Of a stretch of DNA of 64,000 bases, positions 1 through 64,000 are shown in pieces. The stretch lies in assembly GCA_029881255.1 (NCBI GenBank), contig JAOUMY010000001.1, forward strand, positions 248,001 to 312,000, in the 5' to 3' direction. This DNA is from Gammaproteobacteria bacterium (GTDB lineage: Bacteria; Pseudomonadota; Gammaproteobacteria; S012-40). Position 1 is the stretch's first letter; every line of letters starts with the position of its first letter. The notes under the pieces are model-generated. The model had not been told where the DNA came from. It saw only the letters and a list, made by a program, of their open reading frames with translations, and ran no database searches. The position numbers and the translations under genes are program-made.

Positions 1-175
1 ACAGATTGAAAGCGGCTGGATACGCTATCTGCACGATCATGTTCTCGATGCCATGCTCGAGCAAATGGGATTGTGTGTAGAAGTCTCGCATGCCGCCTTT
101 GAGCCAGAGGCCGGTGCCTATCAGCAAATGACGGGCGGCGCACATCATCACGGACATGGTCATGCGCAACACTAG
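1..175 (+). CDS. ureE: Urease accessory protein UreE, C-terminal part
   Basis: The frame is open from the window edge to TAG at 173-175, so only the last 57 residues are present. UreE is the nickel metallochaperone that delivers Ni(II) to the UreD/F/G complex during urease activation in the cytoplasm. The visible part is the end of the Ni-binding domain (around [14 protein letters not shown]) followed by a short histidine-rich tail, [13 protein letters not shown], typical of UreE nickel-storage tails. The stop overlaps the start of ureF by 14 nt, so the two genes are translationally coupled. The identification rests on the His tail and the ureF-ureG context and is secure. Confidence 0.9.
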
Positions 176-857
176 TCCCCAACTGTCGCAGCTGCGCCTG
201 TTTCAGATGATCAGCCCGTCGCTGCCGATTGGCGCTTTCACCTACTCGCAAGGGCTGGAGTGGGCAGTCGAAAACGGCTGGGTGCGCAATGAAAAGGATA
301 CGCAGGCATGGTTACTATCGACGCTGGACAACAGTCTGGCGCGACTCGAATTGCCAGTGATGCAACGAATGCATCAGGCGCTGCAAGAAAATTCGACACA
401 GGACTTCTTCTACTGGAGCGAGTTCGTGTGGAGTTATCGGGAAACCAGTGAACTGCGGGCCGAGGAAACCCAGCGCGCCTTAGCCTTTTTCGAAATACTG
501 AGAAAACTACCGCGCTGGACCGGTGAGCAGGCGTTGCAAACACATCGCGACGCATTACTGCTGACGCAAATCGCCGACTATACTCTCGCCGGATATCACT
601 GGCAGATCGATGTAAAAGAACTGATGGCGGGATTGGCGTGGAGCTGGCTGGAAAACGCGGTCAATAGTGCAATCAAACTGGTGCCACTGGGACAAAGCGC
701 CGGACAGTCCTTGCTGTTTGAACTGTCGGAACAGATTCCGGCATTGATCGATTCTGCTTGTGCATTAAATAACGAACAACTAGGCCCTAGTACGCCGGCG
801 CTGGCGATCGCCAGCAGCCGACATGAAACGCAATATTGCCGACTATTTAGATCCTGA
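162..857 (+). CDS. ureF: Urease accessory protein UreF
   Basis: UreF joins UreD and UreG on apo-urease and gates GTP-dependent nickel insertion. The N-terminus ([21 protein letters not shown]) is the family signature, and the length of about 231 residues is normal; the fold is all alpha-helical and cytoplasmic. Two ATGs lie close together at 156 and 162. I prefer 162 because a GGA at 152-154 sits 7 nt before it but only 1 nt before the other. The gene overlaps the ureE stop, and ureG begins 10 nt downstream, forming the usual E-F-G operon tail. Confidence 0.93.
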
Positions 858-867
858 TGGAGTGAAC

Positions 868-1485
868 ATGAATAATAAATCCCCTTTACGTGTTGGTGTG
901 GGTGGACCGGTAGGTTCGGGTAAAACAGCCTTGCTAGAGCAACTGTGCAAGACCATGCGCGATGACTACAACATCGCTGTTGTAACCAACGATATCTATA
1001 CCCGTGAAGACCAGCGTATTTTAACCGAGGCCCAGGCCTTAGCCCCGGAACGCATTGTCGGCGTGGAAACAGGTGGCTGTCCACACACGGCCATCCGCGA
1101 AGATGCCTCGATGAATCTTGCGGCGGTCGCCGAATTGTCAGCGCGTTTCGAAGACCTGGACGTCATTTTTATCGAAAGCGGCGGTGACAACCTCAGCGCC
1201 ACCTTCAGTCCGGAACTGGCAGATCTGACGATATATGTCATCGATGTGGCGTCCGGTGAAAAGATCCCGCGCAAAGGCGGCCCCGGCATCACCCGCTCTG
1301 ATTTACTCGTCATCAATAAGATCGACCTGGCTGAACTCGTGGGTGCATCACTTACCGTGATGAATAGTGACACCCAACGGATGCGCGGCGAAAAACCCTA
1401 TGTCTTTACCAATCTCAAGACCCGTGAAGGTCTCACTGACATCATCGGTTTTCTGAAAGACAAGGGGATGTTGGCCAGGGCATAG
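868..1485 (+). CDS. ureG: Urease accessory GTPase UreG
   Basis: UreG is the SIMIBI-class GTPase that receives nickel from UreE and powers its insertion into urease. From the ATG at 868 the protein has 205 residues. A P-loop GPVGSGKT lies at residues 13-20, and the nickel-binding CPH motif at residues 71-73 within [15 protein letters not shown]-specificity (NKID) and switch ([11 protein letters not shown]) motifs are also present. An upstream in-frame ATG at 823 would add 15 residues and overlap ureF; the start at 868 has GATGGAG just before it and matches the usual N-terminus. About 190 nt without a gene follow before ileS. Confidence 0.96.
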
Positions 1486-1679
1486 ATATCTATTGCGGCA
1501 CAGGGTTTGTGCCAACACTATTCTTTGCGCGCCGAAAGTCTTTCCCCTAGGTAATTGCGTCGTTTTGGGCGACATCCCGCCCGTGATTTTGCTATGCTTC
1601 CCTGTTCCGAAGAATTGCCGGGGAAGAAGCCGTTTCAACCGCCGGATACACCAGCTAAATCACAGACGACCAGGAAACC

Positions 1680-4517
1680 ATGTCCGAAAAGAGTTATAAA
1701 GACACCCTCAACCTTCCCCAGACCAAATTCCCGATGAAGGGCAATCTTGCGCAGAAGGAACCCGAGATTCTCAAGCGCTGGGGCGCCATGAATCTCTATC
1801 AGAAACTGCGTGAAACCGGCGCCGGCCGCGATAAATTCATCTTGCACGACGGCCCGCCCTACGCCAATGGCGATATCCACCTCGGACACGCGGTCAACAA
1901 GATACTCAAGGACATTATCGTCAAATCCAAAACCTTGAGCGGTTTTGACGCCCCATACGTACCCGGCTGGGACTGCCACGGGCTGCCGATCGAACTTCAA
2001 GTGGAAAAAACCGTGGGTAAGGCAGGGGCCAAGGTCGATGCCAAAACCTTCCGCAAGGAATGTCGCAAATATGCAGGCAAGCAGGTCGACAGACAGCGCA
2101 AAGGCTTTATTCGCCTCGGCGTACTCGGCGATTGGGAAAATCCCTATCTGACCATGAATTATCAATTCGAGGCCAATATCGTACGCGGCCTGGGCAAGAT
2201 CATCGAAAACGGCCATCTGCTCAAGGGCTTTAAGCCGGTGCATTGGTGTGTGGATTGCGGCTCGGCGCTGGCCGAAGCCGAGGTTGAATACGAAGACAAA
2301 AAATCACCTGCGATAGACGTACGTTTCGAGGTACTCGACGATGCGGCATTGATGTCACGTTGTCATCATGTCGAGAACGAAGGCAAGGGCCCGATCTCGC
2401 TGGTGATCTGGACGACTACCCCGTGGACACTTCCCGCAAACGAAGCCGTATGTCTAAACCCCGGACTGGATTATGCCGTGGTTGAATGTGATGGCGATCA
2501 TGGCACCGAACGTTTAGTTATTGCCGAAGCCTTGTTGAAAGACGCCATGGGTCGCTGGAACTTTAACGAACACCGCGTCGTCGCTTATGCCAAGGGCGAG
2601 GCATTGGAAGGCCTGAAGTTACAACATCCGTTTTATAACAAAGAAGTACCGGTAATACTCGGCGACCACGTGACCACTGATGCAGGTACCGGTGCCGTGC
2701 ATACCGCACCCGCCCATGGCCAAGACGACTACGTCGTCGGTTCACGCTACAAATTGCCAGTGGAAAACCCGGTCGGTGCCGACGGAAAATTCCTGCCCGG
2801 TACTGAATTCTTTGCCGGCGAACATGTGTTCAAGGCCAATGACCAGGTGTTAGAAGTCTTACGCAGCAAGGGCAGACTGGTTCACGCCGAATCCTTATTG
2901 CACAGCTACCCACACTGCTGGCGTCACAAAACGCCAATCATTTTCCGCGCCACGCCGCAGTGGTTTATCAGTATGGAACAGAACAAACTGCGCGCCCATG
3001 CCAATAAGGCGATCCAGGAAGTGCAGTGGATACCGGATTGGGGCAAGGCGCGTATCGAAGGTATGGTCGCGAAACGCCCGGACTGGTGTATCTCGCGTCA
3101 ACGTACCTGGGGTGTACCGATTGCGGTATTCATCGACAAAGACACCCAGGAATTGCATCCACACACGCCAGAATTAATTGAACAAGTGGCTCAACGCATG
3201 GACAAGGGCGGTATCGACGCCTGGTTTGATCTCGATACAGCGGAATTGCTCGGCGACGAAGCTGCCCAGTATCAAAAAGTTACCGATACCCTCGATGTGT
3301 GGTTTGACTCCGGCGTGACACATTTTTGCGTGCTCAATCCGCGTGACGATTTGCAATTCCCGGCGGATTTATATCTGGAAGGTTCGGACCAGCATCGTGG
3401 ATGGTTTCAATCGTCGTTGTTGGCATCAATCGCGATCAATAACACTCAACCTTATCGCCAGGTGTTGACCCACGGTTTTACTGTTGACGAGAAGGGACAC
3501 AAGATGTCCAAGTCTCGCGGAAATGGTGTAGAGCCGGACGAGATCACTAAAACCGTCGGTGCCGATATTTTGCGGTTGTGGATTGCCGCGACTGACTATC
3601 GCGGCGAGATGACTTTCTCACAGGAGATATTAAAGCGCACCGCCGATGCCTATCGTCGCATTCGTAATACCGCGCGCTTTTTGCTGGCCAATATGAGTGA
3701 ATTTGACCCGGCTCAACACAGTGTTGCTGTAACCGACATGTTGGCCTTAGACCGTTGGGCGATTCAAAGAACACAAGAAGTTCAAAATGAAATAAAAGCC
3801 GCCTACGACAGCTATGAATTTCATCTGATCTACCAAAAAATTCATAATTTCTGTTCGGTAGATATGGGCAGTTTTTATTTGGACGTTATTAAAGACCGCC
3901 AATACACAACCCAAACCGATTCTATTGCTCGACGTTCCGCACAGACGGCGATGTACCACATCATGGAAGCGTTCACCCGTTGGGTTGCGCCGATTTTGAG
4001 TTTTACTGCTGATGAATTGTGGCAGTACATACCTGGCCAACGCAGCGATGCGGTATTTCTGGAAACCTGGTATGACTTACCGAAAGTCGAGACCGATGGC
4101 GTGTTTACTCTGGATTACTGGCAGGAAGTTCTCGAAGTTCGAGTAGCCGTGAGCAAGCAGCTTGAACAATTACGCGTGGCTGGCAAAATCGGATCTTCTC
4201 TTGATGCCGAGGTGGACTTGTATTGCGGACAGGAATTATTTCAACGCTTGAGCAAACTGGAAAACGAACTACGTTTTGTGTTGATTACCTCAGGCGCGCG
4301 TATACATCGCGAAACCGAAAAATCCTCGAGCGACACACATATCACATTAGAAAATGGCGACGAGATGTGGGTACGTACACAAGCCTCAGAGCATGCCAAA
4401 TGTGTACGTTGCTGGCACCATCTGGAAAGCGTTGGACAAAACAGCGAGCATCCGGAATTGTGTGGACGTTGCGTAGACAACGTTGCTGGTAGTGGTGAAA
4501 AGAGGCAATACGCCTGA
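1680..4517 (+). CDS. ileS: Isoleucyl-tRNA synthetase
   Basis: Class I aminoacyl-tRNA synthetase charging tRNA-Ile in the cytoplasm, 945 residues, the usual bacterial size. The HIGH-type motif is HLGH at 67-70, KMSKS is at 608-612, and the editing CP1 domain lies between them. The C-terminal zinc site is intact: C908, C911, C928 and C931. The ATG follows AGGAAA. It begins a run of close-packed genes: the stop TGA shares its last base with the ATG of lspA, the common ileS-lspA coupling. In many gammaproteobacteria ribF precedes ileS; here the urease genes do, separated by a non-coding gap. Confidence 0.98.
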
Positions 4518-4999
4518 TGCTGAAGTGGACTTGGATATCGCTGGTCGTGGTGATCCTCGACCAGCTCAGCAAGCTTGCGGCCAGCGCCAACCTGCAAATG
4601 TTTCGACCGGTTGAGGTGATCCCGTTTTTCAATCTCACGCTGGCGCACAATCCTGGCGCGGCGTTTAGTTTTCTTGCAGACGCGGGTGGCTGGCAACGCT
4701 GGTTTTTTACTGTACTCGCAGTTGCCATCAGCATTTTATTAATTTTCTGGATACGTTCACTCAAATCTCACGAAGGCAAAATGGCAATAGGCCTTAGCCT
4801 GGTACTTGGTGGTGCGATCGGCAATCTGATTGATCGCCTCGCCTATGGCTACGTCGTCGACTTTCTCGACTTCTATGTTGGTGATTATCACTGGCCGGCA
4901 TTCAATATTGCCGATTCGGCAATCACTATCGGTGCGGGATTTCTCATCGTCATGAGCTTCATCAGTGAACGTAACCGCAAGCCGAGTAGCGAACTGTAA
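4517..4999 (+). CDS. lspA: Lipoprotein signal peptidase (signal peptidase II)
   Basis: Inner-membrane aspartyl protease that cleaves diacylglyceryl-modified prolipoproteins just before the lipid-bearing Cys. The 160 residues contain four hydrophobic segments. The family blocks are present: HNPGAAFSFL (about 44-53), GGAIGNLIDR (98-107), GYVVDFLDFY with D115, and FNIADSAITIG with D133; these two Asp occupy the catalytic-dyad positions. It overlaps the ileS stop by one base and is 2 nt from the next gene. The window encodes at least four lipobox proteins that would be its substrates. Confidence 0.97.
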   Translation: MLKWTWISLVVVILDQLSKLAASANLQMFRPVEVIPFFNLTLAHNPGAAFSFLADAGGWQRWFFTVLAVAISILLIFWIRSLKSHEGKMAIGLSLVLGGAIGNLIDRLAYGYVVDFLDFYVGDYHWPAFNIADSAITIGAGFLIVMSFISERNRKPSSEL

Positions 5000-5001
5000 C
5001 A

Positions 5002-5988
5002 ATGACCACAAGAGTTCATGTCGTTGCCGCAGTTATTACTGATGAACGCGGCAACATCTTCATCGCCAAACGTCCAGCAGACAAGCACCAGGGCGGTTTA
5101 TGGGAATTCCCGGGCGGCAAGCGTGAAGCGGACGAGACACCACTCGACGCATTAAAACGCGAATTGCACGAAGAGATCGGCATTGATGTTATCGACGCAC
5201 GCCCATTGATTCAGATTAACCACGACTACCCCGACAAGTCTGTTTTACTCGATACCTGGAAAGTGACAGAATTTTCCGGCGAGGCCCACGGCAAGGAAGG
5301 TCAGGAAACTAGCTGGGTGCGTCCCGATGCACTCGACAACTACCCCTTTCCTGCTGCCAACCAGCCTATTATCACGGCGGCACAATTACCCGATAGCTAT
5401 GCAGTTACGCCTGAACCCCGCGATGAAGACAGTTTTTACCGTCAACTGGAAGGACAGTTGCGCGACGGTATTCGCCTCATCCAGTTGCGTATCAAGGAAC
5501 GATCAGAACAACATATCAGACGTATCATCGATAATGTCCAAACGCTCGCAGATGCCTATCGCGCGCGTGTCATGCTCAATACCTATTTACCTGTTAACGA
5601 GGTATTTGGTAGCGCCGGGCGTCATTTGAATACACAGCAACTTTTATCACTTGAGCAAAGACCGATTTCTGAAAAATTTTTGCTTTCCGCTTCCTGTCAC
5701 TCATCCGCAGAATTACAACATGCGCTGACAATAGGTGTCGACTTTATCGTGATTTCACCGGTGCTACGTACCAGCAGTCATCCCGAAGCAACACCGCTGG
5801 GATGGGAAAAGCTTAAAAGTCTGTGTGAGGAATCCACAGTGCCAGCATATGCGCTTGGCGGTATGGAAAAGGCGTTTTTAAACCAGGCGTTTTCTCACGG
5901 CGCACAAGGCATCGCTGGAATATCTACTTTTTTTACAAGTAAAAATATAACGCGGAATGCGAATCCCTCCGCATCCCGCGCTGATTGA
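5002..5988 (+). CDS. Nudix hydrolase (MutT-type) fused to ThiE-like domain
   Basis: Residues 1-130 form a MutT-like Nudix domain. The Nudix box fits GX5EX7REUXEEXGU exactly from G39 to I61 (E45, R53, E54, E57, E58, G60). MutT enzymes hydrolyse 8-oxo-dGTP so that it is not incorporated into DNA. Residues about 145-315 form a TIM-barrel domain of the thiamine-phosphate-synthase/TenI type (blocks IRLIQLRIKE, FIVISPV, ALGGM). This fusion is known in gammaproteobacteria; the role of the second domain there is not settled. The gene starts 2 nt after lspA and so appears to be the third gene of the ileS operon. It ends in an imperfect hairpin-forming stretch. Confidence 0.9.
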   Translation: MTTRVHVVAAVITDERGNIFIAKRPADKHQGGLWEFPGGKREADETPLDALKRELHEEIGIDVIDARPLIQINHDYPDKSVLLDTWKVTEFSGEAHGKEGQETSWVRPDALDNYPFPAANQPIITAAQLPDSYAVTPEPRDEDSFYRQLEGQLRDGIRLIQLRIKERSEQHIRRIIDNVQTLADAYRARVMLNTYLPVNEVFGSAGRHLNTQQLLSLEQRPISEKFLLSASCHSSAELQHALTIGVDFIVISPVLRTSSHPEATPLGWEKLKSLCEESTVPAYALGGMEKAFLNQAFSHGAQGIAGISTFFTSKNITRNANPSASRAD

Positions 5989-6070
5989 GCCCGTCCCTGG
6001 GCGATTCCGTTTGGAGCTTCCTTGTTAAACTGCATCCTGCAGCTTTTTCTTGTTAGTAACGAATATCAGA

Positions 6071-6114
6071 AGTCGGACACCGGGAGGTGGGGGTTGAGAG
6101 AGGAGTGTCCGACT
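6071..6114. repeat. Inverted repeat, 10-bp arms around a purine-rich loop
   Basis: AGTCGGACAC at 6071-6080 is the exact reverse complement of GTGTCCGACT at 6105-6114, with a 24-nt, almost purely purine loop (GGGAGG, GGGGG, GAGAGAGG). It lies between two convergent genes. No T-run follows either arm, so it is not a textbook intrinsic terminator; it could still end transcription from both sides or be a dispersed palindromic element. Confidence 0.6.
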
Positions 6115-6127
6115 CCTAATAATTCGT

Positions 6128-6598
6128 TTAAAACCTGGCCCCCGCAACTTCTCCAGTGGCCCACTCAGGTTTGCGAGGAATAAATCTGCGGAAAAATCGA
6201 ATCAGTGCTAGCACAAAACCGTTGGCTCCGCCCGGTCCGTATGGCACATAGGCGTGCATACGACTGATTTTTCCATCCTGCAACTCCACTACAAACACCT
6301 GAGAAAAATTCATTTTCTGCCCTGTCTTCATAACGTGTGAAGTGTTGATCTCGACAGCACCTTTGTTTGCATCTTGTGAAACAAAGACCTGCTCGACTGT
6401 GAAACCAAACTTCTTGATTCCGCCAAAGGCCCACTTCAAACCACAACTAATCTCGTACTTTCCTTTCATTTTTGGCATGGGATAATGAGGATCGTACAAC
6501 TCAGCTTCCTCGCCAAAGTATCCCATCAGGCTCTCCAGGTCCTTACTGTGAATCGCCTCAATCATTCCATTCATTACCTGTTGAAACTGTGTCGTCAT
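6128..6598 (-). CDS. NTF2-like / SnoaL-type small protein
   Basis: The 156-residue protein has the pattern of the NTF2-like (SnoaL/ketosteroid-isomerase) superfamily: a first helix MIEAIHSKDLESLMGYF, then EEAELYDPHYP, a sheet with VFVVELQDGKISRMHAYVPYG, and a short C-terminal tail. Such proteins bind or isomerise small hydrophobic ligands; the substrate cannot be read from sequence. I chose the ATG at 6598 because AAGGAAAG lies just upstream, rather than an in-frame start 37 codons earlier. It stands alone, convergent with the Nudix fusion. The fold assignment is likely; the function is unknown. Confidence 0.75.
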   Translation of the reverse strand: MTTQFQQVMNGMIEAIHSKDLESLMGYFGEEAELYDPHYPMPKMKGKYEISCGLKWAFGGIKKFGFTVEQVFVSQDANKGAVEINTSHVMKTGQKMNFSQVFVVELQDGKISRMHAYVPYGPGGANGFVLALIRFFRRFIPRKPEWATGEVAGARF

Positions 6599-6771
6599 GT
6601 CGCTTTCCTTTTCGCTGCACAACATGTCTCTGTTGCAAATAATAATACGGTTAACACCCCGTTCACTGAAGTGAGATAGTTCACATCGATGGCGTGGTAT
6701 TTTGCACAATAAGTGGGTGGGGTAAATTATTTGTAAAAATAATCTATTCGACGTATCAGGAGGATCGATCC

Positions 6772-6801
6772 ATGTCGAAAGGTGTCAGCATGAAGAAATA
6801 G
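6772..6801 (+). CDS. Possible 9-codon mini-ORF with ideal ribosome-binding site
   Basis: ATG at 6772 opens a reading frame of nine codons (MSKGVSMKK) ending in TAG. AGGAGG at 6758-6763 lies 8 nt upstream, an ideal Shine-Dalgarno arrangement that is hard to explain by chance in an otherwise gene-free stretch. It may be the surviving start of a small lysine-rich protein cut short by a stop codon, or a leader peptide of the lipoprotein gene that begins about 195 nt downstream. No function can be assigned. Confidence 0.3.
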   Translation: MSKGVSMKK

Positions 6802-6995
6802 CACTAAAGTAGTAGCAGCCCGTGTCAGTATCTTGCAACCCAGGCGAGCTAGCCTTGGCAAGACAAAATATTAGGTTAATTGGGGTTGTATGTAATACGA
6901 TACTTGCAAAGGAATCCAGGCATACTTAACAACGAACCGCCTGGACCTCCCAAGAAACGAAAATAGTTTTTTTCATAAAATAAAAGGGATACAGG

Positions 6996-9323
6996 ATGAA
7001 AATAGCGTCTTCCACATTTATTCTTTTAATTGTTCTTTTACTTATTGGTTGTGGTGGTGGGGCAAACACATACACAGAAATTTCGGGACGCATCTCCAAA
7101 GGCGTCATCAGCAAGGCCAAAGTCTCGGCATATTCTCTAAACGAGGAAGGCAAGAAAACACTTCTCGGCACCACCCACTCCGATAATTCCGGCCGCTATA
7201 AGATTAGATTAACTGGCTCTCATCTTCAGCCTATCCTGCTTCAAGCCAGCGCTGATACTGACACAAAGATGAAGTGTGATACTCAGATTGGTTGTAAAGC
7301 TACCGACGATAGCGATATTGCTTTTGGCGAGGACCTTATTCTTGATGAGAAATTTGAACTTGAGGCGATCATACCTATTCTACAAATTGGTGAGGACAAC
7401 TTTTCCAATATTAATTTCTACACTCACCTCGCCAGCAAACTAGCGATACAGCGAATTGAACAACAGACAGAAAAGTTTAACGCTCTATCCGTTGCCAAGG
7501 CCAACTCCAAGATCAGTGATCTTTTACAAGACCTGAATATCATCGGTATATCTGACGATGCACATACAATTGAGTTGGTAGATGTAGCAAACAAACAGGA
7601 AATATCAAACGCGATTGAAAATGAGAAGGATAGTCAAGTGTTATTTGGCGTGTTACAGGCTTCGACTGCACGCTTAATAACACAACAATTACCCGACACA
7701 AAACTTTATAGCGAAACCATAAGTGGCTTCTCTAAAACCTATATTGATAACAATGGTGAGCTAAAACTATACAGCAAGACCGCAAGCTTTTCGGTTCAAG
7801 CATTACTGGAAGGCATGCGCGAAGAACTTAAAGGTATAGAAGGCTTTCACCAAGACCTGGTTTTTTCACCATATCTTCAAAAAATCGAGTCTGAACTCGA
7901 TGAACTAAATATCGATACCGATAAGAAACCGGAGAAAGAAAAATCTGAAAAGAAGAAGGAAGAAGCGACACCTGATAGTTCTGAAACTGGACCGGATCAG
8001 CCCGGACCACAGCCGGAACCAGAACCAGAACCAGAACCAGAACCTGTCGATGATGATAATGACGAACAAGTCGACGAAAGTGCGACAACAAAAACCGGCT
8101 TCTACTCTGAAATAGAAAAACTCTTGTTTAATGAAATCGATTCCGGTAAACGCCTGATCACTTCATTACGCACAATGGGGCACACGATAGACGAAAATAG
8201 TGCGCTGCTAGGCAAGAAACTTCTAAACAGCATGGGTGGGGAGATCAACGTAGAGCAAGTCACTGATGACTTTCTTGGCTATGTCGATATTGCCAAAACC
8301 CTATATCCCAAAGTTGGCGGTGTGGTTCTGGCCATGATCAAGATGGGTGAAGCCGAGTCTGATCTCGTGTATGACCTTGCCCTCGACAAAGACAACTACC
8401 TGCCCGAGGGCCTGGACATCAGCGGTACGGTGACAGCCACAACCAAATGGGGCTCGCGTTATCTGGTGTTAAACAATGGTTTTATCGAAGGTCTTGGCCA
8501 GGTCGAGCTGGAGGTCAGAGCCTGGAGATATTACTACTGTTACTACTGCTATAATTCCGAACGCGTCAGCATCAACTTAAAGGTGAGCGGCGAATACGGC
8601 AGCATATCCATGCGCACCTGGGGAGCAGACCTTGATCGTAGCTGGAGCTGGGCACAACAAACCTATATCCCCCGCGCCTTGAATATTAGTGATGCGGATA
8701 TAGAGGTAACACTACACAAAGCAGGCGCCAAGGACAGCTTGCGTATCAACAATGCGGGTATGGATTTACGCCTGCGTTGGCCTTACGGTGGCAGCACGAT
8801 TTTACCAACCGTAGATTATGTTGCCGTCGACGGTTATTTCTATAACTATGACTACGACAATGCGATTAGCTCTTTCAGAGGTCGCCTGTCGTATAACAAT
8901 AATAGTTGGATGAACTATTCCAACGATCCAGTGCAATGGGCAAAGCACCATGCAAACTACTTTAGCGTTAACGCCAGTTTTAATGCCTATCTGCGTGTAC
9001 CGGATCCAAACAGACCCAGCTATACACAGTACAAGAGTGTGAAAGTTGAAGCCGGACTACAGAAGAACTCCTGGCGCGGCCTGGTAAAGTCGATGTCTAT
9101 TCGTTACGACAACGAATACTTTTCATTTGAACATCAGGACGGCTCCTCTCAAATCAATATTGCTAACCGAGCAGGTGCGATGGTCGAGGCAATATTGGAT
9201 CCGGATGCGAAGGAGTTGATACTCGGCAATATCACGGTTAAAGGAAAACAGGTTGCCAGTATTGAGAACACGGAGCTTGGCCCGATCATTCGATATGCGG
9301 ATGGAACGATAGAGAGTTTTTAG
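6996..9323 (+). CDS. Large putative lipoprotein with Pro-Glu spacer
   Basis: A 775-residue protein with a short signal peptide and a lipobox ending LLIGC, so C19 would be lipidated after LspA cleavage. Residues about 28-75 look like a beta-sandwich carboxypeptidase-regulatory or Big-type domain (ISGRISKGVISKAKVSAYSL, then SDNSGRYKIRL). Residues about 80-310 are mostly helical. A charged, repetitive linker (EKSEKKKEEAT, then PEPEPEPEP) at about 310-355 separates a second half rich in Tyr, Trp and beta-strand patterns. I do not recognise a family. It is probably attached to the outer membrane. A strong intrinsic terminator about 95 nt downstream ends its unit. Confidence 0.85.
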   Translation: MKIASSTFILLIVLLLIGCGGGANTYTEISGRISKGVISKAKVSAYSLNEEGKKTLLGTTHSDNSGRYKIRLTGSHLQPILLQASADTDTKMKCDTQIGCKATDDSDIAFGEDLILDEKFELEAIIPILQIGEDNFSNINFYTHLASKLAIQRIEQQTEKFNALSVAKANSKISDLLQDLNIIGISDDAHTIELVDVANKQEISNAIENEKDSQVLFGVLQASTARLITQQLPDTKLYSETISGFSKTYIDNNGELKLYSKTASFSVQALLEGMREELKGIEGFHQDLVFSPYLQKIESELDELNIDTDKKPEKEKSEKKKEEATPDSSETGPDQPGPQPEPEPEPEPEPVDDDNDEQVDESATTKTGFYSEIEKLLFNEIDSGKRLITSLRTMGHTIDENSALLGKKLLNSMGGEINVEQVTDDFLGYVDIAKTLYPKVGGVVLAMIKMGEAESDLVYDLALDKDNYLPEGLDISGTVTATTKWGSRYLVLNNGFIEGLGQVELEVRAWRYYYCYYCYNSERVSINLKVSGEYGSISMRTWGADLDRSWSWAQQTYIPRALNISDADIEVTLHKAGAKDSLRINNAGMDLRLRWPYGGSTILPTVDYVAVDGYFYNYDYDNAISSFRGRLSYNNNSWMNYSNDPVQWAKHHANYFSVNASFNAYLRVPDPNRPSYTQYKSVKVEAGLQKNSWRGLVKSMSIRYDNEYFSFEHQDGSSQINIANRAGAMVEAILDPDAKELILGNITVKGKQVASIENTELGPIIRYADGTIESF

Positions 9324-9417
9324 TCACATGAGCGAGCAATACGCAGGTAGCATATAGTTGTGATTAATTAATCCCAATACATACCTGTATTGCTGATAAA
9401 TCAACACTGGCATCAGC

Positions 9418-9465
9418 AAACGAACGGCCCACACTTCTTTTAGAATGTGGGCCGTTCGTTTTTAT
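9418..9465 (+). terminator. Intrinsic terminator after the 775-residue lipoprotein gene
   Basis: A long GC-rich hairpin: AAACGAACGGCCCACA pairs with TGTGGGCCGTTCG and a following T-run, with a loop around CTTCTTTTAGAA. The T-run lies on the plus-strand side, so it terminates rightward transcription. Confidence 0.9.
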
Positions 9466-9600
9466 AACCACCAGTGCCATACAGACACGTTTCTAATTTG
9501 AAAATGCGAATTGATTTCCAGCTTCTCCTTAACTACCTTTATTAATAAGAACAAAAAGCAATAACAACAATACAAATTTGCATTTACATGTGGGGATTAA

Positions 9601-10959
9601 ATGAATAAGCAAATAAAACCGTCTATCTACGGGACGAAGTTGTCCTGTTTTCTCATCATACCGTTGCTCACGCTTAGCGCATGCTCCGAGTCCATACCTG
9701 ATACTAATGCGGGTAAACAACAAGCCAGCAATACTGGTCAACAGCACATCGGTACACGGGCTCTCACCGTAGACGAACAACTGACGAGTGCGATTGGAAG
9801 TGGTTTCCGTACGACTGCGGCAAACCTCCCAACAAATGGCTTTGTTGGAAATATCGGAGGCTACAACCTCAACGGTACTATCGCAGGAATTATCGGTAAT
9901 ACCGGTGGCTTTGGAGGCTTCGGCGCGTTTATCAGTTTTTTCACTGGCAGTTTGCCCGTTTCTCCACCCGGTGGCGGAGCTGGCGTTTTACCACCAGGCT
10001 TAGGAAACGGAACACCACCACCGGGTCTAGGCGCCGGTCTACCGCCAGGAATCGGCGGCGGCACACCACCGTTCACTCCACCCGCTGGGAGCCTGCCGCT
10101 TCCCGCTTCAACAGCAGACACGTCGCTATTTGTGAGCAGCGTGGAGTTGTCTGATACAAGCAGCGCTTTTATCGATACAGATATTGATTTGGTTTTGGTC
10201 GGACGCGCAACTTCGTCTGCGCCTTCGTTCTCGATTCTCGCGGTCACCGAAACCACTATCCCATGCAGAAGCGGCGGAAGTGTAACCATACTCAAGGACG
10301 ACGTCGCTCCAGTTGGCTTTTCAACTGGTGACAATACCACTTTCACTTTTGCCAATTGCGTAAGAGGCCTGAACGGCAACATCACCTTAAACGGCAGTCG
10401 TGGTTTTTCAGTAGACGCAGCAACAGGAACACCGTTTGTTGATCCAACATGGTCAAGCAACACATCTATGTTTCGAAAAACTCTCAGTCGGGCAAATGCC
10501 ACCACAGGTAACACTCATATAGCATCTGGAAACTCCAGCACCTCAATTTCCGTCTCACCGACAAATGAAAGTCAGACAGCAAGCGGTAGTGGTAGCGCAG
10601 AAGAAACCACGAGCACCGGAGCGACATCTCACACATATAATTTTGATGTTGATTTTGCGGCAGACAAGACTAATCAAAGCTTCAATTTTACACTTAGCAT
10701 CAGCATTGTCGGCGACGCCACCATCGCCGTCGCAACGCCAACACCGTTTAATGGCACCATCGGAAGTGCGCCAACAGCCGGCCAAATGACGGTAAAGCGC
10801 AGCTCTGCAACAAATTCTGAAACACAGACACTCACTGCACAAGCAGACGGCAGTATTTTAGTCGAGATTGACACGAATGGAGACGGCATCCCTGACAGCA
10901 CAAGCACGCAAGCGAGTTGGGCTCAGGTGTTATCGCAGTTGTTCAATAGTCCGATATAG
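9601..10959 (+). CDS. Putative lipoprotein with Gly/Pro-rich linker and Ca-loop motif
   Basis: A 452-residue protein with a signal peptide and lipobox LTLSAC (C28). Residues about 85-165 are low-complexity Gly/Pro repeats (PPGLG, LPPGIGGGTPP). The following domain is Ser/Thr/Asn-rich and beta-like. Near the C-terminus EIDTNGDGIPDS matches the Asp/Asn-rich calcium loop of thrombospondin-type-3 or dockerin-like repeats. This suggests a surface or periplasmic protein with a stabilised tail. No family is recognised. It has its own leader after the upstream terminator and runs toward the intron-containing tRNA on the other strand. Confidence 0.8.
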   Translation: MNKQIKPSIYGTKLSCFLIIPLLTLSACSESIPDTNAGKQQASNTGQQHIGTRALTVDEQLTSAIGSGFRTTAANLPTNGFVGNIGGYNLNGTIAGIIGNTGGFGGFGAFISFFTGSLPVSPPGGGAGVLPPGLGNGTPPPGLGAGLPPGIGGGTPPFTPPAGSLPLPASTADTSLFVSSVELSDTSSAFIDTDIDLVLVGRATSSAPSFSILAVTETTIPCRSGGSVTILKDDVAPVGFSTGDNTTFTFANCVRGLNGNITLNGSRGFSVDAATGTPFVDPTWSSNTSMFRKTLSRANATTGNTHIASGNSSTSISVSPTNESQTASGSGSAEETTSTGATSHTYNFDVDFAADKTNQSFNFTLSISIVGDATIAVATPTPFNGTIGSAPTAGQMTVKRSSATNSETQTLTAQADGSILVEIDTNGDGIPDSTSTQASWAQVLSQLFNSPI

Positions 10960-11053
10960 CGATTGGCGAAAAAGCGAACGAAGTTCGAGTCCGGTCTCAA
11001 TGAAGGCACAATCGGAGATTAGGAACAAATACCTTGAGCAGAATAGAAAAGAA

Positions 11054-11365
<312 letters not shown>

Positions 11366-11434
11366 ATTAGGGCATGCATTTTAACAAGTAAATTTTACTT
11401 TGGATATCCTGAATAGCGTTGATACCATACGGTT

Positions 11435-11827
11435 ATGAAATTGTTCATAAGCACCACAAAATGCACTACTTGTGTCGAATGCGGAGAAAAACTTTCCGGG
11501 CGCCAAAGAAAATATTGCTCCCGCGAGTGCAAGAACTCACACAATAATCTCTTCTTTCAATCCTATCTAGCTCAGCAAAAGAGGGGCCGAGAACGCAAAT
11601 TGACACTCATAAGAAAGATGGGCTCAGCATGCAGTATCTGCGGATATAGTAAAAATTTCGCGGCGTTGGAATTTCATCACATAAACCCGGGGTCAAAGAA
11701 ATTCCAACTTGATTTAAGATCTTTGTCAAACCGCAGGTGGGAAGCGATAGAAAAAGAAGTTGAAAAATGCCAGCTCCTTTGCTCCAACTGCCATACTGAA
11801 ATACACAACACTGACTGCTATATATAA
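11435..11827 (+). CDS. Free-standing HNH endonuclease
   Basis: A 130-residue protein with two parts. An N-terminal zinc finger has CVECG (first C at 14) and YCSRECK. The HNH domain has CSICG, then EFHHINP carrying the His-His pair, and finally LCSNCHTEIH. The CxxC pairs hold a structural zinc; the HNH core binds a divalent metal and nicks or cuts DNA. Such genes occur as homing endonucleases. It diverges from the intron-bearing tRNA gene with 69 nt between them, so it may act in trans on intronless alleles (inference). The start lacks a clear Shine-Dalgarno. It could also be an unrelated selfish gene. Confidence 0.88.
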   Translation: MKLFISTTKCTTCVECGEKLSGRQRKYCSRECKNSHNNLFFQSYLAQQKRGRERKLTLIRKMGSACSICGYSKNFAALEFHHINPGSKKFQLDLRSLSNRRWEAIEKEVEKCQLLCSNCHTEIHNTDCYI

Positions 11828-11857
11828 GACAAGAAAAACCTAGCCATCCTTGGCGAT

Positions 11858-11897
11858 GAGTCCTTAAGACTCCGGTCTTGCCTTTCCCTGGCAAGAC
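11858..11897. other. Two adjacent perfect hairpins after the HNH gene
   Basis: GAGTC/GACTC with a 5-nt loop (11858-11872) is followed at once by GTCTTGCC/GGCAAGAC with a 7-nt loop (11875-11897). They lie downstream of the HNH stop and beyond the rpoD terminator. No T-run follows. They could be a structured 3' end of the HNH transcript or a small structured RNA; no known class is recognised. Confidence 0.4.
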
Positions 11898-11973
11898 GTC
11901 GAGGGCGCACACAGCGGGCGCCCGAAATATTCACATTTTCAAGCCGCGATAGTATAACCCGGAGTCCGAAAAC

Positions 11974-11999
11974 AAAAAAGGGCGCTAAAAGCGCCCTTT
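11974..11999 (-). terminator. rpoD intrinsic terminator
   Basis: The minus strand reads AAAGGGCGCT, a 3-nt loop, AGCGCCCTTT, then a T-run ending in G. It lies 24 nt past the rpoD stop and closes the rpsU-yqeY-dnaG-rpoD operon. Confidence 0.93.
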
Positions 12000-12022
12000 A
12001 TTCACAGACAACAATACTTTAC

Positions 12023-13879
12023 TTATTCAAGAAAGCTACGTAGCTGCTCCGAACGCGAAGGATGACGCAGCTTGCGCAATGCCTTGGCTTCAATCTGACG
12101 AATACGCTCACGAGTAACATCAAACTGCTTACCAACTTCTTCCAAAGTATGGTCGGTATTCATATCGATACCGAAACGCATGCGCAACACCTTGGCTTCT
12201 CTTGCAGTCAGGCTTTCGAGTATGCGCGTAGTAGATTCACGCAGACCTTCGAAAGTCGCTGAGTCACCTGGTGCGACCATATTCTGGTCTTCGATAAAGT
12301 CCCCAAGATGCGAATCTTCATCGTCACCAATCGGCGTCTCCATGGAGATAGGCTCTTTGGCAATCTTCAGAACCTTGCGTATTTTGTCTTCCGGCATTTC
12401 CATGCGCTCTGCCAATTCCTCAGGCGTAGCCTCACGACCCATTTCCTGCAGCATCTGACGTGATACGCGATTGAGCTTATTAATCGTCTCAATCATGTGT
12501 ACCGGTATACGAATCGTACGTGCCTGGTCGGCAATAGAACGGGTAATTGCCTGACGTATCCACCATGTCGCATAGGTCGAGAATTTGTAACCACGACGAT
12601 ATTCGAACTTGTCGACCGCCTTCATCAGACCGATATTGCCTTCCTGAATCAGATCAAGGAACTGCAAACCACGGTTGGTGTATTTTTTAGCAATCGCGAT
12701 TACCAGACGTAGGTTGGCCTCGACCATTTCCTTCTTGGCGCGACGTGCCTTGGCTTCACCAATCGACATATTGCGATTGATCTCCTTGAGCATGAAGATA
12801 GGCATGGTGCTTTCAGCTTCAACGTCAGCCAGCACAGCCTGACGATCAAGAATATCCTGAGCCAGTTCTTTCAATTTTGTAGAATAGCTCTCGCCCTTCT
12901 CGATAAAACCATTCACCCAATCCAGGTTGGTTTCGTTTTCGGGGAAGCTGGAAACGAATTCCTTCTTCGGCATACGCGCGTCTCTGACGCATATAGACAT
13001 AATGCTGCGTTCTTCCGCACGTATTCTGTCTACAATCTCGCGCAGCTCAGTCACCATCTGCACGACAAAACGTGGCGCTAGTTTGAATTCCAGAAACTGT
13101 TCGCCGATCTGAGTGTTCAGATCACGACATTTCTTGTGACCGTTGCCATGCTTAGCTGCCGCCTTGGTATATTTCTCGTGCAATGCGGCCAACTTGCCGA
13201 CACGCTCACGCGCTTCTTCCGGATCTGGCCCGGTATCAATCTCAGCTTCAGCATCATCCCCATCCCCGTCCCCATCTTCGTCGTCTGACGCATCACTTTT
13301 GGCGCTAGCAGAATTATTTGCATTAATCATGACGCTAGTGGACTGGGATGGAACCTCGGCAGTCTCCTCATTGGGATCAATAAATCCTGTAATGAGATCT
13401 GTCAGGCGAAGTTCTTCATTATCAATACGCTGGTATTCTTCGAGAAATGCCGCAATTGTGCGCGGATATGCACCAAGTGCGGACAGAACTTGACGTAAAC
13501 CCTCTTCGATACGCTTGGCCAGTTTGATCTCGCCTTCGCGAGTCAATAACTCTACCGTTCCCATTTCGCGCATATACATACGCACAGGATCGGTGGTTCG
13601 ACCAAACTCACTATCGACAGAGGCCAGTGCGGCTGCGGCTTCTTCAGCCGCGTCTTCATCGGTTACCGCCTGATCAGACATCAACATCGCATCGGCATCG
13701 GGCGCGACTTCATGCACCGGGATACCCATGTCGTTAATCATATTGATGATGTCTTCGATTTGCTCCGGATCAACAATTTCATCCGGAAGGTGATCATTCA
13801 CCTCTCGATACGTCAGATAACCTTGTTCTTTACCTTTTGCGATTAAAAGTTTGATCTGCGACTGCTGTTGTGAATTCAT
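12023..13879 (-). CDS. rpoD: RNA polymerase primary sigma factor RpoD (sigma-70)
   Basis: The 618-residue housekeeping sigma factor. Region 1.1 is at the N-terminus ([20 protein letters not shown]). Region 1.2 includes [21 protein letters not shown]. An acidic non-conserved insert follows. Region 2 carries the core-binding and promoter-melting helix ([15 protein letters not shown]). Region 4 ends with the -35-reading helix-turn-helix [20 protein letters not shown]. It directs core RNA polymerase to -35/-10 promoters. It is the last gene of the macromolecular-synthesis operon. A perfect TATAAT on the minus strand (13899-13904), without a clear -35, hints at an extra promoter of its own. Rsd, a sigma-70-binding regulator, is also encoded in this window. 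Confidence 0.98.
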
Positions 13880-13914
13880 ATGAGAAATAACAACCTTTAT
13901 TATACGCGTACATC

Positions 13915-13958
13915 AAAAAATAGCCGGCAATCATACAGAAATAATCCGATAACGGCTA
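13915..13958 (-). terminator. Terminator-like hairpin between dnaG and rpoD
   Basis: On the minus strand TAGCCG pairs with CGGCTA across a 26-nt loop and is followed by six Ts. It could partly terminate transcripts coming from dnaG, as the known dnaG-rpoD junction terminator does in Escherichia coli. The TATAAT just downstream at 13904-13899 could restart transcription for rpoD. Confidence 0.45.
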
Positions 13959-13976
13959 GCCCTCTTAACATCCTTG

Positions 13977-15761
13977 TCACGCCTGCGGTACCGTGACTCG
14001 CGTAGCCAGTAACTCACGCAGCGATCTCTTCTCCTCAGACGTCAATTCCGTGTATTGGGATTTCTTGAGCAATTGATCCAACTGTACTTCCAATCCTTGT
14101 TGTTCTAGTTGTTTCAGTGTGTCCAGAAACTCCGGACCTAATCCCTCAGGTGGTAACGGCAACTCCTCTGCCGCCAGTTTTGCCAACTGCCCAAATTCAT
14201 CTCGGCCTCTCCAACGCTCCAACAAAGCGGCCGTGTTGATTTGGGGGCTGTCTCTCAAAAATTCAAGTAATTCATGTAATAACAATGTACCCGGAACCTG
14301 CAACGAGGCAATATCCTGAGGTCTTTTGACCTTTTCAGCCAACGCTGGGTGTTGTATCAGCAAGGTGATCGCCCTACGCGCGACACTGCCGACCTGTTGC
14401 TGTCCCCTAGTAAATGTAGCAGGGGATTGCCGAGGCGCAAGTCTGGCCCCTGTCGCCAAACCATACTGCCGCATCACTTCTTCACCAGAGAGACTTGCGC
14501 CATCCGCCAGTCGTTCTACCAACAGCCGCCTATACCCTTCGTCCTTGAGTTTAAGCACATATGGCTTAGCCAGATTCAAAAGACGTGCTTTGCCGTCTAG
14601 TTTTCGTATATCGGCTTTAAGCAATAGACTTTCATAGAAAAATTCAGAAAGCGGTAAAGCGTTGCGCAAATATTTTTCAAAGCTTTCCTTGCCCGATGAC
14701 CTGACTAAACTGTCCGGATCTTCGCCTTCCGGCAAGAACATGAATTTAAACAGGGTTTTTCCATCGACCGCTTCCAGTGACGCCTCCAGCGCCCTCCAAG
14801 CCGCTTGCTTGCCCGCTCGGTCGCCATCGAAGCAAAAAATCACTTCATCTGTATGTCTGACCAGCTCCTGTATGTGGTGTTCCGTTATCGCCGTTCCCAG
14901 AGTGGCCACTGCGTTGGTCACGCCATGCTGCGCCAGCGCTACAACATCCATATAGCCTTCGACCACCACAACCGCACCTAACTCCCGGTTGGCCTGACGC
15001 GCCTGATAGAGCCCGTAAAGCTCGCGCCCCTTATGAAAGATCGGCGTCTCTGGCGAGTTGAGATATTTGGGCTCACCCTGATCGATTACACGACCACCGA
15101 AGGCAATCACCCGACCACGCCGATCGCGTATTGGAAACATAATACGATCACGAAAGCGGTCATAGCTATTATTACTACGCTCCTTTTCGATCAGCATGCC
15201 TGCCGTCTGCAAACTCAAACGCAGGTATTCACTATCACCAAACGCGGCTAACAGACTATTCCAGCCAGAAGGGGCATAGCCTAATTCAAATGCCCTGGCG
15301 GTTTCACCGCTCAGACCCCGCTGCCGAAGGTAATCGACTGCCCGCGCCTTTTCGGGATGAGAACGCAACTGCTTCTGGTAATAACGACTAACCTGCTCCA
15401 TCAGCTCGTAGAGATTCTGGCTCTGTTCGCGATTACGGACAGGAGCAGATTTTTCACCACCCTCATAGGGAACATCAACGCCCAGTTGCGACGCCAACTC
15501 TTCAATCGCCTCGACAAAACTCATGCGATCGTAGTCCATAAGAAAACCAATGGCGGATCCATGAACGCCGCATCCGAAACAATGATAAAACTGCTTTTGC
15601 TGGCTAACTGTAAATGACGGGGTTTTTTCCTGGTGAAAAGGACAACAAGCCTTGTACTCACGGCCTGCTTTTTTTAATGGAACGCGCGAATCAATAATGG
15701 CGACGATGTCGACGCGCGCAAGGAGATCATCGATAAATTGCTGGGGAATCCTGCCAGACAT
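13977..15761 (-). CDS. dnaG: DNA primase
   Basis: The 594-residue primase makes RNA primers at the replication fork with DnaB. The N-terminal CHC2 zinc site is C40, H43, C61 and C64. The central TOPRIM domain has VVVVEGYMDVVAL and FCFDGDRAGKQA, carrying the catalytic Glu and the Asp pair. The C-terminal part, about 440-594, is the less conserved helicase-binding domain. GGGGAG lies just before the ATG. It sits between yqeY and rpoD in the conserved operon order. Confidence 0.98.
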   Translation of the reverse strand: MSGRIPQQFIDDLLARVDIVAIIDSRVPLKKAGREYKACCPFHQEKTPSFTVSQQKQFYHCFGCGVHGSAIGFLMDYDRMSFVEAIEELASQLGVDVPYEGGEKSAPVRNREQSQNLYELMEQVSRYYQKQLRSHPEKARAVDYLRQRGLSGETARAFELGYAPSGWNSLLAAFGDSEYLRLSLQTAGMLIEKERSNNSYDRFRDRIMFPIRDRRGRVIAFGGRVIDQGEPKYLNSPETPIFHKGRELYGLYQARQANRELGAVVVVEGYMDVVALAQHGVTNAVATLGTAITEHHIQELVRHTDEVIFCFDGDRAGKQAAWRALEASLEAVDGKTLFKFMFLPEGEDPDSLVRSSGKESFEKYLRNALPLSEFFYESLLLKADIRKLDGKARLLNLAKPYVLKLKDEGYRRLLVERLADGASLSGEEVMRQYGLATGARLAPRQSPATFTRGQQQVGSVARRAITLLIQHPALAEKVKRPQDIASLQVPGTLLLHELLEFLRDSPQINTAALLERWRGRDEFGQLAKLAAEELPLPPEGLGPEFLDTLKQLEQQGLEVQLDQLLKKSQYTELTSEEKRSLRELLATRVTVPQA

Positions 15762-15807
15762 GTGCTCCCCGGAAGAGTGTCAGGTACTGCTTATTCTATA
15801 TATATGC

Positions 15808-16260
15808 TTAGGCAGTTAACAGTGATTTGATGCGAGCGCTTACTGCACCCATATCGGCTCGACCTTTCATCTTGCCCTGCAGGCTACCCATGACCTTGCC
15901 CATATCTTTCATGCCAGCGGCGCCGGTTTGAGCAATTGCATCCTTGATGAGTTGCTCGATTTCCTGCTCGGATAAAGGCTCAGGCATGAACTCCTGTATG
16001 ACAGTAATTTCCTGGTTCTCTTTCTGAACCAGGTCATCACGACCGGCAACTTCGAATTGGGCAACGGATTCGCGACGCTGTTTAACCATCTTATCCAGCA
16101 CCGCCAGCACCTGCTCGTCATCAAGCTCGATGCGTTCATCCACTTCCCGTTGCTTGATTGCCGCCATAACCAGACGGATCACTGCAAGGCGTTCTTTTTC
16201 CTTGCTGCGCATTGCATCCTTGACGGCGTCTTGCAGACGCTCCTTCAGCGACTGGCTCAT
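15808..16260 (-). CDS. yqeY: GatB/YqeY domain protein
   Basis: A 150-residue protein of the YqeY family, related to the tRNA-binding tail domain of the amidotransferase subunit GatB. Typical blocks are MRSKEKERLAVIRLVMAAIK, QEITVIQEFMPEPLSEQEIE and GKVMGSLQGKMKGRADMGAVS. Its exact role is unclear; in genomes it very often sits between rpsU and dnaG, as here. The spacing of 24 nt to rpsU and 46 nt to dnaG fits one transcript. Confidence 0.95.
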   Translation of the reverse strand: MSQSLKERLQDAVKDAMRSKEKERLAVIRLVMAAIKQREVDERIELDDEQVLAVLDKMVKQRRESVAQFEVAGRDDLVQKENQEITVIQEFMPEPLSEQEIEQLIKDAIAQTGAAGMKDMGKVMGSLQGKMKGRADMGAVSARIKSLLTA

Positions 16261-16284
16261 GACGTGTTCCCTCTGGCAGGTAAT

Positions 16285-16542
16285 TTATCGAGTAGTAGTG
16301 GTACTGCCTACGACTCGGCGCGAGCCGCGACCGGTGCGTGTACGCATGGCGTTGTCACGTGCATTTTTCTTCAGCTGACGCTTAACGGCTGCTGCTTGCT
16401 TGCGCTTACGTACCTGGGTTGGCTTCTCGTAGAATTCACGGCGACGTACTTCAGACAGTACACCCGCCTTTTCACAAGAACGCTTGAAACGACGCAGAGC
16501 GATATCGAATGGTTCGTTTTCTCTAACTTTTACTGATGGCAT
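16285..16542 (-). CDS. rpsU: 30S ribosomal protein S21
   Basis: S21 lies near the 3' end of 16S rRNA and helps initiation. The core [20 protein letters not shown] through KKNARDNA is typical. The usual protein has about 71 residues; this one has 85, with an extra tail rich in Arg, Gly and Thr ([18 protein letters not shown]). The ATG follows AGGTGAT. It is the first gene of the operon and diverges from tsaD across about 170 nt. Confidence 0.97.
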
Positions 16543-16714
16543 TATGTAAAATCACCTCGATTAAATGCTGCCCCTCTTCGGGAAAAGGTCAGCGACTTTT
16601 GCTGTTTCCGGGCCAGAAATACGAGCACAGGCCCCAGAGAACCGCGAATTCTACCCATTTGTATGGCCAATCGCAATTGGCAAAAACCAAAATACATGGA
16701 GAATTTCCAAAAAC

Positions 16715-17728
16715 ATGCTGGTACTCGGTATCGAAAGCTCGTGTGACGAGACAGGAATCGCCCTCTACGATAGTGAACAGGGACTGATCGGGCACCGAAT
16801 TCATAGTCAAATCGCGCTACACGCCGATTATGGTGGAGTGGTCCCTGAACTGGCTTCTCGAGATCACGTTCGCAAGGCCTTGCCGCTCATACACTCACTA
16901 CTACAAGACTGTGGCGTTGACGCCAAACAAATCAACGGCATAGCTTATACCAGCGGCCCGGGCCTTGCCGGGGCGCTACTGGTTGGCGCAGCCTTGGGTC
17001 GGAGTCTCGCCTGGGCCTGGGATATTCCCGCTGTCGCCGTCCACCATATGGAGGGGCACCTGCTCGCGCCCTTACTCGAAAAACCGGATATTGCCTTTCC
17101 CTTTAATGCGCTACTGGTGTCAGGCGGCCATACCATGTTGCTACTCGCCAAGAAGCTGGGCGACTACGAATTACTTGGTGAATCCCTTGATGACGCCGTC
17201 GGCGAGGCCTTCGATAAAGTCGCCAAGATGCTCGACCTCGGTTATCCCGGCGGACCGAATGTCGCCAAGCTAGCCGAGCAGGGAGATCCAAAACGCTTTC
17301 GCTTTCCCCGGCCTATGACTAATCGCCCTGGCCTGGATTTTAGTTTCAGCGGGCTCAAAACCTTTGCCCTCAACACCTATTACGAAAACAAAGATAGTCC
17401 CAACATCAAGGCCGATATCTGTAGAGCCTTCGAGGATGCTGTGGTCGACACCATGGTCATCAAGTGTCGACGAGTCATCGAACAGACTGGGGTAAAGCAA
17501 CTTGTAGTTGCCGGCGGCGTCAGCGCCAACAAGCGACTGCGGGAGCGATTACAACAATTTGGCGATCAATATGGCGGTGCGGTGTATTTTCCATCCATGG
17601 AATTCAGCACGGATAATGGCGCAATGATAGCGTACGCCGGGTTTCTCCGCTTGAAGGCCGGTTGCAGGGAGCCATTAGCCTTCAGCGCAAAACCTCGTTG
17701 GGATTTGTCTAGCCTGGAGGCAATCTAA
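16715..17728 (+). CDS. tsaD: tRNA N6-adenosine threonylcarbamoyltransferase TsaD
   Basis: Transfers the threonylcarbamoyl group to A37 of ANN-decoding tRNAs, with TsaB and TsaE. From the ATG at 16715 the protein has 337 residues and starts [14 protein letters not shown], the family N-terminus. The metal motif HMEGH is at 111-115, and [11 protein letters not shown] and SGGHTMLLL are ATPase blocks of the ASKHA fold. The open frame continues 50 codons upstream but that part is not conserved in style; GGAG precedes the chosen start. tsaD and rpsU diverge, a common arrangement. Confidence 0.97.
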
Positions 17729-17729
17729 C

Positions 17730-17897
17730 TTATCTGTCTTTGACCTTGATCTTTACAGGCTGCATGTCAGGTACATCATGACGCACATCCTGCTCCTGGC
17801 GCTTATGGCTCAGGTGCGTGGCAATAACGCCACCAAGGATTGCTCCGACGAAAAACGAAATTACTACAGCTTCGATTACGGCATACATTAAGTCCAT
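17730..17897 (-). CDS. Small single-span membrane protein
   Basis: A 55-residue protein with one transmembrane segment (YAVIEAVVISFFVGAILGG) and a charged tail rich in Lys, Arg and Asp. The start at 17897 is decided by AGGAGGTG 6 nt upstream; a longer frame to 17933 has no such site. It is convergent with tsaD, with the stops nearly touching. The family is not recognised; its shape resembles small YtxH- or DUF-type membrane proteins. Confidence 0.7.
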   Translation of the reverse strand: MDLMYAVIEAVVISFFVGAILGGVIATHLSHKRQEQDVRHDVPDMQPVKIKVKDR

Positions 17898-18467
17898 GTG
17901 ACACCTCCTGCGGCGGCCATCTATGACTGACAAACTTTCCTACCTAATATAATGTCGGAAACCAGCGCGACATCTTTACGTAATTATGAAAACAGCATGG
18001 AATGTGCCAGTGATTCAGTTAGTTTAATCCCGCCGATTTACTGATAAAAATATCTCAAACAATCAATCGCCTATTAATTTTCCTGCAGGCAATACACGAA
18101 ATTTTGAATTGAAAACCAATGTATCACGACCTGGACCTGGAATCTTTCTGCTCTAAATATTGACGACCACGCAAATTCTCGACGTCTTACGCGCACATCA
18201 ATTAAAGCTGTTTATCGCGCGCGATAAAGTCCGGTAATAAAGTAGCATCAACACCGTATTGGCCCGGCAATCCACTGCCGCCCGCCGAGAGTTTTGCCGT
18301 CTTGACGTCAATCCAGAAACGCATACAGTTATTTGATTTAAAATGTAGCGTCGAGAAAAGATTGAATATGGCACACTTTGCGCAACAGCTACTTCGCATG
18401 TTCGCTATCCTTAAAGACCAGGGACGGCCTCTTTTTTTGACTATGAAGTTGCGTCGACGGAGGCCAA
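17898..18467. other. 570-nt stretch without a convincing gene
   Basis: AT-rich, with only short frames lacking ribosome-binding sites. A minus-strand frame ending at 18202 encodes a glycine-containing tail but has no Shine-Dalgarno. It probably holds the promoters of the small membrane protein (leftward) and the HD-GYP gene (rightward); no clear -35/-10 pair stands out. Confidence 0.5.
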
Positions 18468-19589
18468 ATGATTACGCAGTTACCTCGTTATGTTACGCGC
18501 AAGAAAACCGCCTCTCGGGGCTCGACCACCTCCAATTCAACCAGAAGTCGTTTCTCTCAACTACCTGACCTCAGAGATCGCCTGATTGATACGCACGAGG
18601 ACTATTCACACTATCAGCGACAGGCGCAAAAAGACCGTATCATCGCGCGAAAGAACAAACGCGCTTCATTTGAGCAGCGACTGAAAAACGCTCGCTTTCT
18701 TATTCGACATGCACAACAAAGCATGCACAATATTCTTGTGCGAATTTCACAAGGAAGCGACATCCCAATAGATCATTTATATGTATTGGTCAAGAAGATC
18801 ATCAAGCACCTCGATTCCAATGAAGATACCCTGTTGCTACTGTGCCGTGACAAAAGAAAAGATGAATATGTGTTTATGCGCAGTGTCAGTTTTTGCATTA
18901 TCACGCTGAGTTTTTGCAGATCCCTAGGATATTCCGAATCGGACCTGCTACACATTGGCGTTGGCGCTCTTTTACATGATGCGGGGAAAATGTGGATACC
19001 GAATAGCTTACTCAACAAGAGCGGTCGCCTGACGCTAGGTGAATTTAATAAGATACAGGAGCACATTAAATTCTCCGAACTCATCCTGTATCGCCTTCAC
19101 ATCAGCAGCCCCCTCACACGGCAAATCGCCCTGCAACATCACGAACGCACAGATGGCAGCGGCTATCCTGAGGGATTGGATCAGAATCAAATTTCGACCC
19201 TAGGCAAAATCGCCGCAATAACCGACGTCTATGACGCCATTACCTCGGATCGCTGTTATCGCCCGGCATCTGAACCTTTAAACGCCTTGCAGTATCTACA
19301 CAACCGCGGGCGAGACAAATTTGATCGCGAACTGGTGCAACGCTTTATTCGCCATATCGGCATTTACCCCTATGGGTCTTTGGTCAAACTCAGTAATGGC
19401 ATTATCGGCATTGTTGTTGGCAAAGGCCGCGAGGAATTACGCCCTGCGATCATCGCCGTTTATGATGACAACACTTCGCGCCCCATCCCCGAGAGCCGCA
19501 TCTATCTGGATGAATTCCCTTCACTACACATAGTCGATACGCTTAACCAGAACCAGGTGCCGTTTAATCCTCAACGCTATTTATTGTGA
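18468..19589 (+). CDS. HD-GYP cyclic-di-GMP phosphodiesterase
   Basis: A 373-residue cytoplasmic protein. The HD-GYP domain covers about 125-320: the HD pair is H170-D171 in LLHDAGKMWIP, and the extended motif HHERTDGSGYP spans 224-234, with all metal and GYP residues intact. It should hydrolyse cyclic di-GMP to pGpG or GMP. The N-terminal 115 residues are basic and helical without a recognised sensor; no DUF3391 domain is evident. The tail (320-373) is beta-rich. GGAGG at 18459-18463 is a good ribosome-binding site. It stands alone. A GGDEF-EAL protein encoded at 37.6 kb acts on the same messenger. Confidence 0.93.
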   Translation: MITQLPRYVTRKKTASRGSTTSNSTRSRFSQLPDLRDRLIDTHEDYSHYQRQAQKDRIIARKNKRASFEQRLKNARFLIRHAQQSMHNILVRISQGSDIPIDHLYVLVKKIIKHLDSNEDTLLLLCRDKRKDEYVFMRSVSFCIITLSFCRSLGYSESDLLHIGVGALLHDAGKMWIPNSLLNKSGRLTLGEFNKIQEHIKFSELILYRLHISSPLTRQIALQHHERTDGSGYPEGLDQNQISTLGKIAAITDVYDAITSDRCYRPASEPLNALQYLHNRGRDKFDRELVQRFIRHIGIYPYGSLVKLSNGIIGIVVGKGREELRPAIIAVYDDNTSRPIPESRIYLDEFPSLHIVDTLNQNQVPFNPQRYLL

Positions 19590-19601
19590 AACTGTGTGAT
19601 A

Positions 19602-19622
19602 TAACACACCTGCTGTGTGTTA
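19602..19622. other. 8-bp hairpin downstream of the HD-GYP gene
   Basis: TAACACAC and GTGTGTTA pair perfectly across a 5-nt loop, 12 nt after the HD-GYP stop. There is no T-run, so it is at best an mRNA 3'-end stem or weak terminator. The rest of 19623-19961 shows no gene. Confidence 0.4.
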
Positions 19623-19961
19623 GCGCCCAGGTTTATTCAATATCTGGCGAACAACTATATATTCAGGGTATAGAGCAACACGCGCAGCAAACAACATAAG
19701 CCATTGCTATCCAGTAAAAAGTTTTTTTCAGAGATAAGAATCCACAGCGTCTTGCGCGCCCTAATTTGTGACTATAATTTACTTAATTATTGGCAACCAT
19801 CTTGCTATTACCTGTAGACTGGTTGTCCTGAATCAGACAGTAGAAAAAGATGAATCATTCCAGGACAATGTGATCACACCATTAATCAGATATATAATTT
19901 AAACAAACTCGCTCTGCCGCAAATAACACCATAGACGCAGAGTTCTCGTGTGGAGGGGAAT

Positions 19962-22900
19962 ATGACTATCTCAAACTCGGTCGCGGGTGCAGCGCGCCTG
20001 CCTGTGTTATTTACATTGCTTTCGTCACTCATGCTTAGCGCGTGTCTGGAAAACCCGATTCCGTTTACAGACCGTCAAAACACTGACCAATCAAACAACG
20101 ACCCCGCACACAATCACAATCCTGACGAACCCACCACGATACCGGAAACCAGTGGCGCGGATTACGCGACAGGTTACTGGAATACGATTAACACATTGAG
20201 TACGGAAACCGTTGCCGCCAGCACATCAGCGTCTCCTGGTCGATTGAAAATTCAGCTTGCGGATAACGGCAATATCTATCTCCCCTGGTACAAAACAGGA
20301 ATTGTAAACAGCAGCTCCACGGAAGAGCTCAAGGTTTTGCGTGGCGTGCTCGCGAACGGCGCCTATGGTTGGACAGACATCTCGGATGCAGGCATCCCGA
20401 CGGGTGTTACCAATGCACAATTTTTTGTCAGCCCTGGCGCAAGCGCTGGTGAAGCAGAAGGCTATGCACTATGGCCAGAAAATAACAAAATCATCGTAAA
20501 CGAATTTATGGTCATGGGTAGTACCGCGCACTACATGAACAAAAAGGATCTCGGTGCCGGCATACCGATCAAACTACTCACATCACCCGATGGAACTCCC
20601 CATGTCGTCGCAATCAGCACTATGGATGGTGGATTCAGCATCGACATCTATAGCAAGAACTCTCAAGGTGTATGGCCTACAGCACCCATAACATTGCATC
20701 GCATGAATGGTGCGAGCGTCGTCAACAGCAAACTACGCGCTTTAATTACTGGTGACAGTAGCCTCAACGTAGTCTGGATCGAGCAGACATCCAGCAGCTC
20801 TCGCATCATGAGCGCATTCTATAACACAGGCGGCAACACTTGGGGTGCCGCCGAAACAGTACTGGAGTCTGGAAATTCACTCAACCTGAACCCAGCCGAT
20901 GTTTTAGATTTCTACACGAGCATAGAAAGCAGTGGCAACAATCTACATATCGCATTCCAATACGACACACCTCGCTCAATTTATACTGTCGACCGAATTA
21001 GCGACGTGTGGGGAACGCCAGTACGTCGCGATATTCCGAAAACCAATCATTCTATTTCTGGCGGTTTGACCTTTGCTGCCAGCAATAGCGGTCACGCTTT
21101 ACTCTCCTGGATTGATATCGACTCAACACCTCCCGCTAGCAATCAAACTTCTCAGAAAGTTCAAGGGAGAGCAGGCACTGACGTTCATCGCGTCAAATAT
21201 CTACGCTATATTCCCGGCACCGGCTGGGGAAGCGTCGGCGACGTACAAAAATCAAAAACTGGAGTGAATGTACTCAATCTAGTTACCAATATTAATGGCA
21301 GTGGACATGCGGCCGTCAGTTGGACAGAAAGCGAAACCAACGAGAATCGATTGCTCATAGCCTTACAAAAACCCGCAGGCACGTGGGGCAAAAAGGAGAT
21401 TATTACTACTATCTCCTCGCTACCTAATATTTATAGCACTTCAGTGGCAATGCATAGCGATGGCACGCCGTGGGTACTGTGGCTAGACTCCAGTGCCAGT
21501 GGTGACAACAAAGTCTTCTCATTGCTAAAAAGTGGACGCAAGACCAATATCGATTCCGTCGCCACTAACGATTCAGGCACAACGAATAATTCCGGCCAGA
21601 ACTCAAATGGCAACACCGACAATACAAATAGTAACGGCAGCAGTGGAAACAATGACAACACTGGCGGGAATAACAACAACGACACCACCAGTAATGACAA
21701 CACTAACAATAACTCGGACAATACCAATACTGGCTCAAACAACAACACTGCCACCATCATTACCGACGCCTGGTCTACGCCGAGCAACGCGATTAATGAT
21801 GACATTAGTAACGCCCCTGGTACTGCAATAAATTCCAGTAACATCCAGTTCGGCGCATCAGGCATGGTTGTTATCAACTGGAATAGCACAGCTGTTAACC
21901 TGAGCCTGCGCACCGACGTTATCAACGGCTATCGTTCTGTTTTGAGTAACACCGCGACGATGTCCTGGAACAAGATGGACTCAAGCAGTTTATTGGATGA
22001 CGGCATGACGGTTACCGATAACGCCAGCCTTGTTCTTAATCCGGTAACGAATGACGGTTATTATATTTGGCAAAACGTTGACCAGATTTATTCTACCGAA
22101 TACATGGGCAGCATGACGCATGTGATGTATGCGCCAGGCAATATTGCCAGTGGCTATTCGCCGAAAGTGTTAACGAGCGCCTCCGGCAATTCCTATTTGC
22201 TCAGCCATGCAACTATGACTGGCGGTTTTGGTATGAGTGTCTATAGACGTGATGCCAGTTCAACGCCGGCTGTTTGGAATCATGTAGCCAGCGATATGCT
22301 TCACCGCATGAATAACGCTACCATGCCCGCCGACCTCTTCGACGCCGAGCTAAACTCGAGTGGCAACATCGTAGCTGCCTGGATAGAAGAAAACACTGGC
22401 AGTTATAGCGTGAAAACTGCGACATACACTACCAGCAATCTCGCCTGGGGAAGCGTAAGCACCGTCGCCAGTAACGTGACAGGACTCGATCTAAGCAAAA
22501 CGGTTTCGATCTCACTTAACACCAACGCCAGCGGCAATGCTCAACTAGTGCTATATCAGAAGTCGGGTACTGCAACGGCGATTTTTACTGCGGATTACAA
22601 TGCCTCGGCAAATCCTGCTGCCTGGCAAACCTTCATGCGTCGAGACAATCAAAAAACTATTTCATCTACACCGGCCATCGTACACAACAACAATGGCGCA
22701 ATGGCAATCGTGTGGATAGAAACTGATAACGGCAGCGGTATGCCGATGGACAGCATTTATGCCGTCGAGTATATGCCTAATATGGGATGGCATACGGCGG
22801 AGAAAGTCGCCACGCTCGGACACAATATTGCCGGCAATGATCTTAGTGCTTCGCTTAATGCCATGGGTTATGTCAGCGCCCTGTGGCTGGAATCGGCAAC

Positions 22901-24533
22901 CGATGGAAGCAGTAACCTTTACGCCAGTCATAAGTTGATGGGACAAGGCTGGTCGACTCGTGAGCGGATTCGCAGCTTCGCCAATAATAGCGGCACAATA
23001 GAAGGCAATCATCGCATCGCACTGAGCGACAGCCATATTCCAGTTGTCACCGGCGCCTTGAAGATGAACAATACGATTCATCACTGGGTGAGTGTCCGTG
23101 GCAACAGTATCGCTTCGGTACAAGCCGGATCTAACAATGGCAACACCGGTAACAACGATAATAACAACAATACTGGTGGCACCACGCCAAGCACTCAGAA
23201 TTGGACGCAACCAGCGGCCGTAATGAACGTCTCTCATGCGGGCGCCATGAACCCGCTTACCGAGATGGCCCTAAACATTCATGTAGACAACAATCACAGC
23301 GGCGTAATCAACATGTGGGTGGATAACACTGCCAATGGCGCATCCACACCCGAAAACCATGTAGCGCGCGCAACAACTACTGGCTGGATGAACGCGTTAA
23401 GCAATACCAATTTGTTTAACGGGCTTAGTGCCAGCGCAACATTGGAATTCATCGATATTGCCCCGGCTACAGGCAATCTCTATGGACTCATTCGTGACAC
23501 AAACAATTTCTATCTTGCCAGACAGCTCAGTAACAGCAACAACTGGCAGAAAGATGTGATCCCGGATTTACCTACCGGCATATCCCGAGACGATATGCAG
23601 ATGATTATGAGTGAGACCGGTATGATAACCTTAACCTGGCATCAACCGTCGACGACCTCTTACGATATTGTTTTGAACGCCAGACATTTTATGAACGGCG
23701 CATGGGAAACCATTCACTCACTGCCAGTAGTCACAGAGAAAGTATTAACTCCACACTATGTCGACCTTCAGGCAAAGATTCACGCTGCATGGTTGCTGCA
23801 GAGCACTGATACAGCATGCAATGGCTTTGATATCAAGATGTCTACGTACACAACGATGAGTGGTTGGTCGTCGATTTTTGATGGCCCTGCCTGTATAGGC
23901 AGTTCAAACATCGTGGTGAAAAGTGTCAGTAATGGTGATCAGAAACTTGTCGTCGTAGCCAATGAGCAAAGTTATATGATTGACGCCTACATCATCAATA
24001 GCGATGGTAGCTGGACACGCCACGAAAATATCAACGCCGCCGATGCAAACACCATTATTACCGCCCACAATACGATACAAGTCGTTACCGGTGGCAGTGG
24101 ACAGTTTATGGTGGCCTGGCGTGAAGCCATGGGTAATCAAATTCACTATCGTAGCGTACAAGCGCACCTGATGACGAACAACAATATGCCTATGTGGCAT
24201 TGGGGTACACCGTCTGCGATTAGCGGCGGCAACAGTGAGAGCGAAAGCCAACTCTCACTTGCTGTTGATCAAACAGGCAATGCATTTGCGGTGTGGACCA
24301 GCCTCAATACAGACGCAAGCAAGAGTCATGTCTACGCCAATAGGGCAAGCGCTGGTGCTACATGGAATCAGACGCCAGAAATGCTAGTGGAATACGACAC
24401 GGCGAGCGAGGGACATGCTGCCAGGACGGATATTGCCGTGGATGCTAACGGTCGCGCGGCCATTACCTGGGACCAACAGATGCAGATGGGCACCATGACT
24501 ATGCATCATGTCTGGGCCGTTGAATCGCAGTAG
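19962..24533 (+). CDS. Giant three-module lipoprotein, propeller-like repeats with Asn-rich linkers
   Basis: About 1523 residues. The signal peptide ends in lipobox LMLSAC. The ATG at 19962 follows GGAGGGG; a GTG four codons earlier lies inside that site. Three modules of about 440-480 residues follow, each opening with a similar motif (WNTINTLS; WSTPSNAIND; WTQPAAVMNV) and containing repeated strands such as GHALLSWID, GAMAIVWIETD and GRAAITWDQ about every 50-60 residues, as in sialidase- or BNR-like beta-propellers. Modules are joined by Asn/Gly/Thr/Asp-rich linkers at about 540-600 and 1058-1085. Likely an outer-surface protein; the ligand is unknown. No operon partners are apparent. Confidence 0.85.
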   Translation: MTISNSVAGAARLPVLFTLLSSLMLSACLENPIPFTDRQNTDQSNNDPAHNHNPDEPTTIPETSGADYATGYWNTINTLSTETVAASTSASPGRLKIQLADNGNIYLPWYKTGIVNSSSTEELKVLRGVLANGAYGWTDISDAGIPTGVTNAQFFVSPGASAGEAEGYALWPENNKIIVNEFMVMGSTAHYMNKKDLGAGIPIKLLTSPDGTPHVVAISTMDGGFSIDIYSKNSQGVWPTAPITLHRMNGASVVNSKLRALITGDSSLNVVWIEQTSSSSRIMSAFYNTGGNTWGAAETVLESGNSLNLNPADVLDFYTSIESSGNNLHIAFQYDTPRSIYTVDRISDVWGTPVRRDIPKTNHSISGGLTFAASNSGHALLSWIDIDSTPPASNQTSQKVQGRAGTDVHRVKYLRYIPGTGWGSVGDVQKSKTGVNVLNLVTNINGSGHAAVSWTESETNENRLLIALQKPAGTWGKKEIITTISSLPNIYSTSVAMHSDGTPWVLWLDSSASGDNKVFSLLKSGRKTNIDSVATNDSGTTNNSGQNSNGNTDNTNSNGSSGNNDNTGGNNNNDTTSNDNTNNNSDNTNTGSNNNTATIITDAWSTPSNAINDDISNAPGTAINSSNIQFGASGMVVINWNSTAVNLSLRTDVINGYRSVLSNTATMSWNKMDSSSLLDDGMTVTDNASLVLNPVTNDGYYIWQNVDQIYSTEYMGSMTHVMYAPGNIASGYSPKVLTSASGNSYLLSHATMTGGFGMSVYRRDASSTPAVWNHVASDMLHRMNNATMPADLFDAELNSSGNIVAAWIEENTGSYSVKTATYTTSNLAWGSVSTVASNVTGLDLSKTVSISLNTNASGNAQLVLYQKSGTATAIFTADYNASANPAAWQTFMRRDNQKTISSTPAIVHNNNGAMAIVWIETDNGSGMPMDSIYAVEYMPNMGWHTAEKVATLGHNIAGNDLSASLNAMGYVSALWLESATDGSSNLYASHKLMGQGWSTRERIRSFANNSGTIEGNHRIALSDSHIPVVTGALKMNNTIHHWVSVRGNSIASVQAGSNNGNTGNNDNNNNTGGTTPSTQNWTQPAAVMNVSHAGAMNPLTEMALNIHVDNNHSGVINMWVDNTANGASTPENHVARATTTGWMNALSNTNLFNGLSASATLEFIDIAPATGNLYGLIRDTNNFYLARQLSNSNNWQKDVIPDLPTGISRDDMQMIMSETGMITLTWHQPSTTSYDIVLNARHFMNGAWETIHSLPVVTEKVLTPHYVDLQAKIHAAWLLQSTDTACNGFDIKMSTYTTMSGWSSIFDGPACIGSSNIVVKSVSNGDQKLVVVANEQSYMIDAYIINSDGSWTRHENINAADANTIITAHNTIQVVTGGSGQFMVAWREAMGNQIHYRSVQAHLMTNNNMPMWHWGTPSAISGGNSESESQLSLAVDQTGNAFAVWTSLNTDASKSHVYANRASAGATWNQTPEMLVEYDTASEGHAARTDIAVDANGRAAITWDQQMQMGTMTMHHVWAVESQ

Positions 24534-24868
24534 ATGCTGGAAGTTGCTGTACAAATATTTCAAGACAGCCTCTGGCTAGGTCAGTAAATGAGAAGAGTTC
24601 GGTAAAGGTTGGAAACACTATTTACCACGTATAAATTGAGAAATTAGGGTTTGTTAATTTATGCGCTCACTCACGATATGACTTAGCCGGTGGCTTTCTA
24701 GTACTTCTGGGGGACTAACTCCAGCTCAGTCTAAATCAAGCCAAATTCTCTCCATTTGTTTCAAAAAATAGTGCCAACTGTTTCAAATTGTAACCACCTC
24801 AGGGTTAAGCTTTCGGCGAAAAGTCACGTAAATAAAAATGGAAACGTCACAAGAGCGAGGTGACTATT
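24534..24868. other. 335-nt intergenic stretch
   Basis: No gene is visible. The last 60 nt contain AT-rich sequence that may hold the promoter of the small membrane protein starting at 24869. No terminator hairpin with a T-run was found after the giant lipoprotein gene. Confidence 0.4.
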
Positions 24869-25057
24869 ATGTTGAAAACTATCGCATTTTACGCTGGGGT
24901 TAGCGTCGTATTTGGCATGCTTGCTGTGGGATCAATGAAATACAAACATCAGTTCAGTCTTTCAACTCCTGCGAGCAGCAACCACGTTGTGAAGTCTGGG
25001 GACGCTGGGATCATGCGTATCACCAACGACTGGGGCAAGAAAACGTCTTCCCGTTAG
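24869..25057 (+). CDS. Small single-span membrane protein
   Basis: A 62-residue protein, mostly one N-terminal hydrophobic segment (TIAFYAGVSVVFGMLAVGSM) and a polar tail. The ATG at 24869 lies 7 nt after a GCGAGG ribosome-binding site; a GTG at 24860 is possible but overlaps that site. The segment could be an uncleaved anchor or signal peptide. No family is recognised. It ends before a perfect 8-bp palindrome and is convergent with the next gene. Confidence 0.55.
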   Translation: MLKTIAFYAGVSVVFGMLAVGSMKYKHQFSLSTPASSNHVVKSGDAGIMRITNDWGKKTSSR

Positions 25058-25067
25058 GAAGCGCACG

Positions 25068-25086
25068 CACCCATACCCTATGGGTG
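25068..25086. other. 8-bp palindromic hairpin between convergent genes
   Basis: CACCCATA-CCC-TATGGGTG is a perfect stem with a 3-nt loop just after the small membrane protein gene. No T-run is present. It may mark the 3' ends of the convergent transcripts. Confidence 0.4.
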
Positions 25087-25117
25087 TAGGCGCAATCCTT
25101 ACATTCTCTCCGAAGGA

Positions 25118-25462
25118 TTACTGCTCCAATAAGACGAGCTTCGCCTGCCCCGTCCTTTTCTCGATCGAAAACTCCAGATCACACTGTTCCGGATTCTCTA
25201 TTGGTGGCGACGGATCATCTGCACACGCGCAACCAGCTATCACACCGCTATATAGAATCCGCACTCGCACATAAATGCGAGTGTCGTCTTGCGTGGTACT
25301 GAGCAACATGGCGCTGAAAGGACTTTCACTCACCACACTGCTGTATTGCAATCCCTGTTGCAATAGCAACGCATCGGTGGAAAGCGTTTGAACAAAGGCG
25401 ACAAAGCGGCGTTCGAAACCCTCGCCGTCTATCGCGCATAAGGACTGCGGAAACTGAATCAC
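25118..25462 (-). CDS. Hypothetical protein, 114 residues
   Basis: The frame opens at a GTG (25462) preceded closely by CAGGA. The composition is protein-like (LQYSSVVSESPFSAMLLST, RIYVRVRILYSG), with a CACADDPSPP segment and a C-terminal strand LEFSIEKRTGQAKLVLLE. No membrane segment or family is recognised. It lies 28 nt downstream of the frameshifted outer-membrane gene on the same strand and may be its operon partner. It could be a chance frame, so confidence is moderate. Confidence 0.5.
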   Translation of the reverse strand: MIQFPQSLCAIDGEGFERRFVAFVQTLSTDALLLQQGLQYSSVVSESPFSAMLLSTTQDDTRIYVRVRILYSGVIAGCACADDPSPPIENPEQCDLEFSIEKRTGQAKLVLLEQ

Positions 25463-25490
25463 ATCCTGATACTCTTAATCTAGCCAGGCG

Positions 25491-26794
25491 CTAGTGAAAC
25501 ATAGCTCCTATGTTCACGCCAAGTATCCATTTCGTCGCCATCTGCGGACCCCACAGGTTTTGATAAACAGGCAATGTCAGCTCCAGATTGATGCCAAACA
25601 TTTTCGAGGGCGTGTGTATCTTCATCGTACCAATCGCGTCGATACGCGTACCACCGTAATTGTTGGCGTTCATGGTCGGCGACATGGTGACAAAGGTATC
25701 GGTTATTTCGACATCTTTGCCATCGATTTGTCCGTTCGAGCGCATCCGCATTTTGCCGCGCATACTCAGGTAATCCAAGGGACGCAATTCCATCCAGCCA
25801 TCGGCTATTAATTGATTACCACGACGATAACCGTGTTTGTTGCGATTCAGCGCTGCAGTATATTCATAGCTCAAACCCCAGCCAACATACGCCAGTCGTC
25901 TTCGTAGCTTATACCTTGTTTGATATCCAATGTCCCCGAGCCCAGTTGCATACCATAGGGATATTTCACTCCGGCCTCGGTAAACGTCGCGGTATGCGTC
26001 ATGGGGCCGATCTCATCAATACTGCCAGTGGGCAAGCTCAGGCCAGTAGTAAATGTCAGCTTCATCGGTCCGCGAAACATCGCTGAAAAAATCGTATCGG
26101 CAACACCACTCGTGCTCATTTGCGAAACCGTGCCGTCAGAGGAACGCATACCCATAGAGTTGCGCATATAGTGCGGCATCAACATCAGCATAAAATCATC
26201 GCTAACGCCGTACATGGCCATAAACATCACCATGTCCATGTCCATCGTCGTCGGTGCCATCATGTAATTATATATGCCGTTTGAATCCGTCACCTGCGCG
26301 GCACTGACTGGCTTGGTGGTATCTAACATGCCGCTCATATGCATGCGTTCGTATTTGATATCAAACATCCACATACCTGCACCGTGTTTATGCACCGCTG
26401 CTCCACCGCCGCTATTCGACATCAAGGTGCCATCCGGCATGAGATGATAGCCAACGGGCGCGATTGCGGTTGCGGGATTATTGGCCATTAAACGGCCATC
26501 GGGTATGCGATGAAAACCGGGAGGGACTTCACCTGGCGTGATCAGTTGCGGTGCCTGTGATGGCTGGTCGTCGAGTTTGACCAACACGCCGTTGGATCGC
26601 AGAAAATACCCGGGCGGTGCGATCGCTGTCGCCGGGTTATTGGCCATGATACGCCCATCGGGCATGCGGTGAAATCCAGGGGGGATCTCCGCTGCGAAAG
26701 CCACACCTGTGTGAAATGACGCAATCACTGTGGCAAAAGCCACAACCATGCGCATTGACTTGAAAAGTCTGCCTGTATTGATAAAACCGCTCAT
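25491..26794 (-). pseudogene. Met-rich outer-membrane beta-barrel protein gene, frameshifted
   Basis: Two overlapping frames make one protein. The first (26794-25871) has a signal peptide, a twice-repeated motif PPGFHRxPDGRxMANNPATA, then barrel strands rich in Met (DMDMVMFMAMYGVSDDFMLM) and ends in DDWRMLAGV. The second (to 25491) supplies the remaining strands and the C-terminal NIGAMFH. Just before the first stop, the other frame reads YVGWGLSYEY, so a single-base loss near 25890 in an Arg codon after DDW would explain the break. The style is that of PF13557-type porin-like proteins found near copper genes. It is either a real pseudogene or a sequencing error. Confidence 0.7.
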
Positions 26795-26948
26795 GTTCCC
26801 ACCGATTCTTGTAATTTATTGATTTTGTATCTGTACTGCGAGTCACACTCCGTGGGACACCTGTTCCAGCCGCCGCCACTACCTGTGCGTTCGTCCGTGT
26901 TTTATTCTACACATTCAATATATGATCCAACACTGTGATGCAAAAATG

Positions 26949-26980
26949 AAAAAAGGCGAACAGCCTAAACTGTCCGCCTT
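26949..26980 (-). terminator. Intrinsic terminator after the small acidic protein gene
   Basis: On the minus strand AAGGCGGACAG pairs with CTGTTCGCCTT (one G-T wobble) across a 6-nt loop and is followed by a T-run. It ends leftward transcription of the gene at 27001-27186. Confidence 0.85.
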
Positions 26981-27000
26981 CCATCTGGCATCGACTAATG

Positions 27001-27186
27001 CTAGTACACTTGTTCTTCCTTCTGCACCAGCACGCCAGTCTGTGCCGTTTTGATTGCCTCCCTCATCTCAAGCAGCATTCTGAGCTCTTCATTTGAAAGG
27101 GCATCGGGGTAGATCGCCATCGCATGTTCGTTTTCAAGGGATAACTCCCAATCATCGACCACAGGCGATTCGTTTGCCTTGGACAT
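27001..27186 (-). CDS. Small acidic hypothetical protein
   Basis: A 61-residue acidic soluble protein (VDDWELSLENEHAMAIYPDA, then a helix EELRMLLEMREAIKTA). AGGAGG lies 5 nt before the ATG at 27186; another ATG directly upstream is too close to it. It has its own terminator and stands between csoR and the outer-membrane gene on the same strand. No family is recognised; a link to the copper cluster is only positional. Confidence 0.7.
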   Translation of the reverse strand: MSKANESPVVDDWELSLENEHAMAIYPDALSNEELRMLLEMREAIKTAQTGVLVQKEEQVY

Positions 27187-27345
27187 CATGTCCTCCTTGA
27201 TATGGTCGGTTTCGTGTAGACTACCCGCCAATGTCCATCCCCACATCGTGACTACAGGCTTACACCTCTTTTTCCTGTCGCGAATGGATTAATTCTAGGT
27301 TGTATCCGAGTAAATTTCTAATGAATGAGAAAATAAATTTTACAA

Positions 27346-27639
27346 TTAGCGGGTCAGGCGGCGGGTCACTTCGATAAGTTCTTCGATAACAGCATCATCA
27401 TTGTGCTTTATCGCGTGACTGACACAATGGCGGGTATGATCTTCCAATAATTGCAGGGACACCGCGCCAAGGGCAGAACGCAGTGCGGCGATTTGCGTTA
27501 ACACATCAATGCAATAACGATCCTCTTCGATCATCGTGTAGACACCACGCACCTGACCTTCGATACGCTTCATGCGACTCAGCAAGGCCTTTTTGCGCGG
27601 TTGTACTACACGTTTTTCGTTTGTAGCTTTAGGCGACAT
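27346..27639 (-). CDS. csoR: CsoR-family copper-sensing repressor
   Basis: A 97-residue all-helical repressor of the CsoR/RcnR/FrmR family (ALLSRMKRIEGQVRGVYTMI, YCIDVLTQIAALRSAL). The metal positions are Cys in RYCIDV and the H-x3-C pair in DHTRHC, the Cys-His-Cys set of Cu(I)-sensing CsoR rather than the RcnR set. It binds DNA until Cu(I) releases it. The ATG at 27639 overlaps the end of copZ by 11 nt, so the two are co-translated. A CsoR-like operator lies in the copA promoter, which implies autoregulation of copA-copZ-csoR. Confidence 0.88.
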   Translation of the reverse strand: MSPKATNEKRVVQPRKKALLSRMKRIEGQVRGVYTMIEEDRYCIDVLTQIAALRSALGAVSLQLLEDHTRHCVSHAIKHNDDAVIEELIEVTRRLTR

Positions 27640-27835
27640 CGTATCCTGCGCCTTCGATAGCACTCTTGAGCTCATCGGGACCAATAGCAGAAGCATCATA
27701 TGCGATCTTTGCTTCACCTGGTTCAAGGCTGACATCTACAGAATTTACACCAGCAAGTTGTTGTAACACATTGGTCACACTGTTCACGCAACCACCACAG
27801 GTCATGCCCGAAATTTTGATGGTGATATTTTCCAT
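27629..27835 (-). CDS. copZ: Copper chaperone CopZ-like (HMA domain)
   Basis: A single 68-residue heavy-metal-associated domain with a ferredoxin-like fold. The metal-binding loop is SGMTCGGCVNSV near residues 9-20. It would carry Cu(I) to CopA or hand it to CsoR. It lies 28 nt after copA and overlaps csoR. A plain HMA protein could also bind other soft metals, but the neighbours indicate copper. Confidence 0.9.
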   Translation of the reverse strand: MENITIKISGMTCGGCVNSVTNVLQQLAGVNSVDVSLEPGEAKIAYDASAIGPDELKSAIEGAGYDVA

Positions 27836-27863
27836 TTTTTATCTCCTGTATTTCGCTACTTGA

Positions 27864-30251
27864 TTAGGCTGAATTCTTCCAGCGTTTTAACAATAAAGAA
27901 TTTGTTACCACCGATACCGACGACATCGCCATCGCTGCACCGGCGATTACCGGATTCAACATACCCAACGCGGCCAAAGGTATACCCAAAATGTTATAGA
28001 TAAATGCAAAGAACAAATTCTGACGTATCTTGCCCAGGGTTGCGCGGGACAAGCTAATTGCGTCGACCACGCCATTGAGATCATTGCGCATCAGTGTGAC
28101 ATCGGCGGCTTCTATGGCGACATCAGAACCAGCACCGATCGCAAAACTAACGTCGGCCGCGGCCAAAGCTGGTGCGTCGTTGACACCGTCGCCGACCATT
28201 GCAACCCGTTTACCCTCGCTGCGAAAACTCTGTACCGCCGAGGCTTTATCCTGTGGTTTCACATTCGCCGAAAAGTGTTTGATACCCGCTTCATTGGCAA
28301 CCGCACGCGCGGTGTTTTCGTTATCACCGGTCAACATCACGATATCAACATTTAAGGCATGCAAGCGTTGAACAGCTTTTAACGAGCTTTCGCGTAATTT
28401 GTCTGCAATCGCTAATAGTCCCAGACTTTCCTGTCCACGGCTCAACACCACCACCGTCTTGCCTTGCTGTTGCAGCGCGACTAGTTGCGTATCGTCCAAG
28501 GTGATTCCTTGTTCTTTCGCACCATTGGGGGAACACAACCAGTATTGTTCGCCAGCGACTTCGCCAGACACACCAACACCGGCGTGTGCCTGAAAGTTTT
28601 CTACCCGTTCAACAGCGATTGATTTGTCTTTTGCGTAGGCCAATACGGCGCGCGCGAGTGGATGTTCGGAGCCTTGCTCCAGCGCCGCGGCAATCGACAG
28701 CACTGAATCAGGACTACTCGTTGGCGATGCCCAGATATCTGTCACACGCGGTTTGCCCTCGGTAAGCGTACCGGTCTTATCGACGATAACCGTGTTCACA
28801 TGCTCTGCCAACTCCAGGGCCTGCGCATTCTTCACCAACACGCCGACCTGTGCGCCACGACCGGTTCCGACCATAATCGCTGTGGGCGTTGCCAAGCCCA
28901 GCGCGCACGGACAGGCAATCACTAACACCGCGACCGCATTGATTAAGGCCTGGGTAAACTCACCAACAATCGCCCAGTTTAAAATAAAGGTCAGTACCGC
29001 CACGGCGACAACGACCGGAACAAACACTGCGGCGATCTGATCCGCCAGGCGTTGTATTGGTGCCTTTGAACCTTGCGCCTGTTCGACCAGACGAATAATG
29101 CCGGCCAATTGGGTATGCTTGCCGACACCGATGGCGCGACACTGCAATTGCCCTTGTTGATTCATAGTCCCGGCAAACACATGATCACCGCTTTGCTTGG
29201 AAACAGGCATGCTTTCACCGGTCAACATCGATTCATTAATACTCGACGAGCCATCGATGACTTCACCATCGACCGGCACGTTTTCACCGGCGCGCACCAC
29301 AAACACATCACCGATGACGATATCGCTGACATTGACTTCAACAATTTCACCATCGCGTAACAGGCGCGCAGTTTTCGGTTGCAGTTTGATTAAGGCCTCA
29401 ATCGCTGCCGAGGTTTTTCGTTTGGCGCGCGATTCGAGTATCTTACCGAGCAGTATCAAAGTGATGATCGCGGCGCTGGCCTCAAAATAGACATGTTCAT
29501 GAATACCCGCGATAGTGACGACGGCGCTAAACAGATAGGCCATGGAGGTTCCCAGGGCCACCAACACATCCATATTCGCGCTACCACCACGTAGCGAGTG
29601 CCACGCACCAACGTAAAAGCGTTTACCTATCCAGAACTGCACCGGTGTCGCCAGGGCCATTTGCCACCATGGCGAAAACAATTCATGAGCAGTACCGACA
29701 AACATGAAAACCATTTGCAGCATAAAGGGCGCGGTGAGAACTGCAGAAGCAATAAACAAGCGAAACTCTTTTTTCGCATCCGCTTCTTTCCGTTCCTTGT
29801 CCGCTTGCTGCGTGTCGTCTTCGCGCACAAAGGCCTGATAGCCGGCGCGCTGCACACCGGCAATAATTTCTTCCACGCTTACCAGGGGCATGTAATGCAC
29901 TGTGGCCTGCTCGGTGGCAAAGTTCACCGTCGCTTCGACACCGGGTATACGGTTCAACACCTTCTCGATACGCGCCGCACACGCCGCGCAGGTCATACCA
30001 TCAATCGCGAGTTGCACCTGTCGCGTCGGCACCTGAAAACCCGCGCCACGTATCGCCTCGACAAATTCATCGGGTTGTACTGTGGTGGGATCGTATTCAA
30101 AACGCGCGGTTTCCGAAGCGAAATTAACCGTCGCATCGGTACCTGGGACACGGTTCAAGACCTTTTCCAGTCTTGTTGCGCAAGACGCGCAGGTCATGCC
30201 TTCGATAGGCAGTTCGAGGATATTCGGTATTTGTTGTAGGTTAGCAGTCAT
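27864..30251 (-). CDS. copA: Cu(I)-exporting P1B-type ATPase
   Basis: A 795-residue inner-membrane copper pump. Two N-terminal HMA domains have CASC (21-24) and CAAC (88-91). Eight hydrophobic segments surround the actuator TGES (344-347), the channel CPC (447-449) and the phosphorylation motif DKTGT (491-495). The P1B-specific SEHPLARAV and the hinge GDGVNDAPAL are intact. It exports Cu(I) from the cytoplasm. The ATG follows ATAAGG; transcription starts in a promoter whose spacer holds a CsoR-type dyad. A related but degenerate pump is encoded at 60-62.4 kb. Confidence 0.97.
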   Translation of the reverse strand: MTANLQQIPNILELPIEGMTCASCATRLEKVLNRVPGTDATVNFASETARFEYDPTTVQPDEFVEAIRGAGFQVPTRQVQLAIDGMTCAACAARIEKVLNRIPGVEATVNFATEQATVHYMPLVSVEEIIAGVQRAGYQAFVREDDTQQADKERKEADAKKEFRLFIASAVLTAPFMLQMVFMFVGTAHELFSPWWQMALATPVQFWIGKRFYVGAWHSLRGGSANMDVLVALGTSMAYLFSAVVTIAGIHEHVYFEASAAIITLILLGKILESRAKRKTSAAIEALIKLQPKTARLLRDGEIVEVNVSDIVIGDVFVVRAGENVPVDGEVIDGSSSINESMLTGESMPVSKQSGDHVFAGTMNQQGQLQCRAIGVGKHTQLAGIIRLVEQAQGSKAPIQRLADQIAAVFVPVVVAVAVLTFILNWAIVGEFTQALINAVAVLVIACPCALGLATPTAIMVGTGRGAQVGVLVKNAQALELAEHVNTVIVDKTGTLTEGKPRVTDIWASPTSSPDSVLSIAAALEQGSEHPLARAVLAYAKDKSIAVERVENFQAHAGVGVSGEVAGEQYWLCSPNGAKEQGITLDDTQLVALQQQGKTVVVLSRGQESLGLLAIADKLRESSLKAVQRLHALNVDIVMLTGDNENTARAVANEAGIKHFSANVKPQDKASAVQSFRSEGKRVAMVGDGVNDAPALAAADVSFAIGAGSDVAIEAADVTLMRNDLNGVVDAISLSRATLGKIRQNLFFAFIYNILGIPLAALGMLNPVIAGAAMAMSSVSVVTNSLLLKRWKNSA

Positions 30252-30262
30252 GTCGAAACCTT

Positions 30263-30286
30263 ATACCCCCACGGGGTATCTGTCAA
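30263..30286 (-). promoter_or_regulatory. copA promoter with CsoR-type operator in the spacer
   Basis: On the minus strand TTGACA (30286-30281) is a perfect -35, and ATACCCC-GTG-GGGGTAT (30279-30263) is a perfect 7-bp dyad matching the TACCCC/GGGGTA half-sites known for CsoR operators. The -10 (TATAAG) overlaps the end of the dyad. A repressor bound here would block polymerase directly. Confidence 0.85.
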
Positions 30287-30397
30287 GACTCAAGCCGTGA
30301 CATATTGCACATACACCGATCGCCGATATCGAAGACAATCACGTCAGATTCAAAAACGAATCATTCATCAACTACACGATCAAAAAAGGAGAATACG

Positions 30398-30460
30398 ATG
30401 GAAGGCATTCTAGGCGAACTTATGGTTAACTTCGGCTTTATTAGTGGTTGGGTTTTCTAA
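30398..30460 (+). CDS. 20-residue hydrophobic mini-protein candidate
   Basis: ATG at 30398 opens a 20-codon frame (MEGILGELMVNFGFISGWVF) ending in TAA at 30458. AAGGAGAA ends 5 nt before the ATG, a strong ribosome-binding site. It diverges from copA across the CsoR-operator region. The peptide is hydrophobic enough to lie in or on a membrane. It could be a copper-linked small protein, a leader peptide or a chance frame; no family is recognised. Confidence 0.45.
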   Translation: MEGILGELMVNFGFISGWVF

Positions 30461-30640
30461 CATTAGGCAATTGAACGCAAATCGGGTCGATAGAACAATT
30501 GTTCCATATATTCAAGCTGGCCTATATTGGAAGCAATTGTTCCGACCTTGTTTTTGCGGGTTGCATCTGTAGGAATCAGCCGGAAGCCGACGCACAGACT
30601 TCCTATAAGCGGACACTCAAAACGAGTTATTAGTAAATTT

Positions 30641-33600
30641 CTAGTCGAATCGTGACCGCTCCTCATCAATCTCCTCACGCTCGATGTTTTTGTCTAGGTA
30701 CTCAATCTCCGACTCTATCCACCGACTCACTTCACTCTCAAAACCAGCTCCCAACCAACGACGAAATTTGTCTCTTTTCTTTTTTAAATAGCTGCTTGTA
30801 AGCCCCGACCAAGAACCAGAATGAAAATTACAACTGATTCCGCTGTTTACGCCCTCATATTTGCTATATTTCTGAAGAATTATACGTGTTAATTTACCTC
30901 CATTCGAATCGTCGAGTGTCGGTGGTGCTGCATGTGCTATAAGCGCTGCCCGAGACTTAGGGTCTTCATCAATCCACTCAACAATTTGAGATATCGGCAA
31001 TTCTGATATCGCGGCGGTAGAATTACTTTCTTCATTCCTAGAAAGTCCACCTTTAAGCCAATTCAAAATATCACTCCGCCACTGGGGTAAAGTTTCCTCT
31101 AATTGCGTTTTTATAACGTTCCATGCTCCGGATGGATTAGTTCGTACAAGCTCACTTGCAAGTGGTTCTACATAGGAGTCATAACTTAATCTGTAACAAT
31201 CCCCCATTTTATTCAGTAAACATTCGAGAAGTGGTAGCACACGACTATCATCCCACTTGATCAGCTTCTGGCAAACGTTCTTCCAATGATAGCCCTTCAT
31301 AGGATCTCGGCCTTCCTCTCCTGGTATAGACCTTGATAACACGTCAAATACAAATTCCGAACCAATTGGGGATGATCCGTCCAACGGAGTAGAGTCAAGC
31401 AGCTCTATCAACAGTCGAAAAGACTCCTCTGAGCCATCTGCTTTTAGCAAATCAAGTAGTGTTTTAATTCTTTTTTGCGGAACCTTATCGATTGATCTCC
31501 CATACCTTAGCGAATTGAACTGCTGAGACGAAACCCAGTTATTTTCCAATGCGATTAAACACTTCGAAAACAAGGCATCTCTATAATCTGAACTAAGGGT
31601 AATTGTAACCCCCAGCCAAGCAGTATTTTCAACATCAAGAAAATTGTTTATCACAGAGCCATACAACTCTGGATCGACTTTACCTACTTCTGATAGGTAT
31701 CCGTGTAGACAAACTTGGTGTTTTGTTTCTAGTGCTATTTTTATGAGTTCAGGTAGAAGGCATCTATCTGCGTCATATTGCTCTAACTTTTCACCAAAAA
31801 ACCATAACGCGGGCACGCCTTTCTCAGGAGCAAGGAGATGTCTGATCTCACTCAGCTTTTCTGGATATCGTACAATCCGCTTAGCTAATGCACTAACAAG
31901 CAATTTGGATCGATTTTTTGGTTTATTGTGTCTGTCACGAAAATCTTCATCCCACTCCATCCAATCAACGTCAATTACGTAGCGATTAAATCTGCTTACT
32001 AGATCGCGCCTAGTGAACTGGCGCTCAATTAATTGCAACCTCTTCGTTATTTCTGGATGATTATCATCATCCTTGTACGCTCTCCAATTCCAAAAAAACT
32101 TATTCAGTTTTTCCGGCAACATGGCGCTCTCTTTAACAAGAGAATTCATAACTTGGAAAGCTAGCTCTGTACACGGTGGTGTTCTTATTTGCTCTTCAAC
32201 GGCATAGAATAATGTATTACAAACATCTCGACGAAGCCTAGATGGCCAGTTTTTCGTTTCATTGACCAACGCCTGAAAATAGGTGAAGTACGCCTGCCAC
32301 CATTCGCCATAAGTTTCAGGAATCCATAGTTTTGCTCTCTCTTTTAGCCCTTGATACTCCGGTCCAACTGTTCGAAATCCACCACGCGTATCAAGGGCCG
32401 CTTCGACAATTTTAAGCCCAAGTAAACGCTCTACATCACTAGAAGACCGAAGAAGTTGTAGCAGTGCTGAAAGTCGAGTTTCTGGCGTAGACTCTGTTGC
32501 GGCCCATTCTGGACCTATACGAAAAAGCCCTACCAAGGTGCCTGTAGAGTTATTAGAATAATGGGAGTTCTCATTCACAGCTAATCGAATTAACAAATTT
32601 AGCGCTCTAGTCGTATAGGCAGGCCACACCGCAATCTTTTCAAGAGTCCAGACAAAATTTTGTCTGTTTTCACTTAAGCTCAATAAGTCGTCGTTTGTCC
32701 ATTTGCCAATAGTAGCTTCAAGTAGTTTTAATACAGCGCTAGGATTGGCCTCTGCCAGGATGGATAGAAATCGAGATCCTTTTTCAGATTCTAAAAACTC
32801 CTTTTTAGAGAAAATTCCATCTGACTTAAGAATGTCGTTAATAACGTGAGAAGCACTGGCTTCTCCGGCGTACTTAAACATATTCAGAAACCATGCATGC
32901 AGCGACTTAGGCATGTTTAAAAAAGTTTTATTAAAATCAAATCCTCGTCCATAACACTCCCAAAACTGCTTCCATAAGTAAATATGAAGAGCCTTGGGAA
33001 CAAAAAACAGTGTACGACTACCTTGCAATACTCTTCTAGCGCGAAGATTCTTAATTATTTCCTGAAAACGAGCCCAGCCAATTGTGGGGTCAACATTTCT
33101 AACTAACTCGGCGATATAAGCGGCCTCCTCTCCAACTGGTGCCTCATATCCAAAACGATTGAACAACGCAATGTGCTGTGCAACGCACTCAACTTGTCTT
33201 GCACCTATTTCATCTCTCTTTCCATAGCCGTGCAGAAACCTTGTCCAAATCGGTACTGTGGCTGGTGGCTTTAACAAGTCTGACGGGTTTGCGTACAGAT
33301 TGTCGGCAACCGCTTGCGCAACTCGAGGCGATCCTTCGCAGATACTAATCCAACGATCAAGTTCGTGAGATTCCCCAATACGGCGAATAAGTATTTTTTT
33401 TATGATATCGTCTGGCAAGTATGGTACTTGTATTCGATCAATATCTTCATCTCGGGTTTCATCCTGTCCGTGATCCATCGATACAATCTTCAATTGACCG
33501 CAGCGTGGCTTAAGATGTCTCCATATATCTGAAAGCTCCATCTCCGGTAGCTCATCTATAACCAAAATAAGTGGTTTGTCACGACCTGATTTCACTAATT

Positions 33601-34414
33601 GTCGGAAGAGTTTTGTTTGTCCAAACTGAGATCCATGCTGGATGTAAAGAACATGCGGAGAAATAGTTTCAACATTCAATGCCTCTAGAACAATACGAGT
33701 TTTACCTAAACCAGGTTCACCAAGAATACGGATGTGTTTTGCTTCCGCCTGTAGGCCAGATCGCAGCTGAGTGATTATCTCTGTTTGTTCTGAAGACTCC
33801 TCGTAATCGTTTGCCATATGCGCATCATGCTGCCATTCATCGAGTGTCCAGGCTTCCTGAATTGGATCAGCTGATAATAAAGATGCAACTCCTGGATAAC
33901 GTTCTGCAAATTCTGTAATTTGACTTGCACCAAAAACTTCGACTTTGCTTTCATATGCTTCAAACCCTTTTTCAGCCAGAGTTGCGACAATTAATTCTTT
34001 AGAGTTGTTACGTTGCTCTGGAGTCAAGTCATGTCCCGTGCAGATGAGCGAATAACGACCTTGTCGTTCCACAAGCCGCTTAACTTCAGAGTTTAACTCT
34101 CCTTTACTGCTAAGTAATTCTTGTCGAATCGAAGTTAACTTCCAGGGTTTAAATGTGGTTCCTGCTTTTATTTGGAATCCTGTAATACCAAATTGAAAAA
34201 TACAGTCTGCATTCACGTTATGTCCATGAGGCACATTGACTTCAGCATCTATGCCGCCATCTGGGGTCATCAATTTATCAGAAATGGTTAGTGCAGCAGG
34301 CCCTAGCTTTGCGTAGGCGCATTCAGAACGTAGTATTGCTCGAGATATGGAAACAGCGCGTTCAGGGCTAAGTGAAGCGACTGTTAAAATTGGAACTGTC
34401 CATAAACTATTCAT
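30641..34414 (-). CDS. Nuclease-STAND-like NTPase, candidate single-gene defence protein
   Basis: A 1257-residue protein. The N-terminal domain (about 20-170) has PDGGIDAEV (D56) and, 25 residues later, QIK (81-83), the spaced Asp and Gln-x-Lys of Mrr/Cap4-like PD-(D/E)xK nucleases. A P-loop NTPase follows: Walker A GEPGLGKT (232-239) and Walker B LILVIDE (282-288), with arginine-rich motifs about 330-350. The remaining 800 residues look like helical repeats. This nuclease/NTPase/repeat layout is that of Avs-type and other STAND antiphage proteins. The gene is AT-rich compared with its neighbours, lacks a Shine-Dalgarno, has no partners, and lies next to a repeat-scarred tRNA-Arg, all suggesting transfer. 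Confidence 0.85.
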   Translation of the reverse strand: MNSLWTVPILTVASLSPERAVSISRAILRSECAYAKLGPAALTISDKLMTPDGGIDAEVNVPHGHNVNADCIFQFGITGFQIKAGTTFKPWKLTSIRQELLSSKGELNSEVKRLVERQGRYSLICTGHDLTPEQRNNSKELIVATLAEKGFEAYESKVEVFGASQITEFAERYPGVASLLSADPIQEAWTLDEWQHDAHMANDYEESSEQTEIITQLRSGLQAEAKHIRILGEPGLGKTRIVLEALNVETISPHVLYIQHGSQFGQTKLFRQLVKSGRDKPLILVIDELPEMELSDIWRHLKPRCGQLKIVSMDHGQDETRDEDIDRIQVPYLPDDIIKKILIRRIGESHELDRWISICEGSPRVAQAVADNLYANPSDLLKPPATVPIWTRFLHGYGKRDEIGARQVECVAQHIALFNRFGYEAPVGEEAAYIAELVRNVDPTIGWARFQEIIKNLRARRVLQGSRTLFFVPKALHIYLWKQFWECYGRGFDFNKTFLNMPKSLHAWFLNMFKYAGEASASHVINDILKSDGIFSKKEFLESEKGSRFLSILAEANPSAVLKLLEATIGKWTNDDLLSLSENRQNFVWTLEKIAVWPAYTTRALNLLIRLAVNENSHYSNNSTGTLVGLFRIGPEWAATESTPETRLSALLQLLRSSSDVERLLGLKIVEAALDTRGGFRTVGPEYQGLKERAKLWIPETYGEWWQAYFTYFQALVNETKNWPSRLRRDVCNTLFYAVEEQIRTPPCTELAFQVMNSLVKESAMLPEKLNKFFWNWRAYKDDDNHPEITKRLQLIERQFTRRDLVSRFNRYVIDVDWMEWDEDFRDRHNKPKNRSKLLVSALAKRIVRYPEKLSEIRHLLAPEKGVPALWFFGEKLEQYDADRCLLPELIKIALETKHQVCLHGYLSEVGKVDPELYGSVINNFLDVENTAWLGVTITLSSDYRDALFSKCLIALENNWVSSQQFNSLRYGRSIDKVPQKRIKTLLDLLKADGSEESFRLLIELLDSTPLDGSSPIGSEFVFDVLSRSIPGEEGRDPMKGYHWKNVCQKLIKWDDSRVLPLLECLLNKMGDCYRLSYDSYVEPLASELVRTNPSGAWNVIKTQLEETLPQWRSDILNWLKGGLSRNEESNSTAAISELPISQIVEWIDEDPKSRAALIAHAAPPTLDDSNGGKLTRIILQKYSKYEGVNSGISCNFHSGSWSGLTSSYLKKKRDKFRRWLGAGFESEVSRWIESEIEYLDKNIEREEIDEERSRFD

Positions 34415-34839
34415 AAAATATGTATTTATCTATTAGGCCCCAGTATCCGCTTTAGGTCGACAACAGATCCAGCACTAGAAATTCAGAACCATTTCTCTGA
34501 TCGATTCCAAAGAAAACACAGTTACACATTGACGGGGATCGAAACGGCTAGTCCCTTCTTGTTGTTTATTTTTAACCAACATCCCCACAAGAGAGGTTAA
34601 GTGACGGCTTTATTAGCCTAGTTTTTGTGTGTTGAGTTTATACCGACCAGGTGGTTGGTGCAAGGTAAGGGAGAGACTTGGATTTACGATGTATGAGCAG
34701 ACGCTACTTGCTCACGCTGCATGTATCTCAAATTCGTTGGCGTTCTCGTCGAACGAACTACTTAAGCGGTCGGATGTTCGAATCGCGGCTTTGTTAAATA
34801 AAAAAGGGTTCTCCTGGTTTGGAGAACCCTTTTGTTGTA
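34415..34839. repeat. AT-rich flank and diverged copy of the 176-bp repeat
   Basis: 34415-34660 shows no gene and probably holds the promoter of the NTPase gene. From about 34664 the sequence becomes a diverged copy of the repeat unit to its right. GGTCGGATGTTCGAATC (34768-34784) differs by one base from the tRNA-Arg T-arm text repeated 176 nt later. A perfect 13-bp hairpin, AAAAGGGTTCTCC/GGAGAACCCTTTT (34802-34833), follows. Confidence 0.6.
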
Positions 34840-35015
34840 TGGCGCGCCCGAGACGATTACTCGGCTACGCCTCACCCTATCGGGTCGTTGCATTCGCAAC
34901 GATTTCGCTCGCGATGCTCGCTTCTCGAACGGACTGATTGAGCGGTCGGACGTTCGAATCTTGCCTTCGTTAAATGAAAAAGGGTTCTCCTGGTTTGGAG
35001 AACCCTTTTGTTATA
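34840..35015. repeat. 176-bp tandem repeat, copy 1
   Basis: Begins with the 19-nt tRNA-Arg 3' end (34840-34858, CCA through part of the T-loop, minus sense). It then carries GTTGC-ATTC-GCAAC, GGTCGGACGTTCGAATC (34944-34960, tRNA T-arm text in the opposite orientation), and a perfect 13-bp hairpin (34978-35009) with A- and T-runs that could terminate transcription both ways. Confidence 0.9.
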
Positions 35016-35191
35016 TGGCGCGCCCGAGACGATTACTCGGCTACGCCTCACCCTATCGGGTCGTTGCATTCGCAACGATTTCGCTCGCGATGCTCGCTTC
35101 TCGAACGGACTGATTGAGCGGTCGGACGTTCGAATCTTGCCTTCGTTAAATGAAAAAGGGTTCTCCCTTTCAGAAGAACCCTTTTGTAATG
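35016..35191. repeat. 176-bp tandem repeat, copy 2, abutting tRNA-Arg
   Basis: Nearly identical to copy 1 and in exact register: tRNA 3' end at 35016-35034, inverted T-arm text at 35120-35136, hairpin at 35154-35185 with a changed loop side. The next tRNA 3' end, 176 nt on, is the real tRNA-Arg at 35192. Frames within these repeats (MARPRR-type peptides) are not genes. Confidence 0.9.
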
Positions 35192-35268
35192 TGGCGCGCC
35201 CGAGACGATTCGAACGTCCGACCTTTGCCTCCGGAGGGCAACGCTCTATCCAGCTGAGCTACGGGCGC
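35192..35268 (-). tRNA. tRNA-Arg(CCG)
   Basis: A complete 77-nt cloverleaf with encoded CCA: acceptor GCGCCCG/CGGGCGC, D-arm GCTC/GAGC, anticodon arm TTGCC-CTCCGGA-GGCAA giving anticodon CCG, T-arm GGACG-TTCGAAT-CGTCT, discriminator G. Its 3' end is repeated twice downstream at 176-bp intervals, so it looks like a used integration site. Confidence 0.96.
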
Positions 35269-35386
35269 CTTAACTTTTACCCTGGAGTAGCTAGATACCC
35301 CAGCCCGCACGTCTTTGATCGACGCGTGGTGTGAAAACCGGCATAGCATACCGCGTTGGGTACTTGCAGTCTAATTCCGTCAATTA

Positions 35387-37417
35387 TCAGGCCTCGCTAC
35401 CCGCAAGCAAACCCTTGAGGTTGGCCAGGTGGGCCTGGCCGCGTTGTTTCTGTTCCTCGGGGCTGACCGCCTCGCCGCGTCCGCCTTCCCAGATGATGTC
35501 GTCTTCGGGGATTTCATCGAGGAATCGGCTGGGTTCGCATGGGGTGTTGTCGCCGTATTTCTTGCGTCGACCGGCATATGAGAAGGTCAGTGTCCGTTGG
35601 GCGCGGGTGATGCCGACGTAGGCGAGGCGGCGTTCTTCTTCGACATTGCCTTCGTCCAGGCTGGAACGATGGGGCAGAATCTCTTCTTCCATGCCGATGA
35701 TAAAGACGTGCGGAAACTCCAGACCCTTGGAGGCGTGTAGCGTCATCAGGTTTACACAGTCGGCGGTGTTCTCTTCTTCCTGGCGGTCGAGGATGTTCAT
35801 CAGTGACAGGTGATTGACCACACCGCCCAAATCGCGCTCTTGCCCTGGCTCACCACCGTTGTCCTGAATCTTTTCTATCCAGTCGAGTAAGTCATTGACG
35901 TTTTGCATGCGCTTTTCGGCCTGCTTCAAGTCCTTGGACGAATCATTGAGCCAGGTTTCATAGTCGATCTCTTTGACCATGTCGCGTATCGCGCTCATGA
36001 AGTCACCGCGTTCGGCGCGCTCGGTAATCCGTGATACCCATTCAGCGAATTGACGTAGATTGTTGAGCGCCTTTTCCGGGAGTACTTGCGCCAGGCCGAA
36101 TTCATGTATGGCGTCCATCAGGCTGATATTACGCTCCTGGGCATAGCTGCCGATACGCTCCACCGTACTCGCGCCGATCTCGCGTCGTGGCGTGTTGATC
36201 ACGCGCAGGAACGCCATATCGTCATTTGGATTGGCGAGCAGGCGTAGGTAAGACATGATGTCTTTGACTTCACTCTTCTCGAAAAACGAGGTGCCGCCGC
36301 TCAAAAAATACGGAATACGATTCTCGCGCAAGGTGGCCTCGAGCAAACGCGATTGGTGATTGCCGCGATATAAGATGGCGTAGTCACTGTAATTGGTGCG
36401 GTGTTTAAAACGATGACTGAGGATCTCGGTGACCACGCGCTCGGCTTCGTGTTCTTCGTTACGACACTGAATGACGCGTAGCGGATCACCGAATCCCATC
36501 TCACTCCACAGCGCCTTTTCAAACACGTGGGGATTGTTGGCAATAACGTGGTTGGCCGCCTTGAGTATGCGCCCCATGGAGCGATAGTTCTGTTCCAGCT
36601 TAATCAGTTTGAGACGCGGATAGTCTTCCGACAACAGGCGTAGATTTTCCGGCTGCGCGCCGCGCCAGGCATATATCGATTGATCGTCATCACCAACCAC
36701 GGTCAGACCACCAGTCCTGCCCACCAACTGCTTGACCAACTGGTATTGGCAACCATTGGTGTCCTGGTATTCATCGACCAGTAGATAACGTATCCGGTTC
36801 TGCCATTTTTCGAGGATCTCCGGGTGTTGGCGAAACAGCTGTACCGGTAGATAGATCAAATCATCAAAGTCGAGGGCGTTATAGGCCTTGAGATAGCGCT
36901 GATAGTGTTGGTAGATCACCGCCGCAACACGTTGCGCCTCATCCTCAACCTGCTCCAGTGCCTCTTCGGGTGAGGTCAGACCATTTTTCCAACGGGAGAT
37001 CTGCCACTGGATTTGCTGTAACACATCGGTGTCACCACCGGTGTCGCGATTGACGATTTCCTTTAACAGGCCAATGACGTCCTGGGTATCGAATATCGAG
37101 AACCCGGACTTATAACCGAGAGCTTTGTGCTCACGGCGCAATATATTCAGGCCAAGCGTGTGAAACGTAGACACCTGCAGGCCATACCCTTCTTTGCCCT
37201 GCAGCAATTGGCTGACGCGTTCTTTCATTTCCCGCGCCGCCTTATTGGTAAAGGTCACCGCCGCGATATTGCGCGCAGAAATCCCGCATTCCTTAATCAG
37301 ATAGGCGATTTTTTGCGTGATTACACGGGTCTTGCCACTTCCAGCGCCAGCCAGCACTAACAACGGTCCATCGATATAGTTGACTGCGGCTTTTTGGCGG
37401 GGATTCAGGTCTGCCAT
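35387..37417 (-). CDS. rep: ATP-dependent DNA helicase Rep
   Basis: A superfamily 1 3'-to-5' helicase that helps forks past obstacles. It has 676 residues from the ATG at 37417 (MADLNPRQKAAVNYI); six more in-frame codons upstream are probably not translated. Motif I is GAGSGKTRV, motif Ia AAVTFTNKAAREMKER, motif II LLVDEYQDTN, motif III GDDDQSIYAWRG, motif V LMTLHASKGLEF and motif VI RRLAYVGITRAQ. Overall similarity is to Rep rather than UvrD: the C-terminal part keeps QSHLANLK-like QAHLANLKGLL. It follows tRNA-Arg on the same strand and diverges from the GGDEF-EAL gene. Confidence 0.95.
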   Translation of the reverse strand: MADLNPRQKAAVNYIDGPLLVLAGAGSGKTRVITQKIAYLIKECGISARNIAAVTFTNKAAREMKERVSQLLQGKEGYGLQVSTFHTLGLNILRREHKALGYKSGFSIFDTQDVIGLLKEIVNRDTGGDTDVLQQIQWQISRWKNGLTSPEEALEQVEDEAQRVAAVIYQHYQRYLKAYNALDFDDLIYLPVQLFRQHPEILEKWQNRIRYLLVDEYQDTNGCQYQLVKQLVGRTGGLTVVGDDDQSIYAWRGAQPENLRLLSEDYPRLKLIKLEQNYRSMGRILKAANHVIANNPHVFEKALWSEMGFGDPLRVIQCRNEEHEAERVVTEILSHRFKHRTNYSDYAILYRGNHQSRLLEATLRENRIPYFLSGGTSFFEKSEVKDIMSYLRLLANPNDDMAFLRVINTPRREIGASTVERIGSYAQERNISLMDAIHEFGLAQVLPEKALNNLRQFAEWVSRITERAERGDFMSAIRDMVKEIDYETWLNDSSKDLKQAEKRMQNVNDLLDWIEKIQDNGGEPGQERDLGGVVNHLSLMNILDRQEEENTADCVNLMTLHASKGLEFPHVFIIGMEEEILPHRSSLDEGNVEEERRLAYVGITRAQRTLTFSYAGRRKKYGDNTPCEPSRFLDEIPEDDIIWEGGRGEAVSPEEQKQRGQAHLANLKGLLAGSEA

Positions 37418-37644
37418 TCCAACACCAGTATTCACTTCGGGGGAGGCGTATTTTATAGACTCAGGCGTGGCTTGTCGAAGCAGGAAATCGTCGTCATTGG
37501 TGTAATTTTGATCGAATTTGTCCTAACTTGTTATAAGCATTGGAGAACAACCCCCCCCTTCTTTTCCCATTGTAATCGGCATACAATGTGCCGTGCTTTT
37601 TGAACGTCAGGGTTGGATATCAGATATGAAATCGCAAATTAACC

Positions 37645-39972
37645 ATGCAAACGCCTGACGGGACCGGTAACGGTTCCAATTTAGCAATCTCGCTGGGCTT
37701 TGGCGCGATATTGCTGCTTATGAGCGGGATTATCGCTGTCGGCTACTTTCGCCTTAATGCCCTCAATACCGAAATCGACAAGATTTCAACGCTCTACCAC
37801 CTTAAGTCTGACATCATTCACAAAATCCATTTCAACATCAGCGAACGTTCGAATTCAGTCTTGTACATACCGCCGCCTAGCCAGCCGGAAATTCAGAATG
37901 AACTGCAGCAGGATTTCGAACAATTCAACCAGCAGTTAAGCCTGTTGCAATCACAGTTCGCAGCGATGCCTCTGGTCACAAATGAGCGCGTCCTCTTTGA
38001 ACAGGCGATGCAGTTAATGCATGAAAATGCACAACTGGAAGATCGCATCGCACAGACTTTGCTTAAAGGGGAACCACTCACCGAAGCGGGACAACTCATT
38101 GAAGCCGATCGTCGACAGGAACAGATGCTATTTCAAAAACTCGACGACTTGATTGCCCTGGAAAACAATCTATCGCGCATGGGCATCGATAGCGCCAGCG
38201 CATCCTATAGCGACACGATGAAACTCTTGTCTACGCTGGGAGGTACAGTGCTGTTTATCAGTCTGCTGATTACCTTTCTGGTGGTGCGTCGCGCCTCGTC
38301 TTTTGAGAAAAAACTGATTCAACAAAAGTTACAGGCCGAGATAACGCTGCATGCAATTGGTGACGCGGTAATTACCACCACACCGAGCAGCCAGATAAAT
38401 TACATAAATCCTATCGCCGAAAAGCTGATAGGAATTTCGGCGCAAGAAGCGCTACACAAACCCTTCTCATCTGTTGCGCGCATCCTAGACGATAAAAGAA
38501 ACGCGGTCGATTTAAATACCCAGTTGAATGCCTTCAACAATGAAAAATTAAAATTAAATGACGCCTCTCTTTTGCTCGGCGAAGATAAAGAAATCGCCGT
38601 CGAAGGCTCAGGCTCACTGATTTACGATGACAATGGAAACATTATTGGTAAGGTACTTATCTTCAGAGATGTTTCTGAAAACCGCTCTTTATCAGACATG
38701 TTATCGTGGCAGGCCACACACGACCCACTCACCGGGCTAGTCAATCGACGCGAGTTCGAACGCCTTCTTTCCAGCCAACTCGACGATGCCAAAAGCTGTC
38801 GTCGTCAACACGCGATGTTGTACGTCGATCTCGATCAATTCAAAGTCGTCAATGACACCTGCGGCCATATCGCTGGCGATATGTTGCTACAACAACTCAC
38901 CAGTATTTTACAGGGCAAGATTCGCAGCAGCGATGTGATCGCGCGATTGGGTGGTGACGAGTTTGGCGTACTTCTGGAATCCTGCAATATGGACAAGGCG
39001 AAAACCATTGCAACTGAGATTCTCGAAGCGATACAGGAATACCGCTTTTCCTGGAAAAATCACGTGTTCAAGGTCGGCGCCAGCATAGGCGCGGTACCCG
39101 TGGACAAAAACAGCGAAAGCGTGGTCAAGATCATGAGTAACGCCGACTCCGCCTGCTATGTCGCCAAGGACAAGGGGCGCAACCGCATCTGGGTACATCG
39201 CATAGATGACCGCGAGATTATACAACGCCATGGCGAAATGGCTTTGACCACGCTCATCACCCAGGCCTTGGAAGAAGGGAAATTCTGCATCTTCAAACAA
39301 AAAATTCTGTCTATGCCTGGCAATGACGCGCCTGACATGTACGAATTACTGATACGCATGGAACGCCAGAACGGCGGACATTTGCTGCCAATGGCTTTTA
39401 TTCCTGCAGCGGAACGATACACCATCATGCCGAGTATAGATCGCTGGATGATTACCGCCTCGTTTTCGGTATTAAGAGATCACCAGGAATTACTTACACC
39501 TCATGACATGGTCAGCATAAATTTGTCTGGTCAGTCACTTAGTCAAAATAAATTCCTGGAATTCGTGGTTAACGAGTTGGACCGCTTTCAGATCGAGCCA
39601 GAGCGAATCTGTTTTGAAATCACTGAAACGGCTGCTATTGCCAACTGGCCACTGGTCACACGCTTCATTTCGGTGTTGCGAGGCATGGGCTGCAAATTTG
39701 CACTCGATGACTTCGGCAGCGGCATGTCGTCTTTCACCTATTTAAGAAACTTCAATGTCGACTTTCTCAAGATAGATGGCTCGTTTGTGCGCAATATCGC
39801 CAACGATAATATTAATCGCGAAGTCGTCAAAGCAATAAATAGCCTTGGCAAAACCATGAACATCAAGACTATTGCTGAGTATGTGGAGTCTGATGAAATC
39901 AGAAGCATATTAGAGGAGATCGGTATCGACTATATGCAAGGGTATTCGATACATATGCCGGAGCCGCTTTAA
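37645..39972 (+). CDS. Membrane PAS-GGDEF-EAL protein
   Basis: A 775-residue cyclic-di-GMP enzyme. Two transmembrane segments (about 12-32 and 195-215) enclose a helical periplasmic sensor. A PAS domain lies at about 230-350. The cyclase domain has an intact GGDEF (436-440) and the inhibitory RxxD site (R427-D430). In the phosphodiesterase domain EAL is replaced by ELL (567-569), while the other active-site residues are present (NLSGQS, ETAAIAN, DDFGSG, FLKID). It may therefore both make and break the messenger. The ATG at 37645 overlaps a 10-codon frame starting at 37626. It diverges from rep. Confidence 0.93.
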   Translation: MQTPDGTGNGSNLAISLGFGAILLLMSGIIAVGYFRLNALNTEIDKISTLYHLKSDIIHKIHFNISERSNSVLYIPPPSQPEIQNELQQDFEQFNQQLSLLQSQFAAMPLVTNERVLFEQAMQLMHENAQLEDRIAQTLLKGEPLTEAGQLIEADRRQEQMLFQKLDDLIALENNLSRMGIDSASASYSDTMKLLSTLGGTVLFISLLITFLVVRRASSFEKKLIQQKLQAEITLHAIGDAVITTTPSSQINYINPIAEKLIGISAQEALHKPFSSVARILDDKRNAVDLNTQLNAFNNEKLKLNDASLLLGEDKEIAVEGSGSLIYDDNGNIIGKVLIFRDVSENRSLSDMLSWQATHDPLTGLVNRREFERLLSSQLDDAKSCRRQHAMLYVDLDQFKVVNDTCGHIAGDMLLQQLTSILQGKIRSSDVIARLGGDEFGVLLESCNMDKAKTIATEILEAIQEYRFSWKNHVFKVGASIGAVPVDKNSESVVKIMSNADSACYVAKDKGRNRIWVHRIDDREIIQRHGEMALTTLITQALEEGKFCIFKQKILSMPGNDAPDMYELLIRMERQNGGHLLPMAFIPAAERYTIMPSIDRWMITASFSVLRDHQELLTPHDMVSINLSGQSLSQNKFLEFVVNELDRFQIEPERICFEITETAAIANWPLVTRFISVLRGMGCKFALDDFGSGMSSFTYLRNFNVDFLKIDGSFVRNIANDNINREVVKAINSLGKTMNIKTIAEYVESDEIRSILEEIGIDYMQGYSIHMPEPL

Positions 39973-40274
39973 TATTAGTCCCGAATTTACGCTGTGCTCG
40001 TTCTATCTTTTCCTTATCCATAATTTCACAGTCACAGAATTTCGCTAAAGCATCGTTCCGAAGCCAATGGAACACCTGCACTACCACAAACGCCCACCTT
40101 ATTTCACACCGCCGACAGTCATCCTTGACGCTACACAGCACGGGTTTAAGATTTTTCTTCTTTCACAAAAGCTTTTTTGATATGCGCTGTATTATTTTAT
40201 ACACTTGGCTTGCTCTTGGTTCCATTTCAGAGTTATCTCAATATTTACACGCGCACTGAAGGAGCATTTGCGAA
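39973..40274. other. 300-nt intergenic stretch
   Basis: No convincing gene; a minus-strand frame (39899-40141) overlaps the end of the EAL gene and has no ribosome-binding site. The segment AAGGAG near 40259-40264 belongs to the receiver gene that follows. Confidence 0.4.
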
Positions 40275-40664
40275 ATGAGTCGAATTCTGATTGCCGACGA
40301 CAATCAACAAAATATGTACCTGGTTCGGTTTCTTTTAGAACGAGCGGGATATGACGTTGACGAGGTAGAAAATGGCAAGCTCGCAGTCGAGGCCTGCGAA
40401 AAGACAAGGTATGACCTGGTACTGATGGACATTCAGATGCCGGTTATGGATGGCCTTGAAGCCACTCGGATTATCAAGCGCTTCAAACCCGCACCGTTAA
40501 TTGTCGCTTTAACAGCTTTCGCAATGAAAGAGGATATTGATTCTTTCTTTTCAGCGGGATGCGATGGCTATATCACCAAACCTATCGAAACGAACGCCTT
40601 CATGGAAAACATCGCGGACTATATCAAGAAAGCGAAAGATATTTCCGCGGAAGCCTCACGCTAG
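40275..40664 (+). CDS. Single-domain response regulator (CheY-like)
   Basis: A 129-residue receiver without an output domain. All active-site residues are present: D8-D9, phospho-acceptor D52 in VLMDIQMPVMDG, T80 in ALTAFAM and K102 in YITKPIE. It is of the type that takes phosphate from hybrid kinases or Hpt proteins. No kinase is adjacent; an Hpt protein is encoded at 53.1 kb. AAGGAG precedes the ATG. It is convergent with rlmA. Confidence 0.92.
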   Translation: MSRILIADDNQQNMYLVRFLLERAGYDVDEVENGKLAVEACEKTRYDLVLMDIQMPVMDGLEATRIIKRFKPAPLIVALTAFAMKEDIDSFFSAGCDGYITKPIETNAFMENIADYIKKAKDISAEASR

Positions 40665-40684
40665 CGAAGACTCAGAAACGGAGT

Positions 40685-41494
40685 TTAAACAGCTTTCGAA
40701 TATTGCTCCACACCAAACACCACCGTCGTATTTAGTAACTTCAACTCTTTCACACGCTGTTGCCGTTGCTCACTTGCATGCCAGTAGTATGGCGTCATTT
40801 TCAGCAAGTCAAAGATAAATGCATTTTCAACTACCATCTCCCATTGCCAAACACTGCTTGATTTGAGTTCTAAGCCTGGAAAATCTGGCGCTGCATCTTT
40901 ATGCGGTCGGGGAGTTTCGTAAATGAGTTCTTTAAGTTCGATTAGATGTTCTGCTGCTGATGTAATTCTCAAAAAACAGCCATTGTTTTGTAGAACGCGC
41001 AAAATCTCGGCACTATTGGTGGGTGAGTTTATGCTATAGACAAAGGAGAACTGCTCATCGGTGAATGGTAAATCACTGCTGCTGGCGACTATATATTGTT
41101 CATTAGCCGAACGCTTTGCTGCCATACGCACGGCGTCTTTTGATATATCAATACCGGTCAGTTGCGTACCTGGCAAAAGCATATTCACTCTCCGCGTAAA
41201 ATATCCTTCTCCGCAACCAATATCCAACACACTGTTTACCGAGTCATTACCCTTCGAGAGTTCCTGCGCAATATTTTCAACCAGTTTGTCATAATATCCG
41301 TTTTCCAGAAAGCGCCGTCGACTGATGAGCATTTCTTTACTATCACCCGGATGACGGCTTTTTTTCTTGTGCGCAAGCATCAAATTGTAATAGCCCTCTT
41401 TCGCACGATCAAAACTATGCCCAGACTCACATAGGAGACGCGCGTCTGCGTGCAAAAGGCTCTTACGGCAAACCGGACAACGTAGTGATAGCAT
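40685..41494 (-). CDS. rlmA: 23S rRNA (guanine-N1)-methyltransferase RlmA
   Basis: Methylates a guanine in helix 35 of 23S rRNA (G745 in E. coli numbering). The N-terminal zinc knuckle is C6, C9, C22 and H26, followed by FDRAKEGYYNLM, a family signature. The SAM-binding loop is VLDIGCGEGYF, and the motif FVYSINSPTNSAEILRVL is in the expected place. The start at 41494 is an ATG with AAAGG upstream; the TTG two codons earlier is less likely. It lies 10 nt after the comM stop on the same strand, so they may be co-transcribed. Confidence 0.9.
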   Translation of the reverse strand: MLSLRCPVCRKSLLHADARLLCESGHSFDRAKEGYYNLMLAHKKKSRHPGDSKEMLISRRRFLENGYYDKLVENIAQELSKGNDSVNSVLDIGCGEGYFTRRVNMLLPGTQLTGIDISKDAVRMAAKRSANEQYIVASSSDLPFTDEQFSFVYSINSPTNSAEILRVLQNNGCFLRITSAAEHLIELKELIYETPRPHKDAAPDFPGLELKSSSVWQWEMVVENAFIFDLLKMTPYYWHASEQRQQRVKELKLLNTTVVFGVEQYSKAV

Positions 41495-41504
41495 AGCCAA
41501 CCTT

Positions 41505-43016
41505 TTAAATACTCAAGCCTCGATCAAGACAGCGATATGTAATCGCTTCCGATATGTGAGGTGAATGAACCTCTTCGCTTCCATCAAGATCCGCAATAGT
41601 GCGGGCAACTTTGAGTATCCGAAAGTAGGCACGCGATGACAAGCGAAAACGATCCATAACCGTGTTCATAAGCAACTCGTCCGCTTGCGTAAGTTTCACG
41701 TATTGCTTTATTTCCTGGTTTCGTAACAGACTATTGGCTTTGCCACTCCGATCTATCTGTCTCTTTCTAGCATTGACGACGCGAGCCCTGACGGTTTGGG
41801 AGTTTTCTGCATTATTCGCGTTGTTGTGCAGATTCGACAATGGAATACGCGGCACTTCTATGTGCAAGTCTATCCGATCAAGCAAGGGCCCAGAGATCTT
41901 ATTGCGGTAGCGACTGACTTGCTCAGATGTACAACGACATCGTCCGTCACTATCACCGAGATAGCCGCACGGACAAGGATTCATCGCCGCGATCAATTGA
42001 AAGCGCGCAGGAAAGTCGATTTGGCGTGTCGCGCGAGAGATCGTAATGCCACCGGACTCCAATGGCTCGCGTAAAACTTCCAACACCCGCCGATCAAATT
42101 CGGGTAACTCATCGAGAAACAAGACGCCATTGTGCGCCAGCGAAACCTCTCCAGGCCGTGGCACGCTCCCGCCACCCACAAGCGCGACAGCGGAGGCGGT
42201 ATGGTGAGGTGCGCGAAAAAAGCGCTTTCCCCACTGTGCAACGTCAAACCCCGTGTTACTAATTGAATACAACGCCGCTGTTTGTATCGCCTCTTCTTCA
42301 CTCATATCCGGCAGAATACCGGGCAAGCGACTGGCGAGCATGGTCTTACCCGTCCCCGGCGGCCCAATAAACAATAGATTGTGCCTGCCTGCTGCGGCGA
42401 TTTCCAATGCACGCTTTGCCCTGGCCTGTCCGTTAACCTCACACAAATCATCCTCACCGCTGTTGCTGCTTCTATTCAGCCCACCATGTGCGCAGACCAA
42501 AGGCTTTTCTTCACTAAGATATGCGCACACATCAAGCAAGCTTTCGGCAGCGCCATAACGCAATGACTTGACGATATCCGCTTCGCCTGCATTTGCAAAA
42601 GGAACAATTAAATTTCGTCCCGCTTGTCTGGATTTAAGTGCCGCCGGCAACACACCACGCACGGGACGAAGCTGGCTGCCTAAGGCAAGCTCTCCGAGAA
42701 ACTCAAATTTGGACAACACCTCTACTGGAATTTGCCCGGACGCTGCAAGTATGCCAATCGCAATCGGTAAGTCGAAACGCCCTCCCTCCTTAGGCAGATC
42801 CGCTGGCGCAAGATTTACCGTTAGACGACGCGCCGGAAATTCGAAACCCGCGTTAAGCAATGCGCTGCGAACGCGATCTCGACTTTCTTTAACAGTTGTT
42901 TCCGGGAGACCTACCACCGAGAGTGCTGGTAGACCATTTGACATGTGAACTTCAACCGTGACCAGTGGCGCATCGACCCCAACTGCGGCACGGCTATAGA
43001 CAATAGCAAGTGACAT
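41505..43016 (-). CDS. comM: YifB/ComM-family AAA+ helicase
   Basis: A 503-residue protein of the Mg-chelatase-like YifB/ComM family. The N-terminal ChlI domain starts with GVDAPLVTVEVHMSNGLPAL. The AAA+ core has Walker A GPPGTGKTM and Walker B VLFLDELPEF. A zinc-like segment NPCPCGYLGD and a C-terminal helical domain follow. ComM drives branch migration of heteroduplex during natural transformation in species where it has been studied. No other competence genes are in the window. Confidence 0.95.
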   Translation of the reverse strand: MSLAIVYSRAAVGVDAPLVTVEVHMSNGLPALSVVGLPETTVKESRDRVRSALLNAGFEFPARRLTVNLAPADLPKEGGRFDLPIAIGILAASGQIPVEVLSKFEFLGELALGSQLRPVRGVLPAALKSRQAGRNLIVPFANAGEADIVKSLRYGAAESLLDVCAYLSEEKPLVCAHGGLNRSSNSGEDDLCEVNGQARAKRALEIAAAGRHNLLFIGPPGTGKTMLASRLPGILPDMSEEEAIQTAALYSISNTGFDVAQWGKRFFRAPHHTASAVALVGGGSVPRPGEVSLAHNGVLFLDELPEFDRRVLEVLREPLESGGITISRATRQIDFPARFQLIAAMNPCPCGYLGDSDGRCRCTSEQVSRYRNKISGPLLDRIDLHIEVPRIPLSNLHNNANNAENSQTVRARVVNARKRQIDRSGKANSLLRNQEIKQYVKLTQADELLMNTVMDRFRLSSRAYFRILKVARTIADLDGSEEVHSPHISEAITYRCLDRGLSI

Positions 43017-43090
43017 AATCCCTTCTTATTCTTGTTTTCCTTTAGTGAGGCGGGATTATAGAAAGACTTTTCTTAGCTCAAGCTTGTGAT

Positions 43091-43336
43091 TCAGCTTTCG
43101 CGTTTTTCAAGTGCTTCGATTTGACGTTCCAGCGCTTCGAGTTTGGCGCGTGTTTTGGCCAACACTTGTGATTGCACTTCGAATTCCTCTCGCGTAACGA
43201 GATCCAGTCGCGACAAACCGCCTTGTACCGCTGAACGTACATTTTTCTCCAGATCGGCCTGTAAATCCTTTAGCCCGCCAGGCAGAGCATCTGAAAATTT
43301 CTTTGCAATATCGTCGAGAATCTTGGGATCAAACAT
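43091..43336 (-). CDS. ubiK: Ubiquinone biosynthesis accessory factor UbiK
   Basis: An 81-residue protein of the YqiC/UbiK family: MFDPKILDDIAKKFSDALP, a central amphipathic part, then TREEFEVQSQVLAKTRAKLEALERQ forming a C-terminal coiled coil. It forms a trimer that associates with UbiJ and the membrane and assists late ubiquinone steps. It is commonly next to comM and divergent from glnK, as here. Confidence 0.95.
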   Translation of the reverse strand: MFDPKILDDIAKKFSDALPGGLKDLQADLEKNVRSAVQGGLSRLDLVTREEFEVQSQVLAKTRAKLEALERQIEALEKRES

Positions 43337-43445
43337 TGTTTACACCTGTTGAATTTGAGGCTGGCCAGTATAGCGGATAGAGACGAACAGGCTCAAACAC
43401 TCACCAGCCGATCCTGCCCCATTACTGTGCATCTTTTTATAGGGA

Positions 43446-43541
43446 GTGCGCATGATGGTGCGCCAGATTTGGACAAACCAAACACCGTCCGCTCTAACTC
43501 TCTAATTTACAACATTATTTACAAGTGGCACACACAATGCT
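43446..43541 (+). promoter_or_regulatory. Sigma-54 promoter of glnK-amtB with a possible NtrC half-site
   Basis: TGGCAC-ACACA-ATGCT at 43526-43541 fits the -24/-12 pattern, with GG and GC separated by 10 nt. Upstream, GTGCGCATGATGGTGCGCC (43446-43464) contains a good TGGTGC NtrC half-site and a weak second half. This fits nitrogen-limitation control by NtrC with RpoN. Confidence 0.8.
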
Positions 43542-43610
43542 CTAAGGCTGACAGGGCTCAAAATAATATACGCCGCCACAGGTGTCCGGAAATCGGTGGC
43601 TTTCGTCTGA

Positions 43611-43964
<354 letters not shown>

Positions 43965-43978
43965 AGAGGAGAAAGAAA

Positions 43979-45226
43979 GTGGAAAAATTAGTAGAACTCA
44001 GTTATGCACTAGACACCTTTTATTTTCTAATATCCGGCGTTTTAGTTATGTGGATGGCAGCCGGCTTCGCCATGCTCGAAGCAGGCATGGTGCGCGCAAA
44101 AAACACTGCCGAGATTCTGATCAAGAACGTCTCACTGTTTGCCATTGCCTGCATCATGTATATGTTAGTTGGTTACAGCATCATGTACGGCGCATCAGAC
44201 AGCGGCTTCATTCCAAATTTCGGATTTCTGATTGGTTCCGATCATACATTGGATGCAGTTCTGAAAGGTGGAGAGGATGCACCGTATTATTCCAAACTTT
44301 CAGATTTCTTTTTCCAGGTGGTATTTGTTGCTACTGCCATGTCTATCGTATCCGGTGCGGTTGCCGAACGCATGAAGTTGTGGGCGTTTCTCGCCTTCGC
44401 AGTGGTAATGACGGGCTTTATCTACCCGGTTCAAGGTTTCTGGAAATGGGGCGGCGGTTTTCTTGATGGTCTGGGTTTCCAGGACTTCGCTGGCTCCGGC
44501 GTTGTGCACATGTGCGGCGCAGCGGCAGCACTTGCCGGTGTTCTGCTCCTTGGCCCACGTAAAGGCAAATATGGCGCTAACGGTGTCGTCAACGCAATCC
44601 CCGGTGCCAACATGCCTCTGGCCACGCTTGGAACTTTCATTCTATGGATGGGTTGGTTTGGATTTAACGGTGGTTCAGAGCTTAAAATTTCCGACGTTGG
44701 CGAAGCCAATTCGGTTGCCTCCGTTTTCGTCAATACCAATATGGCAGCAGCTGGCGGCGTAATCGTGGCAATGATGGTAGCTCGACTGATGTTTGGTAAG
44801 ACAGATTTGACTATGGCACTAAACGGAGCGTTGGCAGGCCTGGTTGCTATCACTGCCGAACCTCTTGCGCCATCGCCTTTGGTGGCGACTATTATTGGCG
44901 GTATAGGCGGTGCCTTAGTGGTGTTCTCTATCGTGTCTCTGGATAAACTGAAAATCGATGACCCAGTCGGCGCTATTTCGGTTCACGGCGTGGTCGGTAT
45001 CTGGGGATTGATCGCAGTACTATTTTCCAATAGTGACGCAACCGTTACTGGCCAGTTGGCAGGTATTGCTACAATTTTTGCCTGGACATTTGTTATGGCC
45101 CTCATCGTCTGGTATGTAATCAAGATGGTTATGGGCATCCGCGTCAGTGAAGAAGAAGAATACCAAGGCGTGGACATCTCCGAATGCGGCCTGGAAGCCT
45201 ACCCGGAATTTACTTCTTCGCGCTAA
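43979..45226 (+). CDS. amtB: Ammonium transporter AmtB
   Basis: A 415-residue inner-membrane ammonium channel with about eleven hydrophobic segments. There is no long cleavable signal. Family blocks include MLEAGMVRAKNT, GSGVVHMCGAAAALAGVLLLGPR (a pore His lies in VVHM) and ISVHGVVGIWG (the twin-His partner). The start is GTG with AGAGGAG upstream. Cotranscribed with glnK; a terminator follows. Confidence 0.97.
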   Translation: MEKLVELSYALDTFYFLISGVLVMWMAAGFAMLEAGMVRAKNTAEILIKNVSLFAIACIMYMLVGYSIMYGASDSGFIPNFGFLIGSDHTLDAVLKGGEDAPYYSKLSDFFFQVVFVATAMSIVSGAVAERMKLWAFLAFAVVMTGFIYPVQGFWKWGGGFLDGLGFQDFAGSGVVHMCGAAAALAGVLLLGPRKGKYGANGVVNAIPGANMPLATLGTFILWMGWFGFNGGSELKISDVGEANSVASVFVNTNMAAAGGVIVAMMVARLMFGKTDLTMALNGALAGLVAITAEPLAPSPLVATIIGGIGGALVVFSIVSLDKLKIDDPVGAISVHGVVGIWGLIAVLFSNSDATVTGQLAGIATIFAWTFVMALIVWYVIKMVMGIRVSEEEEYQGVDISECGLEAYPEFTSSR

Positions 45227-45249
45227 ATCCTCCTCTCTCCCAGAAGCGC

Positions 45250-45281
45250 GACGGGCACCTCAGGGTGCCCGTTTTCTTTTT
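45250..45281 (+). terminator. amtB intrinsic terminator
   Basis: ACGGGCACC pairs with GGTGCCCGT across a 4-nt loop and is followed by TTTCTTTTTA. It ends the glnK-amtB unit. Confidence 0.93.
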
Positions 45282-45368
45282 ATCAGCACAAATCCCTTGC
45301 ATTCATTAATGTAAAAACCAGATACTCGCTACCGATGAACAACAATAGATCCACGCGAGAAATAATAA

Positions 45369-45905
45369 TTGAGCTCGGAACCAGACAAGCCTAAGGCCCA
45401 AATCGAAACAAGCAAGCCATTAAGCGCTATTGAAATCCTTGGTGCAACAGCATGTGGCTTTATCGCCATATTCATTACCACATGGATCAGCAACAAATTC
45501 ATTGGTACCGGAGGTTCGCTTTATATGGTGGCCTCTATGGGTGCGGCTAGCGTGTTATTGTTTACCCAACCAAATAGCAGCATGTCCCAACCCTGGGCGC
45601 TGGTTGGCGGTCATCTGGTCTCATCAAGTGCAGGTGTCATGGCAGCATTACTTATTTCAGACCCCGCGCTGGCGGCGGCGACCGCCGTTGCACTCGCCAT
45701 TGCAGGCATGCTGGCTTTTAGATGTCTTCATCCACCCGGCGGTGCAGCTGCATTGGGTGCAGTACTGGGAGGGGACAGCGTCACCTCCCTGGGATTTTAT
45801 TACGTGTTAACGCCCGTACTGTTCAACGCCATCGTTTTGTTATGCTTGGCCGTGATTATCAACAATCTCTATCCTGGCCGACGCTACCCGCGAAGACGTT
45901 TTTAA
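45369..45905 (+). CDS. HPP-family membrane protein
   Basis: A 178-residue protein with four to five hydrophobic segments of the HPP family (named for the His-Pro-Pro motif). The hallmark CLHPPGGAAALGAVLGG is at about 118-134. Members have been implicated in nitrite transport in cyanobacteria and plastids; here, next to glnK-amtB, a nitrogen-related role is plausible but unproven. No ATG lies before the first membrane segment; a TTG at 45369 is the likely start. It is convergent with the CDGSH gene. Confidence 0.85.
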   Translation: MSSEPDKPKAQIETSKPLSAIEILGATACGFIAIFITTWISNKFIGTGGSLYMVASMGAASVLLFTQPNSSMSQPWALVGGHLVSSSAGVMAALLISDPALAAATAVALAIAGMLAFRCLHPPGGAAALGAVLGGDSVTSLGFYYVLTPVLFNAIVLLCLAVIINNLYPGRRYPRRRF

Positions 45906-45921
45906 ACCATTTACACTACCG

Positions 45922-46158
45922 TTAAAGGCTGCCGTGACTACCATCACAGAAAGGTGGATTTGCTGTGTGTTTACAACCACACAGAAACAACGTTTTGGCC
46001 TTGTCTACGGTAACTTTAACCGGCGAGAAACCAGAACCCTTGTGCGAACCGTCGCAAAATGGCTGCTTCTTTGATTTACCACATGCACACCAGAAGTAAT
46101 CTCCCGGTTCTACATCGACGGCATAGGGGCCTTTTTGTGCAATATCCGGCTTTGTCAT
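45922..46158 (-). CDS. Tandem CDGSH iron-sulfur protein
   Basis: A 78-residue protein with two CDGSH-type [2Fe-2S] motifs: C24, C26, C35, H39 and C60, C62, C71, H75. Both keep the 3-Cys/1-His set. Bacterial tandem members are small soluble cluster-binding proteins related to mitoNEET/Miner2; their partners are mostly unknown. It stands alone between convergent and divergent neighbours. Confidence 0.93.
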   Translation of the reverse strand: MTKPDIAQKGPYAVDVEPGDYFWCACGKSKKQPFCDGSHKGSGFSPVKVTVDKAKTLFLCGCKHTANPPFCDGSHGSL

Positions 46159-46264
46159 TTTAACTCCTTACGTTTTATGACGAATAACTTCTACCTACAA
46201 CAGCTATAAAAGCAAAAGTTGTTTTGCTACAGTTGGTTTGTACCAGAGATGCCGCTATTCAACA

Positions 46265-47617
46265 ATGCGCAAAAATATCCACCATGACATGACGCAAAGT
46301 CGATTCACGCTATGGTTCCGTGATAAACGTCTGGAACGGGCGTATCGTGCCTCACATACACGCAGAACGCTTATGCTGGTGCGTCTTGCATTGATGTTGG
46401 GCGCTATTATTTACGCATTGTTTTCCATACTGGACTATATCGTTTTACAGGAAGAACAGCTGGAGGCGATTGCGATCCGCTTTGCTTTTGCCGTTCCTGC
46501 CTTCTTGATCGGCTTAGCCCTCAGCTTTACAGATTATTTTCGCGAACGACTACAGTTTCTTGTTGCTGCACTGGCTGTCGTTGCAGGGCTAGGCGTTGCA
46601 GTGATTTCGGTTTTATATCAGGAAAGCATGAGCGACCTGTATCTGGCTGGAACATTAATCCCAGTATTCTGGGCATTCATGTTTTCCGGCTTACGCTTCA
46701 TTGCGATTGTGACTACCTGTGTCTTGCTAGTCGCTTCCTATGAAATAACATTGATTTTTTTCAGTGACTATTCGACGGAAACGCTTATCAGCTACAACTT
46801 TTTTCTCATCACGTTATCTCTGGTTGGTGTCATTGGCGGCTACACAATTGAACGCTACGCACGGCGAGATTTTATTCAATCGCGTATCATTGATGAAAAG
46901 CGACGTGAAAACGAACGATTGCTGCACAACATACTGCCATCTTCGATTGCCGCGAAACTTAAGCAAAATCCCGGGACAATCGCCGAACGCCACGAAGACG
47001 TAACTGTGATATTTGCCGATATCGTGAACTTCTCTTCTCTGGCGAGAAATCAATCAGCAGCAGAAACTGTCTCCATACTTGGCGCACTTTTCACCCATTT
47101 TGATTCACTATGCGATGAGTTTGGTCTGGAGAAAATCAAAACCATAGGCGATTGCTATATGGTAGCTGGAGGCCTGGACGAAGAACCGGGAAACGCTCAC
47201 CCGGTTCTTCGTGCGGTGGAATTTTCACTTGCCATGTTGCGCCACCTAAAAGAGTTTAATACCACCGAAGGTTTAAAAATTTCTATGCGCGTGGGCATAC
47301 ACAACGGACCTGTCATCGCCGGAGTGATAGGTACAAAGAAATTTTACTTCGACATTTGGGGAGATACGGTGAACATTGCCAACCGTATGGAAAGTACCGG
47401 TATACCGGGTTGCATACAACTTTCAGCACACAGTTACGAAGTTGTTCGCCACGACTATTTCTGTGAAAAACGCTCTTCCGTCGAAGTCAAAGGCTTTGGA
47501 CATATGAGCACTTACATACTCCGCCCGCCTTCGACTCCGCTGAAAAATACTATCGGCCTTGTTTCGACAACAAAACAAGCCCTACAAAACGGGCTACCGG
47601 AATTAACTGTCCAGTGA
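46265..47617 (+). CDS. Membrane-bound class III adenylate cyclase
   Basis: About 450 residues. Six hydrophobic segments form an N-terminal membrane domain, then a short linker helix (RRENERLLHNILPSSIAAKL) and a class III cyclase domain. Metal-binding Asp lie in VIFADIVNFSSL and IGDCYMVAGG, the purine-reading Lys in EKIKTIGD and Asp in YFDIWGDTVNIANRM, and the transition-state Arg in the latter. The Lys-Asp pair predicts ATP rather than GTP. The start is uncertain: ATG 46265, ATG 46289 or TTG 46238, all with weak ribosome-binding sites. The 3' end overlaps the end of speE on the other strand by 15 nt. Confidence 0.88.
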   Translation: MRKNIHHDMTQSRFTLWFRDKRLERAYRASHTRRTLMLVRLALMLGAIIYALFSILDYIVLQEEQLEAIAIRFAFAVPAFLIGLALSFTDYFRERLQFLVAALAVVAGLGVAVISVLYQESMSDLYLAGTLIPVFWAFMFSGLRFIAIVTTCVLLVASYEITLIFFSDYSTETLISYNFFLITLSLVGVIGGYTIERYARRDFIQSRIIDEKRRENERLLHNILPSSIAAKLKQNPGTIAERHEDVTVIFADIVNFSSLARNQSAAETVSILGALFTHFDSLCDEFGLEKIKTIGDCYMVAGGLDEEPGNAHPVLRAVEFSLAMLRHLKEFNTTEGLKISMRVGIHNGPVIAGVIGTKKFYFDIWGDTVNIANRMESTGIPGCIQLSAHSYEVVRHDYFCEKRSSVEVKGFGHMSTYILRPPSTPLKNTIGLVSTTKQALQNGLPELTVQ

Positions 47618-48469
47618 CTTCATGATCTCCGGATAAAAGAACTCTGGCGCCGCCATTGCTGCGCGGTGAATAGCAGCATTGTAATACTGTGTACTGAAGG
47701 TTTTGGCCTCGGCATCTTTTTCGCGAAATTCACTAATTGGCCTGTCCTTGCATGCCAATGTAGTTGACCACCAACCTGAAGGATAAGTGCATTGAGGAAA
47801 AAAGAAGGTCATGGTATCGACGAAACCGCCGCCACGCATCGCCTTATACATACCCTTCAAGATATCCATGTGAATAAGAGGTGATTCGCTTTGCTGAATC
47901 AACATGCCATTACTGTCCAGCACGCGCATACATTGCTCAAAGAATGGTTTTGAAAACAAACCTTCCGCTGGGCCAACTGGATCAGTGCTATCGACGATAA
48001 TCAAATCATAACTCGCATCAGCAGCGTCCTTGATCCACTGCACGCCATCAATAAACATTAGCTCTGCGCGCGGGTCGTCATTGGATTCGCAAAGCTCCGG
48101 AAAGTGTTTTTCCGCCATGCGCGTGACCTGCTCGTCGATATCAATCTGTTGCACGGTTTCCACTTCAGAGTGTTTCAACACCTCACGCAGCGTGCCGCAG
48201 TCTCCACCGCCGATAATCAGCACCCTTCTGGGGTTAGGATGAGAGAACAAAGCCGTGTGGCTAATCATCTCATGGTAGATAAAGTTGTCTCTCTGGGTCA
48301 GCATAATACAGCCATCAATGACCATCAGATTACCGAAGCCTTTGGTGCTGAAGATTTCAATATGCTGAAACTCGGTCTGTATATCCTCGAGTTTCTCATT
48401 GATTTCAAAAGCAAAGGCACTATTTGAGATCTTGCTGACCTCAGACCACCAGTCTCCCGACAATGTCAT
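47603..48469 (-). CDS. speE: Polyamine aminopropyltransferase (spermidine synthase)
   Basis: Transfers an aminopropyl group from decarboxylated SAM to putrescine. The 288 residues include LIIGGGDCGTLREVLKH (the dcSAM-binding loop), the catalytic Asp in VDSTDPVGPAEGLFS, and the putrescine pocket motif QSESPLIH. The start ATG is preceded by GGAG. It diverges from speA, so both ends of the agmatine-to-spermidine route lie together, though no agmatinase or SAM decarboxylase is in the window. Confidence 0.94.
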   Translation of the reverse strand: MTLSGDWWSEVSKISNSAFAFEINEKLEDIQTEFQHIEIFSTKGFGNLMVIDGCIMLTQRDNFIYHEMISHTALFSHPNPRRVLIIGGGDCGTLREVLKHSEVETVQQIDIDEQVTRMAEKHFPELCESNDDPRAELMFIDGVQWIKDAADASYDLIIVDSTDPVGPAEGLFSKPFFEQCMRVLDSNGMLIQQSESPLIHMDILKGMYKAMRGGGFVDTMTFFFPQCTYPSGWWSTTLACKDRPISEFREKDAEAKTFSTQYYNAAIHRAAMAAPEFFYPEIMKSLDS

Positions 48470-48569
48470 TCATGGACTCCAAAAGAATAGGATTTAAAAA
48501 GGGAGCTCATTATAATGGCACACGCCTCAGAATTTCTAATTTTGTCACTCGCAGTAAAGAGAATCGTCT

Positions 48570-50453
48570 ATGAAATGGTCTACCCAGGATTCCCGTAACA
48601 CCTATAACATCCATCACTGGAGCAGCGGTTACTTCGATATTAATAGCGATGGTAACGCCTGCGCCCTGCCTCAAGGGAAAGACGGTCCTGCTATTGACCT
48701 GTTCCGCATTGCCCATGAAATTAAGGACAGCGGTCTGACGTGGCCAGTCCTCGTTCGCTTTACAGATATCCTGCATCAACGGGTGGGCGAATTGTGTGGA
48801 GCCTTTGATCAGGCCATCAGGTCGCAGGAATATAAGGGCCACTACACAGCAATCTACCCGATCAAGGTCAATCAGCAGCGAACTGTCGTAGAGCATCTGT
48901 TGTCATCCGATCGAAAAAACGTTGGCCTGGAAGCAGGTAGCAAACCCGAACTGATGGTCGTGCTTGCGCACAGTCGCAGCAATACAGACACGATCATCTG
49001 CAATGGCTATAAGGACCGTGAATATATCCGACTGGCCCTGATAGGGCGCAAACTCGGTCATCGTATTTACATCGTTATCGAAAAACTCTCCGAACTTAAA
49101 CTGATACTTGAAGAAAGCGCCAGCCTGGGAATCGAGCCACTACTTGGCGTGCGTGTGCGTCTGTCATCCATCGGCAAAGGCAAATGGCAGAACACCGGTG
49201 GCGAAAAGTCCAAGTTTGGGCTGTCGTCCTCTCAAGTACTAGAAGTTGCCGAACAACTCAAAGCACATAAGGCCGAACACACCCTGCGTCTGGTTCACTG
49301 TCATCTCGGGTCGCAGCTGGCCAATATTCGCGATATCCAAAAAGGCTTAAGCGAAGTTGCGCGTTACTATGCAGAACTACATAAACTCGGCATCCCGATC
49401 GAGACCGTCGATATCGGCGGAGGCCTGGGTATCGATTACGAAGGCACTCGTTCCCGAAATTATTGTTCGATGAACTACAGCATTCAGGAATACGCCAACG
49501 ATGTTGTGCATAGCCTGTGGCAAATATGCGACGATAAACAACTGCCGCATCCAAACATCATTAGCGAATCGGGACGTGCGCTAACAGCGCATCACGCTGT
49601 TTTAATCACTAATGTCGTCGATCAGGAAACAACAGCCAATATGGCGCCGCCTACTCGGCCAGACAACGATGCGCCGATTGTCATTCATAACATGTGGCAC
49701 ACGTATAGCGAATTGAGCGACAGATCAGAACTCGAAGCCTATCACGACGCCATTCATTTAATATCTGAAGCACAGACCGCTTTTCTACATGGTCTGGTGT
49801 CTCTGGAGCAGCGCGCCCACGCCGAACAACTGTATACGGCAATTTGTCGCAAAATCCAGCCAATGTTACAGAGTTCACGTCGCAGCCATCGTGAGATTCT
49901 TGATGAGTTGAACGAAAAACTTGCGGACAAGTTTTTCTGCAATCTTTCTATTTTCCAGTCTATGCCTGACGTATGGGCAATCGATCAAATCTTTCCGATC
50001 ATGCCACTGCATCGTCTTGATGAGCAGCCTGAACGCCGCGCGACCATTCACGATATGACTTGCGATTCAGACGGTGCCGTAGAACATTATGTTGATTGCG
50101 ATGGCATTGAATCGACCTTACCAGTGCACAGTTTCGCCACCGGAGAAACATATCTATTCGGTATTTTTCTAGTTGGCGCTTACCAGGAAATTCTCGGTGA
50201 TCTGCACAATTTATTCGGTGACACGCATTCGATTAACGTCGAACTAAACATAGACGGAAGTTACCACTTTGCCGAAGCAGAGGAAGGTGATACCGTGAAC
50301 GAGGTATTAAGTTACGTGCATTACAACAAGGATGTCTTGATGCAGCGGTATCGCAGCAAGCTTGGGCTGTCAGAACTTGACGATGTTGAATCTCAACAAA
50401 TTCTGAGTGAACTGGAGGCTGGCTTAAACGGCTATACCTATTTGGAGGATTAA
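48570..50453 (+). CDS. speA: Biosynthetic arginine decarboxylase
   Basis: A 627-residue PLP enzyme that turns arginine into agmatine, the first step of putrescine synthesis. The Schiff-base Lys is K99 in AIYPIKVNQQ; VDIGGGLGIDYEG binds the PLP phosphate and HCHLGSQ is in the barrel. Size and motifs match the SpeA type. The cupin gene starts immediately at the TAA, so the two are coupled. Confidence 0.96.
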   Translation: MKWSTQDSRNTYNIHHWSSGYFDINSDGNACALPQGKDGPAIDLFRIAHEIKDSGLTWPVLVRFTDILHQRVGELCGAFDQAIRSQEYKGHYTAIYPIKVNQQRTVVEHLLSSDRKNVGLEAGSKPELMVVLAHSRSNTDTIICNGYKDREYIRLALIGRKLGHRIYIVIEKLSELKLILEESASLGIEPLLGVRVRLSSIGKGKWQNTGGEKSKFGLSSSQVLEVAEQLKAHKAEHTLRLVHCHLGSQLANIRDIQKGLSEVARYYAELHKLGIPIETVDIGGGLGIDYEGTRSRNYCSMNYSIQEYANDVVHSLWQICDDKQLPHPNIISESGRALTAHHAVLITNVVDQETTANMAPPTRPDNDAPIVIHNMWHTYSELSDRSELEAYHDAIHLISEAQTAFLHGLVSLEQRAHAEQLYTAICRKIQPMLQSSRRSHREILDELNEKLADKFFCNLSIFQSMPDVWAIDQIFPIMPLHRLDEQPERRATIHDMTCDSDGAVEHYVDCDGIESTLPVHSFATGETYLFGIFLVGAYQEILGDLHNLFGDTHSINVELNIDGSYHFAEAEEGDTVNEVLSYVHYNKDVLMQRYRSKLGLSELDDVESQQILSELEAGLNGYTYLED

Positions 50454-50729
50454 GTGGAAATACTAATAATCAGCAACCCTGAGACTTCAAAACTAAAACA
50501 ACTGGGCGTGCATAACTGGCCCATATGGGAAAAAGAAAAATCAACATTTCCCTGGCACTACAACGAAACAGAGGTGTGTTACATTTTGGAAGGTGAAGTG
50601 ACAGTAAAACCCAAAGATGGCACCACGGTTACCTTGGGCAAGGGTGACCTGGTAACCTTTCCTAAAGGTCTTGATTGCTCCTGGGAGATCACTCAGGACT
50701 TAAGAAAGCACTATAGTTTTACTGGCTAG
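50454..50729 (+). CDS. Small cupin protein (DUF861/cupin_3 type)
   Basis: A 91-residue single cupin barrel: WHYNETEVCYILEGEVTVKP (motif 1), GKGDLVTFPKGLDCSWEI (motif 2). The GTG start directly follows the speA stop with no gap, and GGAGG lies just before it. DUF861 cupins are known near polyamine and arginine genes and in ureidoglycolate metabolism, but the substrate is not known here. Confidence 0.88.
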   Translation: MEILIISNPETSKLKQLGVHNWPIWEKEKSTFPWHYNETEVCYILEGEVTVKPKDGTTVTLGKGDLVTFPKGLDCSWEITQDLRKHYSFTG

Positions 50730-50740
50730 TTTTCTGATCT

Positions 50741-50766
50741 GGTGGCGGCGAATTTTTGCCGCCACC
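50741..50766. terminator. Hairpin between convergent cupin and rsd genes
   Basis: GGTGGCGGC and GCCGCCACC pair perfectly across an 8-nt T-rich loop. No T-run follows on either side, so it may be a bidirectional 3'-end stem. Confidence 0.55.
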
Positions 50767-50780
50767 GTGTTGACACGAGA

Positions 50781-51239
50781 CTAATCACGTGGGCGACACA
50801 ATACCTCAACCAGCTTGTCTTCAAGTTCAATCCTGTCGGCAAGCTTCTCACCCAACATCGACAGCTCATCTTCCAATTGCGATAGATCATCACAATGTTC
50901 AGGCGTGTCATAACGATCATTGAAATCGAGAATTTTCTGGGTGGAATCTTCAATATGGGGATAAACATGCTTAGCCAGCTTCGCAACCGACATTCTACGC
51001 TCCTGATTCGCATCAAAAAAACGATAGAGTCGGAAATGCGCGTCGGCAGTGTAGTCTATGAGCGACTGGCAAAAACGTTGAAGCAAATCGACGAGCTCCG
51101 GCGTTGAGGAAAATGGTCGGTGGGCGGCCAACTCTCCGTACAAGGCCAGCATCTCGGTGCGATGACTAACCAACTGCTCTATGGCCCGATGGGATTCAGC
51201 ACGACGTTCAATCAAGACTTCTTTTGTATTCACGACCAT
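50781..51239 (-). CDS. rsd: Rsd/AlgQ-family sigma-70-binding regulator
   Basis: A 152-residue helical protein. FCQSLIDYTADAHFRLYRFF matches the core signature of Rsd/AlgQ, and DKLVEVL matches the end. Rsd binds region 4 of sigma-70 in stationary phase and frees core polymerase for other sigma factors; AlgQ in Pseudomonas also affects alginate and siderophore genes. The ATG at 51239 follows GAGG; the frame extends further upstream without support. RpoD, its target, is encoded in this window. Confidence 0.85.
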   Translation of the reverse strand: MVVNTKEVLIERRAESHRAIEQLVSHRTEMLALYGELAAHRPFSSTPELVDLLQRFCQSLIDYTADAHFRLYRFFDANQERRMSVAKLAKHVYPHIEDSTQKILDFNDRYDTPEHCDDLSQLEDELSMLGEKLADRIELEDKLVEVLCRPRD

Positions 51240-51293
51240 TTCCTCTCGTTCAACGTTATTTCGTGAGCAATCTGCATCTACCATGCCGACTAG

Positions 51294-52004
51294 CTAATAT
51301 CGGCGCTGAAAGTACACCTCCAGGCTCGGGTATAATTTTATCTTACTTTCTATACCTATATGCCCACTTTGTTCAACCAAAATATCCACACCAACTTTAT
51401 AAAATGAATTAATAGGCCCATTCCATGAGGCTTGTGCTGTCACTTGGCCTGTACCCCCTCCCTGCTGAGCGTAGGCACCCACTGCGGTTTGCAGCCGTAT
51501 ATTTTGGCTCAGCGCGATCTGCGTGAGCACTTCTGTTTCCAGAGTGTGCAAGCGCAGTGAAAATTCCTCCGCATCTCCACGGCCCAAATCATATTGATAC
51601 GATGTTCGATGCGCCAGACGCAGTCGTTTCCATTGAGGGCTAACCAGATTGAGACTCAGACCAACTATTGCTCCTGAACCCGATAGATCTTCGTTACCGA
51701 CATCTGACATCCAATAACGACCTGCAAGCAATCCGAGATGCATATGCGACCGGAAATAGCTTTCTAACAACTCTGTGCGAACACCAGTCGCGTATCCAAG
51801 CTTTACCGGCGTGCCAGAGCCAATAAGCACGGGCATCCTCAGCAATGAAAATGAAAACGCCAGCGGATCAGAATGCCAGTGATTGAAAATATAGTTGGAC
51901 GCAAATAGCTGCCCGCTAGACATACCCCAGCCCAATCCAAATAAGGCGAAGATTATTCGACGTTGTCTTTTTTGAACGGCAATTCCTCCTCCAGCGCCTC
52001 GCAA
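51294..52004 (-). CDS. Putative outer-membrane beta-barrel protein
   Basis: Up to 236 residues. After a signal-like segment (IIFALFGLGWGMSSGQLFAS) come amphipathic strands with aromatic girdles (FSFSLLRMPVL, YRYWMS-like, KVGVDILVEQ, IKLYPSLEVYFQRRY), ending in an aromatic residue as barrels do. The frame overlaps the end of the acyltransferase gene by 52 nt and has no good ATG: TTG at 52004 is one option, an internal start after GAGGAGG near 51983 another. It is probably translationally coupled. No family is recognised. Confidence 0.6.
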   Translation of the reverse strand: MRGAGGGIAVQKRQRRIIFALFGLGWGMSSGQLFASNYIFNHWHSDPLAFSFSLLRMPVLIGSGTPVKLGYATGVRTELLESYFRSHMHLGLLAGRYWMSDVGNEDLSGSGAIVGLSLNLVSPQWKRLRLAHRTSYQYDLGRGDAEEFSLRLHTLETEVLTQIALSQNIRLQTAVGAYAQQGGGTGQVTAQASWNGPINSFYKVGVDILVEQSGHIGIESKIKLYPSLEVYFQRRY

Positions 52005-53095
52005 TATTCACGCATATACGCCCTTTCCCTGTCGAGAAAGTCTGACACGACGCGTCGAAATCCCACATCTTCCAGCCAGTGCGCGGACCAGACTGAAGTT
52101 GGATAAAACCCCCGGGAAATTTTATATTCTCCCTGAGCACCGGGCTCGAATCGCGCCAGTTTATTCGCGATAGCGTATTCAATGCCCTGATAATAACAAA
52201 GCTCAAAGTGCAGACCAGAAAACTGTTGATGGCAGCCCCAATGTCGACCGTACAGGGTATCGTTACTTTTGAAAAAAATGGCCGCTGCGACATAGTTCTT
52301 ATCTTGTCGCGCCGCGACAACGATGAGTTGCTCGCCCATGCTTCGGGATATTTCCTCAAAGAATGTTTGCGTCAACGTGGGCACACCTCCCTTGTCCAGA
52401 AAAGTGTCTCGATAGAAAGGATAGAGTTGCTGCCAATGTGAGTGATTGAGCATATCACCATGCAGTATCTCTATGTCGATACCCGCTTCCTGTACTCGCC
52501 GTCGTTCACGCAAGACTTTCTTGCGTTTACGGGAGCTGAATTCGGCAAGAAAGTTTTCAAAATTTTCATAGCCATTATTACGCCAATGAAACTGACAGGC
52601 CTGACGGAGCAACATTCCTTGCGCTTGCAACACCGCATGCTCAGTGTCGTGTGGAAACAAGCAATGAAAGCCGGATAAGCTCTGCTGCTGCACAAATGCA
52701 TGCATGGCCTCCAACAAAGCGCTACGGTAGCGCACCACATCTCTCCCCGGCGCTACCAATAGGCGAGGCCCAGTGGCCGGCGTGTATGGGATCGCACATA
52801 CAAGTTTCGGGTAGTACGCCATCCCGCTACGCTGATAGGCCTCAGCCCAGGCCCAGTCGAATACCAGCTCGCCGTACGAATTTGTTTTTATATACGCAGG
52901 CATTGCTGCAACCAGTTTCCCTTTTTCCTCAATGACAAAATGTGCAGGAATCCACCCAAGGGCTTCACCTACGCATCCACATTGCTCCAAGCCATTCAGA
53001 AACTCATAGCGAGTAAAGGGGTACAATTTTCCTGTTAATGTCTGCCATGACTCGGGCGATATTTGACAGAGCGAATTGAGAATCTTTATTTCCAT
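51953..53095 (-). CDS. FemAB-like GNAT acyltransferase (PF04339 type)
   Basis: A 380-residue protein of the peptidoglycan-recognition/FemAB-like family: PFTRYEFLNGLEQCGCVGE, GWIPAHFVIEEKGKLVAAMPAYIK, FSSRKRKKVLRERRRV, and the C-terminal FEPGAQGEYKISRGFYPTSVWSAHW. Family members have two GNAT-like lobes; their substrate is not well established. The start ATG at 53095 lies in the divergent region with the Hpt gene. Confidence 0.9.
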   Translation of the reverse strand: MEIKILNSLCQISPESWQTLTGKLYPFTRYEFLNGLEQCGCVGEALGWIPAHFVIEEKGKLVAAMPAYIKTNSYGELVFDWAWAEAYQRSGMAYYPKLVCAIPYTPATGPRLLVAPGRDVVRYRSALLEAMHAFVQQQSLSGFHCLFPHDTEHAVLQAQGMLLRQACQFHWRNNGYENFENFLAEFSSRKRKKVLRERRRVQEAGIDIEILHGDMLNHSHWQQLYPFYRDTFLDKGGVPTLTQTFFEEISRSMGEQLIVVAARQDKNYVAAAIFFKSNDTLYGRHWGCHQQFSGLHFELCYYQGIEYAIANKLARFEPGAQGEYKISRGFYPTSVWSAHWLEDVGFRRVVSDFLDRERAYMREYCEALEEELPFKKDNVE

Positions 53096-53122
53096 AAATT
53101 AGCCAAGGAATCATCTACTGTT

Positions 53123-53884
53123 ATGTCTGCTTCTGCCGGCGATTTTACCGCAAAACTAAAGGAACACTATTTGGAAGCCTTGCCGGGCATGCTTGACGAA
53201 CTGGAATCCAGCATTGTTGACATGGAAAACAGTAGCAATCCGCGCGAGAGTTACTTCTCTATTTACCGACAAATACACAGCATGAAGGGTAGTGGTGGTA
53301 CTTACGGCTTCCCGATCATATCTACGGTATGCCACCAGTTTGAAGACTACTTATCGACACTGGAAAAAAACAGCTCCTTCAGTCGAACGGAAATCAACAA
53401 CATACTCGCCTATGCCGACGTGCTCAAACTCACCTGCGACAAAATCGCCGCAGGCGATACCAGCGTTCACTCTCTCACCTTCGCCCTCGACAAATTGCGC
53501 TTTAACGGTAAACGCCCCGCGCTCAAGGGGCTGTTGATCGAAAACTCCAAGATAAATTACGAACTCATAACCCGTGTATTGGGCGAACAAATGGATATCA
53601 ACCTATCTCACTGCCGTGACGGCCTTGAAGCTTTACAGCGTTTGACCCATGAAAAATTCGATTTCGTGATTACTTCCAGGGAAGTTTCCTCCCTTAATGG
53701 TTACGCTATCATCGCCGCCACCAAATTGGGTAGCAAAGTCAATCAGAACATCAAGGCTGCGGTTATTACCAGCGATGATAAGCCGGTACCGAAATCGGAA
53801 AACTTTGTGGATAAGACTATTCACAAAGATGGCGAGCTATTCAAATCCATTACCGAATTTGTCAAAAACATTACTCCGCAATAG
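53123..53884 (+). CDS. Hpt phosphotransfer protein with degenerate receiver
   Basis: About 253 residues. The N-terminal Hpt four-helix bundle has its phosphorylatable His at H52 in QIHSMKGSGGTYG. The second half is a receiver fold without the essentials: the acidic pair is EN (LLIENSKIN), and the phospho-acceptor Asp is replaced by Ser (FVITSREVSSLNG), while Thr/Ser and Lys remain. It likely takes phosphate only on the His. A TTG start at 53063 would overlap the divergent acyltransferase gene; the ATG at 53123 is preferred. DUF2835 follows 34 nt later. Confidence 0.85.
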   Translation: MSASAGDFTAKLKEHYLEALPGMLDELESSIVDMENSSNPRESYFSIYRQIHSMKGSGGTYGFPIISTVCHQFEDYLSTLEKNSSFSRTEINNILAYADVLKLTCDKIAAGDTSVHSLTFALDKLRFNGKRPALKGLLIENSKINYELITRVLGEQMDINLSHCRDGLEALQRLTHEKFDFVITSREVSSLNGYAIIAATKLGSKVNQNIKAAVITSDDKPVPKSENFVDKTIHKDGELFKSITEFVKNITPQ

Positions 53885-53918
53885 AATCGGCTCTATTAGG
53901 ATTTTCCCAGGCTAGTCG

Positions 53919-54152
53919 ATGGCGGATTCTCTGCGAAAAAGTTTTTTCTCCCTGCGCATCCCATCCGAGGAATTCATTCGGGTCTATGAGGGGTCCGCAA
54001 AATACGTGGTTACGCGCTCTTACGATGGACGCAACATCCGTTTTCCAGCGAACATTTTGCGCCAGTTTCTAACCCATGATGGTATTTTTGGCGAATTTGT
54101 CATCTACTATGACCAACACAATAAATTCCAGGAAATAAAAAAAATCGGCTGA
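53919..54152 (+). CDS. DUF2835 family protein
   Basis: A 77-residue protein matching DUF2835: FFSLRIPSEEFIRVYEGSAK, RNIRFPANILRQFLTHDGI, GEFVIYYDQHNKFQEIKKI. It is a small conserved protein of gammaproteobacteria without known function. It lies in line after the Hpt protein. Confidence 0.9.
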   Translation: MADSLRKSFFSLRIPSEEFIRVYEGSAKYVVTRSYDGRNIRFPANILRQFLTHDGIFGEFVIYYDQHNKFQEIKKIG

Positions 54153-54225
54153 TTTAAGTCGACGTTAAGTAATAAAGCATACAAAAACCCCTTTAAAACC
54201 AATAAGAACGAGTATCGACAGAAAT

Positions 54226-54256
54226 TTGTATGAAAAATTTCTTAATTTTCATACAA
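54226..54256. promoter_or_regulatory. NikR-operator-like palindrome upstream of the porin gene
   Basis: TTGTATGAAAA and TTTTCATACAA form an exact 11-bp inverted repeat with a 9-nt centre. It contains the half-sites GTATGA and TCATAC of the known E. coli NikR operator; there the spacer is 16 nt, here it is 15. nikR itself lies three genes downstream on the same strand. It may also act as an AT-rich transcript-end stem. Confidence 0.55.
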
Positions 54257-54413
54257 TGTTGCCCTGGTCGCCGGACAAACAGATTTCTCCCTACTGCTTC
54301 AGTCGTTGTAGGAATCTGCCGTTATAAGCCCGAGAATAAAAGAATTATGTGGGGATTGCATAACGGGGCGACTTAGAAGATTTGTTGATGCAAATTTACA
54401 AGAAGCTGGGAAG

Positions 54414-55922
54414 ATGCAATACAGAAAGACACAACTCGCCTTATCCTTAAGTGGGGCGCTCTTAATTTCGTCAATGCTTGATGTTATCTCACCTGCAATG
54501 GCACAGGTGGATATCCCCAATCGCAGTGATCGTCGTCCAAACCTGTCGCTGGATCCGTTTGAGCGCGCGCGTGAGGCAATGAAGAACTTACCCAATACTT
54601 CCCAGCCAAGCAGGACAGAACCTGAACCAGAGCCCGTGCGTGAACGTGCACAACCGGAAGAACCGCGATCAAGCATCGCTCCCGCGCCCGTCGTGGAAGC
54701 CCCGGCATTAGCACCCACAAAGGCATCTGAGCCCGAAGAGCCCGCTGAAGCTTTTTCCTACGGATTAATGGCCGTAGCCGATTATTTCAGCTTGGCCAGT
54801 GGTGGCTTAAACCAGGCTGCAGACCCGAATGAAGCGGTGAAGAGCGGTAGCGCATTACTCCTCGACATTAGCGGAGAAATTGATACCGAGGCAGCCGGTT
54901 ACTGGAAGAATGGACTTTTTTCCGCCCAATTCGTCGTATACGGAACAGTCAGCGCAACTAGCCCAGGCGATATCGTGGGGGATTTCCATGGTTTGAGCGG
55001 CAATGACGCAGGACCAGACCCCTTGTACAAAATTTACGAAGGCTGGTACCAGCATTCATTTGATCATGGAAAGGCTTCGATTCGCGTCGGAATTCAGGAC
55101 TGGAACTCCGAGTTTTATATCTCTGAGTTCGCCAATCTGTATATGAACGGAACACCTGGTATGGGCGGTGTTGTGAATATGGCAGGACCTAGTACTTTCC
55201 CCGCCACGTCTTTGGGGTTTCGTTTTCTGAGCGAGCTTACAGAAAATTCCTATTATCAGATCTCCGTTTTCGACGCGACACCGGATGAAGGTGGTATTGT
55301 TGCCGTCAATCTCAGCAATGACGATGGTTTTTTCAGCTCTATGGAACTTGGCATGAGCAATGCCGAGCCAGGGGAAGAGGGCTATTACCGCATTGGCGGA
55401 GGTATGTGGTTTTTGCGCACACTGATTTCTGGCTATGTCGGTACATCTGAAGAGGATGAACTTATTCCCCCATCCGGTGACCCGGTTGCTGTGAATACGG
55501 GCTCATTTGATCCACAGAGTGGGACATATGGTGCCTATGTATTCGGTGAAATGGCCATTGGTGATCGCATTGGTGTGTTCGTCAAGGCCGGCTGGGCCGA
55601 TCCGCGTTACAATCGTTACAGCCTGTATGGTGCAGCGGGTGTGAATTATTCAGGACTGGTCCCCGGTCGCGTAGACGACGTTCTCGGCATCGCCGTGAAC
55701 CACACGCAACAGTCAAAACAATTCCTATCCGACAATTGGGACAATGACAACGATGTCCAGTCGAGCTTCACCTACGAAACCAATATTGAGCTAACCTATT
55801 CGGCTCAGATTAATGATTGGCTGATGATACAGCCAGATTTTCAGTACATTATGCAACCCGCTATGCAATACGGCATTACCAATGCCGCCGTTGTAGGCAT
55901 CCGGGTACAAGCGGAATACTGA
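54414..55922 (+). CDS. OprB-like porin with Pro/Glu-rich N-terminal region
   Basis: A 502-residue outer-membrane protein. The signal peptide ends at AMA. Residues about 60-110 are Pro/Glu-rich (EPEPEPVRERAQPEEPR), which is unusual for a porin and may span the periplasm or bind peptidoglycan. The barrel follows, with OprB (carbohydrate-selective porin) hallmarks: GVQDWN-like GIQDWNSEFYISEFANLY, GGVVNMAGPSTFP, and the final strand VVGIRVQAEY. Sugars are the usual substrates; the NikR-like site upstream suggests a metal complex instead (inference). The cytochrome gene follows 72 nt later. Confidence 0.88.
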   Translation: MQYRKTQLALSLSGALLISSMLDVISPAMAQVDIPNRSDRRPNLSLDPFERAREAMKNLPNTSQPSRTEPEPEPVRERAQPEEPRSSIAPAPVVEAPALAPTKASEPEEPAEAFSYGLMAVADYFSLASGGLNQAADPNEAVKSGSALLLDISGEIDTEAAGYWKNGLFSAQFVVYGTVSATSPGDIVGDFHGLSGNDAGPDPLYKIYEGWYQHSFDHGKASIRVGIQDWNSEFYISEFANLYMNGTPGMGGVVNMAGPSTFPATSLGFRFLSELTENSYYQISVFDATPDEGGIVAVNLSNDDGFFSSMELGMSNAEPGEEGYYRIGGGMWFLRTLISGYVGTSEEDELIPPSGDPVAVNTGSFDPQSGTYGAYVFGEMAIGDRIGVFVKAGWADPRYNRYSLYGAAGVNYSGLVPGRVDDVLGIAVNHTQQSKQFLSDNWDNDNDVQSSFTYETNIELTYSAQINDWLMIQPDFQYIMQPAMQYGITNAAVVGIRVQAEY

Positions 55923-55994
55923 TTACCCTTTAGCTTCCTGCCTCGCAAAACGATATAGAAAACAGATATCTATTGTTTTCGCGCAGGGCCTCAG

Positions 55995-58040
55995 TTGCAC
56001 ACAGACAGCCATCCTAAAAGTTTCCAGTGGCAGGGAAAATACCCTGTTTTTTCAGCTATATACATTATAATCTGGCTGATATTGCAGGCATTTACGCCAG
56101 TTTTAGCAGAAGAACAATTCGAAGACTTCGACCACCTTGCCACGGGATTTGATCTCGTCGGACGCCATTTACAGATCAGTTGCGAGTCCTGCCACGTCAA
56201 TCGTATATTTCGCGGCACACCTCGCCTGTGTTCAGGCTGTCACAATGGCCAGATTGCTCAGGCCAAATCACCCAATCATGTACCTACCAAACAGGAATGT
56301 GACAGCTGCCATCAGCCTACTGGGTTTTATGCCTCGGCACGTATGGACCACACGGGTATCGAGACAAACTGCCTGCGCTGTCACAATAGTGTTTTTGCAA
56401 GTGGCAAACATGTCTACCACATACCTGTTAGCGAGGACTGCGAGACCTGCCACGGCATTGGCACCAGTTGGGTGCCTGCGCTCTTTGATCATGTCGGTAT
56501 TTACAACAATTGCCAGCAGTGCCATGACAACCTGCATACCCGCGGCAAACACCCGCAACACATCACCAGCACCACGGCGTGTGAGGCTTGCCACAACCGC
56601 ACAGGCTGGCTGCCTGTGATGAATGTCGATCATCAGGAAGTCATAGGGCAGTGTAATAGCTGTCACAATCACGCGATCGCTGAGGGAATGCCACAAAACC
56701 ATATTCCCACGGTATTGCAATGCAATGCGTGCCACACCGATACCGGAGTCACCTGGCTTATCCAGGCAGGATTCGCAGCTGTCCACGCTGCGCTGACAGG
56801 TGACTGCTCAAGCTGCCACAACGGCCAGTACGCAAGCGGAAAATCGATTAACCATTTGCCGACCACACAGGCATGCGAAGCCTGCCACAGCCCCAGCGCG
56901 CCAGACTTTGCCACCGTAACGAAAGTTGATCACAACGAAGTCACCGCAACCTGCGCAAAATGTCATACCGGTGCGATTGCACCGGGCAAAAACGATACAC
57001 ATATTGCGTCATCGAATCATTGCAGTAGTTGCCACAGCGTGTTCAGTTTCACTAGTGTGAGCCTGGTCGATCACAACGAAGTTCGAGGTTCCTGCGCCAA
57101 CTGTCATGACAATTCAACAGCGCTTGGAAAATCGGCAGGACATATAGCAACTACGGAATCCTGCGATATTTGCCATAGCGTTAGTGGATGGTTGCCCACG
57201 CAATTCAATCACAGCACCATCGGTAATACAGCCTGTCTTTCCTGTCATGACGGCACCAGCGCCCGCGGCAAAGGTGTATTACATGTCAGCAGCAGTGATG
57301 ATTGCCAGATCTGCCATCGTGCCGGCGGTAACTGGAGTGTATTCGCACTTGATCATAACAATCTGTTTGGCACCTGCAGCAGTTGCCACAATAATGTCAG
57401 TGCACGAGGTAAGCATGCGACACATATTCCGACAACAAATGAGTGCAACGATTGTCACAACAGCACCAGCAGTTGGTTAGTCATTACCTTCAATCACCAG
57501 GGTATCGTCAACGGCTGTGATACCTGCCATAACAATGTCAGCCTGGCAGGCAAACCTATTGGCCACATCTCGTCAACCAACCGTTGTGAGGCGTGCCATG
57601 CCACGAATGTCTGGAACCCGGTTTCCACTGTTCAGCACACCGAGATTTTAGGTAATTGCCAGACTTGTCATAACAATGTGATAACCTCCGGAAAATCAGT
57701 CAACCATATTTCCAGTACTGATAATTGCGGCAATTGCCACCAAAATCCGGGAAGCTGGTTAATCGGCCTTAAAGTTGATCACGGGGAAGTGAGAGGCACA
57801 TGTGCCGGTTGCCATCCCAACAAACCGATCACTCATATTGCCACCACCAATCGTTGCGGTAATTGTCACACTTCATTTGGCTGGGTTCCCGCCCTCGCTG
57901 TTGACCACAACGAGGTACTGGGTAGCTGCGAAACCTGTCACAGCCCACCCGGCAGCCATGTCAGCGTCGGTGTCGTAAATAATTGTCAGAACTGCCACTC
58001 GACCGCAAGCTGGCGCAATCCGTCCAGTCGCCTACCTTAA
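55995..58040 (+). CDS. 27-heme c-type cytochrome
   Basis: A 681-residue protein with a signal-like segment (SAIYIIIWLILQAFTPVLA) and 27 CxxCH heme-binding motifs by my count. They fall in about thirteen repeats of about 45 residues: CxxCHNNVxxxGKxxxHIxxTxxCxxCH, then W-x-P and a DH or NH. Extra His residues could serve as second axial ligands. No catalytic domain is seen, so it looks like an electron-carrying wire in the periplasm or at the surface. No ATG precedes the signal; TTG at 55995 is the likely start. It lies between a porin gene and nikR, all in one direction. Confidence 0.93.
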   Translation: MHTDSHPKSFQWQGKYPVFSAIYIIIWLILQAFTPVLAEEQFEDFDHLATGFDLVGRHLQISCESCHVNRIFRGTPRLCSGCHNGQIAQAKSPNHVPTKQECDSCHQPTGFYASARMDHTGIETNCLRCHNSVFASGKHVYHIPVSEDCETCHGIGTSWVPALFDHVGIYNNCQQCHDNLHTRGKHPQHITSTTACEACHNRTGWLPVMNVDHQEVIGQCNSCHNHAIAEGMPQNHIPTVLQCNACHTDTGVTWLIQAGFAAVHAALTGDCSSCHNGQYASGKSINHLPTTQACEACHSPSAPDFATVTKVDHNEVTATCAKCHTGAIAPGKNDTHIASSNHCSSCHSVFSFTSVSLVDHNEVRGSCANCHDNSTALGKSAGHIATTESCDICHSVSGWLPTQFNHSTIGNTACLSCHDGTSARGKGVLHVSSSDDCQICHRAGGNWSVFALDHNNLFGTCSSCHNNVSARGKHATHIPTTNECNDCHNSTSSWLVITFNHQGIVNGCDTCHNNVSLAGKPIGHISSTNRCEACHATNVWNPVSTVQHTEILGNCQTCHNNVITSGKSVNHISSTDNCGNCHQNPGSWLIGLKVDHGEVRGTCAGCHPNKPITHIATTNRCGNCHTSFGWVPALAVDHNEVLGSCETCHSPPGSHVSVGVVNNCQNCHSTASWRNPSSRLP

Positions 58041-58107
58041 CCACACGACTAAGCCATAGGCGCTCAATTAGGCTAAAATAGCGCAAACGTAAATTAAGAG
58101 GTGTTAT

Positions 58108-58569
58108 GTGGAACGTTTTACCATGTCACTGGAAGATGATCTCGCGGCACAGTTCGATGAGTTCATCAAAGAGAAGGGGTACTCCAACCGTTCCGAGGCC
58201 ATGCGCGATCTCATCAGAACACGTATTGAAAAAGAACGTCTGAACTCAGATACGCAGGGCGCGTGTGTTGCGACCTTGAGTTATGTTTACAATCATCACG
58301 AAAGTGAGCTGGCCAGTCGTCTGACATCAGCACATCATGACCATCACGATTTAACTATGTCCACCACACATGTACATCTCGATCATGACAACTGTCTTGA
58401 AATGGTTATTTTGCGCGGCAAAATTAGTGATGTGCAGCAATTCTCCGATTCAGTTATGGCGGTGCGCGGTGTTCGACATGGGAGTTTACATATGGTCCCG
58501 GTGACAATCACTGAGGTATCACATCACGAACACGGACATTCACATACCCATAGCTCGCCAACTACCTGA
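58108..58569 (+). CDS. nikR: Nickel-responsive regulator NikR
   Basis: A 153-residue ribbon-helix-helix repressor with an ACT-like nickel-sensing domain. The DNA-binding part is ERFTMSLEDDLAAQFDEFI. The high-affinity Ni ligands are at H77, H88, H90 and C96, shifted by one from E. coli H76, H87, H89 and C95. The C-terminus is His-rich (HHEHGHSHTH). GTG start with AAGAGGTG upstream. It lies 67 nt after the cytochrome gene. Urease accessory genes at the left edge are the obvious nickel users. Confidence 0.95.
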   Translation: MERFTMSLEDDLAAQFDEFIKEKGYSNRSEAMRDLIRTRIEKERLNSDTQGACVATLSYVYNHHESELASRLTSAHHDHHDLTMSTTHVHLDHDNCLEMVILRGKISDVQQFSDSVMAVRGVRHGSLHMVPVTITEVSHHEHGHSHTHSSPTT

Positions 58570-58642
58570 ACTTTGCCAGGCATATAGCAACTGATAAATA
58601 CATTGAATATACTGGCGTCATATCAGCCAAGACGTTTACGCC

Positions 58643-59191
58643 ATGGATATAGACAAAAAGTCCGGCCTGGTTTTCCAGGCGCGTTATGTACAGTCTCCCA
58701 ATTGCGATGACAGGCCGCTGGATACCGCAGTCGATCTACTCGTCATACACAACATCAGCCTGCCTCCCTATCAGTTCGGTGGCCCGGAAATCGAACAATT
58801 TTTTACTAACTCCCTGGACCATGCCCAACACCCTTTCTTTGAAGAGATCCGTGAGATGCGCGTGTCTTCACATTTTTTTATCCGTCGTGATGGCGAGATC
58901 GTGCAGTTTGTACCCACTTGCAAACGCGCATGGCACGCGGGTGTCTCGCAGTTTTGCGGCAGAGAGCGTTGCAACGACTTCTCACTTGGCATCGAGCTTG
59001 AGGGCAGCGATTTTGTGGAATTTGAGGACGCCCAGTATTTGTCGCTCACCCGCCTGAGTCGTCTGCTTATGATGGCTTATCCGGGGATAAAACCGGAAAA
59101 CATTGTTGGACACAGCGATATCGCCCCACAACGAAAAACTGACCCAGGCCCATACTTCAACTGGGAACGACTGCGTAATGGACTTGGCTAA
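58643..59191 (+). CDS. ampD: 1,6-anhydro-N-acetylmuramyl-L-alanine amidase AmpD
   Basis: Cytoplasmic zinc amidase that recycles cell-wall fragments by cutting the peptide from anhydro-MurNAc. 182 residues. The zinc ligands H36, H157 and D167 and the catalytic Glu (E118) in LGIELEGSDF match the family. Loss of AmpD induces AmpC beta-lactamase in species that have it; no ampC is in the window. It is followed by ampE, the usual pair. Confidence 0.96.
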   Translation: MDIDKKSGLVFQARYVQSPNCDDRPLDTAVDLLVIHNISLPPYQFGGPEIEQFFTNSLDHAQHPFFEEIREMRVSSHFFIRRDGEIVQFVPTCKRAWHAGVSQFCGRERCNDFSLGIELEGSDFVEFEDAQYLSLTRLSRLLMMAYPGIKPENIVGHSDIAPQRKTDPGPYFNWERLRNGLG

Positions 59192-59258
59192 TGTGTGTTC
59201 CTTTACGCCGCTTGATGTATGATAGAGCGCACTCATATCGAAATATCAGGACTCTTGA

Positions 59259-60125
59259 ATGACCCTGCTCGCAATTATCGCCGCCCTTTTTGGTGAACGT
59301 TTCATTGGTTCAGTACAGGAATTCCGCCAGTTTCAGTGGCTGGCTGATGCAGGTGAGTGGATACGCCGACAGTCATCTGGACTGGATAGCTGGATTGGCG
59401 CAATACTGATTCTGCTCCTCGCAGGCACCATTGTTGAGCTGGCGTACCTGTGGCTGTCAAAAGGATTCATAATACTCGGCTTCGTGGCAGCCACCGCTGT
59501 GCTTTTGTTCTGCATAGGTCCGCGCTCGTTTTATGACCAGATCAAGTCCTTCTGTGATGCTTACAGCAACGGAAACGAAGACAGCGCGTATTGGTATCTC
59601 AGCAATCTCAAAGATTCAGCGCTGACGGATGAAGATGAAAGATATTTGGCCAAGGCGGCGCTTGAGGCCGCGTTCGTTGCAGTTAACAATCGCCTGCTCG
59701 GGGTGATTTTCTGGTTTGTGATACTTGGCCCATTTGGCGCGGTAATCTATCGCATCAGCGGCGACTTTCACAGACTCGAAGAAGAAGGTGATCAACGCTC
59801 TCAACTCTATGCGGCATTTGATCGCATACATTACCTGCTCAATTGGCCGAGCTCACGACTTGTATCCATAAGCTACGCAGCAATGGGCAGTTTCGTCGAA
59901 GGTATGTCTCACTTAAAACGTAGTGCCTCACCTACAAGCAACTGGCCGGACCCCAATGAGCAATTGCTTGTGAGCAGCGGTCTCGGCGCTCTGGACCTGA
60001 AGCAGGAGCAAGCCACCGAGATCGGCTGCGATCAAATATTTAGCGGATTAGCCCTGTTGAGAAGATCCGTTGCCTTCTGGGTGGGGGTAATTGCATTATT
60101 GACTTTGGCTGGTTGGCTGGGTTGA
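59259..60125 (+). CDS. ampE: AmpE-like inner-membrane protein
   Basis: A 288-residue membrane protein: four to five hydrophobic segments, with family patterns LLAIIAALFGERFIG, LLCIGPRSFYDQ-like LFCIGPRSFYDQIKSFCDA, and LGVIFWFVILGPFGAVIYR. AmpE is a companion of AmpD, proposed as a signal transducer in AmpC control; its mechanism is unclear. The last 86 nt overlap the end of the degenerate ATPase gene on the other strand. Confidence 0.93.
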   Translation: MTLLAIIAALFGERFIGSVQEFRQFQWLADAGEWIRRQSSGLDSWIGAILILLLAGTIVELAYLWLSKGFIILGFVAATAVLLFCIGPRSFYDQIKSFCDAYSNGNEDSAYWYLSNLKDSALTDEDERYLAKAALEAAFVAVNNRLLGVIFWFVILGPFGAVIYRISGDFHRLEEEGDQRSQLYAAFDRIHYLLNWPSSRLVSISYAAMGSFVEGMSHLKRSASPTSNWPDPNEQLLVSSGLGALDLKQEQATEIGCDQIFSGLALLRRSVAFWVGVIALLTLAGWLG

Positions 60126-62421
60126 TCCAATGCAACACCCCATGACGGGTAGATGCCAACCACATACAGTAAATAAATAGTAGTTCGCTCAAAATCGTTG
60201 CCCACAGAGGCAAAGCCATTGCCAGTATTGCGCCTATCATTATTAATTTATAACTAAAATAAACAATGGTTAGATTGCGCAATTGCATAAGCGTTTTGCT
60301 GCTTACCGTCACCGACTCAGGCAGCAGCTCCAGACTATCTCCCAGTATGCCCACGTCGCTCACTTCATACACTTTGTTTCGTTGAAGTGCTCTTACACAA
60401 AACTTGAGCAATCCTTCGCTGAGTAAAACAGACTCGCGTGAACTGACGACCGCACTGAAACGACGATTGTCTTCATGCGCTAATATTTGAGACTTATCAC
60501 TTTGGGACAAATCTGCTTTAACCGAATCAAACCCCATGCGATAAGCAAGCTTTCCAGAGGAAATTTCATTATCTTCCGTCAGCAAAATCAAGCGTTCGAC
60601 ATTCAATGCGTGCAGCCCGTCCACGGAAAGCGCAATATCATTTTGCAACGGATCAACAACATTAAACATACCAATGATGTTGTGCTTATTAGCGAGAAAC
60701 AAAACATCAACGCCATCTTGTTGCCAGCGTTCGAGTCGGTCGTTAATGGTTTGCGTTACCAGACCATTTTCCTTCATCAGTCGAAAGGTACCGAATAAGT
60801 ATTGCTCTCCACCTAACACACCAGCGAAGCCCTGCTCACCATACTGTTTCAGATCCTCAACTGCTTGACGCGACAACTGCTCATTTCTAGCTCTCTGAAC
60901 AACCGCTCTAAAATAATCGTGTGCATTTCTTGGCACCAGGCTACGTGCAGTTTGCAATAGAGACTTAACAGATTCACCACTAAGTGAAATCACTTCCTCA
61001 ACGTGAGCAGCACCCTGTGTAATCACGCCCTGCTTGTCAAAATATAACTTCCTAAGATTTGCCAGACGGGAAAAATGCACGCCTTGCTTTACTAATACGC
61101 CACGTTCGGCCAGATAGATCAGCGTTAACAGCGCCCGCCCCTGAATAGTGCTGGTGATTGCAGCTGGACCACTGATTAACAACAAGGCAAGTGCAACAGA
61201 CACCGAGTATCCTGTATTCAACGCGGGTGAATAAATGGCCCAAAGTAAAGCTAAACCGGCACAAAAACACGCAGCAGAAAAAACGATTGCCACTTTACGG
61301 ATGCGTTCCAATTCAGGAAAAACAGAATTAACCGATTGATGAAAACCTTGCAAAAAAACTGACCAGCGACTGTCTTGCTGCGAGCTGGTAACACTCACTT
61401 GAACTTCGCCCTCTAGTAAACGCCAACCAGCATAAACTTTGTCGCCTTTGCTCAGTCTTCCCGAAATTCTCTCCAGCTTGTTAAAACCTCGAAAGCTGGC
61501 GCTGCCCGTTGTGATCTCACCGTCCACCGCCACATACTCTCCAGCTTTTACAAGTAACGTCTGACCTGGCTGAACGTTTGAGGAACACTCACAAACAGTT
61601 TTTTCATTGTCTAACAAATAAGCATTCGCAGGGAGTCGCTGACGCAGGGCAAATATACGCGTTCTAATGTAGCGAAAGAATTGACGCTCAAAAAATGCTG
61701 CGCTGGAAAACATCGTTACCACCAGCGCCGATTCAAACCACATATGATAAAAATTGGCGATCATGGTCAACAACAAAATCACACTGGCGTGATTCACTTT
61801 TCGTTTATGAAATGCGCCTATCACACCATCTTCAAGCAGAGGCCAAATACCTGCAAGTATGGCAATAAAAAACGGTACGATCGCCCATGACTGCCACACA
61901 GAGGTCAAACTGTCCAGAACACAACCCATTAGTAACATCAGCGCCGCCACTACGGCACAATAATCCCGCAGGTTTCGCAATCGTTCCTTGACGACTCTGT
62001 TCTGCAGACGTGATGCAATATTGTGTTTATCGAGAGCACACACAAAACTGGAAGGGTTAACGCTGCTATCGTGCAAAATGCGCAAGTGCCCGCTGGCAAC
62101 ATCGAGGAAGAAGTTTCGCAAACCCGGCTGATTGCTCATGATCTTTTGGATGACTGCGCGTGTTTTCGCATCGATATCTGCAATGATGTCGAGATCAGCC
62201 TGAAATACACCTTGCTCTATCAACACCCTAATACCCTGTCTTTGAACAAATGTTATTAGAGCCGACTCATAATAGGAATCTTTCGCATTTGCAATTAAGG
62301 TTGCATCTACAAAATCCACCACAATCGAGTCGTCGCCAAATTCTTGGCGCAACTGTTTTTCAAGATTCGCCGCCTTACGTGGCGTAGTAAGTCCATCAAG
62401 TTCCAACACTAATTGCTGCAT
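60040..62421 (-). CDS. Degenerate P1B-type ATPase-like membrane protein
   Basis: A 793-residue protein with the topology of a copper-type P1B pump (about eight hydrophobic segments, actuator and P-domain positions) but without its chemistry. The N-terminal 70 residues resemble an HMA fold without CxxC. TGE is replaced by SGR (320-322), CPC by SGP (417-419), DKTGT by DKQGV (462-466, Asp kept), HP by HD (501-502), TGDN by TEDN (615-618), and GDGxNDxP is missing. The frame is intact throughout, so it is probably maintained as a non-pumping protein. The 3' end overlaps ampE. No neighbouring metal gene explains it. Confidence 0.82.
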   Translation of the reverse strand: MQQLVLELDGLTTPRKAANLEKQLRQEFGDDSIVVDFVDATLIANAKDSYYESALITFVQRQGIRVLIEQGVFQADLDIIADIDAKTRAVIQKIMSNQPGLRNFFLDVASGHLRILHDSSVNPSSFVCALDKHNIASRLQNRVVKERLRNLRDYCAVVAALMLLMGCVLDSLTSVWQSWAIVPFFIAILAGIWPLLEDGVIGAFHKRKVNHASVILLLTMIANFYHMWFESALVVTMFSSAAFFERQFFRYIRTRIFALRQRLPANAYLLDNEKTVCECSSNVQPGQTLLVKAGEYVAVDGEITTGSASFRGFNKLERISGRLSKGDKVYAGWRLLEGEVQVSVTSSQQDSRWSVFLQGFHQSVNSVFPELERIRKVAIVFSAACFCAGLALLWAIYSPALNTGYSVSVALALLLISGPAAITSTIQGRALLTLIYLAERGVLVKQGVHFSRLANLRKLYFDKQGVITQGAAHVEEVISLSGESVKSLLQTARSLVPRNAHDYFRAVVQRARNEQLSRQAVEDLKQYGEQGFAGVLGGEQYLFGTFRLMKENGLVTQTINDRLERWQQDGVDVLFLANKHNIIGMFNVVDPLQNDIALSVDGLHALNVERLILLTEDNEISSGKLAYRMGFDSVKADLSQSDKSQILAHEDNRRFSAVVSSRESVLLSEGLLKFCVRALQRNKVYEVSDVGILGDSLELLPESVTVSSKTLMQLRNLTIVYFSYKLIMIGAILAMALPLWATILSELLFIYCMWLASTRHGVLHWINPANQPKSIMQLPPPRRQRIFSTGLIR

Positions 62422-62551
62422 ATTCGGTTTACCATTAATAGAAGTAATCGCTTACATCGCGTTTTTTTGCGAATCCTCTCAAACAATCATCACCAGAATG
62501 CAGCAACCATACCCAATCTGGCGCATAATCTGCCTTATCAATTTCCAAATT

Positions 62552-62604
62552 TTGTATTTCTAGAATTGATAGATATAATGGCGAGTCCCTTTATTTAAGG
62601 GACT
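62552..62604 (+). promoter_or_regulatory. Promoter and 5' hairpin of the coiled-coil lipoprotein gene
   Basis: A perfect -10 TATAAT is at 62574-62579, with a weak -35 TTGTAT at 62552-62557 (16-nt spacer). Immediately downstream, AGTCCCTT-TATTT-AAGGGACT (62584-62604) is a perfect 8-bp stem that would sit at the very 5' end of the transcript. Confidence 0.65.
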
Positions 62605-62621
62605 AAATTCAGGATTCGCAT

Positions 62622-64000
62622 ATGTCATCACACAAGACATTAAACGCAGTGGCGCTAGGTGTGCTTTTAGCACTGGCAAATGGCTGCGCAACCAGCATCA
62701 AGGAAATCAAGGCGTCTCCAGAGAAGGAAGATGTCGTGCGCCTTCAGGCCATGCCTACCAATGAGGCCATAATGGAGGCGGAAACCTATATTACCCGTTC
62801 ACGTGAAAGCGAACTGGATTTCCTTACGCCCCAACATTTCGATCTCGCCACCCAGGCAATCACTGAAGCCAAGGATATGTTAGCGCAGAACCAGCCACGG
62901 CAGCATGTCGTACAAAAGGTTGCTGTCGCAGAAGCCATGTTAAAAAACGGCGAGCGTGTTGCGCGTCAAATAAAGGCGACGCTTGCGGACGAACTGACGA
63001 TCAAATCCAATCTGGATGAGCTAAACGCCGGCGAGATATATCGTGGCGAATACGGCAGTCTGATTGCACGGCTAAACAACATAATTCGTCAGGTTGAAGA
63101 AGGTAAACGCGCCGAAAAAGAAGAACGCGAGAGTCTTCTCGCCGAGATGAGTAAGCTTGAAAAGAAATCCATCACATATAGTGCATTAAAAGAACCCAAA
63201 GAGATATTAAAGCGCGTTAAATACCGCGGCGGCGCCGAGCTTGCGCCACAGACCTATAACGAGGCGCTTGAGGTATATCGCAAGGCCGAAGAATTTATCA
63301 ATCTCAATCCTCACATGCGCGCAGCCGTCGAACAATTGTCAGATGAAGCGCTATTTGCCGCCAAAAGGGCTCTATATATAGTGGAAGAGGTCGCATCTCT
63401 CTCTCACAAAATCAGTATGTCTATGGAGCAGGTGGTACTTGATGAAGAATATCGGCTTTCGCGTGTCGCGCAGGCTTTGTCCACTCATGACGTGAGAGAC
63501 AATCCATTAGAGGTTCAATCAGAATTACTGGCGCGTTATGTTGAAGAGCTATCTACACAGCAGAAACGTCAGGAAGACCTGGTAATTGCCTTACGAGATA
63601 CCTTGATCAAGGTGAGAGATTCATCGACGCCGGAAGCAGTGAATGCCTCCATCCGCAAGTTAAAGAAGGAGAACGGCGAGTTGGTCGCCAAAGATGCGCT
63701 TTACTCGGCAAAAGTCTCGCAATTACAAGCAGAATTGGAAGCCAAGGAAAGCCAACTTGCGCTGACAAATAATAGGCTGGAGCGTACCGAAAAGGCATTA
63801 ACCATGTCCGAAATGGAAAGCCAGGCACTTAGCATGACGGTACAACAGCAAAAACAGCAGGCGGCAGAACTCAACACTCCTCCTCAGGCGGAAACACTCA
63901 CCAAAGAAAGTGCCAATGAAGAAGATAGTAACTCGCTAGCGGATGCCGATTCTGGTGAAGTCGCGAGTCAGGAAGTGGCCTTCGGAGACGAAGTAAGCGC
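62622..64000 (+). CDS. Coiled-coil lipoprotein, 5' part (runs off the window)
   Basis: The frame opens at ATG 62622 and stays open to the edge (459 codons). The signal peptide ends in lipobox LANGC, so Cys is at about residue 22. The region about 30-150 is helical with patterns of the DUF4398 type (LATQAITEAKDML, VQKVAVAEAML). Further on it is a long charged coiled coil (QLQAELEAKESQLALTNNRLE). Proteins of this layout often end in an OmpA-like peptidoglycan-binding domain; that part would lie outside the window. It has its own promoter. Confidence 0.85.
   Translation, partial: MSSHKTLNAVALGVLLALANGCATSIKEIKASPEKEDVVRLQAMPTNEAIMEAETYITRSRESELDFLTPQHFDLATQAITEAKDMLAQNQPRQHVVQKVAVAEAMLKNGERVARQIKATLADELTIKSNLDELNAGEIYRGEYGSLIARLNNIIRQVEEGKRAEKEERESLLAEMSKLEKKSITYSALKEPKEILKRVKYRGGAELAPQTYNEALEVYRKAEEFINLNPHMRAAVEQLSDEALFAAKRALYIVEEVASLSHKISMSMEQVVLDEEYRLSRVAQALSTHDVRDNPLEVQSELLARYVEELSTQQKRQEDLVIALRDTLIKVRDSSTPEAVNASIRKLKKENGELVAKDALYSAKVSQLQAELEAKESQLALTNNRLERTEKALTMSEMESQALSMTVQQQKQQAAELNTPPQAETLTKESANEEDSNSLADADSGEVASQEVAFGDEVS

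Follow-up and report, generated by a model that had tools for sequence, protein, structure and literature searches.

A PD-λ-4_A-related protein with a predicted nuclease and a STAND-like NTPase as a candidate single-gene antiphage defence in a gammaproteobacterial genome

What is the large, AT-rich gene that lies beside a tRNA-Arg in this gammaproteobacterial contig, and is it part of a known defence system? The initial annotation of the window (the whole 64,000-nucleotide stretch analysed) had put it forward as a candidate for an undescribed antiphage system. The ORF, which begins with ATG and is uninterrupted by stops, is intact:

30641..34414, minus strand: whole gene, predicted PD-Lambda-4_A-like STAND-type nuclease, 1257 aa (PADLOC PDLC03991, E = 1.5e-38, residues 29-991)

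On one side the ORF is flanked by a copper-type P-ATPase gene (27864-30251) and on the other by tRNA-Arg(CCG), after which comes a rep/uvrD-like helicase gene; no partner gene directly adjoins it, as had been noted at the outset. The remark that the gene is AT-rich also held: its GC content is 42.3% and its GC3 35%, against 45-54% and 45-65%, respectively, for the other window genes measured. Within the host order the gene occurs in one of 13 genomes, the 12 others being without a homologue, and within the host class in 14 of 369 sampled genomes. The low GC content and this patchy occurrence are compatible with horizontal arrival of the gene. DNA-level similarity to the nearest relatives stops at the ORF limits, so that the mobile unit looks like one gene.

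The neighbouring tRNA-Arg had been described as scarred; the adjacency is as stated, but the tRNA itself is undamaged and sits beside repeat units:

35192..35268, minus strand: tRNA-Arg(CCG), intact, adjoining the gene; context outside the system
34749..35276, no strand assigned: 176-bp repeat units with the tRNA 3' end (from repeat comparison); context

The tandem units (100%, 94% and 62%), the last of which overlaps tRNA-Arg(CCG) itself, contain 19 nt that match the 3' end of tRNA-Arg, together with a hairpin resembling a terminator and an inverted piece of the T-arm. Elsewhere in the same genome, near a tRNA-Arg(CCT), there is a diverged copy of the unit (78%; G000:C6:86167-86293, L041). 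Neither a paired attachment site nor a repeat on both sides of the ORF was found, so tRNA-targeted integration is not established. The rep-tRNA-Arg adjacency is present in related genomes too, and with no repeat flanking both sides of the ORF a tRNA-borne integrative element is unsupported.

The PADLOC match (130 bits over residues 29-991 of 1257) places the protein in a family that is already known, so the epithet ‘undescribed’ has to be given up. All 11 members of the first alignment matched the PD-Lambda-4_A model, the nearest with E = 0. Pfam gave no family above cut-off for the window protein, and NCBIfam and PHROGs gave nothing significant. PD-λ-4 is one of 21 systems obtained by functional selection for defence in E. 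coli (Vassallo et al. 2022, PMC9519451), and a review that cites this work lists it in a domain table under P-loop NTPase only (PMC10952713); the literature searched yielded no paper on its mechanism. The window protein resembles PD-λ-4_A in its near full-length homology, its equal length, its DGG-D/QxK and Walker residues, and the mobile settings of the genes, but is only about 18% identical to the E. coli protein of locus L050 (13-19% across domains). A midpoint-rooted maximum-likelihood tree has two deep groups, each with 100/100 support. One comprises the window clade, a clade bearing a helix-turn-helix (HTH) domain (L030-L033), L034, and two plasmid proteins, one cyanobacterial and one haloarchaeal; the other comprises E. 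coli PD-λ-4_A and its kin, together with L049, whose long branch is unsurely placed there.

The second component of the system, PD-Lambda-4_B (PDLC03992), was found neither in the window's genome nor in ten other genomes with A-like genes. Among all loci compared, B adjoins A only in L050, a proviral E. coli contig with the A+B pair (B at E = 2.2e-164) and an Arm-DNA-binding phage-type integrase nearby; DNA of this pair is found in 158 of 5426 complete E. coli genomes, 131 of which have at least 80% of its length. Because B is missing and the two deep groups of the tree separate the window clade from E. coli A, the window protein counts as a relative of PD-λ-4_A, and its locus does not constitute a PD-λ-4 system. 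The L050 element also encodes, between the integrase and PD-λ-4, a 1248-aa protein (3703-7449, minus strand) with no PADLOC match, which is itself a candidate defence gene.

The N-terminal part of the protein contains the following features:

33860..34414, minus strand: residues 1-185, predicted PD-(D/E)XK nuclease effector domain (invariant D56, Q81 and K83, near-invariant E31; weak DUF4365 matches; hhalign 95.9%)
34247..34261, minus strand: D52-G-G-I-D56 motif (translation and alignment)
34166..34174, minus strand: Q81-I-K83 motif (translation and alignment)

The PDGGID and QIK motifs had been picked out at the N-terminus from the start; their residue numbers are correct, and their conservation shows that they did not arise by chance. 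In an alignment of 24 sequences that reaches down to ~18% identity and spans the two deep clades, D52, G54, D56, Q81, K83 and E99 are identical throughout, as are R229, G232, G235, G237, K238, T239, R240, D287 and G361 of the following region; E31 is kept in 22. Judged by this conservation (24/24 for D56 and Q81xK83), E31-D56-Q81xK83 looks like a PD-(D/E)XK site. Comparison by hhalign with the N-termini of restriction-endonuclease/nSTAND3 proteins gave 95.9% for the domain, and a PDB profile search with the nuclease part gave no significant relative. DUF4365 matched the N-terminal domains of four of 20 family members weakly (best E 0.0083), and the window protein had no match to it (Pfam PF14280) at E up to 5. 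DUF4365 identity was rejected by hhalign, which was negative (about 5%) in a comparison with two DUF4365 sequences only. In a short-Argonaute system the predicted active-site residues of DUF4365 are Q62/K64, and the activated complex degrades DNA non-specifically (PMC10810196). That nuclease (SPARDA-type) is similar in being of PD-(D/E)XK type with a QxK motif and in its weak profile match to some relatives of the window protein, but its activator is a guide-RNA Argonaute rather than a STAND NTPase.

A P-loop region and a linker follow the nuclease domain:

33275..33847, minus strand: residues 190-380, predicted P-loop (STAND/AAA-like) NTPase (conservation, PDB profiles, hhalign)
33698..33721, minus strand: Walker A G232EPGLGKT239, then invariant R240 (translation and alignment)
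33551..33571, minus strand: Walker B, residues 282-288, ending in D287-E288 (translation and alignment)
33323..33334, minus strand: G361-S-P-R364, at the position of the STAND GxP/GLPL motif, a tentative assignment by eye from alignments
32960..33274, minus strand: residues 381-485, putative winged-helix linker with invariant P473 and L480 (conservation; fold predicted)

The Walker motifs, too, lie where they had been placed (K238 in Walker A; VID287E in Walker B), with the key residues invariant in 24/24. The GSPR sequence at 361-364 is conserved within the window-side group; the sister group has GNAR. Is the NTPase of the STAND class? Against restriction-endonuclease/nSTAND3 proteins, a profile of the first 500 residues scored 97.9% probability (E 4e-13) over residues 10-255; a profile of the whole family scored 96.8% over residues 11-506. 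In these alignments the DGG-D, Q-x-K and Walker A motifs line up with their counterparts. The nSTAND3 side of the comparison consisted of nine proteins (~770 aa, L086-L094), from the strong loci only, kept from a genome search that at E 0.001 was promiscuous through general P-loops. Controls scored 0.2-1.2% (reversed sequence) and 2-3.5% (a UvrD-like, unrelated P-loop family). A layout of nuclease plus STAND-like NTPase is thus supported at the level of profile comparison, by 97.9% against 0.2% for the reversed control. The nSTAND3 proteins share this collinear N-terminal nuclease and P-loop but are shorter, and their C-terminal arm is without detectable similarity (1.7%).

PDB profile matches to the NTPase were each weak (E 0.02-0.4) and included STAND chains, plant NLRs among them (NRC3, NRC1, a TIR-NLR NADase, archaeal PH0952 and MLA13); AAA+ chains (ClpC, RFC, DnaC) scored about equally to STAND chains, and a search with the window-side group's NTPase alone reached E of 0.2 or worse. 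Because these matches mix STAND with AAA+ chains, we label the domain ‘STAND-like’ and not proven STAND. The predicted organisation recalls that of Avs (AVAST) proteins, which are likewise single-gene systems with an N-terminal effector, a STAND NTPase and a long helical C-terminus; the motifs, the nSTAND3-type profile match and the helical periodicity of the window protein would fit such a layout. Avs5 carries nSTAND3 with a Sir2 effector (PMC12931631). Avs membership was nevertheless rejected, no PADLOC Avs model having matched the window protein up to E = 10.

The remainder of the protein is a single feature:

30644..32959, minus strand: residues 486-1257, helical, fastest-evolving, putative sensor (periodicity, divergence)

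The helical character that the initial annotation gave to about 800 residues held up: across the C-terminal ~770 residues, 54% of windows have an alpha-helical periodicity peak, compared with 28% (sd 4) for shuffled columns. No known repeat family matched this region, and a PDB profile search with it found no significant relative and no recognisable DNA-binding domain. Against its closest relative, a prophage gene with 74% identity, the window gene has pN 0.147, pS 0.675 and dN/dS about 0.09, and is thus, on this comparison, under purifying selection. Region by region, pN runs from 0.09 in the NTPase, the minimum, to a maximum of 0.20 in the last 357 residues; in comparisons with three other relatives, for which synonymous sites are saturated, the NTPase was again the most conserved part and the last 357 residues the least. 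This fast divergence fits a sensor role for the C-terminus but does not prove it.

The pattern of divergence also bears on a different mode of action, in which the protein would act directly on incoming phage or plasmid DNA like an ATP-dependent restriction enzyme: the C-terminus would recognise DNA ends or DNA that is foreign or modified, the nuclease would cut the bound DNA, and the cell would survive. We regard this as unlikely, since the region that would have to bind DNA lacks a recognised DNA-binding domain and, as the part that diverges fastest, is more like a sensor of a protein ligand; a recognisable HTH is confined to the L030-L033 clade. On the other side, many relatives are plasmid-borne, and some lie in or near restriction loci: L035 has type I RM-like genes and a YgjP gene upstream, and L034 lies between a DNA methylase-HNH gene and a GmrSD/HEC-06 gene.

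Selection is equally relevant to the missing B gene. The protein could be an orphaned PD-λ-4_A that has lost B and is inactive, or merely decaying cargo, and both the absence of B from the eleven genomes searched and its confinement to L050 are what such a history would leave. This reading is very improbable, however: the protein has the full length of its clade (1257-1258 aa), keeps all catalytic residues, and has the low dN/dS given above. Moreover, the whole window clade and most of the sister clade are without B, so that its absence is the norm. Should B be indispensable, the protein by itself might function differently from PD-λ-4.

The settings of relatives include a prophage, an integrative conjugative element and many plasmids. 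The nearest relatives (62-74% identical) come from a prophage contig, Competibacteraceae, Thiobacillaceae and Acidobacteria MAGs, Alcaligenaceae and a genome of the same class; the closest (L043) lies in its prophage between tail hub (gpD)/minor-tail genes and an NsnC (Menshen) gene. Others adjoin a SoFic Fic gene (L029), Gabija and a P4-type integrase (L054), or the PADLOC candidate PDC-S31 (L055); one is close to the terminus of an element that encodes a relaxase, TrbL and an integrase (L005), and one, on a cyanobacterial plasmid, adjoins a Fic fragment, a helicase and a methyltransferase (L116). Lone relatives among housekeeping genes, e.g., a 65% relative inserted between gatA and gatB on the same strand (L003 620-4396), neither support nor exclude defence. 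The initial annotation had held that family members in conserved non-defence settings would speak against its reading; locus by locus, the surroundings differ and contain many mobile and defence genes, and their lack of conservation argues against a housekeeping role. No relatives were found in the phage collection, nor was a viral-contig relative of the HTH clade. In L030-L033 the nuclease-NTPase protein has an HTH_37 domain fused to its N-terminus, which points to autoregulation or to DNA binding.

STAND proteins include regulators. The gene might accordingly encode a STAND-type protein with a role outside defence, e.g., in the regulation of transcription or stress responses or as a selfish addiction module, and the N-terminal HTH_37 of the sister clade could be read in that sense. 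Given the conserved nuclease site, the patchy distribution in order and class, the mobile settings and the homology to a tested defence component, we consider this very improbable, marginally more so than an inactive orphan.

The best explanation, which we consider likely on the evidence of sequence comparison, is that the gene by itself encodes an antiphage, nuclease-based member of the PD-λ-4_A family, built on the plan of STAND immune proteins. The nuclease/NTPase/helical layout, single-gene state and likely antiphage role proposed initially are supported by the PADLOC match, the motifs, hhalign, the helical periodicity and the relatives' neighbourhoods. By analogy with the STAND class, the C-terminal helical array would keep the protein inactive in the absence of a product from an infecting phage; binding of this trigger would free the central NTPase for ATP binding and self-assembly. 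Assembly would join the N-terminal PD-(D/E)XK domains (E31/D56/Q81xK83), which could then cleave DNA largely irrespective of sequence; phage replication would stop and the cell would probably die or be arrested, making the outcome probably abortive. What supports each of these steps is homology and motif conservation.

New here are the clade itself, which appears to be a distant sister of E. coli A and to occur without B, and a family that can be read as STAND-type nucleases. A broader proposal, for and against which we see the balance as even, is that this clade is a B-independent single-gene STAND-nuclease system, sister to PD-λ-4 and with its own phage trigger, in Pseudomonadota, Acidobacteriota, cyanobacteria and haloarchaea, and that E. 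coli PD-λ-4_A is an Avs-like STAND nuclease that recruited B as an accessory. Viewing component A as a nuclease with a STAND-type switch and a sensor arm gives specific mutants to test, and work on the clade without B would tell if A suffices for defence. Such a reading would enlarge the group of STAND immune proteins with a nuclease that bacteria and archaea have in common.

Two other genes of the window deserve mention. One (60040-62421, minus strand) encodes a protein like heavy-metal P-type ATPases with the phosphorylation motif FDKQGVITQG, not DKTGT, and is possibly an inactive transporter; the other (55995-58040, plus strand) encodes a 681-aa protein with many CxxCH-like motifs, a probable multihaem cytochrome.
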